64,000 bases of DNA from Kineosporia babensis. GTDB lineage: Bacteria > Actinomycetota > Actinomycetes > Actinomycetales > Kineosporiaceae. This document shows positions 1-64,000 of this stretch, piece after piece. The stretch spans positions 62,001-126,000 of the forward strand of contig NZ_JAJOMB010000024.1 of the NCBI RefSeq assembly GCF_021129305.1, read 5' to 3'. Position numbers and translations under genes: made by a program. The stretch's first letter is position 1; each line of letters opens with the position of its first letter. The notes below the pieces were generated by a model that worked only from the letters and a program-made list of their open reading frames with translations, made no database searches and was not told where the DNA came from.

Positions 1-762
1 CCGCTCGGTGAGCTCGCGATTGCTGAGTTCGCAACCGCCACCGAGGTTGTACACCTCGCCCTCCCGTCCCTGGGTCAGCGCCAACTGCACGCCGCGACAG
101 TGATCGTCCACGTGCAGCCACTCGCGCACGTTGCGCCCGTCGCCGTACAACGGCACCCGCTGCCCGTTCAGCAACCGGGTGACGAAGTGCGGAATCACCT
201 TTTCCACGTGCTGATACGGGCCGTAGTTGTTGGAGCACCGGGTCACCACCACCGGAAGCCGGTGCGAGCGGTGGTACGCCCGCGCCATCAGGTCCGCCGA
301 CGCCTTCGAGGCCGAGTAGGGCGAATTCGGCTCCAGCGGGCTGTTCTCGGTCCAGGCACCCTCGGCGATGCTGCCGTACACCTCGTCGGTGGAGATCTGC
401 ACGATCTTCGGGACCGACCGCTGCAGAGCACATTCCAGCAGGTTCTGGGTGCCCAGCACGTTGGTGTGGATGAACGGCGCCGCATCCTCCAGCGAGCGGT
501 CCACGTGGCTCTCGGCCGCGAAGTGCACCACCGCATCGTGTCCGGGCAGCACGTCCATCATCAGGCCGGCGTCGCCGATGTCGCCCTTGACCAACGTCAG
601 CCGCTGGTCGCCGAGCGGAAGGTTCTCCTCGCTGGCGGCATAGGTCAGCTTGTCCACGACGGTCACGTCGCAGTCCTGGTATCCGGGGTAGGCCCCGGCC
701 AGCAGACTGCGCACGTAGTGGGAGCCCACGAACCCCGCTCCACCGGTCACCAGGATTCTCAT
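1..762 (-). CDS. rmlB: dTDP-glucose 4,6-dehydratase (3' end outside window)
   Basis: The protein converts dTDP-glucose to dTDP-4-keto-6-deoxyglucose, the entry step to deoxysugars. The visible 254 residues begin MRILVTGGAGFVGSHYV, the extended-SDR Rossmann motif GGAGFVGS. They also contain the active-site region STDEVYGS, the YSASKA catalytic Tyr/Lys motif and the family motif NNYGPYQ. The family is usually about 320-330 residues, so only the C-terminal quarter is missing at the window edge. The ATG at 760-762 is the only sensible start. The gene is divergent from the aminotransferase at 1036, and together they supply and modify a 6-deoxysugar for the glycosyltransferase at 3321. The identification is secure. 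Whether it serves the cluster or cell-wall rhamnose is inferred from context. Confidence 0.95.
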   Translation of the reverse strand, partial: MRILVTGGAGFVGSHYVRSLLAGAYPGYQDCDVTVVDKLTYAASEENLPLGDQRLTLVKGDIGDAGLMMDVLPGHDAVVHFAAESHVDRSLEDAAPFIHTNVLGTQNLLECALQRSVPKIVQISTDEVYGSIAEGAWTENSPLEPNSPYSASKASADLMARAYHRSHRLPVVVTRCSNNYGPYQHVEKVIPHFVTRLLNGQRVPLYGDGRNVREWLHVDDHCRGVQLALTQGREGEVYNLGGGCELSNRELTER

Positions 763-1035
763 GCTTGATCAACCACCCAGAAAGAACGACGGACGCCGGC
801 GGGGCACCGGCACGTCCAGGCCCTCGCCCCGGCTCACTGTGCCCGCCCTCGGCCGGTGTCCGGTGGAAGGGGACTAGGGCAGCGCTCGGGAGTGCTCTGA
901 AGGCCGCTGCTGCAGCGAGGAGGTCCCCAGCCGATCTCAACCGGAGCGCGAGGCGCCTGGGGAACGCTCCTGTGCCGAGGCGCCGTGACGATGCGACGCG
1001 CTTGCCTCACTCCCCCAGCGCTCCGGAGGTCGTGT
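763..1035. promoter_or_regulatory. Divergent intergenic region between rmlB and the aminotransferase gene
   Basis: About 270 bases separate two divergent deoxysugar genes, so the region should hold both promoters. I see no clear -35/-10 pair and no StrR-type palindrome. A GGAGG ribosome-binding site at 1025-1029 lies 6 bases before the GTG start of the aminotransferase. Confidence 0.4.
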
Positions 1036-2214
1036 GTGAAGCACCAGGTCAATGACCTCGCCATGTTCGGCGGATCCAGCGTTTTCGCGCAGCCGCTGTT
1101 CGTAGGACGCCCGAGCGTCGGTGATCGTTCCCGGTTCTTCGAGCGCCTGAGCCAGGTGCTCGACCGGCAGTGGCTCACCAACAACGGCCCCCTGGTACGG
1201 GAGTTCGAGGGCCGCATCGCCGAGGTGGCGGGGGTGGAGCACTGCGTGGCGGTGTGCAACGCCACGGCCGCCCTGCAGTTGCTGCACCGGGCCCTGGGGG
1301 TGCGCGGCGAGATCATCATGCCCTCGATGACCTACGTCGCCACCGCGCACTCGGCCCGGATGGCGGGCCTGACCCCAGTGTTCTGCGATGTGGATCCGCT
1401 GACCGGCTGCCTGGACCCGGCGGCCGTCGAGAGCGCGCTCAGCGAGCGCACTTCGGCCGTTCTGGGAGTGCACCTGTGGGGCCAGCCGTGTGCTGTCGAG
1501 GATCTGACGAAGGTGGCCGACCGGCACCGTCTGACCCTGACGTTCGATGCCGCGCACGCTCTGGGGTGCACCGAGCAGGGTCGTCCGATCGGTGGTTTCG
1601 GTGAGGCCGAGGTGTTCAGCTTTCACGCCACCAAGGTGGTCAACAGTTTCGAGGGTGGGGCGGTCGTCACCGGCAATGCCGCTCTGGCCGACGAACTGCG
1701 GGCGCTGCGGGCCTTCGGCGCCGCGGACGGGGCGATCCGGTCGGTCGGTACCAACGCCAAGCTGAGCGAGGCCGGCGCTGCGATGGGCCTGACCTCGCTG
1801 GAGGCCTTCCCGGCCACGGTGCGGCACAATCGCGCCAATCTGAAGGCCTACCGCACCGAACTGGACGCGCTGCCCGGGGTGCGGGTTCTGCCCTTCGACG
1901 AGAGCGCGAGCGCCAACTGCCAGTACGCCGTGGCCCTGATCGACGCGGAGGTCACCGGAGTCCACCGTGACCTGCTGGTGCGGGCTCTGGCGGCGGAGAA
2001 CGTGATCGCCCAGAAGTACTTCTCACCGGCCTGCCATCAACTGGAGCCCTACGCGGGTGCCGTCCGGCTGCCGAACACCGAGCGTCTGGCCGAGCAGGTG
2101 ATCGCGCTGCCGACCGGGCCGGCGACCTCGGTGGAGCAGGTGCGTCTGGTGGGTGAACTGTTGCGGTACCTAGTTTCTCACGGTCCCGAGCTGTCCGCGC
2201 GAGTGGGCCGGTGA
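1036..2214 (+). CDS. DegT/DnrJ/EryC1 sugar aminotransferase, DesI-like
   Basis: This is a PLP-dependent nucleotide-sugar aminotransferase of 392 residues. The opening segment (FGGSSVFAQPLFVGRP) and the motif LTNNGPLVREFE match the subgroup that includes DesI, which transaminates dTDP-4-keto-6-deoxyglucose at C4. The PLP lysine is K200 in FSFHATKVVNSFEGG, and the cofactor-binding DAAHALG motif lies upstream of it. I chose the GTG at 1036 because GGAGG at 1025-1029 is ideally spaced; an upstream ATG at 985 lacks a site. The preceding gene (divergent) makes its probable substrate, and the next two genes encode a sugar methyltransferase and a glycosyltransferase. The product is therefore probably a 4-amino-4,6-dideoxyhexose. 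The position of amination is inferred from similarity. Confidence 0.88.
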   Translation: MKHQVNDLAMFGGSSVFAQPLFVGRPSVGDRSRFFERLSQVLDRQWLTNNGPLVREFEGRIAEVAGVEHCVAVCNATAALQLLHRALGVRGEIIMPSMTYVATAHSARMAGLTPVFCDVDPLTGCLDPAAVESALSERTSAVLGVHLWGQPCAVEDLTKVADRHRLTLTFDAAHALGCTEQGRPIGGFGEAEVFSFHATKVVNSFEGGAVVTGNAALADELRALRAFGAADGAIRSVGTNAKLSEAGAAMGLTSLEAFPATVRHNRANLKAYRTELDALPGVRVLPFDESASANCQYAVALIDAEVTGVHRDLLVRALAAENVIAQKYFSPACHQLEPYAGAVRLPNTERLAEQVIALPTGPATSVEQVRLVGELLRYLVSHGPELSARVGR

Positions 2215-2260
2215 GCCCTGCCCTCGCGATGCGGAACCGCGGTGGCGACCGGATCCATCC

Positions 2261-3277
2261 ATGAGCGCGCCTCGTGAAGGGCGAGACGGCACGAGTCAGG
2301 TAGTTCCCCGGCGAGGCGACGAGACGGCGAGGCAGGCGATGGCCACCATGTACGACCAGAGTGAGCAGTGGGCTCACATCACCAGCACCTTGATCACTCC
2401 GGAGGTGGCCGCGGACCTGAGTTCCTTCCGCTCGAGCAGCCCGAACTTCAAGATCGCGCTGTGGGATCCGGGCACGAACGGGGTGCGCTACCTCAAGGAC
2501 CTGGTCTACAACCTGGGCCTGCAGCTCACGGACCGGCAGCGGGCCCGGCTGCGGCGGATCCGGCACCGTCAGGTCGGCGACCCGATCACGGTGCGCTGCC
2601 ACGGTGAGCTCCTGTGCATGGACTACCTGCAGGCCCTGTACGAGCTGGACTGCCTGGATCACGTCGCCGGCCTGCCCGGGGGCCGGGTGCTGGAGATCGG
2701 GGCCGGGTACGGGCGTACCTGTCATGCCCTGATGTCCAATCACGATCTGGCCGGTTACACGATCATCGACCTGCCCAACACCCTGGAGCTGTCCCGGGCC
2801 TACCTGAAGGCGGTGCTGGAGCCGCAGCAGTACGCCCGGATCACCTTCCTGACCAACGAGCAGGCGCTGACGCTGCCCGAGCAGATGCGGTTCGACCTGT
2901 GCATCAACATCAACTCGTTCGGGGAGATGCCCGCCACCACCGTGACGAACTACCTGCGGCTGATCGCGCAGCGGTGCGAGTACTTCTACACCAAGAACCA
3001 GACCGGCAAGTACATGGACAAGCGGCTGGACGGGCACGCGCAGGGGGACGAGGTGGTGGCCAAGGCGCTGAGCTCGGGGCTGCTGCGCGACATCCTCGAC
3101 ATCTATGACAGCGGTGCGGTCGAGGCCTCGAGCCAGAAGTATGTCGACGCCATGCGCCCGGGTCAGGAGTGGACCTGCGTGGTGGACAGCTGGGCCCGGC
3201 CGTGGAGTTTCTACTGGCAGGCCCTCTACCACCGTGACCTGAGCGCCGGTGAGCCTGTTCGAATGCCGCATCCATGA
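2261..3277 (+). CDS. Putative sugar O-methyltransferase, NanM family
   Basis: The 338-residue protein has a class I SAM-binding core with motif I LEIGAGYGRT near residue 147, followed by YTIIDLPNTLELS and a conserved CININSFGEM segment. These features match the 'putative sugar O-methyltransferase' family typified by NanM of the polyether nanchangmycin cluster. It probably O-methylates the sugar made by the neighbouring dehydratase and aminotransferase, either before or after glycosyl transfer. The start is uncertain: no strong ribosome-binding site precedes the ATG at 2261, and an internal ATG at 2339 preceding ATMYDQS would remove a 26-residue polar leader. It lies 46 bases after the aminotransferase and 43 before the glycosyltransferase, so one transcript is likely. 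Confidence 0.8.
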   Translation: MSAPREGRDGTSQVVPRRGDETARQAMATMYDQSEQWAHITSTLITPEVAADLSSFRSSSPNFKIALWDPGTNGVRYLKDLVYNLGLQLTDRQRARLRRIRHRQVGDPITVRCHGELLCMDYLQALYELDCLDHVAGLPGGRVLEIGAGYGRTCHALMSNHDLAGYTIIDLPNTLELSRAYLKAVLEPQQYARITFLTNEQALTLPEQMRFDLCININSFGEMPATTVTNYLRLIAQRCEYFYTKNQTGKYMDKRLDGHAQGDEVVAKALSSGLLRDILDIYDSGAVEASSQKYVDAMRPGQEWTCVVDSWARPWSFYWQALYHRDLSAGEPVRMPHP

Positions 3278-3320
3278 CACTCGAACGCCTCGTCCACCCG
3301 CTCTTTCAGGAAGGATTCGC

Positions 3321-4352
3321 ATGAGGTTCCTGTTCACCGCCGGCGGCAGCCAGGGCACGGTCTTCGCGATGGCCCCGCTGGCCGTCGCCGCCCGCAACGC
3401 CGGCCATGACGTCCTCACCACCGTGGACGCACCGCTGCTGGAGTGTGCGCAGGCCATCGGGCTGCCCGCCGTGCAGACCCCGCACCCGAAGGAAGCCAGC
3501 GCGCGACTGCAAGCGCTGCTGGAGGTGTCGCAGGACTGGACCCCGGATGTGGTGGTCGGAGGCCTGTCGTACATCCCCGGTCTGCTGGCGGCCTCGCTCG
3601 ATGTGCTCTACGTGCGGCAGTACTGGGACATCCTGCCGTTGCGCACCGAGCCCGGGTTGCAGGTGGAGCTGGATCGCCTGGGTCTGAGCGGGGCTCCGGA
3701 GGCGGATCTGTTCCTCGACGTGTGTCCCCCGGGTCTTCGCCCCTCGCCGAGCCCTACGGCACGGCCCATGCGCTGGATCCCGCGTAACCGGCAGGGGCGG
3801 CTGGAGCCGTGGATGTACACCCGTCCCAAAGATCGTCCGCGGGTTCTCATCACCTCGGGCACCCGGAGCCTGATGCTGAACACCCCGGGCAGTTCGATGC
3901 GTCATCTGGTGGATCAGCTGATCTCCGAGGGCGCGGAAGTGGTGTTCGCCGCACCCGAGGGGGCGGCCGAGCAGTTCGCCGGCCAACTGGGAGACGTCCA
4001 CATCGGCTGGCTGCCGCTGGATGTCGTGGCCCCCACCTGTGATCTGGCGATCCACCACGGGGGCGGGGCGACTGCGGTCACCTTCATGAACGCCGGGGTT
4101 GCGCAGGTGGTGATCCCGGAGAACGACTACGCCAAGGCGATCGGGGCGGCCGCCGCGGACTTCGGGGTGGCCCAGCTGGTGCTGCCCGCTCAGTTGCCCG
4201 AGGGCATCAATCTTTCCGAGGAGATCGCCGGCATCGCCCAGGACATCCTGTCCACCCCGCGCTACCAGGAGCGCGCCGACGAACTGGCGGCCCACATCCG
4301 GACGCTGCCGTTGCCTTCGCAGATCGTGCTCGAACTGGAGGAGCTCTCCTGA
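3321..4352 (+). CDS. GT1-fold antibiotic glycosyltransferase
   Basis: The 343-residue protein is a GT-B glycosyltransferase of the macrolide/polyketide type. The N-terminal domain opens MRFLFTAGGSQGTVFAMAPL, with the usual acceptor-domain pattern. The C-terminal donor domain has RVLITSGTRS, then DLAIHHGGGATAVTFMNAGV, where the HHGG motif contacts the NDP-sugar. It is shorter than the typical 390-430 residues, mostly in the linker and acceptor domain. The start is supported by CAGGAAGG at 3308-3315. It probably attaches the amino- or methyl-sugar made by the three upstream genes to the cluster's aglycone, which is not encoded in this window. Confidence 0.85.
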   Translation: MRFLFTAGGSQGTVFAMAPLAVAARNAGHDVLTTVDAPLLECAQAIGLPAVQTPHPKEASARLQALLEVSQDWTPDVVVGGLSYIPGLLAASLDVLYVRQYWDILPLRTEPGLQVELDRLGLSGAPEADLFLDVCPPGLRPSPSPTARPMRWIPRNRQGRLEPWMYTRPKDRPRVLITSGTRSLMLNTPGSSMRHLVDQLISEGAEVVFAAPEGAAEQFAGQLGDVHIGWLPLDVVAPTCDLAIHHGGGATAVTFMNAGVAQVVIPENDYAKAIGAAAADFGVAQLVLPAQLPEGINLSEEIAGIAQDILSTPRYQERADELAAHIRTLPLPSQIVLELEELS

Positions 4353-4360
4353 GAACACCG

Positions 4361-4398
4361 GCAGAGGGCCCGGACGCGTCGGCGTCCGGGCCCTCTGC
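4361..4398. terminator. Perfect 17-bp hairpin between convergent genes
   Basis: Arms 4361-4377 and 4382-4398 are perfectly complementary with a 4-base loop. It sits between the stop of the glycosyltransferase (4352) and the stop of the sulfotransferase (4413), which converge. A TTTT run follows on the + strand at about 4407. This is a bidirectional terminator of the strong GC-rich actinobacterial kind. Confidence 0.85.
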
Positions 4399-4412
4399 AC
4401 GTTGCCTTTTCG

Positions 4413-5057
4413 CTAGGAACGACCGGCCTTCTCGACGTTTCGCTTCATCGACTCGGTGTCGTTCAGGTGCGGGAAGGGCTCCGACGGGCGGGGCACCCCC
4501 AGGAAGGAGCACAGCGGTTCCCAGCCCTGCTTGACGTCGTACACCAGGAGGTTGTCGGGGTCGATGCTGTTGACCACGCCCTGGTTGTGCTCGCGGAACG
4601 CGGCGATGGCGTGGTCGCGTTCCTCGAACCGGCCCCCGAACAGCCCGCTCCAGACCAGGCTGTCGGTCACCCGCAGGATCCGGGCCGGGGTGGAGTCCGG
4701 CGGTGGCGGGCTCTGCCGGGCCCGCAGCACGAACTGGTACAGGGTGTCGTAGGTGCTGCGGTACCACTCCTCACCGTCCCGGATGGTCAGCACCACCTTG
4801 GTCTCGGGCAGGGCCTGCAGGATCTGGCGGTAGTACAGCGATCCGGGGCCGTCGACCACCGAGGTGTAGCCCTCGAACACCTTCTCCCAGTCGGGTTCCT
4901 GACCGTCCACGACGATCTGCTCCCAGCTGCGCAGCCGGTCGTCGTCGCTGATCACGTCGAACATGTGGAAGCTCGGCCCCCACCCGATCGTCTCCAGGGC
5001 CCGCTTCAGCGACGTGGTCCCGGTCCGGCCCAGCCCCACGTTCATCAGTTTCAGCAT
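4413..5057 (-). CDS. Sulfotransferase-family protein (Sulfotransfer_4 type)
   Basis: This 214-residue protein opens with NVGLGRTGTTSLKRALE, the P-loop-like PAPS-binding motif of the family, followed by GPSFHMFDV and later KVVLTIRDGEEWYRS, which fits the 3'-phosphate-binding Arg/Ser region. It matches the short family known as Sulfotransfer_4. It is the third gene of a leftward operon (amidotransferase-like, CMD-like, sulfotransferase) with gaps of 42 and 46 bases. In this cluster it could sulfate the natural product, but many family members have no tested activity. An AGGAGAAC site precedes the ATG. Confidence 0.8.
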   Translation of the reverse strand: MLKLMNVGLGRTGTTSLKRALETIGWGPSFHMFDVISDDDRLRSWEQIVVDGQEPDWEKVFEGYTSVVDGPGSLYYRQILQALPETKVVLTIRDGEEWYRSTYDTLYQFVLRARQSPPPPDSTPARILRVTDSLVWSGLFGGRFEERDHAIAAFREHNQGVVNSIDPDNLLVYDVKQGWEPLCSFLGVPRPSEPFPHLNDTESMKRNVEKAGRS

Positions 5058-5103
5058 GTGTTCTCCTCGTCTGCTGGGTTCAGCTTCTTCGCGGCGGCCG
5101 GGA

Positions 5104-5541
5104 TCAGCGCCAGTCGGCGGGTTCCTGCCGGGTCGAGACGTTCACGCAGTTCCACAGATTGACCAGGGCGATCTGCAGGACGAGGGCGCCCAGTTGCTGC
5201 TCGGTGAAGTGCTCGGCGGCGGCGTCCCAGACCTCGTCCGGGACCGGGTCGGTACGGCTGCCCAGCTGCGAGCAGGACTCGGCCAGGGCCAGCGCGGCCC
5301 GTTCGGCCGGGGTGAAGGACGGGTCGCTGCGCCACTGGCTCACCTTCAGCAGGCGTTCGTCGATCGAACCGGCGCTGGAGGGGGTCTGGTACTGACGGCC
5401 GTTGAGGTGGCTGATGTACAGCCGCACCAGGTCCAGGGTCTGCTTCGGCACGTCGGCCTGACCGATGGCGTTGGACAGGTCGAGCAGGGGCTGCAGCGCG
5501 TCGGGGACGACCAGCGAGGGGTTCTTCATCCGTGGGGGCAT
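5104..5541 (-). CDS. Carboxymuconolactone decarboxylase-like protein lacking the CxxC
   Basis: The 145-residue protein has the helical AhpD/CMD fold pattern. The segment SQWRSDPSFTPAERAALALAES and the C-terminal LGALVLQIALVNLWNCVNV are typical of the family. At the place where redox-active members carry a CxxC or an EHxxxH-type active site, this protein reads LYISHLNGRQYQT, with no cysteine pair. It is therefore unlikely to act as an alkylhydroperoxidase-type thiol enzyme and may have another role in the cluster. GAGAGG precedes the ATG at 5541; an in-frame ATG at 5529 is an alternative start. It is the middle gene of a three-gene leftward operon. Confidence 0.78.
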   Translation of the reverse strand: MPPRMKNPSLVVPDALQPLLDLSNAIGQADVPKQTLDLVRLYISHLNGRQYQTPSSAGSIDERLLKVSQWRSDPSFTPAERAALALAESCSQLGSRTDPVPDEVWDAAAEHFTEQQLGALVLQIALVNLWNCVNVSTRQEPADWR

Positions 5542-5583
5542 CGGCCTCTCCTGGGTAGACGGTTCGAGCGGGGTAAGCGTGAA

Positions 5584-6309
5584 TCAGGCCGTGGCGGCAG
5601 CGACCAGGGCGCGGTGCAGGCGGTCGTCGGGGGTCTGCCCGGCCTCCCACTGCACCCCCAGCACGAAAGCATCGGCGCCGGCCTCGATGACCTCGACCAC
5701 TCCGTCCGGGGCCGTGGCGCTGACGGTGAGCCCACGGCCCACCTCGGCGACGGCCTGGTGGTGATGACAGGCGGATTCGAACGGCCCGTCCTGCAGGATC
5801 TGGCGCACCCGGCTCCCGGGCTGCAGCTCCAGGCGGTGCCGGCCGAACTCGAACGTCTCGCTGTCCGGCTGGTGCTCGTGATTGCCGGTGACCTCCGGCA
5901 GGTGCTGGTGCAGCGTGCCGCCGTGCAGGACGTTGAGCAGCTGCATGCCCCGGCAGATTCCCAGCACGGGCAGCCCGGTCTCCAGCGCCTGCTCGACCAC
6001 CTCACGCTCGATGCGGTCGGCGGCCGGGCTGGGTACCCGGGTCATGGGATGGGCCGGGGCGCCGTACAATTCGGGGTCCAGGTCCGGTCCGCCCGGGATC
6101 AGCAGGCCGTCCAGCCGATCCACCACCGCCCGCGCGCCGGGCACCAGCGGCACCAGCAGCGGCAGGCAGCCGGCCGCGGCCAGCATCTGCACGTGGGCCT
6201 GCAGGGTCAGGCTCACCACCAGCTCGGTGCCCTGCAGAGTGACCGGAGCGGTGCGGGCGCAGATCCCGATCACGGCCTGCCTCGGGTGACCCGGAGACGG
6301 TGAATTCAT
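5584..6309 (-). CDS. Class I amidotransferase-like (peptidase C26) protein with altered His/Glu
   Basis: The 241-residue protein resembles gamma-glutamyl-GABA hydrolase (PuuD) family members. The nucleophile elbow is intact: C119 in LGICRGMQLLNV. The GLLIPGGPDLDPELY and SACHHHQAV motifs are also present. The C-terminal catalytic motif, normally GVQWHPE, reads GVQWEAGQ here, with E222 in place of His and a Gly in place of the second acid. Hydrolase activity by the usual Cys-His-Glu triad is therefore doubtful. Members of this family remove gamma-glutamyl protecting groups in some natural-product pathways; here that role is only a guess. GGGAGGA at about 6317-6323 supports the ATG at 6309. It is the first gene of the leftward operon. 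Confidence 0.82.
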   Translation of the reverse strand: MNSPSPGHPRQAVIGICARTAPVTLQGTELVVSLTLQAHVQMLAAAGCLPLLVPLVPGARAVVDRLDGLLIPGGPDLDPELYGAPAHPMTRVPSPAADRIEREVVEQALETGLPVLGICRGMQLLNVLHGGTLHQHLPEVTGNHEHQPDSETFEFGRHRLELQPGSRVRQILQDGPFESACHHHQAVAEVGRGLTVSATAPDGVVEVIEAGADAFVLGVQWEAGQTPDDRLHRALVAAATA

Positions 6310-6368
6310 CGCAGGACTCCTCCCTGACGGCCGCGGTGGCCCGGACCTGAGACTAAGTTCGGCTCCGC

Positions 6369-6397
6369 GTTCAACTCAAGCCGACCACCGGCGAAAC
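6369..6397. promoter_or_regulatory. Candidate StrR/NovG-type operator in a divergent promoter region
   Basis: GTTCAACTC, an 11-base gap, then CGGCGAAAC resembles the published StrR-family consensus GTTCRACTG-N11-CRGTYGAAC. The left half matches 8 of 9 positions, the right half 6 of 9, and the spacing is exact. It lies between the amidotransferase operon (leftward) and the monooxygenase (rightward), and the cluster encodes a StrR-family regulator at 9965-11158. Binding is inferred. Confidence 0.4.
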
Positions 6398-6535
6398 CTG
6401 CTCCTTGAGAACAAATTTGAGACGTCCGTCGGGCCGGGCGGCAAATCCACCGGTCCTTGAGCGGAGTTGCAGAGCACCTTGCCAGGCTGCCGGGCAATCA
6501 CGCCCGGAGCGGGAACCATCGTCGGGAGGACGAGC

Positions 6536-8311
6536 ATGAGCACCAAGATCCCTGTGCTGATCGTGGGTGGCGGTGGTTGCGGCCTGTCCGCCGCCAACTT
6601 CCTGGCCGACCACGGGGTGGACTACCTGCTCGTGGAACGGCACGCCGGCACCTCCACCATCCCCAAGGCCCACTACCTGAACCAGCGCACGATGGCGATC
6701 TACCGCCAGCACGGCCTGGACGCCCAGATGATCGAACAGGGCGCCCCGCTGGAGAAGTTCGGCCAGATCCGCTGGATCACCACCCTCAGCGGCGAGGCGG
6801 ACATGGACGCCCGGGTGGTGCACGAGATGGAGGCCTTCGGCGGTGGCTCGCTGCGCGAGACCTACGCCCGGGCCGGCGCCCTGCTGCCGGTCAAGCTGCC
6901 CCAGCACCGGCTGGAGCCGATCCTGCGCGAGCACGCCGAGCGGCGCTCGCCCGGTGCGGTCCGATTCCGCCACGAGATGAAGAGCTTTCGCGACGAGGGC
7001 GACCGCATCGTCGCGCAGATCTTCGACGCCACCACCGGTGAGACCTCCACCGTCGAGGCGCAGTACATGATCGCTGCCGACGGCGGCCGCGGCGTCGGGG
7101 CCGCGGTAGGGGTGCAGATGCACGGCCGCCCCAGCCAGCTCAACGTGACCACGGCGTACTTCACCGCCGACCTGTCACCGTGGTGGCGCGAGGGCACGCT
7201 GATCACTCACCTGCTCAACCCGTACAACCCCGAGATGTCCACCAACCTCATCGAGATGGGCCCGACCTGGGGCAAGCACTGTGAGGAGTGGGTGCTGCAC
7301 TTCCCACCGGGAGACCCGGTCCAGGTCGACCAGACCAAGGTGGTCCCCCGCATCCGCGAGGTGCTGGGCCTGCCGGAACTGGTGGTGGACCTGCACCACG
7401 TGACCAACTGGACGCTGGAGTCGCTGATGGCCGACCGGTACCGCGTGGGCCGGGTGCTGCTGGCCGGGGATGCGGTGCACCGTCAGCCGCCGACCGTGGG
7501 CCTGGGCCTGAACACCGGCATCCAGGACGCGCACAACCTGGCCTGGAAACTGGCGGCCGTCCTGTCCGGCCAGGCCGACGACAGCCTGCTGGACACCTAC
7601 GAGGCCGAACGCCTGCCGATCGGCCGGCAGAACGTCGCCTGGGCGGTCTCGGCCGCCTCGCACCACCAGGCCCTGCTCGAGGCGATCGGCCTGGGCCACC
7701 GCACCCCGCAGCACCTGCGCGCCGCCAACTTCGACGCCTACTTCGACACCTCACCCATGGGCGAGACCGTGCGGGCCCGCGCCCGGGAGATGTTCGCCAC
7801 CCACCGGGGCGGCTGCCAGGCCCACGACATGGAACTGGGCTTCTCCTACGAGGACGGCGCCCTGACCCCGGACGGCACCCCGGAACCGGCCCGGGCCCCG
7901 CTGCGCGACGTCTACCACCCGGTCACCCGCCCGGGGCACGTGCTGCCGCACGCCTGGATCGAACGCGACGGCAAGCGCCTGTCCACCCTCGACCTGCCCG
8001 GTCCCGAGACCACCCTGGTCCTGATCACCGGCCCGGAGGGCGAGGCGGCCTGGCGCCGCAGCGCCGCCCGCACCGGGCAGACCTTCGGCGTGGACATCGT
8101 GGTGGCCGGGATCGGCGAGGGCGCCGAGTTCGCCGACGTCGAGGGCCGGTGGGCGAAACTGCGCCAGATGTCCGGCACCGGAGCCGTTCTCGTGCGGCCG
8201 GACCAGCACATCGCCTGGCGCTGCCCCGACCTGCCCGACAACCCCGAGGAAGAACTGAGCATCGCGGTGGCTCAGGTGCTGCCGCCGGCCCTGACCCCGG
8301 CGCTCACCTGA
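6536..8311 (+). CDS. FAD-dependent aromatic monooxygenase (PheA/TfdB type)
   Basis: The 591-residue flavoprotein hydroxylase has the dinucleotide fold motif LIVGGGGCGLSAANFL at the N-terminus. The second FAD motif follows at VGRVLLAGDAVHRQPPTVGLGLNTG, and a C-terminal thioredoxin-like domain ends the protein. This is the layout of phenol/2,4-dichlorophenol hydroxylases and of polyketide oxygenases. It probably hydroxylates or oxidatively rearranges an aromatic or polyketide intermediate of the cluster. GGGAGGA at 6524-6530 fixes the ATG at 6536; an upstream in-frame start has no such site. It is divergent from the amidotransferase operon and is followed by a strong terminator at 8328. Confidence 0.88.
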   Translation: MSTKIPVLIVGGGGCGLSAANFLADHGVDYLLVERHAGTSTIPKAHYLNQRTMAIYRQHGLDAQMIEQGAPLEKFGQIRWITTLSGEADMDARVVHEMEAFGGGSLRETYARAGALLPVKLPQHRLEPILREHAERRSPGAVRFRHEMKSFRDEGDRIVAQIFDATTGETSTVEAQYMIAADGGRGVGAAVGVQMHGRPSQLNVTTAYFTADLSPWWREGTLITHLLNPYNPEMSTNLIEMGPTWGKHCEEWVLHFPPGDPVQVDQTKVVPRIREVLGLPELVVDLHHVTNWTLESLMADRYRVGRVLLAGDAVHRQPPTVGLGLNTGIQDAHNLAWKLAAVLSGQADDSLLDTYEAERLPIGRQNVAWAVSAASHHQALLEAIGLGHRTPQHLRAANFDAYFDTSPMGETVRARAREMFATHRGGCQAHDMELGFSYEDGALTPDGTPEPARAPLRDVYHPVTRPGHVLPHAWIERDGKRLSTLDLPGPETTLVLITGPEGEAAWRRSAARTGQTFGVDIVVAGIGEGAEFADVEGRWAKLRQMSGTGAVLVRPDQHIAWRCPDLPDNPEEELSIAVAQVLPPALTPALT

Positions 8312-8327
8312 TCCGTTCACCCAAGGC

Positions 8328-8367
8328 AGCGAAAAGGGCGGGATCCCTGTTTCCCGCCCTTTTCGCT
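8328..8367. terminator. Perfect 16-bp hairpin after the monooxygenase gene
   Basis: Arms 8328-8343 and 8352-8367 pair perfectly around an 8-base loop. The stem carries AAAA on the left arm and TTTT on the right arm, so it can work in both directions. It lies between the convergent monooxygenase (stop 8311) and HemY-like gene (stop 8436). Confidence 0.88.
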
Positions 8368-8435
8368 GTGCCGCAAAGACAAACGAGTGCGATGCCGCCC
8401 CGGGACGGCACCGCACTCGTTCACGCTCCGGCCTC

Positions 8436-9899
8436 TCAGCCGCGGGCTGCTGCCTCCTGGAACATCCAGTCCTGCACCGACTCGGCTGCCTTGAAGGCGC
8501 TCGCGATGCAGTTACCCACGCCTACCCCGTCGAAGGCCGCCCCGCAGGCGGCCAGCCCCGGCTGGGTGGCCAGGCTCGCGTGGATCCGCTCCACCCGCGC
8601 CAGATGACCCACGGTGTACTGCGGTAGGGAATCGGCCCACCGGCTGACCCGGGCAGCCACAGGTGGGGCATCCACCCCGGTGGCTTCGGCGAGCTCGGAA
8701 CCGGCCAGGGCCACCAGTTCGTCGTCGTCGCGCCCGAGCACCTGCTGATCGCCGACCCCGCCGATCTGGCAGCGCAGGATCTCCAGGTCCCCCGCCAGAT
8801 GACGCCATTTCACGCTGGAGAAGGTGACCGCCTTGGTGGCGTAACCCTCACGGGCCGGCACCCGGTAGCCGCAGAACCGATGCCCGCCGATCCCTTCGGG
8901 GAAGGCCTGCCGGGGGTAGGCGAACGTGATGATGGCCGTTCCGGTGTAAGGGATGTCGGCCAGGTCTGCTGCGGCCTGACTCACCGGGGGCAGACCGGAG
9001 AGCAGCTTGCTCGCGGCCTCGGCCGGCAGGGCCAGGACGACGGCGTCGGCCTCGATCTGCTGCACCGAACCGCCCGTGCTCACCTGCAGACGCCACCCGC
9101 GCTCGCGCCGCTGGAGGCTCTCGACCGTTGTCTCGAGCCGGATCTCGGCGCCCGGTGAGGTGCGCAGGATCTCCTGGGCCAGAGCCGGCGGGAGGGATCC
9201 CATCCCACCCGTGAGCGTGGCCAGACCCGGCGGGGGCTCCTGACCGGGCGGGCTGGGCGGGGCGATCAGTGAACCGGCCGCGGCGGTCAGCGACGGATGC
9301 TTCTTGAGGGCCCGCGCCAGCGGCGTCAGCATCGCCTGGAACGACAGCTCGTCCGAGCGCCCGGCGCAGACATCGGCCAGGAACGGGTCGACCAGCTGAT
9401 CGACAACCTCACGACCGTACCGGTCACCTACGAAACCGGCCACATCACGGTCGGTCTCGTGCCCGCGCAGGGGAAGATCCGCCTCCTGACGGGCCCGGGC
9501 GATGCCTTCCGGCGACAGCAGGCCGGTGCCCGCCAGTTCGTCCATGTCCGAGGGCACACCCATGAACTGGTGGTACGGCAGGGCCCGGAGCGCCTTGTGC
9601 GTCCAGATCGCCGTGGCCTTGGTGGTCGCCGTGGTCAGCTGCTCGCCCAGACCCACGTCCGCCACCAGCCGGGCGGTCTTCGGCCTGCGCGCGTACAGGC
9701 CTTCTGCGCCCTCGTCGACCTGCACCCCGGCGATCTGCGAGACCGCCAGTTTCCCGCCCAGGCGCGAGCCGGCCTCCAGCACGCTCAGCCGCACCGGGGC
9801 CTCGCGCAGGGCGAAGGCGGCCGTCAGCCCGGCGATTCCTGCCCCGACCACGACCACGTGCGGACGGGGGTGGTCCTGATCTTCATCGACGTCAGCCAT
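8436..9899 (-). CDS. HemY/CgoX-like protoporphyrinogen (coproporphyrinogen) oxidase
   Basis: The 487-residue flavoprotein begins with a short acidic leader and then VVVVGAGIAGLTAAFALRE, the FAD-binding motif. It also has EAGSRLGGKLAV and DEGAEGL, and ends with CGAAFDGVGVGNCIASA, the C-terminal FAD motif of HemY. The length is normal for the family (about 460-490). HemY/CgoX oxidises porphyrinogen intermediates of haem synthesis, but no other haem gene is near. It sits between a cluster monooxygenase and the StrR-type regulator, so a role as a tailoring oxidase or a relocated housekeeping copy are both possible. The ATG at 9899 was chosen over upstream starts because it begins just before the FAD motif. 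Confidence 0.82.
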   Translation of the reverse strand: MADVDEDQDHPRPHVVVVGAGIAGLTAAFALREAPVRLSVLEAGSRLGGKLAVSQIAGVQVDEGAEGLYARRPKTARLVADVGLGEQLTTATTKATAIWTHKALRALPYHQFMGVPSDMDELAGTGLLSPEGIARARQEADLPLRGHETDRDVAGFVGDRYGREVVDQLVDPFLADVCAGRSDELSFQAMLTPLARALKKHPSLTAAAGSLIAPPSPPGQEPPPGLATLTGGMGSLPPALAQEILRTSPGAEIRLETTVESLQRRERGWRLQVSTGGSVQQIEADAVVLALPAEAASKLLSGLPPVSQAAADLADIPYTGTAIITFAYPRQAFPEGIGGHRFCGYRVPAREGYATKAVTFSSVKWRHLAGDLEILRCQIGGVGDQQVLGRDDDELVALAGSELAEATGVDAPPVAARVSRWADSLPQYTVGHLARVERIHASLATQPGLAACGAAFDGVGVGNCIASAFKAAESVQDWMFQEAAARG

Positions 9900-9964
9900 G
9901 CTTCCCGTTCTCTCGTTGGTACGGAGATCCCCGACGGTCGGTCGCGGCCCGGATGTACGCCCGG

Positions 9965-11158
9965 TCAGCGGTCCGGATCCTGCTTGTGCTTGAGCTGCTC
10001 GGCCAGCAGGCCCCACTCCTTGCTCACGCCCTCGGCGATCGGCGCGATGACGCTGAGCCAGTGCGCCGGGATGGTCTCCACGAAGTCGCGCCAGCCGTCC
10101 GGATCGGCCGCGTGCGCCGCCATCCACCGCAGGAAGTCCTTCCCGCCCTCGGTGTAGCGCACGGCGGGATCGCTGGCCACCGTCGCCGCCACACCCGCCC
10201 AGGTCAGCGGGGCGTTCCCGACTGCCTTCGGGGCCGCGGGGGCGGCCGGATCGTTCGCCCCGGGGCTGCCGTCACGGATGGCCGGCATGCGCGAGCCCGG
10301 GCCGGGGCGGGCGGCTGTCGAGGCACCGGAACGGGTACGGCGGGCGCGGGGCCCGGGCGCTGCGGCGGCGTTCGGCACGATGCTCAGATTCGGCTCGTTC
10401 TCGGCCGGCTCGACGTCGGAACCGGCCTGGGGCGCAGTGCCCCGCCGCAGGCGCGCGCTGACGTCGTGCACCGTCCCCAACGAGACGTCGGTGGCCCGGG
10501 CCACCTGTCTGAGCGGGGCCTTCGGGTTCTGCAGCAGGTACTCCGCCGCCCGCCGCCGGCCCTCACCACCGGCCACCGGACGCCGCCGGCCGTCGCGGCC
10601 CAGACGCTTGGCCGGCTGGTCGCTGCCGTCGCCCGAGCGCACCCGCAGCGAGGCCACGGTGCGCGCGCTCAGGCCGGTGATGCCGGCGATGACCCGGTCC
10701 GACCAGTCCGGATGCGCGCCGAGCACCCGCTGGGCGCCCCGGATCCGGTCGGTCTTGGACAACGGCAGGCCGTGATGGGTGTTGGCCTTCACCGCCAGGA
10801 CCAGCGCCTCGGAATCGGCGCAGTCCACGAACCGCACGCTGATGCTGTTCCGGCCGCAGCGCCGCACCGCCTCGAGCCGGTGCAGGCCGTCGATGACCCG
10901 CCACCCCTGGGTCTGGACCAGGATGGGAGGCAGGCCGTCGCCGCGGGCCGCCTCGACCAGCAGGGCGATGTGCCCCTCGTCCACGCCCGCCTGACGCAGG
11001 TGCAGTCCCGGGTGCAGATCGGCGATCGGCACGGTGCGCACCGAAAGCTTCTCCAGGTTGCCCAGATCCGGACCGTCACCGGCGACGGATCCGACCGTCC
11101 CGGGCGGGGAGGTACTGAAATCTCCTGCGATCACGGTGGCCTGACCCTTCTGGACCAT
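9965..11158 (-). CDS. StrR/NovG-family ParB-like pathway-specific activator
   Basis: The 397-residue protein resembles StrR of streptomycin and NovG of novobiocin. A ParB-like N-terminal domain shows LHPGLHLRQAGVDEGHIALL, then PPILVQTQGWRVIDGLHRLEA and VKANTHHGLPLS. A helix-turn-helix region follows at WSDRVIAGITGLSARTVASL, then RLGRDGRRRPV, a family signature. A second HTH-like segment (PLRQVARATDVSLGTVHDV) and a Pro/Ala-rich linker precede a conserved tail. StrR-type proteins activate biosynthetic operons by binding an inverted repeat with an 11-base gap; a partial match lies at 6369-6397. CCTCCTT at 11168-11174 (AAGGAGG on this strand) fixes the ATG at 11158. It marks the right end of the cluster. 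Confidence 0.88.
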   Translation of the reverse strand: MVQKGQATVIAGDFSTSPPGTVGSVAGDGPDLGNLEKLSVRTVPIADLHPGLHLRQAGVDEGHIALLVEAARGDGLPPILVQTQGWRVIDGLHRLEAVRRCGRNSISVRFVDCADSEALVLAVKANTHHGLPLSKTDRIRGAQRVLGAHPDWSDRVIAGITGLSARTVASLRVRSGDGSDQPAKRLGRDGRRRPVAGGEGRRRAAEYLLQNPKAPLRQVARATDVSLGTVHDVSARLRRGTAPQAGSDVEPAENEPNLSIVPNAAAAPGPRARRTRSGASTAARPGPGSRMPAIRDGSPGANDPAAPAAPKAVGNAPLTWAGVAATVASDPAVRYTEGGKDFLRWMAAHAADPDGWRDFVETIPAHWLSVIAPIAEGVSKEWGLLAEQLKHKQDPDR

Positions 11159-12196
11159 CCCGGTGCCCCTCCTTGGTACGGTTTCGCCGATCCTGACAGG
11201 ACCCTCTCCAGACCCGGTCGAGACCAGGTTGACGTCGCTTCCGGCGCGATCACCCGGACACCGGCCCATCGAGGGTGTTTCATCAGCACTTTTGGGCATG
11301 CCGAAGGAAGCCTTCGCGGCCCAGCATGATCTTTCGGTTCCTACCGCAGACGCGGAACCGGCCTCAGCAGGCTCAGCCCCGTTGCCCGAGAACGATCTTC
11401 ACCACAGCCCTCGCACAGACCCCAGGGCCGGCGCGGCGGCGTACGGCCCGTTTCCCGTTCCGGGTACGGCCTTTTGCGTGGATGATGCTTCCCCCAGTCA
11501 TTGCCCGTGAATTCCAGCCCCCTCGGCCCACGATCGTTCCCGCAACCCCCGAACGCCCGATCAAGCCGCCAGTCGAGAGGACGCGGACCGGCGAGCCGGC
11601 ACGGCAGAGGAACCGCAACGGAAACAGGTGCTGCTCAATCAGATTCAGCGGACCACCGGCCGCAGCCTCGGCGCGAAGCCCTCACCCAGGCCCTCGAGGA
11701 CGACGGACGGATCTCCCCGCATCCGCACCGCCTGGTAACCCGACGTCGCGCAATCTCAACGGCAAGCCCCCCGCTCGTCACTGAATGTTCGCAATAGTAC
11801 ACAATCACAAGTTTTGTTCCATACGGAACCCCTGTCACTGCGCTCCAACGGGCAGGATCCACCACCTCGCCCGGGCACTGCATGCTCGAGGAATCCTCGA
11901 GTGCTTTTCGAGTGACTGGTTCACGCCGGCGGCCGATCCGGAAGTCGATGTGCCCGTTCGAGAAGACTCCGACTCGACGCCCGCGTTCCCTAGGACGTTC
12001 TCGACGCCACGGGCCTGAAGTGCGCGAATGCACTGTGGAACACGACCGAGGCGGAGATCGAGGCCCGTTCTGCCCAGGGCCGAGGCCCGGCACCCGGCGA
12101 GAGTTGGTCAGGATTCGAGAAGCACCGGGCCGCCCAGCGCACTACCGTCGTGATCACCGATGAGGACCGTAGGTCGTGACGAAAGGGGCACCGAGT
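11159..12196. other. Long intergenic region, no supported gene
   Basis: About 1 kb upstream of the StrR-type gene contains no ORF with recognisable protein character; the reading frames present are Pro/Arg-rich shadows. An AT-richer stretch at about 11785-11825 interrupts the GC-rich sequence and may hold a promoter. No StrR-type palindrome was found here. Confidence 0.5.
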
Positions 12197-12637
12197 ATGG
12201 CGACGGAGAAGGCCACAGACGGGTTCAGCGCCGAAGAGCGGGCCGCCATGAAGGCCCGGGCCGCGGAGCTGCGGGCCGAGGGCAAGAAGGGCGCGAAGAA
12301 GGCCGACGGCCTGCAGCAGGTGCTGGACGCCATCTCGAACATGGCGCCCGCCGACCGTGACCTCGCCGAGCGGGTGCACGTCACCGTCACCGGCACGGCC
12401 CCGGACCTGACCCCCAAGACCTGGTACGGCATGCCGGCCTACGCCGATGCGGCGGGCAAGGTGGTGGTGTTCTTCCAGGAGGCCGGCAAGTTCAAGGCCC
12501 GCTACTCGACCCTGGGCTTCCAGGACGCCGCGAACCTGGACGACGGAGGCCTCTGGCCGACTGCGTTCGCCCTGGTGGAGTGGAGCCCCGAGGTCGAGAA
12601 GAAGGTCACCGAGCTCGTGCGGGCCGCCATCTCCTGA
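12197..12637 (+). CDS. DUF1801/YdhG-like small protein
   Basis: The 146-residue protein has a charged N-terminus (AEERAAMKARAAELRAEGKK) and a C-terminal half with TWYGMPAYADAAGKVVVFFQ and GLWPTAFALVEWSP. This matches the DUF1801 (YdhG/iron-chaperone-like fold) proteins common in actinobacteria, whose function is unclear. The ATG at 12197 is preceded by GAAAGGGG; an upstream ATG-like codon at 12176 would add seven residues. It stands alone between the cluster regulator and a leftward operon. Confidence 0.7.
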   Translation: MATEKATDGFSAEERAAMKARAAELRAEGKKGAKKADGLQQVLDAISNMAPADRDLAERVHVTVTGTAPDLTPKTWYGMPAYADAAGKVVVFFQEAGKFKARYSTLGFQDAANLDDGGLWPTAFALVEWSPEVEKKVTELVRAAIS

Positions 12638-12789
12638 CCGCTGCTCAGCACGGACGCCCAGTACCGGCGCCGCGGCCCGTCCGCATGCTTCGCCGGCGCT
12701 GGGCGCCACCATGTCCGCGTCACCATTTCCATGTCATCATCGCCGCGCCGAACCCGTTCCGCGGCGCGTCGAGCATGCGCCCAGCGATG

Positions 12790-13428
12790 TCAGCGGCTGA
12801 AGGTGAAGTGCGTGACGCCGCTCGGGGTCGAGACCGTCTCCACCTGGTACTGCTGCTCCAGCCCCTCCAGCCCGTCCCACAACCGCACGCCGCGCCCCAG
12901 CAGGACCGGCACCTGCACCACATGCAGGTGATCAATCAGCCCGGCGGCCAGGAAGTCCCGCAGCATCGTCGGTCCTCCCCCGATCCGCACGTCCTTACCC
13001 GAGGCCGCCTCCTGAGCGATCTTCAGGGCCTCGGCCCCAGGAGCGTCGAGAAAGTGAAACGTCGTACCGCCCTCCATCTCCAACGGCGAGCGCGGCCGGC
13101 TGGTCAGGACGTAGGTCGGGGTGTGGAACGGCGGGTTCGGGCCCCACCAGCCCCGCCAGTTCGGGTCGTCCTGCCATCCAGGAGGCCCGAACTTGCGCGA
13201 GCCCATGATCTCGGCACCGATCCCCGGCTCGTGCTGCTGGGCAAAGGCGTTGTCCACTCCCGAACTGCCGCCCGGAAGTCCCATGATCGGGGCGCCGAAG
13301 GCGGTGGCCATCATCCACTGGTGAAGTCGGTGACCGGCGTGCCCGAACGGTTGTTCGGCGCTCAGGCCCTCTCCGGTGGCGAATCCGTCCAGGGAGATCG
13401 TGAAGTTGTGGACTCGGGTGCGTGACAT
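12790..13428 (-). CDS. Dihydrofolate reductase-like (RibD C-terminal) protein
   Basis: The 212-residue protein shows VHNFTISLDGFATGEG at the start, GAEIMGSRKFGPPGW in the middle, TYVLTSRPR and VRIGGGPTMLRDFLAAGLIDHLHVVQVPVLLGRG toward the end. This is the pattern of the RibD_C/DHFR-like fold with its NADPH-binding GGG motif. These small reductases are frequent beside ECF42/DGPF modules; their substrates are unknown. GAAGGAG precedes the ATG. The gene starts 11 bases after the stop of the sigma factor gene, so it is the last gene of that operon. Confidence 0.85.
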   Translation of the reverse strand: MSRTRVHNFTISLDGFATGEGLSAEQPFGHAGHRLHQWMMATAFGAPIMGLPGGSSGVDNAFAQQHEPGIGAEIMGSRKFGPPGWQDDPNWRGWWGPNPPFHTPTYVLTSRPRSPLEMEGGTTFHFLDAPGAEALKIAQEAASGKDVRIGGGPTMLRDFLAAGLIDHLHVVQVPVLLGRGVRLWDGLEGLEQQYQVETVSTPSGVTHFTFSR

Positions 13429-13438
13429 GATTTCTCCT

Positions 13439-14641
13439 TCATTTGAGACGATTGACTTTGCCGCGCAGCAGTTCCCGCTCGCGTTCGTTGCGGCAGAGTT
13501 CGGCGGCCCGTTCGAGTTCCTGGCGGGCTTCGTGGGTGCGGCCGAGCTGGGCCAGGAGCTCGCCGCGCACACTCGGCAGCAGGTGTGAGCCGGCCAGTCC
13601 TTCGAGCTGGTCGACGATGGTCAGGGCTTCGTGAGGCCCGTAGGCCCGGGAGACGGCCACCGCGCGGTTCAGATCAACAATTGGGGACGGGGCGAGCCGG
13701 CCCAGCGCTTCGTAGAGCAGAACGATGGTCCCCCAGTCGGTTTCCGCGACCGATGGAGCCGCGGCGTGGCACGAGGCAATTGCCGCCTGCAGACCGAAGG
13801 CGCCCAAACCGCGTCCTTTGCTGGTTGCCTGAGCCAACGCGGCCTGCCCCCGGACGATTGCCGCGCGATCCCAGCGGCGCCGGTTCTGTTCTTCGAGCAG
13901 GATCGGCGCGCCGTCCGGCCCGACCCGGGCCGGGAACCGGGCGGCGGTCAGTTCCATCAGGGCCAGCAGCCCGTGCACCTCCGGATCGTCGGGCACCAGA
14001 CGGCTCAGCACCCGGGCCAGCCGGCGTGCTTCGTCGGCCAGGTCGACCCGCAGCAGATCCTCCCCCGCGGTCGCGTTCGCTCCTTCACTGAAGATCAGAT
14101 AGAGGACGTTTCCCACTCCCCCGAGTCGTTCGCGGCGGAGCTCGGCCGAAGGTAGTTCGAAGGGCACCCGGGCAGCCGCCAGGGTCTTCTTGGCCCGGGT
14201 GATCCGCGCCTGGATCGTCGGCACCGGGACCAGGAAGGCCCGGGCGATCTCCTCGCTGGTCAGGCCCCCGACCACGCGCAGGGTCAGGCCCACCCGGGCT
14301 TCCGCCGACAGCACCGGATGGCAAGCCATGAACAGCAGGGCCAGGACGTCGTCATCGATGGCGTCCGGATCCCACTGCTGGTCGTGGTGCTCCTGCGGCT
14401 GCTCGTGGGCCAGCGCGGTGTACCGCTCGTCCAGGGCCGAGCGCCGCCGGAAGGCATCCACGGCCCGGCGGCGGCCGACCGTGAACAGCCATCCGGCCGG
14501 GTTCGGCGGCACGCCCTCGCGCGGCCACTTCTGCAGCGCCTCGGCCAGGGCTTCCTGCGCCACGTCCTCGGCCAGCGAGAAGTCCTGGGTGAAGCGCGCG
14601 AGGGCACCGACGATGCGCGCGGACTCGATCCGCCACACCAC
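13439..14641 (-). CDS. ECF42-type RNA polymerase sigma factor with C-terminal extension
   Basis: This sigma-70 family factor of about 400 residues has region 2 near the N-terminus (DFSLAEDVAQEALAEALQKWP, GWLFTVGRRRAVDAFRRR) and region 4 (RVGLTLRVVGGLTSEEIARAF, ARITRAKKTL). A long C-terminal helical extension follows (ELTAARFPAR, VDLNRAVAVS, AYGPHEALTIVDQL, GELLAQLGRTHEARQELERA). This is the ECF42 layout, whose extension forms TPR-like repeats thought to replace an anti-sigma factor. No ATG exists near the conserved start. GTG codons at 14641 and 14638 follow GGGAGG at suitable spacing, so the exact start is uncertain by one codon. It follows the DGPF gene by about 30 bases, the classical partner. 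Confidence 0.87.
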   Translation of the reverse strand: MVWRIESARIVGALARFTQDFSLAEDVAQEALAEALQKWPREGVPPNPAGWLFTVGRRRAVDAFRRRSALDERYTALAHEQPQEHHDQQWDPDAIDDDVLALLFMACHPVLSAEARVGLTLRVVGGLTSEEIARAFLVPVPTIQARITRAKKTLAAARVPFELPSAELRRERLGGVGNVLYLIFSEGANATAGEDLLRVDLADEARRLARVLSRLVPDDPEVHGLLALMELTAARFPARVGPDGAPILLEEQNRRRWDRAAIVRGQAALAQATSKGRGLGAFGLQAAIASCHAAAPSVAETDWGTIVLLYEALGRLAPSPIVDLNRAVAVSRAYGPHEALTIVDQLEGLAGSHLLPSVRGELLAQLGRTHEARQELERAAELCRNERERELLRGKVNRLK

Positions 14642-14670
14642 CTCGACCTCCCGCTGGGCCGAGGTGTCGT

Positions 14671-15087
14671 TCAGAGCTGGCCGTTCTGCTCGCGCCAGGC
14701 CCGCTCCCGGGCCACGTACTCGTTGTCCTGCGGGAACTCGTCGATGCTGGCGACCCGTCGGATCTCGGTCTTCGCCCCCGGGAACGCAGGCATCCGGCGC
14801 GCCCACTCCACCGCGTCCTCCAGGGCCGGCACATCGATCAGGTAGAAGCCACCGAACAACTCCCGGACCTCCCCGTACGGCCCGTCCGTCACCAGCGCAG
14901 GCGTGCTGGAGTAATCGACCACGACACTCACCTCGGGATCCAGGCCCTCGGCCGCCAGCAGCACCCCGGCCTTGATCAGCTCGTCGTTGAACCGTCCGAC
15001 AGTCTCCAGCATCTCCTCCATCGGCACCCCGGACATCGCCGCGAAAGTCTCCTCCGATGCCCGCATGACCAGCATGAACTTCGTCAT
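14671..15087 (-). CDS. YCII/DGPF-domain protein, partner of the ECF42 sigma factor
   Basis: The 138-residue protein starts MTKFMLVMRASEETFAAM and contains the signature VTDGPYGEVRELFGGFYLIDV, a variant of the DGPF motif. It ends with a typical tail after IRRVASIDEFP. In actinobacteria DGPF proteins are almost always encoded next to ECF42 sigma factors, as here. A role as a small-molecule sensor or enzyme that informs the sigma factor is proposed for the family but not established. It is the second gene of the leftward operon 15764-12790. Confidence 0.88.
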   Translation of the reverse strand: MTKFMLVMRASEETFAAMSGVPMEEMLETVGRFNDELIKAGVLLAAEGLDPEVSVVVDYSSTPALVTDGPYGEVRELFGGFYLIDVPALEDAVEWARRMPAFPGAKTEIRRVASIDEFPQDNEYVARERAWREQNGQL

Positions 15088-15212
15088 GACCAGAACTCTC
15101 CTTCAGTCGTCTCGCCGGATGCCTGCCGCGCCCGGCTCACCCATGATTCGAACGGGAGCGAGCCGGATCGACATCCTCGCGAGATTTTCTCGGCCGAGTT
15201 CTCAGTTCGGCA

Positions 15213-15764
15213 TCAGTTCGGCACGGGCACCGGCCGGGCGTAGCTGGCGAAGACGGCCCCGGTCGGCGACGAGGACACCTTCAGCAACTGAAGCCGGTGA
15301 GCCGCAGTGCCCGAGCCGAACAGCCGCCGGCCTGACCCCGCGACCGCCGGGGCCACCACCAACTCCAGACGATCCACCAGATCGGCATTGATCAGGCTGC
15401 CCGCCAGCCGGATCGAGCCGTGGATCCCGATGTCCCCGCCCTCCTGCTCCCGCAACCGCCGCACGTAGTCGACGGCCGGCTCGGTGACGACCGTGGTGTT
15501 GTCCCATGCCGCCTCGAAAGCGCCCGAGGTGAAGACGTGCTTCGGGGTGGTGTTGACGAAGTCGGCGAAGGGCTGCACGTCGGAGGTGGGCCAGTAGTCC
15601 ACCCAGTAGTCGTAGGTGCCCCGCCCGAGCAGGATGTCGTCCTGATCGGAAATCACCGACCGCAGGTTCTCGAACACCGCATCGTCCACCTCGTGCATCC
15701 AGTCCCCCGGCTCTTCGGCAACCCCGTCCAGGGACAAGAGCTGGTAAAGCACCACGTCGCGCAT
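15213..15764 (-). CDS. Dihydrofolate reductase-like protein
   Basis: The 183-residue protein opens with VLYQLLSLDGVAEEPGDW and contains DILLGRGTYDYWVDYWP, HVFTSG and GSIRLAGSLINADLVDRLELVVAPAVAGSGRRLF, all typical of the RibD_C/DHFR-like fold. It is the shorter of two such reductases in this operon; the other is at 12790-13428. It starts the leftward run that continues with the DGPF and ECF42 genes after a 125-base gap, so co-transcription is plausible but not certain. No strong ribosome-binding site is visible. Confidence 0.85.
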   Translation of the reverse strand: MRDVVLYQLLSLDGVAEEPGDWMHEVDDAVFENLRSVISDQDDILLGRGTYDYWVDYWPTSDVQPFADFVNTTPKHVFTSGAFEAAWDNTTVVTEPAVDYVRRLREQEGGDIGIHGSIRLAGSLINADLVDRLELVVAPAVAGSGRRLFGSGTAAHRLQLLKVSSSPTGAVFASYARPVPVPN

Positions 15765-15890
15765 GTCGTTCCCGTTCGTCCGTCCCGGTTGTGTCCAGAC
15801 TCAGACCGCAACCGGAGGAGAAACTCATCGGCGCCGATCCGGGTAACACCAGTACCTGGCTGATCCGCCGACGCTGACTACGGTGGAACC

Positions 15891-16790
15891 ATGAGCAGCC
15901 GCGACCTGCGCGCCGAGGTCCGGGAGTTCCTCAGCTCCCGGCGCGCCCGCATTAGCCCCCAGGACGCCTGCCTGCCCGCCTACGGCGCCAACCGCAGGGT
16001 CAAGGGCCTGCGCCGCGAAGAGGTTGCCCTGCTGGCCGGTGTCTCGGTGGACTACTACGTACGGATGGAACGCGGCACCCTCGGCGGCACCTCCGACAGC
16101 GTTCTGGACGCGCTGGCCAAAGCCCTGCACCTGGACGAGGCCGAACGCGAGCACCTGTTCGCGCTGGCCGAGGCCCAGGGCCGGCGAAAGCGCCGCCACA
16201 ACGTCTACCCGACCAGCGTGCGCGCGCCCATCCAGCAGGTTCTGGACGCCGTCACCGAGGCACCCGCCTGGATCCGCAACGGCCGCCACGACATCCTGGC
16301 GATGAACCAGCTCGCGCGGGCTCTGTACTCCCCCGTGCTGGCCTCCGACCGACGCCCGGCCAACACCACCCGCTTCATCTACCTCGCCCCCGAGGCCCCG
16401 GCCTTCTTCGTCGACTACGACCAGGTCGCCGACGACGCAGCAGCCATGCTCCGCCTCGAGGCCGGGCGCAACCCGCACGACCCCAGCCTGATCGAACTGA
16501 TCGGCGAACTGTCCACCCGCAGCGAGCTGTTCCGGCAACGCTGGGCCTCGCAGGACGTCCGGTTTCACCGCAGCGGCCGCAAGCGCCTGCGCCACCCCGT
16601 CGTGGGCCAGCTCGACCTGGACTTCGAGGCGATGGACCTGCCGTCGGAGCCCGGGCTACGGCTGAACATCTACACCGCAGCCGCGGGCACCCCGACGTCC
16701 GACGGTCTCAAACTCCTGGCCTCATGGGCAGCTTCGCAGGAGAACCTGCCGACCGAACAAACCCCCGCAGATCAGCGACGCCGGGCCTGA
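15891..16790 (+). CDS. XRE-family regulator with MmyB-like ligand-binding domain
   Basis: The 299-residue protein has an N-terminal helix-turn-helix (RVKGLRREEVALLAGVSVDYYVRMERG) and a C-terminal PAS-like MmyB domain (WIRNGRHDILAMNQLARALY, RFIYLAPEAPAFF, HRSGRKRLRHPVVGQLDL). Such regulators bind small hydrophobic ligands and often control an adjacent dehydrogenase gene. It is divergent from the DHFR-like gene at 15764. Its 3' end overlaps the convergent aldo/keto reductase gene by 19 bases, so either neighbour may be its target. Confidence 0.88.
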   Translation: MSSRDLRAEVREFLSSRRARISPQDACLPAYGANRRVKGLRREEVALLAGVSVDYYVRMERGTLGGTSDSVLDALAKALHLDEAEREHLFALAEAQGRRKRRHNVYPTSVRAPIQQVLDAVTEAPAWIRNGRHDILAMNQLARALYSPVLASDRRPANTTRFIYLAPEAPAFFVDYDQVADDAAAMLRLEAGRNPHDPSLIELIGELSTRSELFRQRWASQDVRFHRSGRKRLRHPVVGQLDLDFEAMDLPSEPGLRLNIYTAAAGTPTSDGLKLLASWAASQENLPTEQTPADQRRRA

Positions 16791-17788
16791 GCCGTCAGTT
16801 CCGCCGCACCGTAGCTGTTGTCGTCCGGGTTCAGCGTCACCCCCGGGGCCACCAGTTCGTCGATCCGGTCCAGCACCTCAGCGCTCAGCCGGACCTCAGC
16901 CGCCGGCAGCTGCGACTCCAGCTGTTCCATCGTCCGCGGCCCGATGATCGCCGAGGTCACGCCCGGGTGGTTGATGACGAAGGCGATGGCCAGCTCGATC
17001 AAGGTGATGCCCGCACGCTCAGCCAGCAACGCCAGTTCCTCGACGACGTCGAGCTTGCGCTGATTGGCCGGGCTGGACATGTCGAACCGCGCCGACGGGC
17101 GAGCCGAGGAGGTCGGCATCCCCGCGGCATCCTTACGCCAGCGTCCCGAAAGCCAGCCGCCGGCCAGCGGACTGTAGGTGAGCGTCCCCATCCCGTGCCG
17201 CTGAACCGTCGGCAGCACGTCCTCCTCGATGCCCCTCACCAGGATCGAGTACGGCGGCTGCTCGGTGACGAACCGTTCGAGACTGCGCTCGCGAGAGGCC
17301 CATTGCGCCTCGACGATCTGCGAGCCCGAGTAGGACGACGAGCCGATGTAGCGGACCTTGCCCTGGCGCACCAGATCCGTCAGCGCGCCGAGAGTTTCCT
17401 CGACGTCCGTGGTCGGGCTGGGCCGGTGGACCTGGTACAGGTCGAGGTAGTCGGTTCCGAGGCGCCGCAGCGAGTTCTCGACCTCCTGGATGATCCATTT
17501 CCGGGAGCCGCCCCCGTGATTGGGGCGATCGTCCATCGGCATGAAGAACTTCGTCGCCAGAACCACCTCGTCGCGCCGGCCCTGCAGGGCCTGGCCAACG
17601 ATCTCCTCCGAGACCCCGCCCGAGTAGACGTCCGCGGTATCGATGAAGTTGACACCGGCGTCCATGGCCCGGTGGATGATCTTGACCGATTCGGCCTGGT
17701 CGCTGTTGCCCCAGGGGCCGAACATCATTGCGCCCAGGCACAACGGGCTGACTGACAACCCGGTGCGCCCCAGAAGGCGGTATTCCAA
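16772..17788 (-). CDS. Aldo/keto reductase
   Basis: The roughly 338-residue NADPH-dependent reductase has the family motifs: YRLLGRTGLSVSPLCLGAMMFG at the start, AGVNFIDTADVYSGGVSEEI with the catalytic Asp and Tyr, VVLATKFFMP with the catalytic Lys and DYLDLYQVHRP with the catalytic His. A TTG at 17788 preceded by AAGGAAAA gives the conserved LEYRLLGRTG start; an ATG at 17836 would add an unusual leader overlapping the upstream SDR gene. It follows the SDR gene by 22 bases, so the two redox enzymes are probably co-expressed. The substrate is unknown. Confidence 0.86.
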   Translation of the reverse strand: MEYRLLGRTGLSVSPLCLGAMMFGPWGNSDQAESVKIIHRAMDAGVNFIDTADVYSGGVSEEIVGQALQGRRDEVVLATKFFMPMDDRPNHGGGSRKWIIQEVENSLRRLGTDYLDLYQVHRPSPTTDVEETLGALTDLVRQGKVRYIGSSSYSGSQIVEAQWASRERSLERFVTEQPPYSILVRGIEEDVLPTVQRHGMGTLTYSPLAGGWLSGRWRKDAAGMPTSSARPSARFDMSSPANQRKLDVVEELALLAERAGITLIELAIAFVINHPGVTSAIIGPRTMEQLESQLPAAEVRLSAEVLDRIDELVAPGVTLNPDDNSYGAAELTAQARRR

Positions 17789-17810
17789 GATCTTTTCCTT
17801 TCTCAGGAGG

Positions 17811-18641
17811 TCAGCCGACGAGGTCGGTGCCGGCACTCACGGCGCGCCAGTTCTGCACATCGGTATCCAGGGCGTCACGACCGGCGGTGTACGCCTGCAG
17901 GGCATCGTTGCCGAGCAGCAGCAGAGCCGGTGGGTCATCGCTGTCCGCCACCGCGAGCAGAGCCCGGGCGGCCAGTACCGGATCGCCGGGCTGGGTGCCG
18001 TGGACCTTGTCGTTCTCCTTGCGCCGTACCCCGGCCGTCGGCGCGTAATCGGTGATCGCCCGGGCGGACTGAGTCAGTGAGCGGCCCGCGAAATCGGTCC
18101 GGAAGGCACCGGGCTCCACCACCACGGCCCGGATTCCCAGTGGGGCGACCTCCTTGCGCAGAGATCCGGTAATGCCTTCCAGCGCAGCCTTGGTCGCCGA
18201 GTAGAACCCCGATCCGCTCGGGGTCAGGCGTGCCCCGATCGAGGAGATGTTGAGGATCGTCCCCGACCGGCGTTCCCGCATGCCCGGCAGCACGGCCTGG
18301 ATGAGGTGAACGGCGCCGAAGACGTTGGTGGCGAACAAATGATGGACGTCGGTGTCGTCGGCCTCTTCGACCGCGGCCCGGTAGCCGTACCCGGCATTGT
18401 TCACCAGGACGTCGATCTGCCCGAAACGGGCCAGGGCAGCCTCGACCACCTCACCGATCCGGGCCTTGTCGGTGACGTCGAGCCGCTCGGCCAGCGCCGT
18501 TTCCGGGTAGGCCGCCGCCAGATCAGCGATCGAGGACGGGTCGCGGGCCGTCAGGACGACCTGATGCCCCGCTTTGAGCGCACTCTCGGCCAGGGCCCGC
18601 CCAAGCCCGGTGGAACAGCCGGTGATCAGCCATGTAGCCAT
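17811..18641 (-). CDS. Short-chain dehydrogenase/reductase
   Basis: The 276-residue protein carries LITGCSTGLGRALAE (cofactor-binding Gly motif), DVLVNNAGYG, ISSIGARLTPSGSGFYSATKAALEG (catalytic Ser, Tyr, Lys) and VVVEPGAFRTDF. It is a classical NADP(H)-type SDR of normal length. It is the first gene of a two-gene leftward operon with the aldo/keto reductase, so the pair may act on related carbonyl compounds. The substrate cannot be told from sequence. Confidence 0.88.
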   Translation of the reverse strand: MATWLITGCSTGLGRALAESALKAGHQVVLTARDPSSIADLAAAYPETALAERLDVTDKARIGEVVEAALARFGQIDVLVNNAGYGYRAAVEEADDTDVHHLFATNVFGAVHLIQAVLPGMRERRSGTILNISSIGARLTPSGSGFYSATKAALEGITGSLRKEVAPLGIRAVVVEPGAFRTDFAGRSLTQSARAITDYAPTAGVRRKENDKVHGTQPGDPVLAARALLAVADSDDPPALLLLGNDALQAYTAGRDALDTDVQNWRAVSAGTDLVG

Positions 18642-18786
18642 CTGCAGTACCTCCCAATCCGCGACCGAGCCTATGACCCGGACGCCACATCAGGGAGGTA
18701 CTGCTGTTGCCCCTGGCTTTTCAGGTGAACCGCGATGCCGCCATCGCCTGGCCGACGCGCCGCCCGTCCTCGGAGGCTGATCACTT

Positions 18787-19278
18787 TCAGAGATCGACGA
18801 CCTCGTTCTCGCCGACCTCGGCCCGTTCCCCCTTCACCCTGGCCTTCACGTAGCTGATCAGCGTGGTGACCTTGCTGCCGGGCGCGTCCCAGTACTCGGC
18901 CGTATCGGCGTGGATCTTCACCAGCGCGATGCCGGCCATATCCGGGCCATCGGGAAACCAGGCCTCCAGGACGGGGTTCCACAGTTCTTCCAGCTTCTGC
19001 CGGTCGTGCCGCACCTCGGCGTCCCCGGCCACCGACAGCCAGGCCCCGTTGCTGGCGAAGGAGACGTTGGTGCGCGCACCGTGCTGGATCTGGTGCACCT
19101 TGCGGGCATCGCCGTCGGACACGAACCACAGGTCGCCGTCGAACTCGACCTGCTGCACCGCCATCGGCCGGCTGACCAGGTGACCGTCGTCGTCGATGGT
19201 GGTCAGCATGGCGATCCGGACGTCCTTGATGATCTCGGCCACCTTGGCCACCCCGGCCTGATGCTCGTCCTTCGGCAT
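18787..19278 (-). CDS. Pyridoxamine 5'-phosphate oxidase-like general stress protein
   Basis: The 163-residue protein has the split-barrel FMN-binding pattern: IAMLTTIDDDGHLVSRPMA, DLWFVSDGDARKVHQI, NVSFASNGAWLSVAGDAEV and EAWFPDGPDMAGIALVKI. This is the general-stress-26-like group of the PNPOx superfamily. The ATG at 19278 was chosen because GGGACGAGG lies upstream and the following sequence matches family N-termini; longer frames upstream run into unrelated sequence. It probably binds a flavin or F420-like cofactor; the substrate is unknown. Confidence 0.83.
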   Translation of the reverse strand: MPKDEHQAGVAKVAEIIKDVRIAMLTTIDDDGHLVSRPMAVQQVEFDGDLWFVSDGDARKVHQIQHGARTNVSFASNGAWLSVAGDAEVRHDRQKLEELWNPVLEAWFPDGPDMAGIALVKIHADTAEYWDAPGSKVTTLISYVKARVKGERAEVGENEVVDL

Positions 19279-19358
19279 GAGCCCTCGTCCCTTCATCACG
19301 GTTGGTACGCCCATCGGTATCAGCGAGTGACGACCGGCGCCTGTCGAGAGCGGACGAG

Positions 19359-19406
19359 TCAGCGGCTTTGGGCGGCGAGCCGGACGGGAGCGTTGGCGGC
19401 CCCGTA
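19359..19406 (-). pseudogene. 3' end of a dehydroshikimate dehydratase/HPPD-like gene, cut by the IS
   Basis: Immediately left of the IS terminal repeat, the minus strand reads YGAANAPVRLAAQSR and a stop. This is the typical C-terminus of the 4-hydroxyphenylpyruvate dioxygenase-like domain in QuiC-type 3-dehydroshikimate dehydratases. An internal part of the same gene lies on the other side of the element at 21837-21996. Confidence 0.55.
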
Positions 19407-19424
19407 AGGGACTGTGGACAGTTT
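19407..19424 (+). repeat. Left terminal inverted repeat of the IS
   Basis: The 18 bases AGGGACTGTGGACAGTTT match the reverse complement of 21819-21836 exactly. This marks the left end of the IS5-family element. Confidence 0.9.
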
Positions 19425-20215
19425 TCCTCATGATCGGCGGGCTGGTGCCGGTTGGCGAGGCGTGCCGTATGCAACTGATCTGACTGATGACGAATGGGGT
19501 CTGCTCGAGCCGGTGTTCGGCTGCGGAGGTAGCCGGGGCCCGGCACCGCAGGTGGATCGCCGCACGATGGTCAACGCGATCTTGTACCGGGCGAAGGCGG
19601 GATGTCCGTGGCGTATGATCCCGTCGGAGTTCGGGGAACTGGAACACGATCTGGCGGACCTGGGCGCGCTGGCGGGACCGGGGCGTGTGGCAGCGGGCGA
19701 TGGATATGCTGCGTCGAACGCTGCGGATGGCGGCCGGGTGTGAGGCCGAACCGTCGCTGCTGCTGGTCGATACCCAGATCGCCAAGGGCGGCCAGCGAGG
19801 CGTGTCGTTTCACCAGGGGCACGGTAAGTACAAGCTGAACGGCGCCCAGCGCACCATCCCGATCGACTACCTTGGCTTGCCAGTCGCGGTGCGGGTGACG
19901 GGCTCGCGGATGCACGACGTGCGCGCTGCGAAGGAACTTCTCGTGGATGTGCTGCCGACCGCCGAGCGCGTCACCACGATCATGGGAGATGTGGGATTCC
20001 GGGGCATGGCCAACGGACTGGAGGCCGACTACGGAGTCAAGGCGGTGATCACGTTTGACCCGGACCGGCCGAAGGGTGAGTTCCGGCCGTGGAAGCCGTT
20101 GTGGAAGGTCGAGGCCGCGTTTTCAGAGCTCAGCCAGTGGCGGCGGCTTGGCCGATCCTTCGAAGCGACACAAGCGTCGGCAACGGCGTGGATGCAGGTC
20201 GCGGCGCTCGGGTAG
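19414..20215 (+). pseudogene. IS5-family transposase, frameshifted
   Basis: The first frame encodes the N-terminal DUF4096-type segment YATDLTDDEWGLLEPVF, then AGCPWRMIPSEFG. After a GGGG run near 19635 the coding frame moves by one base to NWNTIWRTW, then GVWQRAMDMLRR and the catalytic-domain segments LLLVDTQIAKGG, KYKLNGAQRTIPID and TTIMGDVGFRG. The second frame ends at a TAG at 20213-20215, after which coding-like sequence (MLRLLRPLRLL) runs on to a second TAG. Some IS5 groups use programmed frameshifting, but the switch here needs +1 (or -2) and lacks a classic A-rich slippery site. I therefore treat it as inactivated. Confidence 0.75.
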
Positions 20216-20312
20216 ATGTTGCGCCTGTTGCGCCCGTTGCGCCTGTTGTAGTACGTGGCTCCTGACGTCGATGATTCCTGTTTTGTCGGGCTCTCGTGGC
20301 ACAGTGATCGGC

Positions 20313-21761
20313 ATGATCTCCTCGAGGGTCCGGGCGCCCCGGTACGGCATGGGCCGTGCTGGTGGCAAGCTGATCGTCGATGGGCGCGACGATACGGTCT
20401 TCCGCAAGGCCGAGATCGCGTTCAAGCCCGCGACCCGCGCCCAGAAACGTTCTCTGCTGGAGCTTCTCGATGCCACTCGCGAGATCTACAACGCGGCGCT
20501 TCAAGAGCGTCGGGATGCCTACCGGCATCCTTCGAGGACCCGGATCGACCTGTTCCAGCAGTTCGGTCACATCACGCATCTGCGGGGTGTGCGCGATGAT
20601 GTCCTGGCCTGGGGTATCCAGCCGTTGAGGTGGGCGATGCGCCGGGTGGACGAGGCCTTCACCGCGTTCTTCCGGCGCGTCAATGCTGGTGAGACCCCCG
20701 GGTACCCGCGGTTCAAGGGCCAGGGCCGGTGGCGCACCATCGGCTACGACGAAACCACCGGCTGGAAACTCAACCTCGAAGGCACGAAGAAGCGTCCACG
20801 TCCTCACCTGTACGTCCAGGGCGTCGGCGTCATCCCTCTGTCGAAGCCTGCGGTACGGCAGTTGCGGCGGTATGCCGAGCGTGGTGGCGTGGCCACCACG
20901 CTGACCTTGACCCGCGCCAACCGGGAGGGCTGCTCCTGGCGAGCCAGCATCGGATTCCGTGATGTTGCCGTCGAGCAGTTGCCCGTGGCGCAACCGGGAT
21001 CGGTGGTCGGGATCGACCGTGGTGTCGCCGTTCTCGTGGCTACAGCTTCAGAGTCCGCTGCCCCTGAAAGTATGCAGGGAGCCGTATCATCCGGCTTGAT
21101 GCATCATGCGGGCGAACTCGTCGCGCGTCTGGCCGGTATCCGGGCCGAGATTATCGCCCTTCAGCAGGATCGTTCGGGAACGAAGAAGTACGGTCGGCGC
21201 TGGCGGCAGCTCTCGCGCCGGATCGCTCGTCTGCACCGGCGCGTGTCGAACATTGAGGAGAACTGGGCCCGGCACACCGCCAAGACCCTCGTGGCTGAAC
21301 ACGAGGTCATCGTTTTGGAAGACCTGAACCTTCAGGGCATGACGAAGTCAGCGAAGGGCACGACCGAGGAACCCGGCAAGAACGTGGCAGCCAAGTCGGG
21401 CCTGAACCGGGCCCTGGCGCAGGCGGCACCGGCACGAGTAGCCCGATGGGTCACGGTCAGGGCTGAAAGCGCCGGGCTGGGACGCCGTATCTGGCTGGTC
21501 AACCCGGCCCACACCTCACAGCAATGCTCAGCCTGCGCCGTCATTGACGCCACCAACCGCATCACCCGTGACACGTTCTACTGCGGCGCCTGCGGGCTCT
21601 ACGAGCATGCCGACATCAACGCTGCCCGCAACATCCGGGCCCGGGGCCTGGCCGCCGAACGAGCCTGGCAGGAAGCCGGACGCCCCGGCCTCGTCCGGCC
21701 GAAACCACGGCTGCGCCGCAGGAAAGAACAACCACCACAAGCACCCTCCCAAGCGGCATAG
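20313..21761 (+). CDS. tnpB: TnpB RNA-guided endonuclease (IS200/IS605-IS1341 type)
   Basis: The 482-residue protein is intact. RuvC residues are D235 in VVGIDRGVAV, E336 in VIVLEDLNLQGM and D434 in HADINAARNI. A zinc ribbon lies between the last two (two CxxC pairs, CSAC and CGAC). The N-terminal region has the usual REIYNAALQERRDAYR and TPGYPRFKG segments. TnpB cuts DNA guided by an RNA made from the element's right end. The ATG at 20313 was chosen; earlier in-frame ATG (20271) and GTG (20304) codons exist and no strong ribosome-binding site decides. No TnpA is encoded, so movement would depend on other transposases. Confidence 0.9.
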   Translation: MISSRVRAPRYGMGRAGGKLIVDGRDDTVFRKAEIAFKPATRAQKRSLLELLDATREIYNAALQERRDAYRHPSRTRIDLFQQFGHITHLRGVRDDVLAWGIQPLRWAMRRVDEAFTAFFRRVNAGETPGYPRFKGQGRWRTIGYDETTGWKLNLEGTKKRPRPHLYVQGVGVIPLSKPAVRQLRRYAERGGVATTLTLTRANREGCSWRASIGFRDVAVEQLPVAQPGSVVGIDRGVAVLVATASESAAPESMQGAVSSGLMHHAGELVARLAGIRAEIIALQQDRSGTKKYGRRWRQLSRRIARLHRRVSNIEENWARHTAKTLVAEHEVIVLEDLNLQGMTKSAKGTTEEPGKNVAAKSGLNRALAQAAPARVARWVTVRAESAGLGRRIWLVNPAHTSQQCSACAVIDATNRITRDTFYCGACGLYEHADINAARNIRARGLAAERAWQEAGRPGLVRPKPRLRRRKEQPPQAPSQAA

Positions 21762-21836
21762 AACCAATCCAGCGGGGCCGGGACGGCTCCCTCGTCACCC
21801 CGGTGACGTCGAGGACAGAAACTGTCCACAGTCCCT
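21640..21836 (+). ncRNA. Possible reRNA (omega RNA) region at the tnpB 3' end
   Basis: In TnpB elements the guide RNA overlaps the 3' end of tnpB and continues to the element's right end. Here the 75 bases after the stop contain a hairpin, GTCACC 21794-21799 paired with GGTGAC 21802-21807, shortly before the IS right end. No boundary or guide can be fixed by eye, so this is a positional inference. Confidence 0.3.
21819..21836 (-). repeat. Right terminal inverted repeat of the IS
   Basis: Exact reverse complement of the left repeat at 19407-19424. It lies 57 bases after the tnpB stop, so the tnpB unit lies fully inside the IS5 ends. Confidence 0.9.
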
Positions 21837-21996
21837 AGTAATTGGCGGGCACGGGAAGGAAGCGCATTTCTGCGGCACGGGCGCGACGGGCGACGGTGAC
21901 GATGTCGGCGCAGACGAACGCGACGTGCTGGGCCAGGCCGGAGGTCGCGGCGGGGGCCACGTTGAGCGGGAGGCGTACGGCCCCCTCCGCCGAGGG
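21837..21996 (-). pseudogene. Internal fragment of a dehydroshikimate dehydratase/HPPD-like gene
   Basis: Reading leftward toward the IS, the minus strand encodes EGAVRLPLNVAPA, then GLAQHVAFVCADIVTVARR and MRFLPVPANY, and then a stop created at the IS junction. This resembles the VOC/HPPD-like C-terminal domain of QuiC-type dehydroshikimate dehydratases. The expected continuation resumes, after a loss of perhaps 50-60 codons, as the fragment at 19359-19406 on the far side of the element. The 5' part of the gene is missing; an MFS transporter tail on the opposite strand begins immediately beyond 22000. Confidence 0.55.
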
Positions 21997-22000
21997 TGGA

Positions 22001-22159
22001 GTTCAGGAGGGCGGCTGGAAGGTCACCGCCAGCTTCACCGCGGTCATCGCAATCACCGCGGCGATCTCCGCCGTCACCGCCCGCGAGACCAAAGGCATCC
22101 CGACGGCCCAGCTCGGCGGCTCAGCTCCCACGCCGCTAGGTGCCAGCGTCAGTCGTTAG
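22001..22159 (+). pseudogene. C-terminal fragment of an MFS (metabolite:H+ symporter type) transporter
   Basis: The frame encodes EGGWKVTASFTAVIAITAAI, then SAVTARETKGIPT. This looks like the last transmembrane helix and ETKG-type tail of shikimate/aromatic acid transporters of the MHS group. The rest of the gene is absent. With the adjacent dehydratase fragments it points to a lost protocatechuate/shikimate catabolic locus. Confidence 0.5.
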
Positions 22160-22237
22160 GTCGCGTTTCGCGGCCGGGTCGCCCGTGCCGTCACCCGACG
22201 ACGCGGGCGATCTGTTGCACCGCGCAATATTCTTCGC

Positions 22238-23308
22238 TCAAGCGTCCAGTTGGGCGCGGATCAGGTCCGAGCGAAGGAGTTCGAGGATTCGGCCGATCCA
22301 GTTGCGGCCCTGACCATCGTCTTCCGTCCAGAACGAATGCTCGGGGCCGTGGTGGATCAGCCGCGCAGACCCCGTGCCGATCAGCGTTGCCGCCGCGTCG
22401 GGATGCTGGGCGAACTTCGCTCGCAGCACGTCCGTCATGACCGACAGGCGGATCTGATCCCAGTGCTCACGCAGTTGAGCGCCTCGCACCAGGTGTTCGA
22501 TCAGACGCCGACTCTCTTCGGCGATCACCCGGGCCCGGACGTCCTCGTCCACGACGGCCAGCGCCCAGTAGGCGTGCTCGGCGCTCGGATACGTGACTCC
22601 TTCGATGCTGATCTCGGCGCGGTGCTGGTTGCTCAGCATCAACAGGCGCGGATCATCGGGGGTTTCGTTGGCGTAGTGGGCGTCTGGGATGACCACACTG
22701 GTTCCCGCCTCGTCCGGCTCGGGGCGTTCCCGTGTTGTCCTGGCCCGGTCCTGGGCAGCGAAGTACTGCAGGGCTTCGGCGTAGTGCTCGGCGTTCTGGT
22801 CCGGGCCGGTGATCAGGTCACGTAAGGGCCGGTCCCGGCGGTCCATGTCGCGCAGCAGGTAGGTGCGTTCGTGCTGCGGGACCGCCGCGTACGCCTCTCG
22901 CAGCAGGTCCCGGTTGGCCTCGGTCTGCTTTTCGAGGAAGACCTGCAAGGCGTCCAGGCAGCGATCGGAGGAGATCGGACGGTTGTTCAGCCGCTCGATC
23001 TCGTCACGCACCTCCCCGATGAGCTTCTCGGCGCTGATCCAGGGCTCGGGCCGCGCGAACGTCCACCCGGCCAGACCATGGCTCGAGGCCTCACCGCCGT
23101 CCTTGATCTCGGTCGCCACGAACCCGCAGGCCACCTTCTCCTCGAACTCCGCCAGCGTGGTCAGGCCCTCGCAGTCGATCAGAGCGTCGGCGTAGATGCA
23201 CAGGTCGATGAGGAAGTAACAGCCGAACTTGTGGATGAACACCGGCCGCCAGGTGCCCTCGACGCGCTCACCGTCCACGTCGCGCCAGGTCTGGTTGAGA
23301 CGACTCAT
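22238..23308 (-). CDS. NADAR-domain protein with an N-terminal extra domain
   Basis: The 356-residue protein has a C-terminal NADAR/YbiA-type domain: GVTYPSAEHAYWALAVVDED, then WDQIRLSVMTDVLRAKFAQH, GTGSARLIHHGPEHSFW and GQGRNWIGRILELLR. NADAR enzymes cleave N-glycosidic bonds of riboflavin intermediates or remove ADP-ribose from guanine in nucleic acid. The first ~150 residues (RPVFIHKFGCYFLIDLCIYA, EKVACGFVATEI, FARPEPW) form a second domain that I recognise only as conserved in similar actinobacterial proteins. The ATG at 23308 is one of several close ATG codons (23320, 23317). The gene is divergent from the MFS gene at 23443. Confidence 0.8.
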   Translation of the reverse strand: MSRLNQTWRDVDGERVEGTWRPVFIHKFGCYFLIDLCIYADALIDCEGLTTLAEFEEKVACGFVATEIKDGGEASSHGLAGWTFARPEPWISAEKLIGEVRDEIERLNNRPISSDRCLDALQVFLEKQTEANRDLLREAYAAVPQHERTYLLRDMDRRDRPLRDLITGPDQNAEHYAEALQYFAAQDRARTTRERPEPDEAGTSVVIPDAHYANETPDDPRLLMLSNQHRAEISIEGVTYPSAEHAYWALAVVDEDVRARVIAEESRRLIEHLVRGAQLREHWDQIRLSVMTDVLRAKFAQHPDAAATLIGTGSARLIHHGPEHSFWTEDDGQGRNWIGRILELLRSDLIRAQLDA

Positions 23309-23442
23309 GATCACCATCATCTCGCCGCTTCTAGTGCATCTGCACCAGACGCAGTTGGTTCCGGAGGGCGACGACCGGCCTGCAGCCGGAAGGGAGTGTG
23401 GAGGCAACCGAGTTCCTTCGAGTTGTCTGGAGTGGTCCACCC

Positions 23443-24711
23443 ATGAACGGGACATCCGTCGACGTGGCCGAGGTTGCCACGACTCCCTCGAGTTCGCGCC
23501 GGGTCAGGAGGATGTCGATCGCTGCCCTCGGGGTTCTGGCCCTGGCCTTGGGCACCCTGCAGTCGGTGGTCGAGCCCGCGCTGCCGCTGCTGCAGCGCGA
23601 ACTCGGGGTCAGCCCGGCGCAGGGCGCGCTGATCTCGAACGTGCTGCTCTTCGCGGGCGCGGTGTTCACACCGGTGGCCGGCCGGCTCGGCGACCGGTTC
23701 GGCGGCAAGCGGGTGCTGCTGGCCGTGGCTGTGGTGGTCTCGGCGGGCGGTCTGCTGGCCGGTACTGCATCTGATCTGCCGGTGCTCCTGGTCGGCCAGG
23801 TCCTGCAGGGCGTGATGGTCGGCGCGCTGCCGCTGTCGTTCATCCTGGTGCGCAAGAACCTCCCGGCCGGCGAGTCCCAGGCAGCGATCGGGGTGGTCCT
23901 GGCCTTGTTCACCGGCGGCGGGATGGTCGGGACCCTGGTAGCCGGGCCGATCGCGGAGAACCTGGCCTGGAACTGGATCTTCCTGCTGCCGACGATCGTG
24001 ATCATGGCCGCCACCGCGGCCGTCACCCGGCTCATGCCGCACGACCCACCACTGCAGCCCGAGCCCGGTCGCCGCAGCTCGATCCGTCAGGACCTGCGCC
24101 GCCTGGCCACCCCGCAGATGCGCAACGCCTACCTGCTCACGTTCTTCATCATGGCCAGCTCCGGCATGATGATCTTCCTCCTGCCGCAACTGCTCGCGGT
24201 CTCGGGCAGCGGCTACGGGTTCGGGGCCGGCACCACCACCATCGGCCTGCTCCTGCTGCCGGGCGTGATCGCCGGAGCGGTGAGCGACTCGGTCGGTGGT
24301 GTGGCGGCGGCCCGGTTCGGCCCGCGGGCGGTGGTCGTCGTGGGCACCGTCGTCACCGTGATCTCTCTGCTGGCACTGGCGTTCGTGCACTCCTCGTCCT
24401 GGCAGCTCGTCCTGGCCAAGGTGCTCACCGCCTTCGCCGCCGGAGCCGGCACCACCGCGCTGCTGGCCGCGACCGCGACCACCGTCGAGACCCGCGACAC
24501 CGGCATGGCCACCAGCCTGCTCGTGGTGACCCGGGTGGTCGGTGTCGCCCTGGGCGCGATGCTCGCCGGGATCGTCCTCGCCCTCGGAACCGATCCGTCC
24601 ACCGATGACCCGACGCACACGTCCTTTGTCGTCGGATTTGTGGTCTCCGCGCTCGTCGCCGCGGCCGCACTGTTCTTCACCCGCATCCCCACGAATGGAA
24701 ATCTCTCATGA
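23443..24711 (+). CDS. MFS drug-exporter-like transporter
   Basis: The 422-residue protein is a DHA2/EmrB-like major facilitator: multiple hydrophobic helices and the loop motif GRLGDRFGGKRVLL after helix 2 are clear, and VSFDG-type extra helices are absent, so 12 helices are likely. Its stop overlaps the start of the downstream FAD monooxygenase by 4 bases (ATGA), so the two are translationally coupled. Exporter plus flavoprotein oxygenase is a common antibiotic self-protection pair. The ATG at 23443 is preceded by GGAG at 10 bases; a GTG at 23398 just after GGAAGGGAGT is an alternative. Confidence 0.85.
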   Translation: MNGTSVDVAEVATTPSSSRRVRRMSIAALGVLALALGTLQSVVEPALPLLQRELGVSPAQGALISNVLLFAGAVFTPVAGRLGDRFGGKRVLLAVAVVVSAGGLLAGTASDLPVLLVGQVLQGVMVGALPLSFILVRKNLPAGESQAAIGVVLALFTGGGMVGTLVAGPIAENLAWNWIFLLPTIVIMAATAAVTRLMPHDPPLQPEPGRRSSIRQDLRRLATPQMRNAYLLTFFIMASSGMMIFLLPQLLAVSGSGYGFGAGTTTIGLLLLPGVIAGAVSDSVGGVAAARFGPRAVVVVGTVVTVISLLALAFVHSSSWQLVLAKVLTAFAAGAGTTALLAATATTVETRDTGMATSLLVVTRVVGVALGAMLAGIVLALGTDPSTDDPTHTSFVVGFVVSALVAAAALFFTRIPTNGNLS

Positions 24712-25820
24712 AGGTACTGATCTCAGGCGCAAGTATTGCTGGTCCGGCGCTGGCCTACTGGCTCAGCCGTTCCGGGTTCACGGTCACCGTGGTGGAGAAG
24801 GCGAATACGTTGCGCTCGGGCGGATATCCGATCGATATTCGCGGCTCGGCCGTGGAAGTCGTCCGGCGGATGGGAATCCTGCCCCAACTGCGGCAGGCGC
24901 ATGTCGATGCGCGGCGCGCCACTTTCCTGGACAGCGACGGCAGCACGGTGGCCACGGTCAGCCTTGGATCCGGCACCACCGACGATCTGGAGGTACGCCG
25001 CGGAGACCTGGCCGAGGCTCTGCATTCCCTGGTGCGCGACGATGTGGAGTTCCTCTTCAACGACAGCATCGAGACGCTGAACGAAACCATTGCGGGGATT
25101 GATGTCTCGTTCCGCAGTGGTCGCCGCCGCACCTTCGACCTGGTCATCGGGGCCGACGGAATGCACTCGCAGACCAGGGCATCTGTCTTCGGCCCGGAGG
25201 AACAGTTCAGCCGTCACCTCGGCCGTCGTTTCGCCATTTTCAGCATGCCCAACATCTACGACCTCTCGCACGAACTCATGGTGTGGAATGCCCCGGGCCG
25301 GACGGCCGCGCTGTATGCCGTGGGTGACCCGGACCAGGTCTATGGGTTCTTCACCTACGCCGATGCGAAGAAAGCTGAAGCAGCAGAGGTCTTTGCCGAG
25401 GACGGATGGGAGATCCCCAGCATGATCAAGGCCATGCACCAGGCGGACGACCTGTTCACCGACACGGTCAGCCAGATTCGCATGCCGCACTGGTCCAGCG
25501 GACGGGTCGCGCTCGTCGGCGATGCTGCGCACGCGCCCTCGTTCCTCACCGGTCAGGGCTCCAGCCTGGCTCTGGCCGGCGCCTACATGCTCGCGCACGC
25601 CCTGGCCACGCAGCCCGGCCACACCGCCGCCTTCACCGCCTACGAACGCGGCACCCGCGACTTCGTGGCCCAGAACCAGGCCCTGGTCGGCAACGGCGAA
25701 AGCATGATGTACCCGCTCACCCAGCAGGCCCTCGACGCGCGGAACACCCTGCTGCGCAACCTCAACGGCACACCCAGTTCCACGGCGCATCCGGCGCACT
25801 CAGCACTGCAACTGCCTTAA
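24708..25820 (+). CDS. FAD-dependent monooxygenase, TetX/PHBH-like
   Basis: The 370-residue protein has VLISGASIAGPALAYWLSR (FAD motif), the conserved GYPIDIRGSAVEVVRRMG segment, DLVIGADGMHSQTR (DG motif) and GRVALVGDAAHAPSFLTGQGSSLAL (second FAD motif). This subgroup includes oxygenases that inactivate tetracyclines and rifamycins as well as biosynthetic hydroxylases. It overlaps the MFS gene by 4 bases and converges on the response regulator gene with a 4-base overlap. A role in drug inactivation with export is a reasonable guess, not proven. Confidence 0.87.
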   Translation: MKVLISGASIAGPALAYWLSRSGFTVTVVEKANTLRSGGYPIDIRGSAVEVVRRMGILPQLRQAHVDARRATFLDSDGSTVATVSLGSGTTDDLEVRRGDLAEALHSLVRDDVEFLFNDSIETLNETIAGIDVSFRSGRRRTFDLVIGADGMHSQTRASVFGPEEQFSRHLGRRFAIFSMPNIYDLSHELMVWNAPGRTAALYAVGDPDQVYGFFTYADAKKAEAAEVFAEDGWEIPSMIKAMHQADDLFTDTVSQIRMPHWSSGRVALVGDAAHAPSFLTGQGSSLALAGAYMLAHALATQPGHTAAFTAYERGTRDFVAQNQALVGNGESMMYPLTQQALDARNTLLRNLNGTPSSTAHPAHSALQLP

Positions 25821-26512
25821 CCAGAGGACGGGTCCACGTCGCCTCCGGGGGCGGCGTGGACCAATCCCGTTCGATAGGCGATCACCACCAACTGCGCCCG
25901 ATCCCGGGCACCCAGCTTCGTCATCGCCCGTTGCACGTGGGCCCGCACGGTGAAAGGGCTGAGGAACAACCGTTCGGCAATCTCGGTGTTGGACAGCCCG
26001 GTAGCAACCTGGGCGAGCATTTCCCGCTCACGGGCGGTCAGCGTCCTCAGTTCTTTCAGAGCCTTTTCGGACGGGCCTTCCGGAGTTGCCAGAAAACGCT
26101 CAACCAGAGAACGGGTCGCGTGAGGAGACAACAAAGTCTCCCCTGCCGCGACGGTGCGCACCGCGTCCATCAGTTCTTCCGCCCCTATGCCTTTGCCGAT
26201 AAAGCCCGCGGCCCCCGCCCGGAGTGCCTGGGCCACGTGGGCGTCGGTCTCATAGGTCGTCAGAATCAGCACACGCGTGGCCTGCAGATCAGGATCCGCG
26301 CAGATCTGCTCAGTGGCGGCAAGACCGTCCACCTCCGGCATCCGAATATCCATGACCACCACGTCCGGACGCAGTTCCCGGACAAGCCTGACCGCTTCCC
26401 GGCCGTCGCCGGCCTCACCCACCACAACGAGATCGTCGGCGGAATCCAGAAGAACGCGAAAAGCATCTCGCAGCAATGCCTGATCGTCGGCCAGCAACAC
26501 CCTCAGCATCAC
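25817..26512 (-). CDS. NarL/LuxR-type response regulator
   Basis: The 231-residue protein has a receiver domain (VLLADDQALLRDAFRVLL with the acidic pair, phospho-Asp in DVVVMDIRMPEVDGLAA, Lys in AGFIGKGIG) and a C-terminal LuxR HTH (LTAREREMLAQVATGLSNTEIAERLFLSPFTVRAHV). Its start overlaps the histidine kinase stop by 4 bases, so they form a two-component pair. The target is unknown; no obvious adjacent output gene is present apart from the convergent oxygenase. Confidence 0.92.
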   Translation of the reverse strand: MMLRVLLADDQALLRDAFRVLLDSADDLVVVGEAGDGREAVRLVRELRPDVVVMDIRMPEVDGLAATEQICADPDLQATRVLILTTYETDAHVAQALRAGAAGFIGKGIGAEELMDAVRTVAAGETLLSPHATRSLVERFLATPEGPSEKALKELRTLTAREREMLAQVATGLSNTEIAERLFLSPFTVRAHVQRAMTKLGARDRAQLVVIAYRTGLVHAAPGGDVDPSSG

Positions 26513-27657
26513 CGCAGCTCCCGCTTCGCCGGAATCGGAAGGCAGGCCCAGACCCGGAACCCACCCTGGGGATCCGGGCCGGCCGAAAGTTCCCCGCCTG
26601 CCGCAGCGGCTCTCTCGCGCATCCCGATCAGCCCGTAACCAGAGGACCTTTCGGAAATGAAGGACGCCAGCGGCCGGCTTGAGGCACCCGGCTGGTTCTC
26701 GCTGTTGCTCACGGTCAGGATCAGATGCCCGGACGACCAGGCCAGCATCACCTGGGCGCGGGCCGTGGCGGCGTGTTTGGTCACGTTGGTCAGAGCCTCC
26801 TGGACGATGCGATAGGCGTTGAGATCGATCCCGGGCGGGAGCGCTCGCGGTGAACCTTCCTCGGCAAGTTCGACTTCCAGGCCTGCGCGACGAAATGAGT
26901 TCAGCAGGAGGGGAAGCTGGGCCAGGCCGGGCGCCGGTTCGGCCGGCGTCGCCGAGTCGCCGCTCTGGCGCAGCAGGCCCACGGTGCTCCGCAGTTCGTC
27001 GAGGGCCTGTCGGGTGGTCTCGACCAGCTCGGTCAGGCTCTGACGGCTCTGCTCCGGTCGAGCGTCGAACAGGTGAGCCGCGACTGTGGCCTGTGCGTTG
27101 GCCAGGGTGATCTGATGGGCCACGAGGTCGTGCAGCTCACGGGCGATACGCAGTCTCTCTTCCCCCACCCGGCGCCGCGCCTCGTGCTCACGCTCCTGCT
27201 CAGCCCGCACAGCCCGCTCCTGCACGGCCGCCAGATAGGCCTGACGGTGCCTGGTCGAACGTCCGAGAATCCCGGCCACCAGTGGGAACGTCGCCGTTGC
27301 ACCCAGTCTGCTGGCGTCCTGCCAGGAAAGCTCGCCCGACCACGGAATCGCACCGATCAGCAGCACCAGCGAGCTGAGCGTTACCCCTGCGGTGGCTTGG
27401 CGTTCGGTCCTGGCGGCTGCGGCGAAGCTGTAGGCGGCGAAGAGCGCCGGAACCACGACGACCGGGCTCGGCACCAGCTCCAGCGGCTGCACCAGCAAGC
27501 AACCCGCGGTGGTGACGGCCAGGACGACCGAGGGTGCGCGGTGCCGCCAAGGCAACGCCGCGCACGACAGCAGGGCGAACAGGACGGGGCTTACCGGCCC
27601 GGGCGACTGCCCGTCGCCGACCCGAATCAGCCCTCCGGCCAGACAGAACAAGAACAC
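26509..27657 (-). CDS. NarL-family sensor histidine kinase
   Basis: The roughly 382-residue kinase has several N-terminal membrane helices (about residues 1-140), a coiled segment, the HisKA_3 phosphoacceptor motif ERLRIARELHDLVAHQITL and an HATPase with NAYRIVQEALTNVTKHA and SGYGLIGMRERAAAAGG. No extracytoplasmic sensor domain is visible, so it probably senses in or at the membrane. The GTG at 27657 is the first usable start; coding-like sequence (LSRTWRREAAITAVV) upstream has no ATG/GTG start, so the real start may be a rarer codon slightly upstream. Coupled to the response regulator. Confidence 0.88.
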   Translation of the reverse strand: MFLFCLAGGLIRVGDGQSPGPVSPVLFALLSCAALPWRHRAPSVVLAVTTAGCLLVQPLELVPSPVVVVPALFAAYSFAAAARTERQATAGVTLSSLVLLIGAIPWSGELSWQDASRLGATATFPLVAGILGRSTRHRQAYLAAVQERAVRAEQEREHEARRRVGEERLRIARELHDLVAHQITLANAQATVAAHLFDARPEQSRQSLTELVETTRQALDELRSTVGLLRQSGDSATPAEPAPGLAQLPLLLNSFRRAGLEVELAEEGSPRALPPGIDLNAYRIVQEALTNVTKHAATARAQVMLAWSSGHLILTVSNSENQPGASSRPLASFISERSSGYGLIGMRERAAAAGGELSAGPDPQGGFRVWACLPIPAKRELR

Positions 27658-27796
27658 GACCGCGGTGATCGCAGCCTCGCGCCTCCAGGTCCGGCTCAGC
27701 CCTGTCCCCCTTAGCCCTTTTCGTCAGGATATCGACACTTCGGGCCTGGCCACCAGCAGAAGGTGGCCGAGCGGGATGCGCAAATAGCCGCTACCT

Positions 27797-28672
27797 TCAC
27801 CCGAGCAGGCACTCCAGGAACTCGGTCACGGCCGGCGATCGGTCGGCGGCCCGGTGTCCGACCCAGAGCTTCGACGGCGAGACCCCTTTCACCTCACGGG
27901 AAATCAGACCCGGAAGCGCGGTGCCAGGAGGGGCCGTCGACCACGGGTAGAAGGCGATGGCCTGCTCCAGGCGCACGGCGGCGAGCACCTCCCCCGGTGT
28001 GGTCACCGTCGGACCTGAGCGCCATTCGCGACCGTTCTCGTCGGCGGCGGCCCAGTGTGCCGCCTCGGCCACCGACATCCGGGCCCACGTGGTGATCGGC
28101 TCGTCCAGCAGTTCGTCGAGTTCGATGCACTCCCGGTCGGCCAGGGCGTGGCGCGCAGGCAGAATGACAGTGCGCGGTTCGGTCAGCAGCAGGTGCTGGG
28201 TGACGCCGGGCTCGTCGAACTGGTCGCGCAACAGGGCGACCTGGTGCCGGCCCGAGCGCAGATGGTCGGCCTGCTCGCGGGTGTCGTCACTGCTGAAATC
28301 GATCTCCGGCTCGAAGGCGCAGAGTTCGGCGGCCAGGGACACGTCGCAGATGTGAACGCTGACCTTCAGCCGGGGCCGCTCGGCCTCCCGCGCGTTCTGC
28401 AACGCAGCGCTCATCCGGGCATCGAGGTCGCGAGCGGACTCCAGCAGGCTCTGCCCGGCCGCGGTCAGTTCCAGGCCGCGGGGTCGGCGGATCAGCAGAT
28501 CCACGCCGACCGCCCGTTCGAGCGACTGGATGGCCCGTGAGAGGGCGGGCTGGGTGATCAGGAGCCGTTCCGCTGCCCGGGTGAGGTTGCGTTCCTCGGC
28601 CACCGCGACGAAGTAGCGCAGGAGACGCAGATCGGGGTCAGCCACGGGCATGCCCAGGGTGCATGGAGCCAT
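27797..28672 (-). CDS. LysR-family transcriptional regulator
   Basis: The 291-residue protein has the LysR HTH (LRYFVAVAEERNLTRAAERLLITQPALSRAIQSLE, with the wing LEL TAAGQ) and a periplasmic-binding-like effector domain. It is divergent from the SDR gene at 28754, with about 80 bases between starts, the usual arrangement for LysR control of the neighbouring gene. An in-frame ATG at 28651 (seven residues shorter) may be the true start. Confidence 0.9.
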   Translation of the reverse strand: MAPCTLGMPVADPDLRLLRYFVAVAEERNLTRAAERLLITQPALSRAIQSLERAVGVDLLIRRPRGLELTAAGQSLLESARDLDARMSAALQNAREAERPRLKVSVHICDVSLAAELCAFEPEIDFSSDDTREQADHLRSGRHQVALLRDQFDEPGVTQHLLLTEPRTVILPARHALADRECIELDELLDEPITTWARMSVAEAAHWAAADENGREWRSGPTVTTPGEVLAAVRLEQAIAFYPWSTAPPGTALPGLISREVKGVSPSKLWVGHRAADRSPAVTEFLECLLG

Positions 28673-28753
28673 GACCGATCGGCCTTGGACGGCTGCGCGA
28701 AACGTCGAACATGCTGGTCATTCAATCGCAACTCAGGCACCAGGAGCATTCGC

Positions 28754-29578
28754 ATGGCCCCCACCGTCCTCGTCACGGGTAGTTCGTCCGGCTTTGGCCG
28801 CTCCGTAGCGGCCAAATTCCTTGAGGTCGGCTGGAACGTCGTCGCCACTCTTCGCGATCCGGGTCGGTGGACCGGCGAGACCTCCGAGCGTCTGCTCGTC
28901 CACCCACTCGACGTGCGTGACGAAGAAGCCGTTCAGGCCGCGGTCGCCCGGGCGGCAGAGCATTTCGGACGTTTGGACGTCGTGGTCAACAACGCGGGCA
29001 TCGGCTTGTTTGCGCCTTTCGAGACCACACCCGTCCCGATGGTCCAGGAAGTCTTCGACACCAACGTCTTCGGGCCCATGCACGTCGTCCGCGCCGCCCT
29101 GCCGGTGTTCCGCGCCCAGGGCAGCGGGCGCATCGTCAACCTCTCGTCCGGGAACGCCACCGTGCCGATGCCGCTGCAGTCGGTGTACAGCGCGGCCAAG
29201 GGCGCCGTGTACAACTGGTCCGAGTCGCTCGCGGACGAACTGACCGGGCAGAACATCCAGGTCAAGGTGGTCGAGCCCGGGTTCGTCCCGGACACCAACT
29301 TCTTCGCCGCGACCTACGCGAGGTTCACCGGGATTCCCGCGTCCGACGTCTACAGTTCGATGATCAAGGCGACGCTGGACGGCTTCCAGGTCGAGCCCCC
29401 GCCGGGGTACCTGGCCACCTCCCAAAGCGTGGCCGACACCATCTTCGCGGCCGCCACCGATGAAACCGGCCGTCTGCGGTACCGGATCGGCAGCGACTCG
29501 GAGGAACTCGGACGAGCTCGCCAGCAGCCGCAGGCCGAGTACGAGGCCTGGCGTCGGCGCTTCTTCTACGCGGGCTGA
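28754..29578 (+). CDS. Short-chain dehydrogenase/reductase
   Basis: The 274-residue SDR has VLVTGSSSGFGRSVAAKFL, DVVVNNAGIG, IVNLSSGNATVPMPLQSVYSAAKGAV (Ser/Tyr/Lys catalytic) and VVEPGFVPDTNFF. GGAG lies upstream of the ATG. It is divergent from the LysR gene, which probably regulates it. The substrate is unknown. Confidence 0.9.
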   Translation: MAPTVLVTGSSSGFGRSVAAKFLEVGWNVVATLRDPGRWTGETSERLLVHPLDVRDEEAVQAAVARAAEHFGRLDVVVNNAGIGLFAPFETTPVPMVQEVFDTNVFGPMHVVRAALPVFRAQGSGRIVNLSSGNATVPMPLQSVYSAAKGAVYNWSESLADELTGQNIQVKVVEPGFVPDTNFFAATYARFTGIPASDVYSSMIKATLDGFQVEPPPGYLATSQSVADTIFAAATDETGRLRYRIGSDSEELGRARQQPQAEYEAWRRRFFYAG

Positions 29579-29772
29579 GCGAGGTTCTCCCTGCGGTCGG
29601 ACCCCGGCCGCAGGGCGCCTTCAGGTCTTGTCACCGCCGGCCCTGACAGGATCTTCGCATTCGCCTTCCGGACGAAGCAGTCCTTCGCTGCGCTTGTCCA
29701 TGCGTAGGCTGTGTATGAGTTCGTCTGGGAAGCAATGCCTGGAGGCGTCAACTCTGGACATCGAGGTGGATC

Positions 29773-30498
29773 ATGCGGCAACGCCCCGAGCCTGGTGCCC
29801 CGGCCTGGCCACCGAACCTGCGTGACGTAGCCACCGCTGCGCCCGGCCTGAGCCCAGGATTCCTGCTGCGCAGCGACGCACCTCGCCCCGGCGACACGAC
29901 CCCTCCGAGAGTGCCCTGGCCCCCGGCCACGGTGATCGATCTGCGTGAGCCGACCCGACCCGTCTCGGAGCACCCTCTGGCCCATTGCTCCACCGTGCTC
30001 AGCGCGCCCGTCCTGGGCGAACTCAACCGCGACCCGGCCTCGGCGCTCACCTCGCTCGAAGCTCTCTACCTGCTGTTCGCCCACGGAGCGGCCGCCGCCC
30101 GCCTGGCCCAGGCAGTCACCCTGATCGCGGCGGCCCCGGCGCCAGTACTCGTGCACTGCACGGCCGGTAAAGACCGTACAGGTCTCACCGTAGCCGTGGC
30201 CCTGCTGCTGGCCGGGGTGAGCCAGGCCGCCATCGTCGCCGACTATCAGCTCACCGAGTCAGCCCTGCCCGCCGTGCACGATCGGATCATGGCTGCCCTC
30301 AGCCCCGACGCACCCCCGCTGCCCACCGGTGTGGCCGCAGCCCTACACGGCGTGGAACCTCAGGCGCTGCTGGCCTTCCTGACCGCAGTGAACGCCTTCC
30401 CTGGTGGTGCCAACGCCTGGTTCTTTCACCACGGCGGTAGCGCCGAGAGCGTCCATCGGTTGCAGCAGCGCCTGATCAGCGGGACAGAGCCACGCTGA
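29773..30498 (+). CDS. Tyrosine-protein phosphatase (Y_phosphatase3 type)
   Basis: The 241-residue protein shows LRDVATAAPGLSPGFLLRSDAP and TVIDLREPTRP at the N-terminus. The active-site P-loop VLVHCTAGKDRTGL follows (Cys nucleophile and Arg), and DYQLTESALP lies downstream. This is the pattern of bacterial LipA/MptpB-type dual-specificity phosphatases that act on phosphotyrosine, phosphoserine or phosphoinositides. It stands alone; the preceding 190 bases hold no gene. The usual family length is 240-270. Confidence 0.88.
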   Translation: MRQRPEPGAPAWPPNLRDVATAAPGLSPGFLLRSDAPRPGDTTPPRVPWPPATVIDLREPTRPVSEHPLAHCSTVLSAPVLGELNRDPASALTSLEALYLLFAHGAAAARLAQAVTLIAAAPAPVLVHCTAGKDRTGLTVAVALLLAGVSQAAIVADYQLTESALPAVHDRIMAALSPDAPPLPTGVAAALHGVEPQALLAFLTAVNAFPGGANAWFFHHGGSAESVHRLQQRLISGTEPR

Positions 30499-30556
30499 GG
30501 TGACGTCCGGTTTCCGGCCCAGGGTCGGCCGCAACGTCCTCAGGTCGTTCGGGGAC

Positions 30557-31627
30557 TCAGACCTTCTGCCGGGCTCCGGTCCGTCCGGCCCGGGCCACCG
30601 CGGCAACCACAGCAGCACTGCGCTCAGCCAGCGCAAAGCCCGGGGATGTCCGCGTACCCGACCTGAGATCGTCAACAATCCGCGCGTACACCTCGGCCAC
30701 GTTCAGCGCCGGACCGCTGCCCGGTAGAACTGCAGCATCGGGCTTCTCGAAGTCGACGCTCGCGGTGAGCGTCAGGTCACCGCCCTGAACGCCGTAGAGC
30801 GTGCCGCCCCGCAGACGCAACCAGCCCAGTGTCCCCCGGACCATGAAATCGAACTCCGCCTCGTCCGGTGCCACGCCCCCGACGATCGAGGTGTTGAACA
30901 CGACACCAGCACCGACCAGGCCGAGAACATCGGCATGATCGGGAGTTTCCCGCAGGACCGAGCTCCGGGTGTCGATCACCTGAACCGTCGGGAACAAGGT
31001 CGGAGTCCGGGCCTCGACCTCGGAGATCCTCTCCCCCAGCACGAACTCCATCAGGTCCAGGGTGTGCCCGGCCGTGATGGTGAGGATGTTGGCTCCCGAG
31101 GCGGGGTCCTCGTAGTGCAGGTACGGCGAAACCGTCGAGGCTCCGGCAGCACTGGTGGTCGAGACGATTCGAGCAGTCAGAGGACGCCCGATGGCGCCTT
31201 CGGCGATCATCCGCGCCGCCCGGCGCGCAGCCGGGTTGAGACGGCCCTGCAGCCCCACCGCGGTCAGCGCCTCGGCCCCGGCCGCCCGGAGCAACTGCGT
31301 CTCGGTCATGTCGATACCGAGCGGCGCCTCACAGTAGACCGCTTTTCCCGCCTTCAGCGCGGCCTCGACCAGCGTGCGGTGGGCCGCCACCCGAACGGCC
31401 ACCGTGACGATGTCGACGCGCTCGTCCGCGATCAGGGCCAACGGGTCCGTGTACCAGCGCTCGGCCCCGAACGCCGCGGCAGCCGCCTTGGCGCTTTCCT
31501 CACGGCGGGTGGCCACCGCCGCCAGCTCGAGATCGGCCGACCCCTTGATCGCGGGGACGTGAGACAGCTGAGCCCAGCTGGCGTTGGTGTCGGCTCCGAT
31601 GATCCCGACCCGAAATGCCCGGTGCAT
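30557..31627 (-). CDS. Gfo/Idh/MocA-family oxidoreductase
   Basis: The 356-residue protein begins FRVGIIGADTNASWAQLSHVPA, then LELAAVATRREESAKAAAAAFGA and VDIVTVAVRVAAHRTLVEAALKAGKAVYCEAPLG. The usual EKP motif is EAP here, so the lysine that contacts the cofactor and substrate is replaced. It is most like galactose dehydrogenase-type or GFO-like regulators (Gal80-like) in length. It is divergent from the XRE regulator at 31756, which may control it. Confidence 0.85.
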   Translation of the reverse strand: MHRAFRVGIIGADTNASWAQLSHVPAIKGSADLELAAVATRREESAKAAAAAFGAERWYTDPLALIADERVDIVTVAVRVAAHRTLVEAALKAGKAVYCEAPLGIDMTETQLLRAAGAEALTAVGLQGRLNPAARRAARMIAEGAIGRPLTARIVSTTSAAGASTVSPYLHYEDPASGANILTITAGHTLDLMEFVLGERISEVEARTPTLFPTVQVIDTRSSVLRETPDHADVLGLVGAGVVFNTSIVGGVAPDEAEFDFMVRGTLGWLRLRGGTLYGVQGGDLTLTASVDFEKPDAAVLPGSGPALNVAEVYARIVDDLRSGTRTSPGFALAERSAAVVAAVARAGRTGARQKV

Positions 31628-31755
31628 GTTTCCTCCTGAGGTGTCTGCGCTCGCCCTCCAACCAACCCGCCCGCTGCCCCCACCGGCCAGGCCCGATCGA
31701 ACCTGGGCATGCTCTGACCAGGTTCGTTCCTGGGCCGCGCCGTATCGTGAAGCGC

Positions 31756-32616
31756 ATGAGCAGACCGGCCCCCGACACCATGGGCCTCGGCGCCTTCCTG
31801 CGCTCGCGCCGTGACCGGCTCACCCCCTCGCAGGCCGGCATCACCCCCTTCCCCGGAGCCCGACGCGTCCCCGGGCTGCGCAAGGAGGAGGTCGCGTTCC
31901 TGGCCGGGCTGAGCGCCGACTACTACAGCCGGATCGAACAGGGCCGCCAGCCCACGCTCAGCGACGACATCTGCGCAGCCCTGGCCCGCGCGCTGCGGCT
32001 GGACGAGACCGAGCAGACCCACCTGCGCCAGCTGGCCGGACCGGGACGCCGGGGACCACGCCACTCAGCCCCGCAGTCGCCCGATCCAGGACTGCTGCGG
32101 GTGATGGCCGCCCTCGAGCACATTCCCACGCTCCTGCTCGACCGGTTCTCGCGAGTCCTGGCCTGGGGCGGCCCGCTCGAGGCGGTGCTCGGCGTCCATC
32201 TGGAACCCGGCTTCTCGTTCTGCCGCTGGCTTCTGCTCGACTCCGCCGCCCAGACCCGGATCGACAACTGGGAGGACTTCGCCCGGGCAGCCGTCGGTAC
32301 CTTGCGTCACCAGATGAGCCGGCACGCCCCGGATCAGCAACTGCTCGCCCTGATCGAGGACCTGCGCACTGCCCCTGACTCCCGTCTGGGGCAGTGGTGG
32401 GACGAACTGACCGTGGCGGATCAGACCTCTTTGCGTAAGCGGATCGCGCATCCCCGGGCCGGGCTGCTCACCTTCGGCATCGAGACCGTCTCGCCTCCGA
32501 ACCAGCATGACCAGCGTCTGGTGATCTACACGGTTGAGCCCGATTCCCGCACCGCGCAGGTGCTGCCGATGCTGCAGGCCTGGGGCCGCGACGAGATCGC
32601 CGCAAGCCCACCGTGA
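31756..32616 (+). CDS. XRE-family regulator with MmyB-like ligand-binding domain
   Basis: The 286-residue protein has LGAFLRSRRDRLTPSQAGI, the HTH VPGLRKEEVAFLAGLSADYYSRIEQGRQPTLSDDICAALARALRL and a C-terminal MmyB domain ending in YTVEPDSRTAQVLPML. Family members commonly regulate a divergent oxidoreductase, here the Gfo/Idh gene with about 130 bases between the starts. It is the second such regulator in the window (first at 15891). Confidence 0.88.
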   Translation: MSRPAPDTMGLGAFLRSRRDRLTPSQAGITPFPGARRVPGLRKEEVAFLAGLSADYYSRIEQGRQPTLSDDICAALARALRLDETEQTHLRQLAGPGRRGPRHSAPQSPDPGLLRVMAALEHIPTLLLDRFSRVLAWGGPLEAVLGVHLEPGFSFCRWLLLDSAAQTRIDNWEDFARAAVGTLRHQMSRHAPDQQLLALIEDLRTAPDSRLGQWWDELTVADQTSLRKRIAHPRAGLLTFGIETVSPPNQHDQRLVIYTVEPDSRTAQVLPMLQAWGRDEIAASPP

Positions 32617-32716
32617 GCGCGACGGCCCCGCGCTACGACCGGATGATGCGCACCATCGGGTGCGAAGCCCAGCCTGGATCCGGAACCTTCTCCCGGTGCC
32701 GCCGGACACCTGACGA

Positions 32717-32838
32717 TCAGCTGACGGGGAAGGCCTTCCTGATCTCCGCGACCAGCGCTCCGGGCTGCTCCCAGCCCGGGAAGTGCCCGCCTTCCTTCAT
32801 CTCGTTCCAGCTGGTCAGGTTGCGCAAGAGCGATTATC
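32717..32838 (-). pseudogene. C-terminal remnant of an epoxide hydrolase/alpha-beta hydrolase
   Basis: The minus strand encodes LTSWNEMKEGGHFPGWEQPG, then LVAEIRKAFPVS and a stop. This matches the C-terminal catalytic-His segment (GGHF) of epoxide hydrolases. No upstream part of the gene is present, so it is a fragment. Confidence 0.6.
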
Positions 32839-32999
32839 TCAGACCGGAGTCACTGCCCCGCAGGAGCACCGACCATGGACGATTCGCGGCCCGGACAGCC
32901 ACGTCGTCCACTGGTTGTGGTGGCTCCGCGAGACCTGACCGATCGGTGGTGACGCGCCATGTCGCTGATCTGCCCGTCGGTACTGATCCGAACCCCGGC
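32839..32999. other. Intergenic, nothing recognised
   Basis: About 160 bases between two gene remnants with no ORF, repeat or RNA that I can support. Confidence 0.4.
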
Positions 33000-33812
33000 T
33001 CACCCTGCGAGCACGCCGGGAATATCCCAGATCACCTTGACCCGGCCCTCACCATGAGAGTGCCTGTCCACCCACTCTTTTCTCCCGGGAGGCCACTGCG
33101 TTTCCTTGGACCAGCGGATGCCGTCCAGGGAGATCAGCCGCCAATCGTCCAGTTCCCGAAGGTCGGCACCGACACAGTTGAGGAAGAGCGCTGCAAGGCT
33201 GTGGAGCGCTCTACCGGCCTCGAGCGCGGCCCGGAGTTGGTTCACGATGTGCGCCGGCGAGGGAGATCCGGTGTTAGCAATCCGTTCGGCAGCCCTCAGC
33301 ACTTCGCTGACCTTCACGACCGGGCCCTGGACGTCCTCCAGCCGGACAACGACATCCCCCCGATGCGATTCTCGCTGAACCTTGGACGGATGCCCTTCCC
33401 AGTTCCGCAGTTCCGCCTCGTCATCGGTCCGTCTGGGGATCCTGCCGTCGAGACCGGTCCCCAGTGCCTCAACCGACCGGCCGGCCTGTTCCAGTCCAAG
33501 TGCTGCACCACCGAGAACGAGGATCAGGGCGCGGGCCCGGAAGCGGACGCTTTCCAGGTCACCGGTGAGATCGCCAGTTCGGTGATGAAGCTGAGCCCGG
33601 ACAGCAGCCAGTTCACGCTCGAGGCAGTCGTCCGAACCACCGTCGTTCTCGAGGGTCCGAGCCAGAATCCGTTCGTAGGCAGGGTCGAGGTGACGGTCGA
33701 GATCGAGTACGCGAGCGAAACCACGTACCAGATCACGCACGAGATCACGAACAACTTCTCTTCCACGCACCAGCTCCTGGACCAGAGCGTGCCCCTGTCC
33801 GCCGTCGAGCAC
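33000..33812 (-). pseudogene. C-terminal part of a NACHT/STAND-type protein, probably degraded
   Basis: The 270-codon frame ends with FLNCVGADLRELDDW, then DGIRWSKETQWPPG and a short tail, a pattern seen at the C-terminus of actinobacterial NACHT proteins after a helical repeat region. The first part (VRDLVRDLVRGFARVLDLDRHLD) looks like the repetitive Arg/Leu/Asp helices of those proteins. Upstream, another frame carries similar sequence (DLARLRDQALSLAGDR), suggesting a frameshift near 33815 and loss of the NTPase domain. It could instead be a small intact protein. It sits next to the TIR gene pair. Confidence 0.4.
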
Positions 33813-34057
33813 CGGTCGCCGGCCAGCGAGAGGGCCTGATCACGAAGCCGGGCCAGGTCCCACCTTCCAGCCCGCCGAGCAAGGCCTGACCATGTGACGC
33901 ACCCATCTGTCTCGCCCCGAGTTGCATCTTCCGACCGGTATCGGGTCCGGATGACGTTTCCTTTGAGGGCATCCCGATGAATCCGCAGTTTGGTGAACTC
34001 AGCCTGTAGCCCTTCCCGTCATTGCAGGGTAAGCCCAGCTTGCAGATTCAGGATCCA

Positions 34058-36856
34058 TCACCCCAAAGGGCGCCAGGTCGCCAACTGGGCCAAGGTGTCT
34101 TGCGTCTCGGACGAGATGGAGATTGCTCCGGGAGCAGGAACCGGATCGCCTTTCGATGCCCTGCTTCGCAGCGTGGTCATGTCCACCACCGTACCGCTGT
34201 GTGAGCGCTCGAAGGGTACGAAGCTGATAGCTCGGGTCCCCTCTGGGGAAATCTGTAGCTCTCCCCGGGCATCGGGAACCACTTGACGAAGTTCGAGATT
34301 GCGCCCGGAAAGGGCGACCGCGCCCAGTTCCGCTTGGACCATCACGTCACCGGTCAGGCGGTTGCATTGCAGCGACTGTGGTTGCGCAGAGACTTCTTTG
34401 ATGGCCTCCTGTTCCAGGCTGCTGGAGAAGAGGCGGACCGAACCATCGCTTCCAACGACAACGACCCTGTGTTGCGGAGTCACGCAGACACTGGTGGCTA
34501 CACCCTCGATGCTCCGCAGTAGCCGACCATCGGTGGCGGCCGCGTGGATCACTGTCCCCCGATCCGTGATCCCGTAGAAGTGGTCGCCGTCCATCGCTAC
34601 GCTCGTCAGCACATCGCCCGCAGGTGTGTCGGGGCTGGACAGGGAAGTCTGGTGGCCGTCGGCCAGATCAATGACTTTCAGACTCCTATCAGCAAGAGTA
34701 GCGACCACACGATCTCCCTCAGCAGTCGAGGTGATGCCTTTGACAGCACCTCCCTGGGGCCAGGTTCGGATGATGCCCTTTGGTCCCAACTGGTGGACGG
34801 CGTTGCCGGCGAACCCGATCGCCCCTCTGCTTGTTGCAACAACGAGTGGTGACAGCGGATCGGCGAGGTGCCCGACAGCGGTTGCGGGGACACGGCTGTC
34901 GAGAGAGACCGCGAAGAGGTCACCGTTCAGCATTTGGAGGAGAACCTGATCGCCGGGCAGAACTGCTGCGCTCATCGCTCCCCCGACAGAGCGAGAGAGC
35001 GGTGCGCCCTGCGCGAGGATCTCGATGCGTCCGCTGCTGTAGGCGATGGCTACCGGAGAACCCCCGTCGCGCGTGGCGACTGTCGAGAAGGCGTTCGAAT
35101 CCGATGGCCTACTGACACCCACAGGAACCCAACCAGAGCTCGGGAGAGACGTAACCGCACGATTCATGATACCGATGCCGAAAGCATTCCCGGTGGGCAG
35201 ACAAGCAGCGCCCCACATGGAACTTCCGCTCGAGAACGGTGATGTGGGACGGCCCTGAGCATCAAGTTCGACGTGCACCGTCTGCCAAAGGCTCTGGCGA
35301 CGACTGAGCATGACCTGGGTCCGGTCGCCGCATGGCAACAGCATCGGTGCTCTGAGGGAGTTGCGAACGCTCTCGATTTGCCCGAGATTTCGCACTGTAC
35401 GCCACATCTCTGGGCTGTCCGGGCTCTCGGTTCTTGCCGGTGGGGTGCGGATCGTGGCTAGATCCGTCTCCCATGTGAGGGTCAACTGTTCCCCCTGGAC
35501 GCTGAAGCGGCGGACCACATCGTCGTCGGTCAGCAGGGTCAGGAGCTCTGGCCCAGGTTCGAGAGCCAGGACCGTGCCCTGATCACCCAGAACCGGGACT
35601 TCCTCGCCTGAGCTGTCGACAAAGCCCACGGTCCCCTCCTCGTCAGCCCACCAGATTCGCCCCTCGGAACCTTGGGCGAAGGCGGTGACCTCTCGATCGG
35701 AGAGCTGGGTGACTGCCTCGGTCCCGAGATCGATCGACACGAGGCGCCCGGAATCACGGAGGACGGCCAGAACCTGGGTGGGACTCACGAACGTCACCTG
35801 CTGGGAACCGATCGGACTGCTCAGGGGCAGATCACCGAGCAGCGTACCCGATGCGTCCAGGACAACCAGTCCCCGGCCATAGTTGAAGACCAGTCGGGAA
35901 CCGTCCGCTGACACCGCTCCCGAACTGTAGTTTCGAATGGGGATTGGCCGAAGCACAGAGATTTCCCGCCTGGACAACACCCTCTGCAACGTTTCTCGCG
36001 TTGTGACCTTGTTGTCGAGCGACAAGGCATGCCGTGCTGCGGTGAGAGCCGCCTCGGTATCCGATCCGAGGAGGTCGGTGGCTTGCCTGGCGAATCTCAG
36101 CGACGATGCCCGGGCCTGATCGCTCCGGGCTTCGTCCTGGTGGCGTCCCTCAGCCCGAAGGAAGAACAAGGTGCCGACCACAGCCGCCAGAATTAGTCCA
36201 ACAGCTGCAATCCCCAGACGCCGACGGTCCTGGATCCGGGACCGTTCATGATCGACGACCCGGAGCGCGTGGCCCCTCTGGGCATCGCTGATCCTCGGTG
36301 CGTTCAAGGCGACCTCGGCGGCAAGCAGCATCTTGGCATCTGCCAAGCGGTGCCGGGCCGCCGGTGACAGCACCCGCCTGACCCGGGAGGTCTGCTCCGC
36401 ACTCCCCCGATCCATCTCTGCGCTCAGACGAAGATGGGCGAGTGCCAGATCGAGGCGCTCATCAAGAAGATCGGTAAGCGCCTGAAGTGCTTCCCGATCA
36501 GCCCGCATCACCCACGACCAGTCCCAATGATCGTCCGGCAGGAGCGGATCAGTGATGACGGCGACACGGATTCCCAGTCGGCGGGCATACTCGAATTCGC
36601 TGGTGCAGTAGGACGAGTTGCGGAGTGGAAGGCTGTCGTGCACGAGAAACGCGGCACTCTCGGCGATCGCCTCGAAGATGACCTTTTGATGCTGGAGACC
36701 AGGAGGCAGTCCGAGCGCCTCGATGGAGGTTTCTCTATCCGACAGAGAACTGGGTTTGTCCATCCAGACGCTCTGCCCGAGCTGCACGAGGTCTTGCCGC
36801 AACTGCCGAGCCTCGACGAGTCGTAAGTTGGCGTAGCAGAGAAAGATGTTATGCAT
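34058..36856 (-). CDS. TIR domain - transmembrane - beta-propeller protein
   Basis: The 932-residue protein starts with a TIR domain (residues ~1-130): IFLCYANLRLVEARQLRQDL, WMDKPS, and SSYCTSEFEYARRLGI, which fits the S-[WY]-C-x-x-E catalytic region with E87 as the candidate NADase glutamate. A charged helical linker follows, then RRR and one transmembrane helix at about 213-234 (GIAAVGLILAAVVGTLFF). A helical hairpin region (ATDLLGSDTEAALTAARHALSL) leads to about 650 residues of WD40/YVTN-like propeller blades. The positive charges before the helix predict the TIR in the cytoplasm and the propeller outside. Its ATG overlaps the partner's stop by one base (TGATG). TIR enzymes consume NAD+ or make signalling nucleotides in phage defence; this gene's role is inferred. 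Confidence 0.78.
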   Translation of the reverse strand: MHNIFLCYANLRLVEARQLRQDLVQLGQSVWMDKPSSLSDRETSIEALGLPPGLQHQKVIFEAIAESAAFLVHDSLPLRNSSYCTSEFEYARRLGIRVAVITDPLLPDDHWDWSWVMRADREALQALTDLLDERLDLALAHLRLSAEMDRGSAEQTSRVRRVLSPAARHRLADAKMLLAAEVALNAPRISDAQRGHALRVVDHERSRIQDRRRLGIAAVGLILAAVVGTLFFLRAEGRHQDEARSDQARASSLRFARQATDLLGSDTEAALTAARHALSLDNKVTTRETLQRVLSRREISVLRPIPIRNYSSGAVSADGSRLVFNYGRGLVVLDASGTLLGDLPLSSPIGSQQVTFVSPTQVLAVLRDSGRLVSIDLGTEAVTQLSDREVTAFAQGSEGRIWWADEEGTVGFVDSSGEEVPVLGDQGTVLALEPGPELLTLLTDDDVVRRFSVQGEQLTLTWETDLATIRTPPARTESPDSPEMWRTVRNLGQIESVRNSLRAPMLLPCGDRTQVMLSRRQSLWQTVHVELDAQGRPTSPFSSGSSMWGAACLPTGNAFGIGIMNRAVTSLPSSGWVPVGVSRPSDSNAFSTVATRDGGSPVAIAYSSGRIEILAQGAPLSRSVGGAMSAAVLPGDQVLLQMLNGDLFAVSLDSRVPATAVGHLADPLSPLVVATSRGAIGFAGNAVHQLGPKGIIRTWPQGGAVKGITSTAEGDRVVATLADRSLKVIDLADGHQTSLSSPDTPAGDVLTSVAMDGDHFYGITDRGTVIHAAATDGRLLRSIEGVATSVCVTPQHRVVVVGSDGSVRLFSSSLEQEAIKEVSAQPQSLQCNRLTGDVMVQAELGAVALSGRNLELRQVVPDARGELQISPEGTRAISFVPFERSHSGTVVDMTTLRSRASKGDPVPAPGAISISSETQDTLAQLATWRPLG

Positions 36857-39525
36857 CAGGGCAATCCGGCGACCGGGACGTCCAGAGCAGTGATCTCCGC
36901 AGCGGTGAGTTCGCGAGGTATCTGAGCATGAAAGCGCCTTCGGAATGCTTCGTCCGACTCCAACTGACGCTCGATCAGGCCTCCGGCCCGTTCCAGCAGC
37001 AGGACCTTGTCATTTCCGAGGAACCCCACGTCCTGAACCGTGTTGGAAGTCGAGGAGCCGTGTGCCTGCAACAAGACCTCACCAGTGGCAGTGCTGAGCA
37101 CCCGAGCCTGCCTGTCGCCGAAGACGGCCACCAGGCTCGCGTCGGCGGAGACCTTCAGAGCGTAGGCGGAGAGCTCGGTGGGAATCTCTGCAACCGTGAC
37201 CTCGGAATCGCCGTTTTCGACGATGAGCTGTCCGGAACTGGCCAGGTAGACGGTAGTACCGTCCGCCGCACGCGCGGCGGCCAGATTCGCACCGCCGGGG
37301 GCCGGTTTCGCACGTCCATCCTCGTCCACCACCGATCCGTTGCTGGTCACCACCGACACGCCGTTGTCTGCGTCGATGAGGATCGAGGTTGGTGGCGATC
37401 CGTCGGTCTTCAGGACCGCGCTACCTCCGTCAGCCCGCCATATCTGGGCGAAGGAATCGCCGGCAGCGACCGCCGTTGTCCCGTCATCGCTCAGGGCCAA
37501 GAGGACTCCTTGACCGACTACTGGGTCAGCCCGACCCTGGACGTCCGTGGTGGACCATTCACGGTCGCCTGACGGCATCCCGTACACACTAAGCTGGCCC
37601 GACCACAACTGGGCGACGTGATCTCCGCGTACGGAGACGGTGACCTGATTGAAGTCCGGCAGCTTCATGAATCCCCGGGAAACCAACCGGAGGGGTGAGA
37701 GAGTCACTCCGGCCAATTCACCAGCGGTCTGCCCGTAGAAGGTCGCTGTTCCCGCCGTTGGATCGACCCCCAGGCGAGATCGGGTGGCCGAACGCCGGGA
37801 TGCTGCAGGCACGAAGGCGTCTATGCCCTTCGAGGCCTCCACATCGGGATAAGCCGGAGAGCTGATCTTGCTCCAGATCCTGAGGTAGGAATCAGTTCCA
37901 GCGGTCACCATATGGGACTCCCCCACCACAGCCACCAGAGGCGCGCCGCCCTGAGAAAGGCGAAGACACGGCGAAAGTTCCTGCGCTGGCGGCGCGAAGA
38001 AGCAAATGCCACCGATAGCCAACGCCAGGAGCGAACTATCGGGTCCAGGAGCAAACGTGGCCCGGCCCGGTGCATAGTCGATGGATGGCTTGCTGTCTTT
38101 CAGCAAGACGACGGTGAAGCTGTCTTCACCAGAGTCCGATTGGACGAACAGTCGCTGACCGTCTGGGGTAAATGTCACCCCGGCCACCTCCGGCTGTCGG
38201 CTGGAGTAGAGGCGGCGGCCACTGCCGAGCTCCCCTATCCAGACCCCTGTGGAGCCGCCGATGGCGACCCGGTTGCCGTCTGGGCTGATGTCGATGTCAG
38301 CCGCTGCACCGACAACCGGAGGTGGGGTTCCCCATCCGGGCGGCCTACTCAGACGCCCGTCCTCCCAGATACCCGAACGGCCTGGAGCGCTCAGAACCAG
38401 ATCGTCTCCGGCCCAGATCGGCACAGCGCCTTGGAGAGAGGTCGGGAGATCTGCCGAGGTCAGAGCATCGTCGTGCCAGACCCGTAGTCGAGTGCCGACC
38501 AGCGCCACCCGGTGACCGTCGTCAGAAACCGCTGGCCGAACAGGCCGGTTCCCGGGCTCAGCAGGCAGGTTCCGCATCATGCTCCCAGCCGAGTTGTAGA
38601 GGGCGGCTGTTCCGTCCTCATACGCCACCGCTATGACGTTCCCGGAGCGAGAAGCTGCGAGCGCCTGCGCGGTCCCCGGCAACTTCGTAGAAGTGTGGGG
38701 AGGGCTGGCTGCCAGGATCTCGCGGGCCAGAGAGGTCGTGCCCGGGCTGGGGTCGAGTTGGAGGGCTGCGTCGGCCAGGAGACTCGGAATATCCGGTTCA
38801 CCCTGCTCTAGAGCCTCTTTGGCCTTTCGAGCGAGCTGGGCGCCGCCGGACACGGCGGCTTCTCGCTGAGCCCGCGCAGCGGACGTCTCGGCGCGAGAGC
38901 GCTCGATCAGGAGAACAGCGCTAGTCACCATGAGTACCAGCACCACGCCGAGGACGAGCAAGTAGTTTCGCCGGCGATGCCGACGGTGCACGCTGCTGCT
39001 TTCCGACACGTAACGCCTGATCAGGGGGTGCCGATCCGGAATCGCTGCCAGAGCCAGGTCAGGTAGGTCCTCGGCGATGGCAAGGGGCCTGCCGCGCAGG
39101 AGGTCAGCCGACCTCCTGCCGTTCTCCTCCCAGCGCTGGGCCTGCCTCAGGACACGGTTGAGGTCCTCGACCCGGGCCACCCCCGCCCGGGCAAGCATCG
39201 CAACCTTGGCCGCGGCAGCCTCGTATCCGTTCTCGGGAATTCTCAGTTCCGACATCGACCCCTTCGGATTCTTCTCATCATCCGCGAAGACCACCGGAAC
39301 GAAAACTTGATCAGGCGCGACAATGTCATCGGGGACGAGGGAATCGTCGGCGACGATCAGCAGTGTCAGCTCCACGGCGGGACCTGACTCGGTCACGTCG
39401 TGGATGGCAAGGCCCTGTTGCCGAAGGTGCTGCCTGAATCGCTCGGCCGGCCGGTCTGCCGCACCATTCGTCAGATCGATGATCCGGACGCTAGCCGGTA
39501 GTGACGGCTCTCTCTCGGTCGACAT
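36856..39525 (-). CDS. TIR-like (non-catalytic) - transmembrane - beta-propeller partner protein
   Basis: The 889-residue protein has the same plan as its downstream neighbour. An N-terminal alpha/beta domain (VRIIDLTN, FRQHLRQQGLAIHDV, ELTLLIVADDSLVPDDIV, VFVPVVFADD) resembles a TIR fold but lacks the S-x-C-x-x-E motif. A helical linker ends in HRRHRRRNY, followed by one transmembrane helix at ~187-207 (LLVLGVVLVLMVTSAVLLI) and a helical region. About 620 residues of propeller repeats then include DISPDGNRVAIGGSTGVWIGEL and LALSDDGTTAVAAGDSFAQIW. GGGGGAA lies before the ATG. It is the first gene of the pair and is translationally coupled to the second. A receptor or regulatory pseudo-TIR is a likely but untested role. 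Confidence 0.72.
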   Translation of the reverse strand: MSTEREPSLPASVRIIDLTNGAADRPAERFRQHLRQQGLAIHDVTESGPAVELTLLIVADDSLVPDDIVAPDQVFVPVVFADDEKNPKGSMSELRIPENGYEAAAAKVAMLARAGVARVEDLNRVLRQAQRWEENGRRSADLLRGRPLAIAEDLPDLALAAIPDRHPLIRRYVSESSSVHRRHRRRNYLLVLGVVLVLMVTSAVLLIERSRAETSAARAQREAAVSGGAQLARKAKEALEQGEPDIPSLLADAALQLDPSPGTTSLAREILAASPPHTSTKLPGTAQALAASRSGNVIAVAYEDGTAALYNSAGSMMRNLPAEPGNRPVRPAVSDDGHRVALVGTRLRVWHDDALTSADLPTSLQGAVPIWAGDDLVLSAPGRSGIWEDGRLSRPPGWGTPPPVVGAAADIDISPDGNRVAIGGSTGVWIGELGSGRRLYSSRQPEVAGVTFTPDGQRLFVQSDSGEDSFTVVLLKDSKPSIDYAPGRATFAPGPDSSLLALAIGGICFFAPPAQELSPCLRLSQGGAPLVAVVGESHMVTAGTDSYLRIWSKISSPAYPDVEASKGIDAFVPAASRRSATRSRLGVDPTAGTATFYGQTAGELAGVTLSPLRLVSRGFMKLPDFNQVTVSVRGDHVAQLWSGQLSVYGMPSGDREWSTTDVQGRADPVVGQGVLLALSDDGTTAVAAGDSFAQIWRADGGSAVLKTDGSPPTSILIDADNGVSVVTSNGSVVDEDGRAKPAPGGANLAAARAADGTTVYLASSGQLIVENGDSEVTVAEIPTELSAYALKVSADASLVAVFGDRQARVLSTATGEVLLQAHGSSTSNTVQDVGFLGNDKVLLLERAGGLIERQLESDEAFRRRFHAQIPRELTAAEITALDVPVAGLP

Positions 39526-39542
39526 GAGATTCCCCCGATTGA

Positions 39543-39557
39543 ACCCTTACCAAGGGT
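39543..39557. promoter_or_regulatory. Small palindrome upstream of the TIR pair
   Basis: ACCCTTACCAAGGGT has 6-base perfect arms around ACC and lies 18 bases upstream of the first gene's ATG, between it and AT-rich sequence (GATATAGTCG on the minus strand) that may hold a -10 element. It could be an operator; this is weak evidence. Confidence 0.3.
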
Positions 39558-39597
39558 GAACGACTATATCGGGCAAATCGTCAACAGAGAGGGCCTT

Positions 39598-40074
39598 TTA
39601 GTGCTCTACCTCAGAAGCGCTCCTCAGCCAGGTCCTTCCATGCCTCGCAGTGGAGAGTCGACGGACGACCACCGACGGCTTGATCAGGTGCTGAGGCGTT
39701 CCCAGGGCAACGGTCGACCGTACCAACTCACCACTGCGTTCGAAGGTGACAACGATTGACACCCTTGGCGCATCTCGGGCTGCGCGGAAGCCGGAGCCCG
39801 GCGCGGCGGCCGGAATCAGCGGGTGGCTAAAGGGGCTGGTGGCGAGTGGCCACCTGGGAGGTGCCGATACCCCCGGAGCAGGCACGGCCTGCGCCAAGTG
39901 CGTTGCCGGAACAGTGTTATCACCTCGAATACTGCGATCCGTAGGCGATGAGGCCATGCGCGAATCACCGTGGTGCATGACTGGTCGGTAAGGCGCCAGA
40001 GCCAAGGGCCGGCCGGAAACGCCCTGGGCCGGCGGCCTGGCCGACACCCGCGAAGGCTGTTCCCGGATCGTCAT
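39598..40074 (-). pseudogene. Degraded ABC transporter permease start
   Basis: The ATG at 40072-40074 overlaps the stop of an ABC ATPase fragment in an ATGA arrangement, the usual coupling of ABC-2 ATPase and permease genes. The first residues (MTIREQPSRVSARPPAQGVSG) look like the disordered leader of such permeases. After about 30 residues no membrane helices follow, so the permease body is lost. The rest of this 158-codon frame has no recognisable character. Confidence 0.35.
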
Positions 40075-40190
40075 CGCGGTGCCGCCTCGCCGTAGTAGCC
40101 CAGGAAGATCTCTTCCAGGTCCGGCTCGCGGATACTCAGGGAGCTGACGTCAGCCTCGGCAATGCTGCGCAACATCGCGGCCACTGCCGA
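40071..40190 (-). pseudogene. C-terminal remnant of an ABC transporter ATPase
   Basis: The frame encodes AAMLRSIAEADVSSLSIREP, then DLEEIFLGYYGEAAPR and a stop. The DLEEIFL...YY segment is the standard C-terminus of ABC-2-type drug exporter ATPases (CcmA/DrrA-like). The nucleotide-binding domain is missing; sequence upstream to 40340 is not recognisable in this frame. Confidence 0.6.
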
Positions 40191-40603
40191 CCAGCAGCAG
40201 GCTGGTCAGCGGCAGCCAGGACAGGCCTCGGGCAAGCGCCCCGGACAGGCCGTCCTGCGCCGCGTCGTCCTGCAGCCGCTGGCGCTGCGAGGCGATACCC
40301 CCTGATGCCGGCCAGGTCAGAGCCACAATCCCTCCCCGTTGATGAACCACAGATGAACAAAGGCCTACCAGACGCCCGATCCATTGCGTACCGCCGGAGA
40401 CTAATCAGAAAAGATGAGGGAAAAATGAGACGAACGAAATCCTGCGGGAATCCGCTTCAGCCCAACCGGTCACGATCCGCAGCAGGCGCCAGTGGCCAAC
40501 GAACCCGTAGGCCGGGAGAAGCCACCGCAGCCAACCGAACCCCCTTTCAGAGCCCGCAACCCAATTGCCGGACCACATTCCTGCATTGCCGCAACCCGCC
40601 GGC
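40191..40603. other. Gene-free region with remnants
   Basis: About 400 bases between an ABC ATPase tail and a LuxR-type tail. Short frames exist (for example LSGALARGLSWLPLTSLLL on the minus strand at about 40190-40250), but none is convincing. No repeat or RNA seen. Confidence 0.4.
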
Positions 40604-40845
40604 CTACCCTGTGCGGCCACCGACCTTCACCAGCCCGCCCTCGTAGGCCAGGATCACCAGCTGGGCCCGGTCCCGGCACCCGCACTTGCGCAGCGCCCGA
40701 TTGACATGCGCCTTCGCGGTGGCCGGGCTGATCACCAGCCGTTGCGTGATCTCGGCATTGCTCAGCCCTTCGGCGACCAGCCGGACCGCCTCGCGTTCGC
40801 GCGGCGAGAGGATCGCGATCCGTTCGGCCGGCCCACCCGGCACCA
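40604..40845 (-). pseudogene. LuxR-type HTH remnant of a response regulator
   Basis: The minus strand encodes AILSPREREAVRLVAEGLS, then NAEITQRLVISPATAKAHVN and a tail LVKVGGRTG. This is a complete LuxR HTH without any receiver domain. It begins in sequence that overlaps the end of the PAP2 gene region in another frame, so its own 5' part has been lost. It could be translated only if an internal start is used. Confidence 0.6.
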
Positions 40846-40890
40846 GCATCGCCTGCGACGTGCGGGGACCGCGGCGCACCGGCACCGGAT

Positions 40891-41619
40891 TCACGTCCAT
40901 CGGCCGGGCGCAGGCCGCACAACGGCCACGGCCATGAGCAGGAGACCGGTCCCGGCCACCCCGTCGAGCCACCAGTGGTTCGCGGTGAGAACCACGACTG
41001 CCACCGTGAACAGGGCGTGCAGCACGGCCGGGATCGCGATCCAGCGGGGTCCGGTGCGCACCACGACGTAGGCGATGAGCACCGCCCAGCCGATGTGCAG
41101 GCTGGGCATCGCGGCGAACTGATTCGCCACACCGGCGCTGGGTCCGTCGTAGGCGGATGGCCCGTAGACCGTCATTGAGTCGAGAAAGCCCCACTGCGGG
41201 AACATTCTCGGCGGGGCGAGCGGGAAGAGCAGGTGCACGACCAGGGCCAGGCCGGTCTGCACGATCAGCAGATTCCGGGCCCAGCGGTACTCCGGCTGGG
41301 GACGGCCGAAGAATCCCCACAGGAGGAAGGCGATCATCAGCGGGAAGTGGACACCCACGTAGTACACGTTCAGCGTCGTGAAGGCTCCGGCCGAAGGTAC
41401 CAGCGACTGCAGCCAGGCCTCTGAGGGCAGGTGCAGGGCTGCCTCCAGCCCGCGGATCAGCTGGGCGTTCTGAAACGCTAGCGGCTCCTTGCCCTGGGCC
41501 AGTGACCGGCCCAGCTTGTAGAGCCCGAACAGCCCCGCGATCAGAACGAATTCCCGCAGAACAGGGCTCAGGCCGGGCCTGGATTCCAGCCGCAAGGTCA
41601 CCGCGACAGGGTGTTTCAT
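40891..41619 (-). CDS. PAP2-superfamily membrane phosphatase (Aur1/Ipt1-like)
   Basis: The 242-residue protein has about six membrane helices. Motifs are FPLAPPRMFPQWGFLD, FAAMPSLHIGWAVLIAYVVV (PSxHxGW) and LTANHWWLDGVAGTGLLL (second His motif). This matches PAP2 proteins related to inositolphosphotransferases, which act on lipid phosphates at the membrane outer face. It stands between the duplicated permease gene and a LuxR remnant, which may be the end of an ancestral operon. The length is normal for the group. Confidence 0.85.
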   Translation of the reverse strand: MKHPVAVTLRLESRPGLSPVLREFVLIAGLFGLYKLGRSLAQGKEPLAFQNAQLIRGLEAALHLPSEAWLQSLVPSAGAFTTLNVYYVGVHFPLMIAFLLWGFFGRPQPEYRWARNLLIVQTGLALVVHLLFPLAPPRMFPQWGFLDSMTVYGPSAYDGPSAGVANQFAAMPSLHIGWAVLIAYVVVRTGPRWIAIPAVLHALFTVAVVVLTANHWWLDGVAGTGLLLMAVAVVRPAPGRWT

Positions 41620-41677
41620 GGTTCACCTCGGGGACAGCCGTCGCCCGCCCCACGCACCGGGGCGAGCGACGGTGCGG

Positions 41678-43789
41678 TCACACTCTTGCAGCCAACTCCT
41701 GGTCCTGCTCAGCGATCTCGGCCCGGCCCTCCTGAGCCTGTTCACGCCGCTCGAGGTACTGGTCCACCAGCACGTTGAGCACCACCCCGGCAGCAGCCCA
41801 GATCCCGAGGGTGGCCAGGTTCTGCCCGGTGCCGACGCCGTCGAAATAGACCAGCGAACGGGCGATGTCGACCGCAGCGGCGAGCGGCAGCACATCGTGC
41901 AGCGACCGGAAGAACTCCGGAACCATGTACAGCGACAGGCCGCCGCCGGAAGCCGGGACCCCGGCCATCATCAGCACCACCATCACCGGCACGATGGCCG
42001 CGATCCCGAAGAGCCGGGTGAACACCGCAGTCGCCAGCGAGACCGAGAAGATCGTGATCGCGCCGAAGCCGATCAGCTGCCCGACCGGTGCGCTGACCGC
42101 ACCGATCAGCACGTCGAACAGGAACCACAGCCACACCGACATCCCGATCGCCCAGCCGGCCAGGTGCGGCAGGAACTGCCGGAAGCGACGAAGATGCGGC
42201 GCTCCCCCACGCAGCACGGCCAGCAGCAGGAAGCCGGACATGATCCACGACATGCCCACGTACATGCTGTTACTGCCCATGGTGTCGCTGTCGTGCAGCG
42301 GTGTGACGTCGTCGGTCTGCAACTGCATCTGCTGCGCCGCGGCGATCTGGCCGAAAATGGCCTGCACCATCATCTGCTGACTCGACCCGGCCGCGGAGGA
42401 GGAGTACAACGTCGCGGGCCCCTGGGCGGAGGTGGGCAGTTCGAAGGCGGCCACGATCTCCTGGGCCCGGATGTCCTCGACCGCCTGATCGACCGAGTCC
42501 GCGACCTTGACGTCCAGAATCTTGTCCATCTGCGCGTTCAGGCCCGCCGCAGTCTGTTCCGCGCCGGTCCCGATCACGACCACCGGAATGTCGTGCGGCG
42601 TGGGTTTGTGCATCGCGAAACTCATCAGGCCCACCACCACGACCAGGATGGACAGCGGGAAGGCGACGAGGGTGGCGTAGCGGAACCGCTTGGAGCGGAT
42701 CGGCCCACCGGCCAGGGCCGGGAGTTCGGCGTCCAACGGCGGGGCCCCCGGGGCGGTCTTGCCCGAGGCGCTGCGCTCGCGAAGAAGAATCAGAACGATG
42801 GACGCGGCGATCCAGACCCCGAGAACGGCCAGATGGGCGCCCACTCCCCGACCGTCGAAGTACAGGGCTGCGCGCAGAGCTTCACCCGCGGCCGGCAGCG
42901 GGAGCACACCGTGCAGGAACTGGAAGAACTCCGGCATGGTGTGGATCGACATGGCCAGGTTGGACGAGGGCATGCCGAACGAGACCCACAACAGCATGCC
43001 CAGCAGTACGGCCAACGGCCCCAGGATCTTGCTGAACAACAGCTGGGCCAGCCCGACCGCGCTGGTGGCGAGCAGGCCCACCCCCAGGTAGACCAGGTAG
43101 TGCCCGTCGATCGCGCCGACGATCGGCCCCTGGATCAGCCAGATGATCGTGCTGGTCGCCACGGCCCAGCCCAGCATCACCGGCAGGAACCGGCGCAGGC
43201 GCAGCAACTGCGGGCTGTTCTGCAGCATGATGCTCAGCGGCACGTACCCGGCCAGCATCATGCCCATCGCCGCGAACATCACCGAGATCCCGGCCTGATC
43301 ACCGTCGGGCAGCGGCGCCACCTCGTCCGAGACCACGGTCCAGTTCGCCGCGACGGCCACCGGGGTCAGGAGCTGGCGAGCCGTTGCCGCCTGGGAGGCT
43401 CCCGCTGCACTGGCGGTGAGAATCGCCGCCGGCTCTCCGGAGTTCGCCGGAGGCTGGAGAGCGGCCACGATCTCCTGATCACGCAGGAGATCGACGGCTG
43501 CTTCGCGAGTGGGCACCGAACGGGCCTCGACCGCATCGCCGCTCAGAGCGTCCTTGATCGACTCGGCCTCGGCACCGTTGCCGATCACCGCCACGGGCAG
43601 GTCCCGCGGATGCGGGGAGTGCATCGTGCCCATGTAGGTCGCGAACATCATCGTGATCATCAGGAACGGGATCACGAAGAGGAACACGGTGCGGACGATG
43701 TGCTCCTTCCGGCTGGCACTGTCCGCATCACTTCCCGGTGCAACGGCACCACCGGACGTGTCGGCTACTGCATCCACAAAGGTCTCCAC
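41678..43789 (-). CDS. Large membrane protein made of two tandem ABC-2/YhgE-like permease units
   Basis: The 703-residue protein is an internal duplication. Each half has an N-terminal membrane helix (FLFVIPFLMITMMFATYMGT; ATLVAFPLSILVVVVGLMSF), an extracytoplasmic stretch with the shared pattern H-x-x-P-x-x-I-P-V-V/A-V-I-G-N/T-G-A-E, and then about six helices ending in an MPEFF/VPEFF...H-V/G-LP segment. This is like the YhgE/Pip or DUF3533-type membrane proteins related to ABC-2 permeases. It is divergent from a TetR gene, with two operators between them, so it is probably a TetR-controlled efflux or envelope protein. No ATPase gene is adjacent, so transport is uncertain. Confidence 0.75.
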   Translation of the reverse strand: METFVDAVADTSGGAVAPGSDADSASRKEHIVRTVFLFVIPFLMITMMFATYMGTMHSPHPRDLPVAVIGNGAEAESIKDALSGDAVEARSVPTREAAVDLLRDQEIVAALQPPANSGEPAAILTASAAGASQAATARQLLTPVAVAANWTVVSDEVAPLPDGDQAGISVMFAAMGMMLAGYVPLSIMLQNSPQLLRLRRFLPVMLGWAVATSTIIWLIQGPIVGAIDGHYLVYLGVGLLATSAVGLAQLLFSKILGPLAVLLGMLLWVSFGMPSSNLAMSIHTMPEFFQFLHGVLPLPAAGEALRAALYFDGRGVGAHLAVLGVWIAASIVLILLRERSASGKTAPGAPPLDAELPALAGGPIRSKRFRYATLVAFPLSILVVVVGLMSFAMHKPTPHDIPVVVIGTGAEQTAAGLNAQMDKILDVKVADSVDQAVEDIRAQEIVAAFELPTSAQGPATLYSSSAAGSSQQMMVQAIFGQIAAAQQMQLQTDDVTPLHDSDTMGSNSMYVGMSWIMSGFLLLAVLRGGAPHLRRFRQFLPHLAGWAIGMSVWLWFLFDVLIGAVSAPVGQLIGFGAITIFSVSLATAVFTRLFGIAAIVPVMVVLMMAGVPASGGGLSLYMVPEFFRSLHDVLPLAAAVDIARSLVYFDGVGTGQNLATLGIWAAAGVVLNVLVDQYLERREQAQEGRAEIAEQDQELAARV

Positions 43790-43798
43790 AAGCGTCTA

Positions 43799-43814
43799 TA
43801 AGTCATGTGACTTA
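43799..43814. promoter_or_regulatory. TetR operator 1
   Basis: TAAGTCATGTGACTTA has perfect 7-base arms around TG. It lies 10 bases upstream of the permease ATG and is nearly identical to operator 2. The pair almost certainly binds the divergent TetR regulator. Confidence 0.75.
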
Positions 43815-43824
43815 GACGGTAGCT

Positions 43825-43840
43825 TAAGTCGCGTGACTTA
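43825..43840. promoter_or_regulatory. TetR operator 2
   Basis: TAAGTCGCGTGACTTA repeats the operator 1 pattern (TAAGTC-N4-GACTTA) with a centre-to-centre distance of 26 bases. It lies 87 bases before the TetR start. Confidence 0.75.
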
Positions 43841-43926
43841 CAAAAGCCCGGTCGAACGGCCGTTCCAGATGCCGGTCGGCTAGGTTGAGGCCCCAGAAAA
43901 CAGGACCGAGGCAAGGAGATCCGGAG

Positions 43927-44571
43927 TTGGCCAGGTCGGAGGCCGCGCGCACGGCATTACTGGACACCGCCGAAAGACTGTTCGCTCAGCACGGAGTGGC
44001 CTCGGTGTCCGACCGCAGGGTGGCCGACGAGGCCGGCAACACCAACCACTCGGCAGTTCGCTACTACTTCGGCGACCGCGACGGGCTACTGCGCGCGCTC
44101 CTGGAACGGCACACCAACGCGGTGGAGGCGATCCGGATCCAGTCCCCGGCCGAGGAGGACACCATCCTCGGCGACATCCGCACTCTGGTCATGCCGTCGA
44201 TCAGCATGCTCGCCACGCTTCCCCGGCCGAGCTGGCGGGCCCGCTTCACCGCCCAGTCGATGCACGAACCAGGCCTGCGCGAGCTCAAGCGCGAGTTGCT
44301 CACCTCCTCCACGGTCTTCGGGCAACGTGTCCGGTCGCTCACCGAAAGGCTTTCCCATCTGGACCGTTCGGTGGTGCAGGGCCGCGCGATCCTGATCTCC
44401 CGGCTGGTGCTCAGCACCACGGCCGAGTACGAGGCGAAGACGGAACGGGAGGGGATCGAACCCTGCTGGCCGGAGGTCGGCTCGTTCCTGGCCGACGCCA
44501 TCGCGGGCATGCTCAGCGCTCCGGTGACGAATCCCGTCGGCTCCGCTCCACTCGGCGCCGACGAGCTCTGA
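43927..44571 (+). CDS. TetR-family transcriptional regulator
   Basis: The 214-residue protein begins LARSEAARTALLDTAERLFAQ and has the TetR HTH with VSDRRVADEAGNTNHSAVRYYFGDRDGLLRALLERH, then an all-helical ligand domain. The TTG at 43927 follows AAGGAG (43913-43918) at 8 bases; a start at 43885 lacks a site. It is divergent from the duplicated permease and is expected to repress it through the two TAAGTC-N4-GACTTA sites, and probably itself. Confidence 0.9.
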   Translation: MARSEAARTALLDTAERLFAQHGVASVSDRRVADEAGNTNHSAVRYYFGDRDGLLRALLERHTNAVEAIRIQSPAEEDTILGDIRTLVMPSISMLATLPRPSWRARFTAQSMHEPGLRELKRELLTSSTVFGQRVRSLTERLSHLDRSVVQGRAILISRLVLSTTAEYEAKTEREGIEPCWPEVGSFLADAIAGMLSAPVTNPVGSAPLGADEL

Positions 44572-44671
44572 GCCGGTCGACCCCAGGAACTCCTGCTGCG
44601 GGCCGGCCGTTAAGGTGAACGCGCATTCTGCGGGCATGGGCTCGCGCAGTTTGCCGACCGAGAGGGCAGCA

Positions 44672-45130
44672 GTGAACAGGGCAGGGCGGTCGGAGAAGAT
44701 CGCGTTCGAGCAGGTCCTCCTGCACCGGTACGCGCTCTCGCCGGTGAACCGTCCTGGGCACCTGGACCGCAGCATCTTCATCATCCTGAGCCGGATCCAC
44801 GATCAGGGCCCGATGACGATCGGTGAGCTCAGCGCCGCCTTCGGCCTCGATGTCTCGACGTTGAACCGGCAGACCGCGAGCGCGCTGCGCCAAGGCCTGC
44901 TGGAACGGCTTCCGGCGACGAACGAGTGCATCGCCCGCCGGTTCGGGCTGACCCCGGCCGGGCAGAGTGCGCTGGACTCCCAGCACGAGATCGTCGTCGC
45001 CGTGCTCGACCAGGTCATGTCCACCTGGTCCGATCACGATGTCACCGAGTTCGGCTGCTACCTGGAGCGATTCAACCTGGAGCTCGAGAAGCGCACGGGG
45101 CGGCACTGGCCGCGCCACCCGCAGAACTGA
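44672..45130 (+). CDS. MarR-family transcriptional regulator
   Basis: The 152-residue protein has the MarR winged helix: GHLDRSIFIILSRIHDQGPMTIGELSAAFGLDVSTLNRQTASALRQGLLER, then ARRFGLTPAGQSAL. The GTG at 44672 has GAGAGGG upstream; an ATG at 44636 would give a longer N-terminus with no site. It follows the TetR gene by 100 bases on the same strand. Its target is unknown. Confidence 0.85.
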   Translation: MNRAGRSEKIAFEQVLLHRYALSPVNRPGHLDRSIFIILSRIHDQGPMTIGELSAAFGLDVSTLNRQTASALRQGLLERLPATNECIARRFGLTPAGQSALDSQHEIVVAVLDQVMSTWSDHDVTEFGCYLERFNLELEKRTGRHWPRHPQN

Positions 45131-45574
45131 TCGCTGCCGATGCGACATAGGGAGCTTTTCGACGAGGCAGTGGGACGGCCCGCGTTTCCAGAGCGGGCCG
45201 GTGGACCACATCGTCTCCGATCGGAAGGCCCTGCCCGGATGACCAGCGATCTGAAGATCAGCTCGAGTGACGTCACGCTGGCCGCCGATCACTGGGACAG
45301 TCCCCCGTATCGGTTCCCGAGGCCCATGGAGGCCCATGCTCACGGCTAGACGATCATGAAATCTGTAACGCACCGCTACAAGATCACACAATTTGTGCCA
45401 GAACTCGTTTACGCGACCGGCCCGGCCCGGAGCATTCACCGTCCAACGCCGAATACCCCTGCCAAACGAAACCGATTCCACCTCAGGAGCCCTCGCCCGA
45501 AACTTCTTGAAAGACCTGGGTTAACCGCTGACGCAGGTTGGAATGGGCTCAGTTGTCCTGGACAGCAACCGTCC
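45131..45574. other. Intergenic, no supported gene
   Basis: About 440 bases between the MarR gene and the convergent stop of a small membrane protein gene. AT-richer around 45350-45400. I see no gene, repeat or RNA. Confidence 0.5.
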
Positions 45575-46261
45575 TCAGCCGCGGCGGACCTCGCCTTTGA
45601 GCCCTGTCCGGTAGAGTTGCCAGCCGTCCGAAGGGGGCAGCGCTGCCGCTAGCTCTTCGGCGTAGACCTCGGCCAGACGCTCGTTCTGAGCACCGAATCG
45701 AACGACAGCCCCCGGATGCCGCGCCAAGAGCGAGGGTAGATTCTGGACCAGCTCTTCCCTCAGTCGTCGGCCCTGCCCTGCACCGACCCGCCGGGCGATG
45801 TGGGAATGCAAACTTAACTCGACCTGGTCTTCGTCCCCCTTTACACGAAGACCGATCAACGCGCTGCCGGCGTCATCGATAAGGAGGACACTGCGGCGAT
45901 CGAAGAAGACGTAAGCCGTCGCGGCCGTCATGACCGGCCAGTACAGCGTGACCGCCAGGGCCAAGAGACCGGCGGCAATTGTCAGGAACGGCAGTGCGGG
46001 AAAGTATCGCCCGAACAACGCTACGTCAGCGAACCACACGAGGGCTCCGGTACCGACTACCAGCCCCCAGGTGGGCCAGTTACGGACGGCAGTACCGAGC
46101 ATCCAAAGCGTCAGCGCTCGCCAGGTCTCACCGTACGAGGCGAGACGAACCTTGCCTGCCGTTACGGTTGCGACTAGGTCCACCCTGAGTCGCAGAGCGG
46201 GATCGAAGTTGCCGTCGCTCTCCTCGATCCCGCTGCGCGACTGCCCGGCGGGGTCAGGCAC
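45575..46261 (-). CDS. Hypothetical membrane protein, third gene of the toxin-like operon
   Basis: The 228-residue protein is not recognised. It has an N-terminal polar segment of about 60 residues, two or three hydrophobic helices (WGLVVGTGALVWFADVALF, LTIAAGLLALAVTLYWPVM) and a C-terminal soluble domain of about 100 residues. It starts 8 bases inside the end of the upstream gene, so translation is coupled. In this position it could be an immunity or accessory protein of the secreted toxin-like protein, which is inference only. Confidence 0.65.
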   Translation of the reverse strand: MPDPAGQSRSGIEESDGNFDPALRLRVDLVATVTAGKVRLASYGETWRALTLWMLGTAVRNWPTWGLVVGTGALVWFADVALFGRYFPALPFLTIAAGLLALAVTLYWPVMTAATAYVFFDRRSVLLIDDAGSALIGLRVKGDEDQVELSLHSHIARRVGAGQGRRLREELVQNLPSLLARHPGAVVRFGAQNERLAEVYAEELAAALPPSDGWQLYRTGLKGEVRRG

Positions 46262-46850
46262 GGTCTGCTAGGTAGGACCGCCGTGCGCGCCGCCAGCGAG
46301 GTCGCATGAAGGCCACGTAGCGGGGCCAGAACCGTCCCAAGCGGAGGTACATCGGAACCGGAGCATCCCACCTTCCTGGATGCTCCGCCTCCACCGCCCG
46401 CCTGTACAGGTCCGAGGTCGCATCGACCGGATCCCTCGGAACCACCCCGGTCGCAGCCCACAACGCCTCACGAACCCATTGCCCAGGACCATGAACCCTG
46501 AAGTTCCCGACCTTGGTGGCGTCATCACGACTGCGCTCGAGGATCACGACGATGCCGGACTCGTCCTCGGGATCGTCGTCGGACTCGTCCCCGTCGCCAA
46601 ACCCCTCGACCTCAAGAGCGGTGATATGCGCCGAGATGAACTCCTGATCCGTGATCCGTGCTTGGAACACCACCAGGTCCTCCTCGACGTACTCGTCGAA
46701 GAAGCTGCCCTCCTGGGTGCCGACCGGCATCGGCTCGGCCCCCCAGGACTTCAGGAGACGGACGGCGTCTGCGACGGTCGACGCGTCGGGCACCTGGTAG
46801 TAGTCACGAGCCTGCGCCTGCTCGGCGGCGGAGTCAGCAGTGGTCATCAC
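46254..46850 (-). CDS. Hypothetical acidic protein, second gene of the toxin-like operon
   Basis: The 198-residue soluble protein is not recognised. It has the segment ASTVADAVRLLKSWGAEPMPVG, an acidic stretch (DGDESDDDPEDES) and a basic C-terminus rich in Arg and Trp (RFWPRYVAFMRPRWRRARR). It lies 21 bases after the toxin-like gene and overlaps the next gene by 8 bases. It is an immunity candidate by position, but nothing in the sequence proves this. Confidence 0.65.
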   Translation of the reverse strand: MMTTADSAAEQAQARDYYQVPDASTVADAVRLLKSWGAEPMPVGTQEGSFFDEYVEEDLVVFQARITDQEFISAHITALEVEGFGDGDESDDDPEDESGIVVILERSRDDATKVGNFRVHGPGQWVREALWAATGVVPRDPVDATSDLYRRAVEAEHPGRWDAPVPMYLRLGRFWPRYVAFMRPRWRRARRSYLADRA

Positions 46851-46871
46851 GGTTCCGATCGCGAGGATGCT

Positions 46872-47846
46872 CTAAAGGGCACGACCATAGAACGAATGCA
46901 TGTGCGGCGTGCGCCCATTGGGATGGTAGTGCCACATGTGGCCAGACCCGGCGCCGCCGTGAACCTCTTCGCGCACCGGGTTCAACCCGCCCTTGACGCC
47001 CTTGGCGATGGATTTGGCCCGAGCTTTTGTCGTGGACCACACGTCCTGGCTCTTCTTACCCCGCGCCACGGCCGCCGACGCGGTGAGTCCACGTCCGCTG
47101 ATGTATACCTTGTTGTTCTGGACCTTGGCCGGGTAGTGGTAGCGCTTCTTGTCCTGTGAACGCTTCTTGTTCTCGTCGATGATCCGGCCGACCGCCCGAC
47201 CCGCCTCGAGGGCTGCAATACCGCCGATCACGATCGCAGCACCAATGGCCATGTAGTAGAGCATGGTCGCCGCCGAGATTCCGACGAAAGCAATGGGGAT
47301 CGCGAAAGCCGGTCCTGGGATGGACTCCTGGGCCGTGGCCGAGTCGTAGTCGTAGGTCCGTCCCGTGTCCGTGTCAGCCAGGGTGAAGACCGTACGCTCA
47401 GGAGTCGACGTCTCAACGTCGATGTCGTAGGTGGAGGTCACCGTTCGCCCACTAACGGCGTCGGTGACCGTGACGGTCCCATGCGCAGTCTCGGGGTCCA
47501 GTCGCAGATCGATCGCATACGGGTCATTAGCGGCCTGTGCCTCAGCTTCGACCTGGATCTCGTCCAGACCGATTTCGACCGACCCAGCCTCAAGCCCTTC
47601 CTGCTCCAGGCCTTCGGCGACGATCTCCTCACCGGTCATACCCTCGGTGTCAAACCCCAAGTCTTCAAGCGGCTTGGTGGCACTTAGGGCAGCGACCCCG
47701 GCGCTGTTCTGCGTGAACGCGTGGTCGGACGCCGATGCCGACGTGCCCCCCAGAGCGGTCAGTACCAGAGCAGCGGTGACCGGCACCGCTACAGTGCGCA
47801 GACCTGCGGTCAGGCGGGTGATGTGTTCCGGATGACTCGATTTCAC
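46872..47846 (-). CDS. Secreted toxin-like protein resembling the SAR2788 family
   Basis: The roughly 324-residue protein starts at a GTG (47846) with a signal-peptide-like segment (TVAVPVTAALVLTALGG then SASAS). A region with beta-rich Thr/Val sequence follows, then a hydrophobic stretch (AFAIPIAFVGISAATMLYYM, AIGAAIVIGGIAAL). The C-terminus is basic, with KVYISGRGLTASAAVARGKK, SQDVWSTTKARAKSIAKGV and finally GSGHMWHYHPNGRTPHMHSFYG. The His-rich tail ending in SFYG and the DVWST segment recall 'SAR2788 family putative toxin' proteins of Firmicutes. A longer start at 47912 would add a non-signal leader. It heads a three-gene operon. Confidence 0.65.
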   Translation of the reverse strand: MKSSHPEHITRLTAGLRTVAVPVTAALVLTALGGTSASASDHAFTQNSAGVAALSATKPLEDLGFDTEGMTGEEIVAEGLEQEGLEAGSVEIGLDEIQVEAEAQAANDPYAIDLRLDPETAHGTVTVTDAVSGRTVTSTYDIDVETSTPERTVFTLADTDTGRTYDYDSATAQESIPGPAFAIPIAFVGISAATMLYYMAIGAAIVIGGIAALEAGRAVGRIIDENKKRSQDKKRYHYPAKVQNNKVYISGRGLTASAAVARGKKSQDVWSTTKARAKSIAKGVKGGLNPVREEVHGGAGSGHMWHYHPNGRTPHMHSFYGRAL

Positions 47847-48443
47847 GGGATCATGATCACAGATTTCCCATATGAAACGAATACTTTCTAAGGCGTTGAA
47901 AGCGTGACGCACGTATCATTGCACTCACAGCTAGTCGTCATCTAAGCAAGGATCCATTCCGAGTAACGGGTGGCGACTCGGAGCAGTTTGATCGCGCTGA
48001 ACGGCGAGCTCGCAGTGATCTTCGGCGAGGTGCGGCGTGGCTGCCCGATTCAGGCCGCGGAACCTCGATAGGATGGAACCTCTCACGGTGTCTGTCACAG
48101 AGATCCCGCGCGTAGATGAGCGTCTTATGTGAAGGGGTTTCTCGAGGTATCCGAGGGCCTTGTCAGGCGTCGCTGAGGAAGCCGACCAACGAGGGGTTTC
48201 CGTCATCGAAGATGCCGACTGCCGAACCCCTTGATCGGCACCGCCACCGTGCCGACAGACACGACCACGACCTGATGCCCACTCGATCCACCGCCGAGGC
48301 TGTCGGCGCCCTGCCGGTCTCGGTCCGGACCGACCCGAGGGCCCGAAATGACCTTGGCCCGTCGGCGATCAACACGAGATGACCCCTGCCCGTGCCGGCC
48401 TCTGGTAGGCAAGGGTGGTCAACCGTGACAGGAGCCCGACCCG
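47847..48443. other. Intergenic, no supported gene
   Basis: About 600 bases upstream of both the toxin-like operon (leftward) and the DUF6431 gene (rightward). It holds their promoters but I see no clear boxes. The 48170-48400 part has short GC-rich inverted segments and may be the end of an old mobile element. Confidence 0.4.
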
Positions 48444-49040
48444 GTGATCATCGTTGTGGACCCTCAGCAGGCCGAGTCAGACCTGCGGGCCGGCCGCCTG
48501 GCCTGCCCCTCCTGCGGCGCGAGCCTGCAGGCCTGGTCGCACGCACGAGCACGCCGCATCCGGCAACTGAGCGGCCCAGACCTGCTGATCCGGCCCCGAC
48601 GCGCCCGCTGCCGCCACTGCTCCCGCACACATGTGCTCCTGCCGTCCACATGCCAGCCGCGCCGCGCCGACGCCACCGAGGTCATCGCAAACGCTCTGCA
48701 CGCCAGCGTCTTCGGGCACGGGCGACGCCGGATCGCCGCCACACTGGGACGGCCTGAGTCCACCGTCCGCCGATGGCTGCGGGCAGGCCGGCCCGCGCAC
48801 GCCACACGCCTCTACCACCAGGCAGCCCGGCTGCTCATCGAACTCCGCGCAGACATCTTCAACGCCCTGGCCCACGACCGAGACACCGTCAACGCCAGTC
48901 CGCTACGCCAGGCCCTGACCATGATCGGCGCCTGCATCGCCGCCATCACAGCCCGAACGCCCTCGACCGGCCACCACCGCCCGGCGCTCATCGGGGCCAT
49001 CACCGACGGACGCCTGATCCCACCAGCCACTCCCGGATAA
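48444..49040 (+). CDS. DUF6431-type helix-turn-helix protein, transposon-associated
   Basis: The 198-residue protein has an N-terminal zinc-ribbon-like part (LACPSCGASLQAW, then ARCRHCSRTHVLLPS) and an HTH (GHGRRRIAATLGRPESTVRRWLR). It resembles proteins often annotated DUF6431 or helix-turn-helix that sit next to transposases in actinobacteria. It starts at a GTG after CAGGAGCCCG. It may recognise mobile-element DNA; the downstream transposase is decayed. Confidence 0.65.
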   Translation: MIIVVDPQQAESDLRAGRLACPSCGASLQAWSHARARRIRQLSGPDLLIRPRRARCRHCSRTHVLLPSTCQPRRADATEVIANALHASVFGHGRRRIAATLGRPESTVRRWLRAGRPAHATRLYHQAARLLIELRADIFNALAHDRDTVNASPLRQALTMIGACIAAITARTPSTGHHRPALIGAITDGRLIPPATPG

Positions 49041-49254
49041 CGACCCCAGCCGTCCGGCGCCCTCTCACGCCCGGAGACTGCCACCACCATGCCGACGAAC
49101 CCACATCGGCACCATCACCAAGCCGACCAGCCCGTCGCCCTGCCGACAAGACAGCCATTTTCATCGGCATCCTGAACGACGTCTACGTCGGCATGTTCAA
49201 CGCCGCCGAACAGGGCCTCGTGCTGTTCCTGTCCGTCTCACTGGCCGCCGGACG

Positions 49255-49947
49255 TGATCGGTGTGGCACACGTTCGGGCGCAAGGGCTTTAACTCCCTAC
49301 TGGCAAGCGGTTCTGGTGTTGCGGTGGCTCATCGACGACACCCGGATGATCGTGTTAGCCAGAGACAACAAGATCTCTGTCTCGACGGCCTACAGCTACC
49401 AGAGCGAGGGCATCACGGTGCTGGCCGCGCGCCAGCCCGGGCCGCCGGTCACACGCACGTGATCCTGGACGGGACCCTGATCGAGACCGACCGTATCCAC
49501 ACCCGCGGGCCCACACCCGGGGTGGATCTGTGGTGGTCGGGCAAGCACGCCCGTCACGGCGGGAACATTCAGGCCGTCTCCGCGCCAGAGGGCTGGCCGT
49601 TGTGGACCTCGAACGTACGCCCAGGCAACAAACACGACACCACCGCGGCCCGCTCCGATGCGCACCTGCTCGACACCGAGCACAAGGCGCTGGCGGACCG
49701 GCTACGAAGGCGAAAAGGACGTGCTACTTGTTCCCGTTCAAGACACCCGCGAGCGGCAGCCTGGCCATGAGCCAGAAGGCCCACAACAGCCTCCGCAGTG
49801 CCGTACGGGCCCTGGGTGACCCGTCAACCCGGTCCTGAAAACAACGTTCAAGGCCTTACGCCGCTGGCACGGGTGCCCCTGGCGCGTCGGCGGCATCGTC
49901 GCCGCAGCCCTCGTTCTTCTCCACCACGAAGGTGGCCGCACGACATG
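49255..49947 (+). pseudogene. IS5-type (DDE_Tnp_4) transposase, multiple frameshifts
   Basis: Transposase segments lie in three frames: RALTPYWQAVLVLRWLIDD, then ISVSTAYSYQSEGITVLA; next THVILDGTLIETDRI and VDLWWSGKHARHGGNIQ, and WPLWTSNVRPGNKHDTTAARS; last ALRRWHGCPWRIGGIVAAAL. Deletions and frameshifts separate them, so the gene is dead. No terminal repeats were found. Confidence 0.8.
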
Positions 49948-49991
49948 ATCACGGTCTGTTTGATGCGGCTACTCGGGCAGACTCACTAGGT

Positions 49992-50753
49992 CTATTCGTT
50001 ACTCATTGGGATAAAACCACGCGGCTCCTCCAGCTCACCTGTGACTAACTGCTGCAGCACATCCCGCGCAACCACGGCGGCCGCGATCGAGGTGCCGGAC
50101 TCGGTTCGCACGACCCCGTCCGGACCGACCACGGGCACATTCACACCTGCTGCGAACGTATCCACCGGCTCGCTGGCCGAGAGCTCCCAGAGACGCCCGT
50201 CCCGATACCGAGCCCCGACAGAGAGCACATCCGGGTAGCGCGCTGGGTAGTCCGCCGGAAGAAACCGAACATTTCCTGCTGCCGCCACGACCATGGCGCC
50301 GTGCGAACTGGCTTGCTGCACAGCCGCTTGCAGAGCATCTGCGCCCCGGCGCACTCCACGGCTGACGAGAATGACGTCGGCCCCCCGATCAACGGCCCTG
50401 CCGATGCCCCGGGCAATCGCATCAGCACCGACGTCGGTACCCGCATCGATGTTGATGCTCAGAACCTCGACCAAGTCTGGATCAACAGCCTCCGCACTGA
50501 GACCGTTTACACCGAGGGCGACCGAGGCCATCATCGTGCCGTGGCTGCTCGACACGAAATCGGTGTCTCGGGAGATCGAGTACTCGCGGAAAACATTTAA
50601 ATTAGCCGCTATCCCAGAATCCACCACCGCCAAGCGGACCACCGCGTCCGGCCGTGCCGAATCCTGTTGCCAGGAGCACCCACTCAGGACAGCCAGGGTG
50701 ACGACGGACAGTGACGCAACGGCGGCGCCGGAACGCCCGAATCTCGGAGGCAT
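49992..50753 (-). CDS. Short subtilisin-like (S8) lipoprotein
   Basis: The 253-residue protein has a lipobox ending in VLSGC (C26), so it should be lipid-anchored outside the cell. The S8 triad is visible: D45 in LAVVDSGIAA, H71 in SSSHGTMMASVAL and S222 in ESGTSIAAAVVA, with the oxyanion Asn in AAAGNVRF. It is shorter than usual subtilases and lacks an obvious inhibitor propeptide. It is isolated in a region of decayed transposases and may have come with a mobile element. The start ATG at 50753 precedes a normal signal peptide. Confidence 0.85.
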   Translation of the reverse strand: MPPRFGRSGAAVASLSVVTLAVLSGCSWQQDSARPDAVVRLAVVDSGIAANLNVFREYSISRDTDFVSSSHGTMMASVALGVNGLSAEAVDPDLVEVLSINIDAGTDVGADAIARGIGRAVDRGADVILVSRGVRRGADALQAAVQQASSHGAMVVAAAGNVRFLPADYPARYPDVLSVGARYRDGRLWELSASEPVDTFAAGVNVPVVGPDGVVRTESGTSIAAAVVARDVLQQLVTGELEEPRGFIPMSNE

Positions 50754-50883
50754 CTGAGCACCCTAGCCTTGATCCTGCAGGAAGCCCGACGGGGTGGTGC
50801 TCGCAGAATGGTGAGAGTGCCCGTCCGACAGTGAGATTCTCATCTTGTCTAAGAAGTCAGAAGCATGTCCGGGGAGCACTCTC

Positions 50884-52355
50884 TGGGTGAAGAGTATCGG
50901 CGCACGGTCGTGGCCGGAGGTCACGACCGATGGAACGGGTGTGGTCAGCCACGCCGGGACGCTTCTGTTGCGGGAACTGGCTGAGCGGTTGGGCCGGCGT
51001 GCTGGGTTGTCGGAGGCGGCTGATGGTTTGCGTCTCCGCAGTTCAGGGCACGATCCGGGTCAGATTCTCACGGATTTGGCGGCGATGCTGGCTGGTGGCG
51101 GCGAAGCGATCAGCGGCATGGCCGCGTTGAACGATCGATCGCGGTTGCACGGCCCGGTGGTCTCGACCGCAACAGCGTGGAGGGGCCTGGACGAAGGCAT
51201 GCAGGGCGAGCCGGGCGCGGCGCGGGCCGCCGCACGGCACCGGGCGTGGCTAGTCTTAGCGGAACTGACCGGCCGGATGCTGCCGCCGGCTTGTGCTGCC
51301 GGGCGGGTGCTGGATTATGCGGTGCTGGACCTGGAGGCCACGCTGGTTAAGGTCCGTTCAGATCAGAAAGAGCAGGCGGCAGCCCATTTCAGGGGCGGTT
51401 CGGGTTCCATCCGCTGCTGTGCTTTCTGGACAACACCAACGAGGCCCTGGCCGGGATGAGATCCAGCGCCCGGGCAACGCCGGCGCGAACACCGCCGCCG
51501 ACCACATCACCGCCCTGGAATCGGCCCTGGACCAGCGGCCCGCAGCCGTAAGGGCTGAGATGGTCCTGGTGCGCACCGACGGCGCCGGGTTCTCCCACGC
51601 GTTCACCGAGCACCTCACTGCTCAAGGGCTCTGATATTCGATCGGTACGCCGTCACCGAGGACGTTCGGGCTACGATAGCGATGCTGACCGAATGGGTCT
51701 GAGGCATCGCCGATGGCCACGACGGACGCCGCCGCGAGGGAGCACAGGCGCGAGCTGACCCAGCCCTTGGCCGAGGCCACCCGGCTGCGCCGGGCGGCCT
51801 CCCGCCGCGCCCGCCTTCTCACCGGCAAACCTGCCAAGAACGGCAAGGGCCAGAGCCTGGCCCGAGGGGATGCTGATCATCGTTCGCCGCGAACGCCCTT
51901 ACCCAAGAGCACAACTGGATGCCTTCGAGGATCGCGACGGCTGGTGCTAACGGACCTTTGCCACGAACACCTGCACCGATCAGATCGCCTTCCTCGAAGC
52001 CCGCCACCAGGCTCACGTACGCGTCGAGAACCGCATCCGCCAGGCCCAGAACGCCGGCCGGCACCGGCTGCCCTCCCGGCTCTTCTCGATCAACCAGGCG
52101 TGGCTGCAGCTTGCACTGATCGCCGCGGACCTCCCGGCTTGGACCCAGAGCATGCTCCTGATCAGTTGCGATAACGAGACCAAGGCCCTGGCCAGGGCGG
52201 AGTGGAAGACGATCCGTTACCGACTCCTGCCCACCGGAGCCCGCCTTGACCGCACCGGCCGGTGCACCTTCCTACGCCTGGCCGAGGGCTGGCCCTGGGC
52301 CCACACCCTGACCAGGGTCTTCACAATGCTCCGCCAAATACTGCTGCCAACTTGA
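50884..52355 (+). pseudogene. IS1380-family transposase, decayed
   Basis: IS1380 transposase parts can be followed through several frames: VVSHAGTLLLRELAERLG, HDPGQILTDLAAMLAGGGEA, DLEATLVKVRSDQKEQ; then PGNAGANTAADHITALESAL and AEMVLVRTDGAGFSHAF; then MLIIVRRERPYPRAQLDAFE and a stop; then TDQIAFLEARHQAHVRVENR, FSINQAWLQLALIAADLPAW and GWPWAHTLTRVF. At least four frameshifts or stops interrupt it. A possible 200-base alteration lies at 51640-51860. Confidence 0.82.
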
Positions 52356-52814
52356 CTATCCGCAGCACCACGCACCGATCCGCGAGCATGCGAATAGCCT
52401 GCAGAAATCCCACCAAACCAGCCCCAGAAACCTCAGCCCTGCGCCGAGCAAATCATCACAGCCGAAGAAGTCTCGAATCAGATTCGATTTTCGATCGATC
52501 AGAGTCGCACCCTTGCTGCAAGGCCAGGGCTAGAGGCGAGAGCCAGTACCGCCGGCGGCTGATCGAGGGGTTTCGACCTTGGTTACCATCCATCACCTCG
52601 CCTCTACGCCAGCAGCCGAGCATCAGTCAGGAACATCTGGACCGACTGATCCACCGGGTTCCAACTTAGAATGGCACGGATGCCGGACCACGGAACGTGA
52701 TCGGAGCGAGAAGGCGAACGGCGCCCGCGCTGGCTCTCGACGAGAGCTAGATCGCAGCGTTTGGCGCCAATTTGGCGCCGCGAGCCCCGCTGGGAGCCCT
52801 TCAGGTCAAAGCAG
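52356..52814. other. Chromosomal flank left of the attachment site, no gene
   Basis: About 460 bases between the transposase remnant and the tRNA terminator. The stretch 52765-52790 contains a TTTGGCGCC direct repeat (two copies separated by AA). No gene seen. Confidence 0.4.
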
Positions 52815-52836
52815 AAAAGGGGGCCTTTCGGCCTCC
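52815..52836 (-). terminator. Rho-independent terminator of the (displaced) tRNA
   Basis: On the minus strand GGAGGCC-GAAA-GGCCCCC is followed by TTTT, with one mismatch in the 7-base stem. It lies 18 bases beyond the tRNA 3' end at 52854, the normal place for a tRNA terminator. It shows that this side is the original chromosomal side of the att site. Confidence 0.75.
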
Positions 52837-52853
52837 TACCTGCTTCTTTCTCG

Positions 52854-52893
52854 GGTGGGCGATACTGGGTTCGAACCAGTGACCCCTGCCGTG
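52854..52893 (-). other. Attachment site: 3' part of a tRNA gene, probably tRNA-Val
   Basis: The minus strand reads CACGGCAGGGGTCACTGG then TTCGAACCCAGTATCGCCCACC: the anticodon-stem 3' side, variable loop, T arm and acceptor 3' strand of a tRNA. Sequence further upstream (52894 on) does not form the 5' half, so this is only the duplicated 3' end left by site-specific integration. The acceptor end ATCGCCC implies a 5' GGGCGAT, which fits tRNA-Val. The integrase gene starts 156 bases away. Confidence 0.78.
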
Positions 52894-53049
52894 GGAACGC
52901 GGTTCCAACGTCTTCCAGTCCTGCGGCCCGCGATCATCCAAATTGATAAAGTGCAGGTCAGAGGGCATTTCTGGTTCGCAGGCGTCCGGTCTCAGTCGGT
53001 GGAGTCCGGCAGCGTCTGCCCCCAAATTGCCCCCAGGCCGATCTTAGGG

Positions 53050-54519
53050 ATGAGCATGGCGTGGGTTGAGGAACGAGTCGGCCGGAGTGGGAAGATCACC
53101 TACACGGCTCGCTACCGTGATAAGAGGAACCGCCGTCGGGTAGCCGGCACCTTCCCCTCCTACCGGGCAGCAGAGCGCGCCGGAAACGCGGCGGAGAACA
53201 GCACCGCCGCGGCCCAGGTCGGTGATCCCCGCCGGGGTCGGCAGACCCTGGAGGCCTACGTCGAGACCCAGTGGTTCCCCAACCACGTCATCGAGGCCAG
53301 CACCCGCGAGACCTACCGGAACCGGCTCGACCTCTACGTGATCCCTGAGCTCGGGACTATGCGGCTGCAGGAGATCCTCGCCAGCGACCTTCGGGCGTGG
53401 ATCACCACGCTCCAAGGGCCGGACTACGGCGCGTCCCCCGCCACGATCGCCAAGTGCAAGGTGATCGTGGACGCCATCTTCACGACGGCCTTCAACGATC
53501 AGATCGTGCCGGTCCACCCCGGCCGTGGCGTGAAGACCCCGCCGGTTCCGACCCGGCCGCGCCGCATCCTGACTCCGGAGATGTACGACCAGGTCCACCT
53601 CGCCCTGCCCGGCGAGACGATGCGCCTCCTGGTCGAGACCGACATCGAGTCGGGACTGCGCTGGGGCGAGCTGACTGAGTTGCGGCCCAAGGACCTCGAC
53701 CTGCAGACCCGCATGCTTGTCGTCTCGCGAGCCGTCACCGAGCTGACGTCCAAGGACCGGCCCGACGGTCAGCGCTTCATCGTCAAGGCTTACCCGAAGG
53801 ACCAGGAGTACCGGTCGTTCAAGCTCAGTCAGCACCTCGTGGACAAGATCGCCCTGCACATCGAGGCGCGGGGACTCGGGGCCGACGATCTGCTCTTCGA
53901 AGCGCCCGAGGCCACTACCGCCCGCCGAAGCCGGCCGGAAGTCCTCCCCGATCCCGAGACCCTCGGACGGACCGAGCCGAACGCTCAGGGACGCACCTTC
54001 CTTCACGGCACCACGTCCGTGTACGGACCGGGCAAGTGCCGCTGCCAGTACTGCAAGGACGCCGTTGCGGCGTACCGGGCGCAGCGTCGAGCCGGTGGGA
54101 AGGATGCTCCGAGGAAGCCGCGGGCGGTGGCCACCGACGGGCACATCGGCCGCGGATGGTTCCGGACGAACGTCTGGATGAAGGCGCTCGCCAAGGCCGA
54201 GCTCGGCTTCCACGTGACACCGCATGGGCTGCGCCACGCTCACGCCTCATGGCTGCTGGCTGGCGGGGCCGATCTGCAGGTGGTGAAGGAACGGCTCGGG
54301 CACGCGTCGATCAGCACGACCGAACGGTACCTGCACACTTTGCCGAATGCTGACGAGACCGCGCTTGACGCGTTGGCGGTCATGCGGCAGGGCACCCGGC
54401 CTGCGACCGAGCCCGAGACGAGCCAGGAGCGTGAGGCCGAACTGGCTGAGCTGGAACAGCTTCGGGCGACAGTTGCGAAGGTCAGGCAGCTTCACGAAAC
54501 GCTTGGTCTTGCGATCTGA
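53050..54519 (+). CDS. int: Tyrosine-type site-specific integrase
   Basis: The 489-residue recombinase has an arm-binding N-terminus ([18 protein letters not shown]), a SAM-like core-binding domain ([20 protein letters not shown]) and a catalytic domain with Arg in [33 protein letters not shown] (HxxR) and [16 protein letters not shown] (His and Tyr). An insertion with [20 protein letters not shown] is common in actinobacterial tRNA-integrating elements. I chose the ATG at 53050; the open frame runs further upstream through the att site, which cannot be coding for the integrase. A C-terminal coiled segment ends the protein. It defines the left end of an integrated element with the Wadjet operon as cargo. 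Confidence 0.88.
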
Positions 54520-54940
54520 TGGCTGCTGCTGGGAAACGCTGGTGACCGTGTGCCAGGGCCGAGCCACCAGCACCTTCGGCTGTCTCTGACCCCAGTCTGC
54601 AGCGCTCGGAAGACAGGCAGACTGCTCGTGCCCGAACGGGCATCAACGAGGCGACCACTTGACGCCCGGTTCTACACCGAGGGCCCCGGCACAGTGATCA
54701 GCCCACCGTGGCTTGACAGCTGAAGACCGACACGGCTTGCGGATCCTGCACGAGTACCCGCCGCCGTGAGGGCCACGTACAGCGGACACCTCCCCGCTGC
54801 CATGAGCATGCCGCTGCAGCTCAGAGGGTATTTGGCCAAGATTGTCGGTGGTGCAACGTATGGTCACTTCTGGAATCGGACCATCACTTGCTAGGGGGCA
54901 GGGTTGAGTCTGCACGGGGCAGTACGGCATTACCCGACGG
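54520..54940. promoter_or_regulatory. Intergenic region before the jet operon
   Basis: About 420 bases between the integrase and jetA. No gene is supported. It should contain the promoter for jetABCD, but I cannot point to boxes with confidence. Confidence 0.4.
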
Positions 54941-56587
54941 TTGTCGCTGAATCGAAGGACGGCCGAAACAGGGCGCGACGAACGCCCGGCGCAGGGCGCC
55001 CGAAAGTGGGCTGGTGAGGTGAAGCCAGCTCCACGCCAGTGGTGGCGCCATGTCGACGCGGATGCGTGGCGCAATTTCGCCGAGCCGGATGCCTTGGCTC
55101 GGGAACGCAAGGCAGCCGTCTTGGCAGCTTTGGAGGAGTTATCGACGCGAGCTCCGATGTCGACGGCTCCTGAGATCATCAAGCAGGTCCGAGAGATCGG
55201 ATTTCGGGATCCGCTGACCGAGCTGGACCTGCGCAAGGCCCTGGACCATCTGACCGATTCGGACCTTGTAGAGCCGTTTCGTGACTATGCAGCCATGAGC
55301 TCTGGGTACGACGCTGTAATCCGTCGTCAAGAGGCGTGGGCGCTGACGCAGCTCGGCCGAGGTGTCGTAGCGGCTGTCCGGGTAGCGACGATGGACGCTG
55401 GTCGGGCTCTGCAGTTGCCAGCCCGGCTCTTGGACGGCGTTGAGAGAACGCTTCGCGACCTGCTGGACCATCGGACCGCGGATCCCGGGCTCTTGCCGAC
55501 GGCTTTCGGGGACGTCCGTTCACGTATCGACGAACTTCAGCGGGTGACGGCCGACTTCTACGCGGCGTTGGCTCAAATTGTGCAGTCCGATGTCACTGAC
55601 GATGCACTCTTCGGCGACAACCGCGATCGTGTGGTCGAAGCCCTGCGCCAGTTTCCCCGAGAATACGGTCTCGCCCTGCGACGAGTTGATCAAGCGCTCG
55701 CCGACTTGGCGAACATAGGACCTCGTGGCTTGGCCGAAGCCGCGGTGGCGCATGCGGGCCTCATCGATGCAGAAGATCAGCAGGAGTGGATCGAGGAGCG
55801 GGTACGTCTCCTCGACGACCTGGCTGCCTGGTTCGCTCCCGAAGGATCCGTGAACCGGCTCATCTCCTCAGCGACCGGCGCCGTGCACACCCTTCTTATC
55901 GCGATTGATCGCCGTTACACGGCAATGCGCCGAGGATCAGACCTTGGCGCAGACTTTCGCGAGCTTGCCTACAGCCTGCATTCCCAGCCGACGCCCGAAG
56001 CCGCTCGGAGCGTCTACAACGCGGCCTTCGGAAACTGGCCGTCGCATCACGTGCTGGTCTCCAACGATGAAGACGTCGCTCACGCCACGATGGCACGCGC
56101 CGGCGAAAGCAGTCGCGTTGTCGAGTTGACATTGCGGGAACACGAACGACATGGATCCGCTGCTGGACGCCCGAAGAAGCTCGCCGATACAAGCGTTGAG
56201 CGGACCGAGGCATTGGCCCGGGCGTCTCACATCGCACGCATCCGAAAGAACCTAGCCAGCAAGTTGATAACCAAGGGTGAGGTAGATCTTTCGCATTTTT
56301 CGGGGCTCGACCACGAGGCCGCGGCTGTGTTGCTGAGCGCCGTCGAAGTTGCCATCCAGACCTTTGACCACGAAGCCGGATACGGTCAGGCGCAGGCTGA
56401 GAGAGCAGGCGTCGTTCTTCGTGTGACTCACATAGACCTGGGTGAGACTGTCACCATCGACCTCGCCGAGGGGCGGCTGACGGGCCCTCTCATCCGGATG
56501 ATTGTGCTCCCCGCATCAGCGGCCAGCGACGCCGATTTCAGCGATATCAGTGAAACTTTAGGGTTAGCTAGCGGGGGTGCCGCATGA
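54941..56587 (+). CDS. jetA: Wadjet JetA (type III, DUF2397/TIGR02677 family)
   Basis: The protein (up to 548 residues) resembles the DUF2397 family, the kleisin-like subunit of Wadjet complexes. Supporting segments are TELDLRKALDHLTDSDLVEPF, VIRRQEAWALTQLGRGVVAAV, RVDQALADLANIGPRGLAEA, the central helical region and a winged-helix-like C-terminus. The start is uncertain: TTG at 54941 gives the longest product, GTG at 55019 (VKPAPRQWW) is closer to family N-termini. Its stop overlaps jetB by 4 bases (ATGA). Wadjet binds and cuts circular plasmids after loop extrusion. Assignment to type III follows from the DUF2397/2398 pair and is from memory of the classification. Confidence 0.83.
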   Translation: MSLNRRTAETGRDERPAQGARKWAGEVKPAPRQWWRHVDADAWRNFAEPDALARERKAAVLAALEELSTRAPMSTAPEIIKQVREIGFRDPLTELDLRKALDHLTDSDLVEPFRDYAAMSSGYDAVIRRQEAWALTQLGRGVVAAVRVATMDAGRALQLPARLLDGVERTLRDLLDHRTADPGLLPTAFGDVRSRIDELQRVTADFYAALAQIVQSDVTDDALFGDNRDRVVEALRQFPREYGLALRRVDQALADLANIGPRGLAEAAVAHAGLIDAEDQQEWIEERVRLLDDLAAWFAPEGSVNRLISSATGAVHTLLIAIDRRYTAMRRGSDLGADFRELAYSLHSQPTPEAARSVYNAAFGNWPSHHVLVSNDEDVAHATMARAGESSRVVELTLREHERHGSAAGRPKKLADTSVERTEALARASHIARIRKNLASKLITKGEVDLSHFSGLDHEAAAVLLSAVEVAIQTFDHEAGYGQAQAERAGVVLRVTHIDLGETVTIDLAEGRLTGPLIRMIVLPASAASDADFSDISETLGLASGGAA

Positions 56588-57858
56588 ACCAGCTTTTGGA
56601 TCCGGATCTGGCGGAGGCCGCGCGGCGCCTGCTCGCCACTTGCCGGGTATCGGCGGCCGAAGAACCCGTTCTGTACCGTACGATTCTTCAGGGCCGCCGA
56701 GAACTGATCGAGTTCTTCCGCAGCGAGCTGGGCTGGCGGCTCGAGATACACAAAGTTCCCGCCTTGGTACGGCTTCATAAGCGTCGCGACGACATCCCGA
56801 CAGATCGCGGCCCCTACCTCAACCGCGCCGGACGTAGAGCGCACCCAGCAGATCCGCAGGTCCTGGTATTGGTCGCCCTGATCTGCGAACAGCTGTGGCG
56901 GCGCCCCCGAATGACCCTTCGAGAGTTGCTGCAGTCGGTTTCGCAGGTTTGTGCGGCCGAATCGGCATCAGATCGTCTGCCTGTCTTCCGGATCGTGGCA
57001 TCGGAAGGAATCCGCAAGCAGGAGGCTCAACAGAATCGCCGCAATATTGTTGACGCGCTCAAACTGCTGGAGTACGAGGGCGAGATCATCGTTGACTCAG
57101 ACCTCGAACGTGCCGCGGACGATGAGGATGCAGATTTAGTTATCACCGCCGATCGCGACAGCCTGGCGACAAAGTTTGCATCACTGTCACCGACACGACT
57201 TGAGTTGAGCAGACGACCGGTCCATGAACACGCGAAGGCCCTCAGCGCGAACTCTCTTTCACGCAACGACCAGGCAGACGCCGGCAACAGCCAGCCAGAT
57301 CCCCTGGAAGAGCGACGCCTTACCGCCGTCCGCCGTGTCATTGACGACCCTGCTGCTGACCCTTTGGATGACCCAGCTACTCGAAGCGGCGGCCTGGGCT
57401 ACCTCTCAACAGACTCGGGACGGGAGCGTGCATTGAACGATGCCGCCGCGCTGGGGCTGAAAGTCACCGTTCGTCAAGACTGGTGGGAGGTATCAGACCC
57501 CAGCGGGGCAGCGACCGCTATCGATTTTCCACTTGGTCGGCGCAGTGAGCGCCAGGCTGCCTTGTCTCTGCTACACGAAATGGTTCGGAACGGCAACCCT
57601 GAGCGGAACGTCACGCTCGCTCAGATGATTGAGCACTTCACGGTTGTACGGACGTCGCTGCCTAAATGGGCGGCCTCGTACGGTGAACGACTGCATCTCC
57701 TGGCCCGGGCTGCCGCCGATGAACTGGTCACTGCTGGTCTCCTACGCAGGTCAGATGACCCAGACACCTGGATACCTACGCCAGGCGTATTCCTGTGGCG
57801 CGTAAAGCTACGACAATCAGCAGTTGATAGCCCAGTAGCTCCCGAGGAATCGCAGTAG
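56584..57858 (+). CDS. jetB: Wadjet JetB (type III, DUF2398/TIGR02678 family)
   Basis: The 424-residue protein begins LLDPDLAEAARRLLATCRVS, has FFRSELGWRLEIHKVPALVRLHKR and RRAHPADPQVLVLVALICEQLW near residues 45-100, and ends with VFLWRVKLRQSAVD. It matches DUF2398 proteins, the KITE/MukE-like subunit that bridges JetA and the SMC-like JetC. A central insertion with Asp/Glu-rich sequence and the typical TIGR02678-like C-terminal winged helix (VTVRQDWWEVSDPSGAATAIDFPLG) are visible. It overlaps jetA by 4 bases and is 79 bases before jetC. Confidence 0.83.
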   Translation: MNQLLDPDLAEAARRLLATCRVSAAEEPVLYRTILQGRRELIEFFRSELGWRLEIHKVPALVRLHKRRDDIPTDRGPYLNRAGRRAHPADPQVLVLVALICEQLWRRPRMTLRELLQSVSQVCAAESASDRLPVFRIVASEGIRKQEAQQNRRNIVDALKLLEYEGEIIVDSDLERAADDEDADLVITADRDSLATKFASLSPTRLELSRRPVHEHAKALSANSLSRNDQADAGNSQPDPLEERRLTAVRRVIDDPAADPLDDPATRSGGLGYLSTDSGRERALNDAAALGLKVTVRQDWWEVSDPSGAATAIDFPLGRRSERQAALSLLHEMVRNGNPERNVTLAQMIEHFTVVRTSLPKWAASYGERLHLLARAAADELVTAGLLRRSDDPDTWIPTPGVFLWRVKLRQSAVDSPVAPEESQ

Positions 57859-57937
57859 ACCGTCCGCTCGGACAACCTTCTGTCCTTTCCCGCGACCTCT
57901 CATCACATGCGCCCCACCGAGCGAAAGTGATTACCTG

Positions 57938-60900
57938 ATGGGCAGTCAGCCGCCGGCCAAGACCATCGATCTACGAACCGGACAGGCAGTTTCTGGGAAA
58001 CCCTTGGAAGCTTCTTCGGCAACCTTTCAGGCAGGGATTCCCGGCCGTATTGGACGATGGCAGCCTACGAGAGCGGGCGTCGTAAACTCCTGGACCTGGT
58101 CCGAGGAGGGTTTCATCTTTGCCGACGGATGGGCAGCCCTGGCCGGAGCAAACGGATCAGGCAAATCACTTACGGCCTCGATGCTTTGGACCCTTCTCCT
58201 GGACGGAGATCACTCCGGTAAAGCCCTCTCGGTCTCCGGCGAGGCATCTGGCACGTTGCTGAGCCGCCATACGGACCGAAATGAGAAAGAAGATCGGACT
58301 GGTGTCTGGTGGATGGAGTACGGCTTCCGACCCGCCGTAGGCCAAGAAGTCGACTACTTCACGACCGGGCTTTGGTTGCGTTCGGTCAGTGGCACCCTGC
58401 AACGTGTCTTTTTCACGACATCAGCCCGCGTCGGCGAGGAACTCAACCTCGCGCAGGACCGAGAGCCGGTGAGCATCGAAGTTCTGGCTCGGCAAGTCGC
58501 GGCTAGCGGCGGCCGACTGTTCACCGATGTGCAGCGACTCAAGGCGAAGCTCAGTGGACTTCTCCAGTCGAGCGAAAAGGTAGGCCTCGGGGCCGAAGGG
58601 GAGTACAAGGAAGATATTCGGTCGCATCTCTTCGCAACCCTAGACGAGGTCCAGTTCGATGCGCTGATCAGCGTGCTGCGGAGCGTGCGGAGTGTCCGCA
58701 CAAGCGAGGGAATCTCGCCGAACCAGATGCGAGAAGTCCTGACCGAAGCTCTACCGGCCCTGAATAAGGGCCAATTGACTGTCATCGCCGAGAGCATGGA
58801 ACGTATCCACCAACAGGAACTGAGGCTCGCCCAAGGACGGGAAGAGGCCAAGCAGCTTCAGGTAGCGGATACTGCCTATCGAGAGTACCTGAACAAGAGC
58901 CTAGATCTTGAGTGCGCCTCACTCGTCACCAGAGAAAAAGCGCTAGCCAAGCAGACTGGCAGAAAAGAAGAGATCACAGCCAATCTAGAGAAGGCGCAGC
59001 GACAATCACGAGAAGCTCAAGCCAAGTGCGATCGGCTGGCGGGTCTGATCACCGATGCAGAGGGAACGCTGCAAGGGTGCGAAAGTTCACTTCGCGATCA
59101 TGCCGGCGCAGAACTTCCCGAGATGGAAAAACGGCTCACAGAGCTACGCGCTCAGGAATCAGAATCCTATGAGCGGCTGGAAAAAGCCGAAGGTCGAGCC
59201 CGCGATGGACGCAACGACCTGTCCGAGAAGCAGGATATTGCAAGATCGGCTCAGCATCACCTACAGGAGATCGGGCAGGAACTCGTCGGCATTAGCGCGG
59301 TCACATCTGCCGGGGCTGCACTCGAACGTCTTTTCGAATCCGGAACCGCCATTGCCTCGGCCTCCCTCACCGAGCAGATTCTGTCAGCGGGAACCGGCCA
59401 GGAGAGTTCCTCGCTGTCGGACACTTCGCCGGCAACCGTGGTCTCCACACCGTTGGCTTGGGTGGAGATGCGAAGGGGGACGTCCCGAAAGGTCTCCCAG
59501 GCACTGCGGGCACAATCGCAGGCGGCCAACACGCTTGAGCTCCTGGCCGAACAGTCACGAGCGAGCGAAAGCACACTGGAGCAGGCTGAACTGACCGAGG
59601 CCAAGGCTGAAACTATCCGCGAAGCAGCAGAACAGGCTTTCAAAGAAAGCTGCACAGCCTGGGGTGATCAGCGAATAGAGCTTTCGCCATTGCCTGAACA
59701 ATTTCTGATCACCGATGATCGCATTGCACCTGCCGCAATCGTGAGGTGGCTCGAAGGCGCCTGGTTGGCTGCATCCAAGCGCATCGATCTTCCCGGGTGC
59801 GAACGCAAGGTCGGCACCGCGGACGCTTTGGAAGCGGGAGCAAGGAACAGACTCGACCAAGCGGCTCAAGCCCTGGCGCGAGCCGAGACGTCTGTGCTGG
59901 AAGCCGATCAGCAGGTCATGATCACCGAGTCAGCTGTCCAGGCCAAACATGAGAAGCTCTCCGATTCCCGCCGACGCGCCGAAACTTCTTATGAGGAAGC
60001 CATCATGACGGCCAATGGGGTGACGTCGAAGGCAGAGATCGAATTGTCGGACGGACACGCCTCGGCCTCAATCTCAGCTCGAGACTGGGTTCAGCGGGTG
60101 ATGGTGTGGAAATCTGAACTGATACAGCTGCGTGAAATTCTCCATTCAGGACCGGATTCCGAAATTCTGTTTACAGCACTCGCCTTAAGCGCAAACGATG
60201 ATAGCAACGTCAACGAGCTCATCTCGCCTCAAACGGTCTCCGAAACAGTCGAACGCGCCTATCAGACGGTTGCCAGGACTCTGGCAGCGAGAATGGCAGA
60301 GGCCGATACCGAGGTTCGGAATGCTCAGAAGCTCCTGAGCGAAAAGAGCGAACAAGTTCGTTATGCCCGAACAACAGCGCCGGTACCCTCCAGCCCGGCG
60401 TGGCGCCCTGAACGTGACACCACCGTAGGCCAGCCGCTGTACGAACTCGTGAGTTTCGCGGACTATGTCAGCGCAGAAGAAGCCAACCGGGTCGAAGGTG
60501 CCTTGCTGGTATCGGGGCTCCTGGACGCCGTCGTCACGATCGACGGTCGCCTGCTGACCGGAGACCTCACACTGGATCCGACACCCATTGACCGTCACAC
60601 CCGCTCTCAAACGCCCAGGGTTCTGGCTGATGTTCTCGTTGTTGAAGACGAAACGCTCGTCCCTGCCGATCGGGTCCACGCGATCCTGTCTTCGGTTGTG
60701 CTGGACCCGACCCGCGAAACACGAGCATCGAGTCACGAGGAAATCCACTCCGGAATCGTTGAGATAGGAACCCTAACGGCTTCAGCGCCCAGCCATTATC
60801 AGGCTGCTTTCATCGGTCGCACAACGCGAGAACGCGCTCGTAAGGAACACCTTGCAAGACTCTTGTCGGAGGAAGCGGCAGCGCAGAAGGCCGTCGATAC

Positions 60901-63130
60901 CGCCATATCGGCTCGACAGAGGCTGACCGACGACGAGAAGTCGGCTGGTCGGGAACGTGAGTCACTACCGGCAGATTCTGCCGTCCTGGCTACGCGCGCA
61001 GCGGTCGCTCGGTTGACTTCGGCACTTGAACAAGCCAAAGTCGCGACCGCACGTGAGATCGCTCAGGCGGAAGTGGCCAAAGAACGCGTTCTGGCCCAGC
61101 TCGCAGCAGACGGAGCACGCGCCGACAACGAACTCACACAAGCACGGACCGCAGCCGGGCAGGCTCGGGATTCTCGAAATACCGCTGTTTCGGCCCAGAG
61201 CAGAGCCTTTTCTGAGCACCAAGGCTGCCTCGAATCCCAGACTAAAGCTCTGAATGAGAGTAAGTCTGCGGAGGAAGCACTGGCTCGTGCTGAGCACGAA
61301 CGCGACACCTTTCCTCAAACATCAGATCTTGAAAAAGCTCTCGTTGCCGAGGATAGCGCCGGCAACGAGAGGTCTCGGGCGCATTCTGAGGCAACCGCTG
61401 CACGGTCGAAGATGAATGCGGCGTCGAAGGAGAACCGTGAAAGGCTACGACAGGTTCATGAAGCTGCTGCTCAGAGCGACGGAACCATGTTGCCGACAAC
61501 TCTCGAAGCACTCGAGACCTTAGACGCAGGGCTCAACAGACTGGCTGAGACAACGGCAGGATGGCGAGAGGCTGCAAATCGAGCTCTGGATCTGGTTCCG
61601 CGGGCTCGTCAGGCACTCGTGACTGTCGGAGCGACCCAGCGCGAAGCAGAAGCAGCCCGGCGCGAAGCCAGTTCCAAGAAGACTAAAGCTGACCTGCTTG
61701 CGAGAACCATTGATGCTCGCAGGGAACTGTACGGCGCCGAGTATGAGGAACTGCTCGCCCGCAAGGGCGAGGCCGCCACTACGCTCGAGTCCTTGCGCGG
61801 AGAGGCCCAATCATCTGCGAACGCTTTGACGCAGGCCAATCTAAAGGCTGGGGTAGCGGAGACAGACCTGCGCAACGCCGAGTCGCAATGGCTCAGCCTG
61901 CAGGAAGCCCGCGAAACTCAATGTTCCAGGCTTAGTCTCATGGTCACGATGCGGCTGGCCTCTGTCCCTGAAGGAATCCTCATCGACAGCACCGGTCGGC
62001 CTCGGAACCTGGAGGCAGCTTTAGAGTGGGCCGGACACCAGCTCAAAGGCAAGCTGGCAGACAGTCTTCGTCTGCCGATTCTGACGGCTGGACGCGATGA
62101 TGCGCTGACCAACCTTCAGACGAAAGTCCATGAGGCGAGCGAGAAACTACGTCCGTACGATCAAAATCTGATGGTTCTGACACCTCAGGGAACCGACTGG
62201 CGGACCGTCAGTCACTTCGGTCCTCACGCAACAGCGGGCGAAGACATCAGAATCGCCCTGCACAGCCTTCAGATGGCAAACACGACCATCGAGAACGAGC
62301 TCCGCGGCGAAACCAAGACCGTGGTCAAGGCTTCCCTCTTCGCGAAGCTTCGAAGCGACATCCAGCAACGCAGGCAGCTTGCTGTGGAGCTTGTACAGCA
62401 GATTCGACGGACCCTTGCCGGTGTGCGCACGGGCGTTGCCGACGTCGGGGTGGAGGTCGACTGGGTTATCCGCGAAACCCCAGATGCGCAGCGCATGATG
62501 GAGCTCATTACCGCGGCGCCTTCGGATGAAACCTTCGAGCAGATGTATCAGGTGCTGCGCCAGCGCATGGATGAAGTCGTGGGCGGGGCCTGGTCCGACC
62601 GAGTAGCGCATGCCTTCGACTACCGCACCTGGCACGAGTGGAAGATCTCCGTCGCTCACGCCAGTTTCCCGAGCGACGGCACCGGGCGAGGCGGGTTCAA
62701 GTCCGTGACCTCAAGATCAAATCCTCTGAAGAGCTTGTCCACTGGTGAATCTCGCCTCGCCACCATGCTCCCCCTGCTTGCGGCCGCCTGGTCGATGTAC
62801 TCAGGTCCGGACTATGTCGGGCCGAGGCTCCTGTCGATCGACGAGATCGATGCAGCTTTCGACGACCCGAACCTTCGTCAGGTGTTGTCACTTCTACGAG
62901 AATGGGACTTCGATGTCCTTTCGACGACTCCAAGCATGCCGCCCTTGATCAAACGTGAATCCGAGCGGGTCGTCATCCACGAGGTCATCACGTCCGGCAA
63001 CAAGAGAGTGACGGTCCCGTGGCTTTGGGAAGGGCACGGTGACGCGAAACCACTCTCCTTCGAGGAGCCGACCCTTGATGGGATGAGCGAGAATCTCACC
63101 GAAGGACAGCTTATGATCGAGGAGAACTAG
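57938..63130 (+). CDS. jetC: Wadjet JetC, SMC-like ATPase (TIGR02680 type)
   Basis: The 1730-residue protein has an N-terminal ABC/SMC head: RWQPTRAGVVNSWTW, then Walker A GANGSGKS at 70-77. Long coiled-coil segments run through the middle (rich in Glu/Lys/Ala/Arg heptads), interrupted by a hinge-like globular part around residues 800-960 (PLYELVSFADYVSAEEANRVEGALLVSGLLDAVV). The C-terminal head has the signature LSTGESRLATMLPLLAAAW near 1600 and Walker B LLSIDEIDAAFDDPNLRQ near 1631. It is the motor of the Wadjet complex. At 1730 residues it is longer than the ~1350 usual for the family, mostly in the coiled coil. Its stop is 1 base before jetD. Confidence 0.9.
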   Translation: MGSQPPAKTIDLRTGQAVSGKPLEASSATFQAGIPGRIGRWQPTRAGVVNSWTWSEEGFIFADGWAALAGANGSGKSLTASMLWTLLLDGDHSGKALSVSGEASGTLLSRHTDRNEKEDRTGVWWMEYGFRPAVGQEVDYFTTGLWLRSVSGTLQRVFFTTSARVGEELNLAQDREPVSIEVLARQVAASGGRLFTDVQRLKAKLSGLLQSSEKVGLGAEGEYKEDIRSHLFATLDEVQFDALISVLRSVRSVRTSEGISPNQMREVLTEALPALNKGQLTVIAESMERIHQQELRLAQGREEAKQLQVADTAYREYLNKSLDLECASLVTREKALAKQTGRKEEITANLEKAQRQSREAQAKCDRLAGLITDAEGTLQGCESSLRDHAGAELPEMEKRLTELRAQESESYERLEKAEGRARDGRNDLSEKQDIARSAQHHLQEIGQELVGISAVTSAGAALERLFESGTAIASASLTEQILSAGTGQESSSLSDTSPATVVSTPLAWVEMRRGTSRKVSQALRAQSQAANTLELLAEQSRASESTLEQAELTEAKAETIREAAEQAFKESCTAWGDQRIELSPLPEQFLITDDRIAPAAIVRWLEGAWLAASKRIDLPGCERKVGTADALEAGARNRLDQAAQALARAETSVLEADQQVMITESAVQAKHEKLSDSRRRAETSYEEAIMTANGVTSKAEIELSDGHASASISARDWVQRVMVWKSELIQLREILHSGPDSEILFTALALSANDDSNVNELISPQTVSETVERAYQTVARTLAARMAEADTEVRNAQKLLSEKSEQVRYARTTAPVPSSPAWRPERDTTVGQPLYELVSFADYVSAEEANRVEGALLVSGLLDAVVTIDGRLLTGDLTLDPTPIDRHTRSQTPRVLADVLVVEDETLVPADRVHAILSSVVLDPTRETRASSHEEIHSGIVEIGTLTASAPSHYQAAFIGRTTRERARKEHLARLLSEEAAAQKAVDTAISARQRLTDDEKSAGRERESLPADSAVLATRAAVARLTSALEQAKVATAREIAQAEVAKERVLAQLAADGARADNELTQARTAAGQARDSRNTAVSAQSRAFSEHQGCLESQTKALNESKSAEEALARAEHERDTFPQTSDLEKALVAEDSAGNERSRAHSEATAARSKMNAASKENRERLRQVHEAAAQSDGTMLPTTLEALETLDAGLNRLAETTAGWREAANRALDLVPRARQALVTVGATQREAEAARREASSKKTKADLLARTIDARRELYGAEYEELLARKGEAATTLESLRGEAQSSANALTQANLKAGVAETDLRNAESQWLSLQEARETQCSRLSLMVTMRLASVPEGILIDSTGRPRNLEAALEWAGHQLKGKLADSLRLPILTAGRDDALTNLQTKVHEASEKLRPYDQNLMVLTPQGTDWRTVSHFGPHATAGEDIRIALHSLQMANTTIENELRGETKTVVKASLFAKLRSDIQQRRQLAVELVQQIRRTLAGVRTGVADVGVEVDWVIRETPDAQRMMELITAAPSDETFEQMYQVLRQRMDEVVGGAWSDRVAHAFDYRTWHEWKISVAHASFPSDGTGRGGFKSVTSRSNPLKSLSTGESRLATMLPLLAAAWSMYSGPDYVGPRLLSIDEIDAAFDDPNLRQVLSLLREWDFDVLSTTPSMPPLIKRESERVVIHEVITSGNKRVTVPWLWEGHGDAKPLSFEEPTLDGMSENLTEGQLMIEEN

Positions 63131-63131
63131 G

Positions 63132-64000
63132 ATGCCGGCCGATATCCAGAGGCTCGCAGCGGATCCTGACCTGCTACCTCTGTGGCAAGCGGTACACGAC
63201 CGCCTCGCCTCGGGATCAAAGTCTACGGAACTGGCTACGATTCGAATCAGAAGTCTCAACCGGGCCGGAATTTCGGTTCTCCGATCCTATCTCGACACGA
63301 CACCCCGTCATCGGCGGGGAAGCTCATCGGTCCGCGTGAAGGCAGGCGACACCGTGGTGTCTCTGCGTGAGCTTCTCGACAGGTTTGAACTCTCGCCCGA
63401 AGTTCTTCCGTCGCTCGTGGTTCAGGCAGTCGGTCGACCCATCGTCGATCGCAGCGAAGCGGCGCGCCAGGCAAGGAGTCTGAGAGACGAGGTGTGGGAC
63501 TTCGCGCGACAGAGACTCCACCGTGTGCCTGGACTCGTCGCGAGCATGCGGAGCGCTGGTTTTGGAGAAGACGAAGCACCCACCCGGCGCCAGATCGACG
63601 CACTGGGAGAGATTCTCGATCAGGTGCCCATACGCCGAAAAGTCAGCCTTGCAAAGCTCAGTCATGATGTCGCCCAAGACCCGCACTACTTTGATTTGGA
63701 CACTCTGGCAGGTAAGCGACTGGTGTTGGCGGTTGCCGAAGCCCTCGCCGTCGAGGCGCCTGAGCGTCCTGATCTTGTTCGATCGCTTCTGGGGAAGGCC
63801 GGAATCATTGGGGATCGCTTTTCCGCAACCGTTTTGGTCATGAACGCAGAAACAACCGGGAGTGGGGTCATCGATCGCCGCCTGCGAGAGGCAGTTGGCC
63901 CTGTCTCTCTGAACCTCTTCGACTTGACGGAGACACCACCCACCTTTGCGCGGCAGACCCTGACCGTCGTCGAAAACCCCTCAGTAATAGAACAAGCCGT
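63132..64000 (+). CDS. jetD: Wadjet JetD nuclease (DUF2399/TIGR02679 type), cut by window end
   Basis: The visible 289 residues begin PADIQRLAADPDLLPLWQAV and include RAGISVLRSYLDT, TVVSLRELLDRFELS and ARQARSLRDEVWDF. They end in LTVVENPSVIEQA at the start of the Toprim domain, where the Glu of VVEN is the expected metal-binding residue. JetD is the nuclease that cuts the plasmid once the motor stalls. The family is about 400 residues, so roughly the last quarter lies outside the window. The ATG at 63132 is one base after the jetC stop. Confidence 0.87.
   Translation, partial: MPADIQRLAADPDLLPLWQAVHDRLASGSKSTELATIRIRSLNRAGISVLRSYLDTTPRHRRGSSSVRVKAGDTVVSLRELLDRFELSPEVLPSLVVQAVGRPIVDRSEAARQARSLRDEVWDFARQRLHRVPGLVASMRSAGFGEDEAPTRRQIDALGEILDQVPIRRKVSLAKLSHDVAQDPHYFDLDTLAGKRLVLAVAEALAVEAPERPDLVRSLLGKAGIIGDRFSATVLVMNAETTGSGVIDRRLREAVGPVSLNLFDLTETPPTFARQTLTVVENPSVIEQA

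What the first reader, a model, noticed from the sequence alone, without database searches (positions are those of the whole stretch)
34058..39525. Coupled pair of TIR-transmembrane-beta-propeller proteins, one catalytic and one non-catalytic TIR
Two adjacent genes overlapping by one base encode proteins of 932 and 889 residues with the same order of parts: TIR or TIR-like domain, helical linker, one membrane helix preceded by a basic patch, helical region, large beta-propeller. The first-listed protein keeps the S-Y-C-x-x-E signature (E87). The partner lacks it, which suggests an active enzyme and a regulatory pseudo-enzyme. The positive-inside rule puts the TIR in the cytoplasm and the propeller outside, the reverse of a soluble STAND sensor and reminiscent of a Toll-like receptor layout. 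TIR domains and WD40/propeller proteins are known in bacterial immunity and signalling. The coupled membrane pair with split catalytic competence is, to my knowledge, not a named system. The neighbourhood holds a NACHT-type remnant.
Basis: partly seen in the sequence, partly recalled or inferred. Interest (0 to 1): 0.85.

Follow-up and report, generated by a model that had tools for sequence, protein, structure and literature searches.

The report
Two-gene membrane TIR receptor pair
Two overlapping bacterial genes encode matching membrane proteins, one with a probably active immune-type (TIR) enzyme domain and one with what looks like a worn-out copy of it, and the same ordered pair turns up in three other bacteria, which suggests a two-part surface alarm not named in the literature searched.

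Summary
Gene A (889 aa, 36856-39525, transcribed first) and gene B (932 aa, 34058-36856) overlap by one base on the minus strand. Each has an N-terminal domain, a linker, one predicted membrane helix and a propeller-like region. In 4 of 4 pairs B keeps the S-x-x-C-x-x-E motif of TIR enzymes; in 4 of 4 A lacks it. B's TIR assignment is firm for the family. A's N-domain as a degenerate TIR is probable only: a four-member profile beats 200 of 200 shuffles, but single sequences do not, and structure prediction failed. Topology is predicted. A is absent from 12 of 12 other genomes of its family; GC3 is low; an integrase lies 13 kb away and a Wadjet type II set 15 kb away. SLATT, SLOG, DUF4062 or RyR-domain genes lie near the relatives, and RyR-domain genes lie near TIR genes in 11 of 14 class loci opened. 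Best reading: a membrane TIR receptor of one enzyme and one pseudo-enzyme, signalling by NAD+ cleavage. New variant of a known kind; untested.

The parts
36856..39525 (-). Gene A, 889 aa, first gene of the pair: probable degenerate TIR N-domain, linker, one TM helix, propeller-like region
   Evidence: ORF; counterparts L057:6273-9008 (22% over 882 aa, E 3e-13), L062:7222-10008 (25% over 956 aa, E 4.6e-26), L085:3667-5952 (no BLAST match; profile match 93%)
39181..39525 (-). A residues 1-115, probable TIR-like domain without the S-x-x-C-x-x-E motif
   Evidence: Four-member profile vs TIR profile score 30.3 over 101 columns; best of 200 column shuffles 17.0, reversed 10.4; A889 alone 15.1. No cysteine in this part in 4 of 4 A proteins
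38905..38961 (-). A predicted membrane helix, residues 189-207, after HRRHRRRNY
   Evidence: Kyte-Doolittle 3.06, only segment above 1.5
36859..38703 (-). A propeller-like region, about residues 275-889 (limits by eye)
   Evidence: Weak Pfam matches below their cut-offs: Beta-prop_EML_2 5.2e-6, WD40 1.4e-5
34058..36856 (-). Gene B, 932 aa, second gene: TIR, linker, one TM helix, propeller-like region
   Evidence: ORF; counterparts L057:9001-11631 (27% over 430 aa, E 5e-20), L062:10001-12559 (25% over 414 aa, E 3e-14), L085:5949-8099 (profile match 97%)
36557..36856 (-). B residues 1-100, TIR domain
   Evidence: TIR_2 E 7e-4 here, below cut-off; 4e-12 in the Nocardia orthologue and 5.5e-15 in G599, both above it; B-family profile vs TIR profile 98.4%
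36596..36598 (-). Codon of E87, presumed catalytic Glu in S81-x-x-C84-x-x-E87
   Evidence: S81, C84 and E87 invariant in 4 of 4 B proteins; lines up with WCWDE of Cat1 (PDB 9mud, weak match E 0.009). That this Glu is catalytic is recalled knowledge of the TIR family
36158..36214 (-). B predicted membrane helix, residues 215-233, after RSRIQDRRRL
   Evidence: Kyte-Doolittle 2.51
34061..35959 (-). B propeller-like region, about residues 300-932 (limits by eye)
   Evidence: Weak Pfam PQQ_2 3e-4, WD40 0.009, below cut-offs; WD40 5.4e-6, 27.2 bits against 27, in the G599 orthologue
36856..36856 (-). One-base stop/start overlap TGATG between A and B
   Evidence: Sequence; overlaps of 8, 8 and 4 bases in L057, L062 and L085

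Best explanation
The two genes encode a paired membrane receptor of the TIR-based conflict (probably anti-phage) type. B is the enzyme: its cytoplasmic TIR domain cleaves NAD+ when activated. A is its ancient paralogue whose TIR has lost the catalytic motif and now serves as a scaffold or brake. Each chain crosses the membrane once and exposes a large propeller outside the cell. A and B, made from overlapping genes, assemble through linkers, membrane helices and propellers. An outside event (phage binding or envelope damage) shifts the propellers, the change passes through the helices, and the TIR of B assembles into its active form. The outcome is NAD+ loss or an ADP-ribose-type messenger that opens a membrane effector (RyR-domain channel, SLATT or similar) where one is present. 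Shown: the genes, the pair and its order in four genomes, the motif split, one main hydrophobic segment per chain, TIR/SLATT/SLOG/RyR/DUF4062 genes near the relatives. Inferred: NADase activity, A-B binding, topology, ligand, defence role, effector.
For: Pair in four genomes with fixed A-then-B order and overlapping genes. B keeps S-x-x-C-x-x-E in 4 of 4, A lacks it in 4 of 4. B-family TIR firm. A and B are paralogues in register from the linker through TM into the propeller (hhalign 95.5%, E 1.6e-8). The four-member A N-domain profile resembles TIR above 200 of 200 shuffles and above three other alpha/beta templates. More Lys+Arg before than after the segment in 8 of 8 chains, and an even number of propeller cysteines in 8 of 8 (2,2,0,6,4,2,2,4; zero counted as even). 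Defence context: integrase and Wadjet JetA2-D2; SLATT_3+SLATT_1, a single-chain TIR-TM-WD40 and a TIR-WD40 protein near the Nocardia pair; a SLOG gene, an overlapping TIR-TM-WD40 gene and three more TIR genes near the G599 pair; a DUF4062 gene and a RyR-domain membrane protein near the Rhodococcus pair.
Against: A alone is not recognised as TIR by Pfam, by solved-structure sequences or by the TIR profile (15.1, within the shuffle range); its profile scores only 9.7% against the B-family TIR itself; both structure predictions were unusable. The window's own B scores below the Pfam TIR_2 cut-off. No RyR match in the window's genome at E 0.01 and no SLATT or other known effector among the 32 window ORFs scanned, so a messenger-driven effector is not shown here. 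No PADLOC model matches A or B. The pair is rare, so co-localisation rests on three relatives. No experiment exists.
Confidence: 0.5

Rival explanations
1. The pair is a membrane sensor of the same anatomy but not a defence system: it monitors the cell's own envelope or development and uses NAD+ cleavage or TIR scaffolding for ordinary signalling.
For: No phage or defence assay exists; no recognisable effector was seen among the window ORFs scanned; PADLOC does not match the window pair.
Against: Patchy distribution (A in 0 of 12 other family genomes), lower GC3 than five genes to its left, a plasmid copy and TIR/SLATT/SLOG/Wadjet neighbours fit mobile conflict systems.
Confidence: 0.22
2. A is not a pseudo-TIR: its N-domain is an unrelated small alpha/beta domain (binding or adaptor), and the 'split enzyme' idea is an over-reading.
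For: A alone scores 15.1 against the TIR profile, within the shuffle range, and the score without the G599 protein drops to 20.6; untrimmed, the four-member profile gives 37.8% against TIR, 9.7% against the B TIR and 3.7% (score 19.6) against an unrelated RyR profile; AlphaFold mean pLDDT 46.8 and 44.0; best solved-structure matches are short stretches of designed proteins at E 0.058 or worse.
Against: Trimmed four-member profile scores 30.3 over 101 columns against at most 17.0 in 200 shuffles; A is a paralogue of B in the rest of the chain, so its N-domain occupies the TIR position.
Confidence: 0.25
3. The hydrophobic segment does not export the propellers: both halves lie in the cytoplasm with the helix as an anchor or hairpin, so the propellers sense an internal target like those of soluble STAND proteins.
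For: The flanks of A carry positive charge on both sides (5 against 4); the G599 A segment is weak (1.76); the Rhodococcus B has a second, weaker segment at 335 (1.88); WD40 domains of STAND sensors are generally cytoplasmic (recalled).
Against: N-side charge excess in 8 of 8 and even cysteine counts in 8 of 8 propellers; TIR needs cytoplasmic NAD+, so a single-pass chain must put the propeller outside (inference).
Confidence: 0.12

Closest known systems
Single-chain TIR-TM-WD40 proteins (L062:1738-4704 of Nocardia; L084; third gene of the G599 locus; related TIR-TM proteins such as WP_263235417.1 of Streptomyces cynarae)
   Same: TIR at or near the N-terminus, linker, one hydrophobic segment at about 200-280, WD40-type C-terminus (WD40 part of the plasmid proteins not tested)
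   Different: One chain; different TIR subtype (FRDxTxL by eye); no pseudo-TIR partner seen. In Nocardia and G599 such a gene lies near the pair. Among 40 class TIR loci opened, only 1 (L052) had an N-terminal TIR with a segment near residue 214, so the layout is not common there.
Methylorubrum extorquens CM4 tandem TIR-TM proteins (WP_041929394.1, WP_012606285.1)
   Same: Two adjacent same-strand genes for TIR proteins of 982 and 973 aa, each with one hydrophobic segment
   Different: By eye both retain a W..E-type TIR motif, so not an enzyme/pseudo-enzyme split; homology to A or B not tested.
Multi-domain proteins with linker-TM-WD40 (STAND, kinase or protease type, named by eye)
   Same: A's linker-TM-WD40 part matches these best in the class: 7 of 393 other genomes, 4 of those 7 loci also by BLAST at E 1e-3
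   Different: Other domains stand where A has its N-domain; one of them (L011) itself begins with a TIR_2 match.
Thoeris (ThsB TIR + ThsA), including type III ThcB4 (NF058526)
   Same: TIR enzyme making cADPR-type signals in known systems; the TIR part of G599 B hits ThcB4 at 40 bits and PADLOC ThsB1 at 29.6 bits
   Different: No ThsA-type partner among the window ORFs scanned; ThcB4 cut-off of 220 not reached; Thoeris TIR proteins are soluble (recalled).
Animal Toll/Toll-like receptors
   Same: Single-span receptor with outside sensor and cytoplasmic TIR (as described in PMC7075850, passages seen)
   Different: LRR not propeller, opposite chain order, no sequence evidence of common descent as receptors.

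Membership tests
TIR domain NADases | TIR fold in B | tested here: met
   TIR_2 47.1 and 56.4 bits in two orthologues, cut-off 28; 27.3 in the Rhodococcus one and 20.5 in window B, both below; family profile 98.4%
TIR domain NADases | Catalytic glutamate in helix C | tested here: met
   E87 invariant in 4 of 4 B proteins; lines up with the Cat1 motif in a weak match
TIR domain NADases | NAD+ hydrolysis or cyclisation | not testable with these tools
   Needs an enzyme assay
TIR domain NADases | TIR fold in A | tested here: inconclusive
   Trimmed four-member profile above 200 of 200 shuffles, but single sequences are not, no Pfam match, 9.7% against the B TIR, low-confidence models
Thoeris | ThsA-type effector (SIR2-SLOG, TM-macro or other) encoded beside the TIR gene | tested here: inconclusive
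   None seen among 32 of 121 window ORFs scanned with Pfam; the other 89 were not scanned
Thoeris | Match to curated Thoeris models | tested here: not met
   No PADLOC match for A or B; no ThcB4 match for A or B and below cut-off in two orthologues
Single-chain TIR-TM-WD40 proteins | TIR, one TM, WD40 in one chain | tested here: met
   B fits the layout, with weak WD40 evidence; TIR subtype differs
Single-chain TIR-TM-WD40 proteins | Encoded as a lone gene without an A-type partner | tested here: not met
   B lies directly after A in 4 of 4 genomes where an orthologue was seen
Toll-like receptor | Outside sensor, inside TIR, single pass | tested here: inconclusive
   Hydropathy, charge and cysteine pattern agree; no topology experiment
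MoxR-vWA beta-propeller systems (PMC7159879, passages) | MoxR ATPase and vWA genes in the cassette | tested here: inconclusive
   Neither seen among the 32 window ORFs scanned; a VWA gene lies near the Rhodococcus pair

The most novel reading that the evidence does not exclude
A bacterial cell-surface immune receptor made of two chains, an enzyme TIR and a pseudo-TIR, that senses a phage or envelope event outside the cell and signals inside through a cADPR-type messenger to a RyR-domain ion channel (or SLATT pore), i.e. a prokaryotic counterpart of surface TIR receptor signalling joined to cADPR-to-RyR channel gating.
Probability: 0.15. Interest if true: 0.92.

Novelty: new variant of a known kind. 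Interest (0 to 1): 0.7.

Why it matters
Most bacterial TIR defences that I know of (recalled) sense inside the cell. A conserved pair that puts one active and one dead TIR behind two outside-facing propellers would be a surface alarm, and would show a dedicated pseudo-TIR partner. The side finding that RyR-domain genes lie near TIR genes in the loci opened makes an old question (does a cADPR-type signal act directly on RyR domains?) testable in simple cells; a 2026 preprint (PMC13232231, passages seen) already shows phage RyR-domain proteins degrading or sequestering 2'- and 3'-cADPR.

Tried and rejected
Structure: A N-terminal 220 residues alone (mean pLDDT 46.8) and Nocardia plus window A N-domain (mean pLDDT 44.0). 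Both too poor for a fold search, so none was run.

Searches that led nowhere: plasmids with A, viral contigs with B, genome contigs with A alone (124 pattern matches, none confirmed), phages with the Rhodococcus B, plasmids with the G599 proteins, plasmids with a linker consensus, 58 other genomes of G599's genus with its B (none). B matched in 0 of 393 other class genomes. The class scan with profile A1 gave four weak partial matches outside the own genome, not followed. Of the 12 loci only L062 is a pair; in the BLAST the other 11 matched only the B proteins, in their TIR part. In one search, 10 of 301 genomes matched; I opened two (G599, a pair; G406, a single-chain TIR-TM-WD40) and left eight, whose matches lie in the linker or propeller. 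Of 40 TIR loci opened (chosen from the strong matches, mostly by frame length), 9 had any segment above 2.0 and 1 (L052) had it near residue 214 behind an N-terminal TIR.

Considered and set aside: A as a plain STAND-WD40 protein (no NTPase found in it); Thoeris membership; NACHT remnant (not found); a claim that the window's own effector is a RyR channel (no RyR match in the genome; one search had no positive control, rang in 41 other genomes). The RyR-like C-terminus of the G599 membrane protein is weak (3.5 bits) and is not counted as RyR.

Limits: class and large family scans scored only two or three candidates per genome, so absence there is soft; one search scored all candidates but searched A only. 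The TrkA control ended with one sequence (my pattern missed the others), and the Gfo/Idh and SLOG controls had one each. Percent identities by global alignment (25-36% within A or B) say little, because A889 against B932 gives 24.9% by the same measure. The RyR/TIR count uses profiles that I built: two of the 14 loci (L091, L092) contributed to the TIR profile and all 14 to the RyR profile; these two were also picked after I saw that their TIR and RyR coordinates were close. Two of the 16 RyR genomes outside family f26 (G150, G131) and all 25 of f26 were not opened.
Full report
WHAT IS THERE. The window (G000, contig C17, 62001-126000; 9.4 Mb assembly) holds two long minus-strand ORFs, A (36856-39525, 889 aa) and B (34058-36856, 932 aa). 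A is transcribed first; its stop codon shares one base with the start of B. B begins with a TIR domain: Pfam TIR_2 at E 7e-4, 20.5 bits against a cut-off of 28. Both proteins have one hydrophobic segment and weak WD40/propeller matches behind it. PADLOC matches neither; it does match the TIR part of the G599 B (SAVED_TIR, 44.8 bits).

IT IS A CONSERVED PAIR. Neither protein has another match in its own genome, and A has none in 12 of 12 other genomes of the family (B was not searched there). tblastn of B against 72,556 plasmids gave one hit, a Rhodococcus qingshengii plasmid, where the TIR gene (876 aa) follows directly on a 911-aa gene annotated as WD40 protein, overlapping by 8 bases. They match B and A respectively (27% over 430 aa, E 5e-20; 22% over 882 aa, E 3e-13). 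A pattern scan with joined N-terminal parts over a collection of 84,980 species gave 12 loci, one of them a pair: Nocardia takedensis, a 928-aa gene and then an 852-aa TIR gene overlapping by 8 bases. Profile comparison assigns the G599 genes cleanly: A-profile to first gene 93%, B-profile to second 97%, cross pairs 11% and 23%. BLAST does not link the G599 first gene to A, so that assignment rests on profiles, position and layout. The proteins are very diverged: global identities of 25-36% within A or B are hardly above the 24.9% between A and B.

THE CATALYTIC SPLIT. In 4 of 4 B proteins S81, C84 and E87 of the S-x-x-C-x-x-E motif are invariant. In 4 of 4 A proteins the N-domain has no cysteine and no such motif. 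The B-family TIR is firm: TIR_2 47.1 bits (Nocardia) and 56.4 bits (G599), and 98.4% against a TIR profile made from 36 class TIR segments. The A-family N-domain, trimmed to 115-125 residues, scores 30.3 (61.8%, E 7.6e-5) over 101 columns against that profile; 200 column shuffles reach at most 17.0 and the reversed alignment 10.4; three other alpha/beta templates, each a single sequence, give 8-12. Against this: untrimmed it gives 37.8% (score 28.1), against the B-family TIR itself only 9.7% (23.9), and against an unrelated RyR profile 3.7% (19.6); A889 alone scores 15.1 and the three closer A proteins together 20.6, so the G599 protein (26.6 alone) carries much of the signal; the PDB sequence search gave nothing relevant and AlphaFold failed. 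A and B are paralogues from the linker through the membrane helix into the propeller (95.5%, E 1.6e-8). I therefore call A a probable pseudo-TIR.

TOPOLOGY. In 8 of 8 A and B proteins the 15 residues before the main hydrophobic segment carry more Lys+Arg than the 15 after it (5v4, 8v3, 5v3, 6v2, 5v3, 4v2, 5v2, 8v0), and all 8 propeller regions have an even number of cysteines (2,2,0,6,4,2,2,4). Both fit an N-in, C-out single-pass protein with an oxidised outer domain. The G599 A segment is weak (1.76) and the Rhodococcus B has a second, weaker one (1.88). This is prediction; the cysteine argument is my inference.

CONTEXT. GC3 of A and B is 0.72 and 0.70; that of five Pfam-assigned genes at 26509-32616 is 0.79-0.85, while the Wadjet genes (0.63-0.67) and a subtilase gene (0.69) to the right are also low, as expected for acquired DNA. 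At 52579-54519 lies a phage integrase, at 54941-63130 JetA2, JetB2 and JetC2, and JetD2 begins at about 63132 and runs past the window end (L105:132-1292). Transposase matches lie at 49261-49770 and 50845-51459. Near the Nocardia pair are a SLATT_3+SLATT_1 protein, a single-chain TIR-TM-WD40 and a 1261-aa WD40 protein that begins with a TIR. Near the G599 pair are a third gene for a TIR-TM-WD40 protein overlapping B by one base, two more TIR genes, a SLOG gene and, 14 kb on, another TIR gene. Upstream of the Rhodococcus pair come a membrane protein with a RyR domain and then a gene annotated DUF4062; DUF4062 was reported in 2026 as a TIR-like NADase acting against phages (PMC13174449, start of abstract and passages seen).

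RYR-DOMAIN GENES AND TIR GENES. The Rhodococcus neighbour (816 aa) has four hydrophobic segments, a RyR domain (PF02026 17.5 bits, below the cut-off of 27.4, E 0.005; E 9e-12 with a profile built here) and a weak PGDYG match; a TrkA-type stretch is seen by eye only. His-x-x-Trp and a His 25 residues later match the spacing of H75, W78 and H100 named for the phage protein RyDEP (PMC13232231, passages); its D117 has no counterpart at the same spacing. This is a reading by eye. In G599 a genome-wide search with this protein found one place, 14.5 kb from the pair: a PGDYG membrane protein with only a trace of RyR. In 296 class genomes 41 had a RyR match, 37 over the cut-off. I opened 14 loci (of 16 outside family f26): 11 of 14 have a TIR gene on the fetched 8-15 kb, and in 7 of 14 the two ORFs abut or overlap, 4 of these 7 on the same strand, although only 41 of 118 class genomes have any TIR_2 match at E 1e-5. 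Two of the 14 were chosen after noticing the closeness; without them it is 9 of 12 and 5 of 12. In those two (G078, G094) the genome's only TIR_2 match lies beside its only RyR match. Eight of the 14 RyR ORFs are long (624-831 aa) with one to four hydrophobic segments; six are short. TrkA_N was over its cut-off in one (L099) of four RyR proteins scanned. This supports RyR-domain proteins as partners of TIR enzymes in general. For the window it is only suggestive: its genome has no RyR match.

HOW IT PROBABLY WORKS. See Best explanation. Precedents used: in the short Argonaute TIR-APAZ complex active and inactive TIR units coexist in one assembly (PMC10474274, passages); SLATT proteins are predicted nucleotide- or ADPR-signal-regulated membrane effectors tied to TIR genes (PMC9503650 and PMC7159879, passages); phage RyR domains bind cADPR isomers (PMC13232231, passages).

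KNOWN OR NEW. Eight literature searches (listings) and passages of eight papers show no description of this pair or of a TIR/RyR-channel gene association; most subscription papers are not in that library, so this is weak evidence of novelty. The TIR-TM layout in one chain occurs in several genera: 20 plasmid records match L062:1738-4704, six of them over the TIR part, the rest over the propeller; I opened three, with four TIR proteins, each with one hydrophobic segment. A tandem of two TIR-TM proteins exists in Methylorubrum, both apparently with motif. What I found nowhere else is the conserved enzyme/pseudo-enzyme pair. Verdict: new variant of a known kind, interest 0.7.

Noticed in passing
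window 52579-64000 and L105:132-1292: Phage integrase followed by a Wadjet type II set (JetA2, JetB2, JetC2, and JetD2, which runs past the window end)
   Followed up: yes
L091-L099, L101, L102: RyR-domain genes lie near TIR genes in the genomes of this class: 11 of 14 loci opened, 7 of 14 abutting; 8 of the 14 RyR proteins are long with hydrophobic segments
   Followed up: partly
L085:3314-3667: 117-aa gene without Pfam match, overlapping or abutting the start of the G599 pair
   Followed up: no
L107:4991-5686: 2TM protein with CyanoTRADDas_TM domain before a Streptomyces TIR-TM gene
   Followed up: no
L108:2887-8853: Tandem TIR-TM proteins of about 980 aa on a Methylorubrum plasmid typed as conjugative, both with a W..E-type motif by eye
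   Followed up: partly
window 46872-47912 (-): 346-aa protein that by eye looks exported, with a hydrophobic middle and a basic C-terminal part; no Pfam match over the cut-off and no PADLOC match
   Followed up: no
G029, G050, G068, G084, G100, G112, G123 (family f26): These seven genomes of one family carry 11 to 33 TIR_2 matches each, at most 4 in the other genomes listed outside the family and own genome (5)
   Followed up: no
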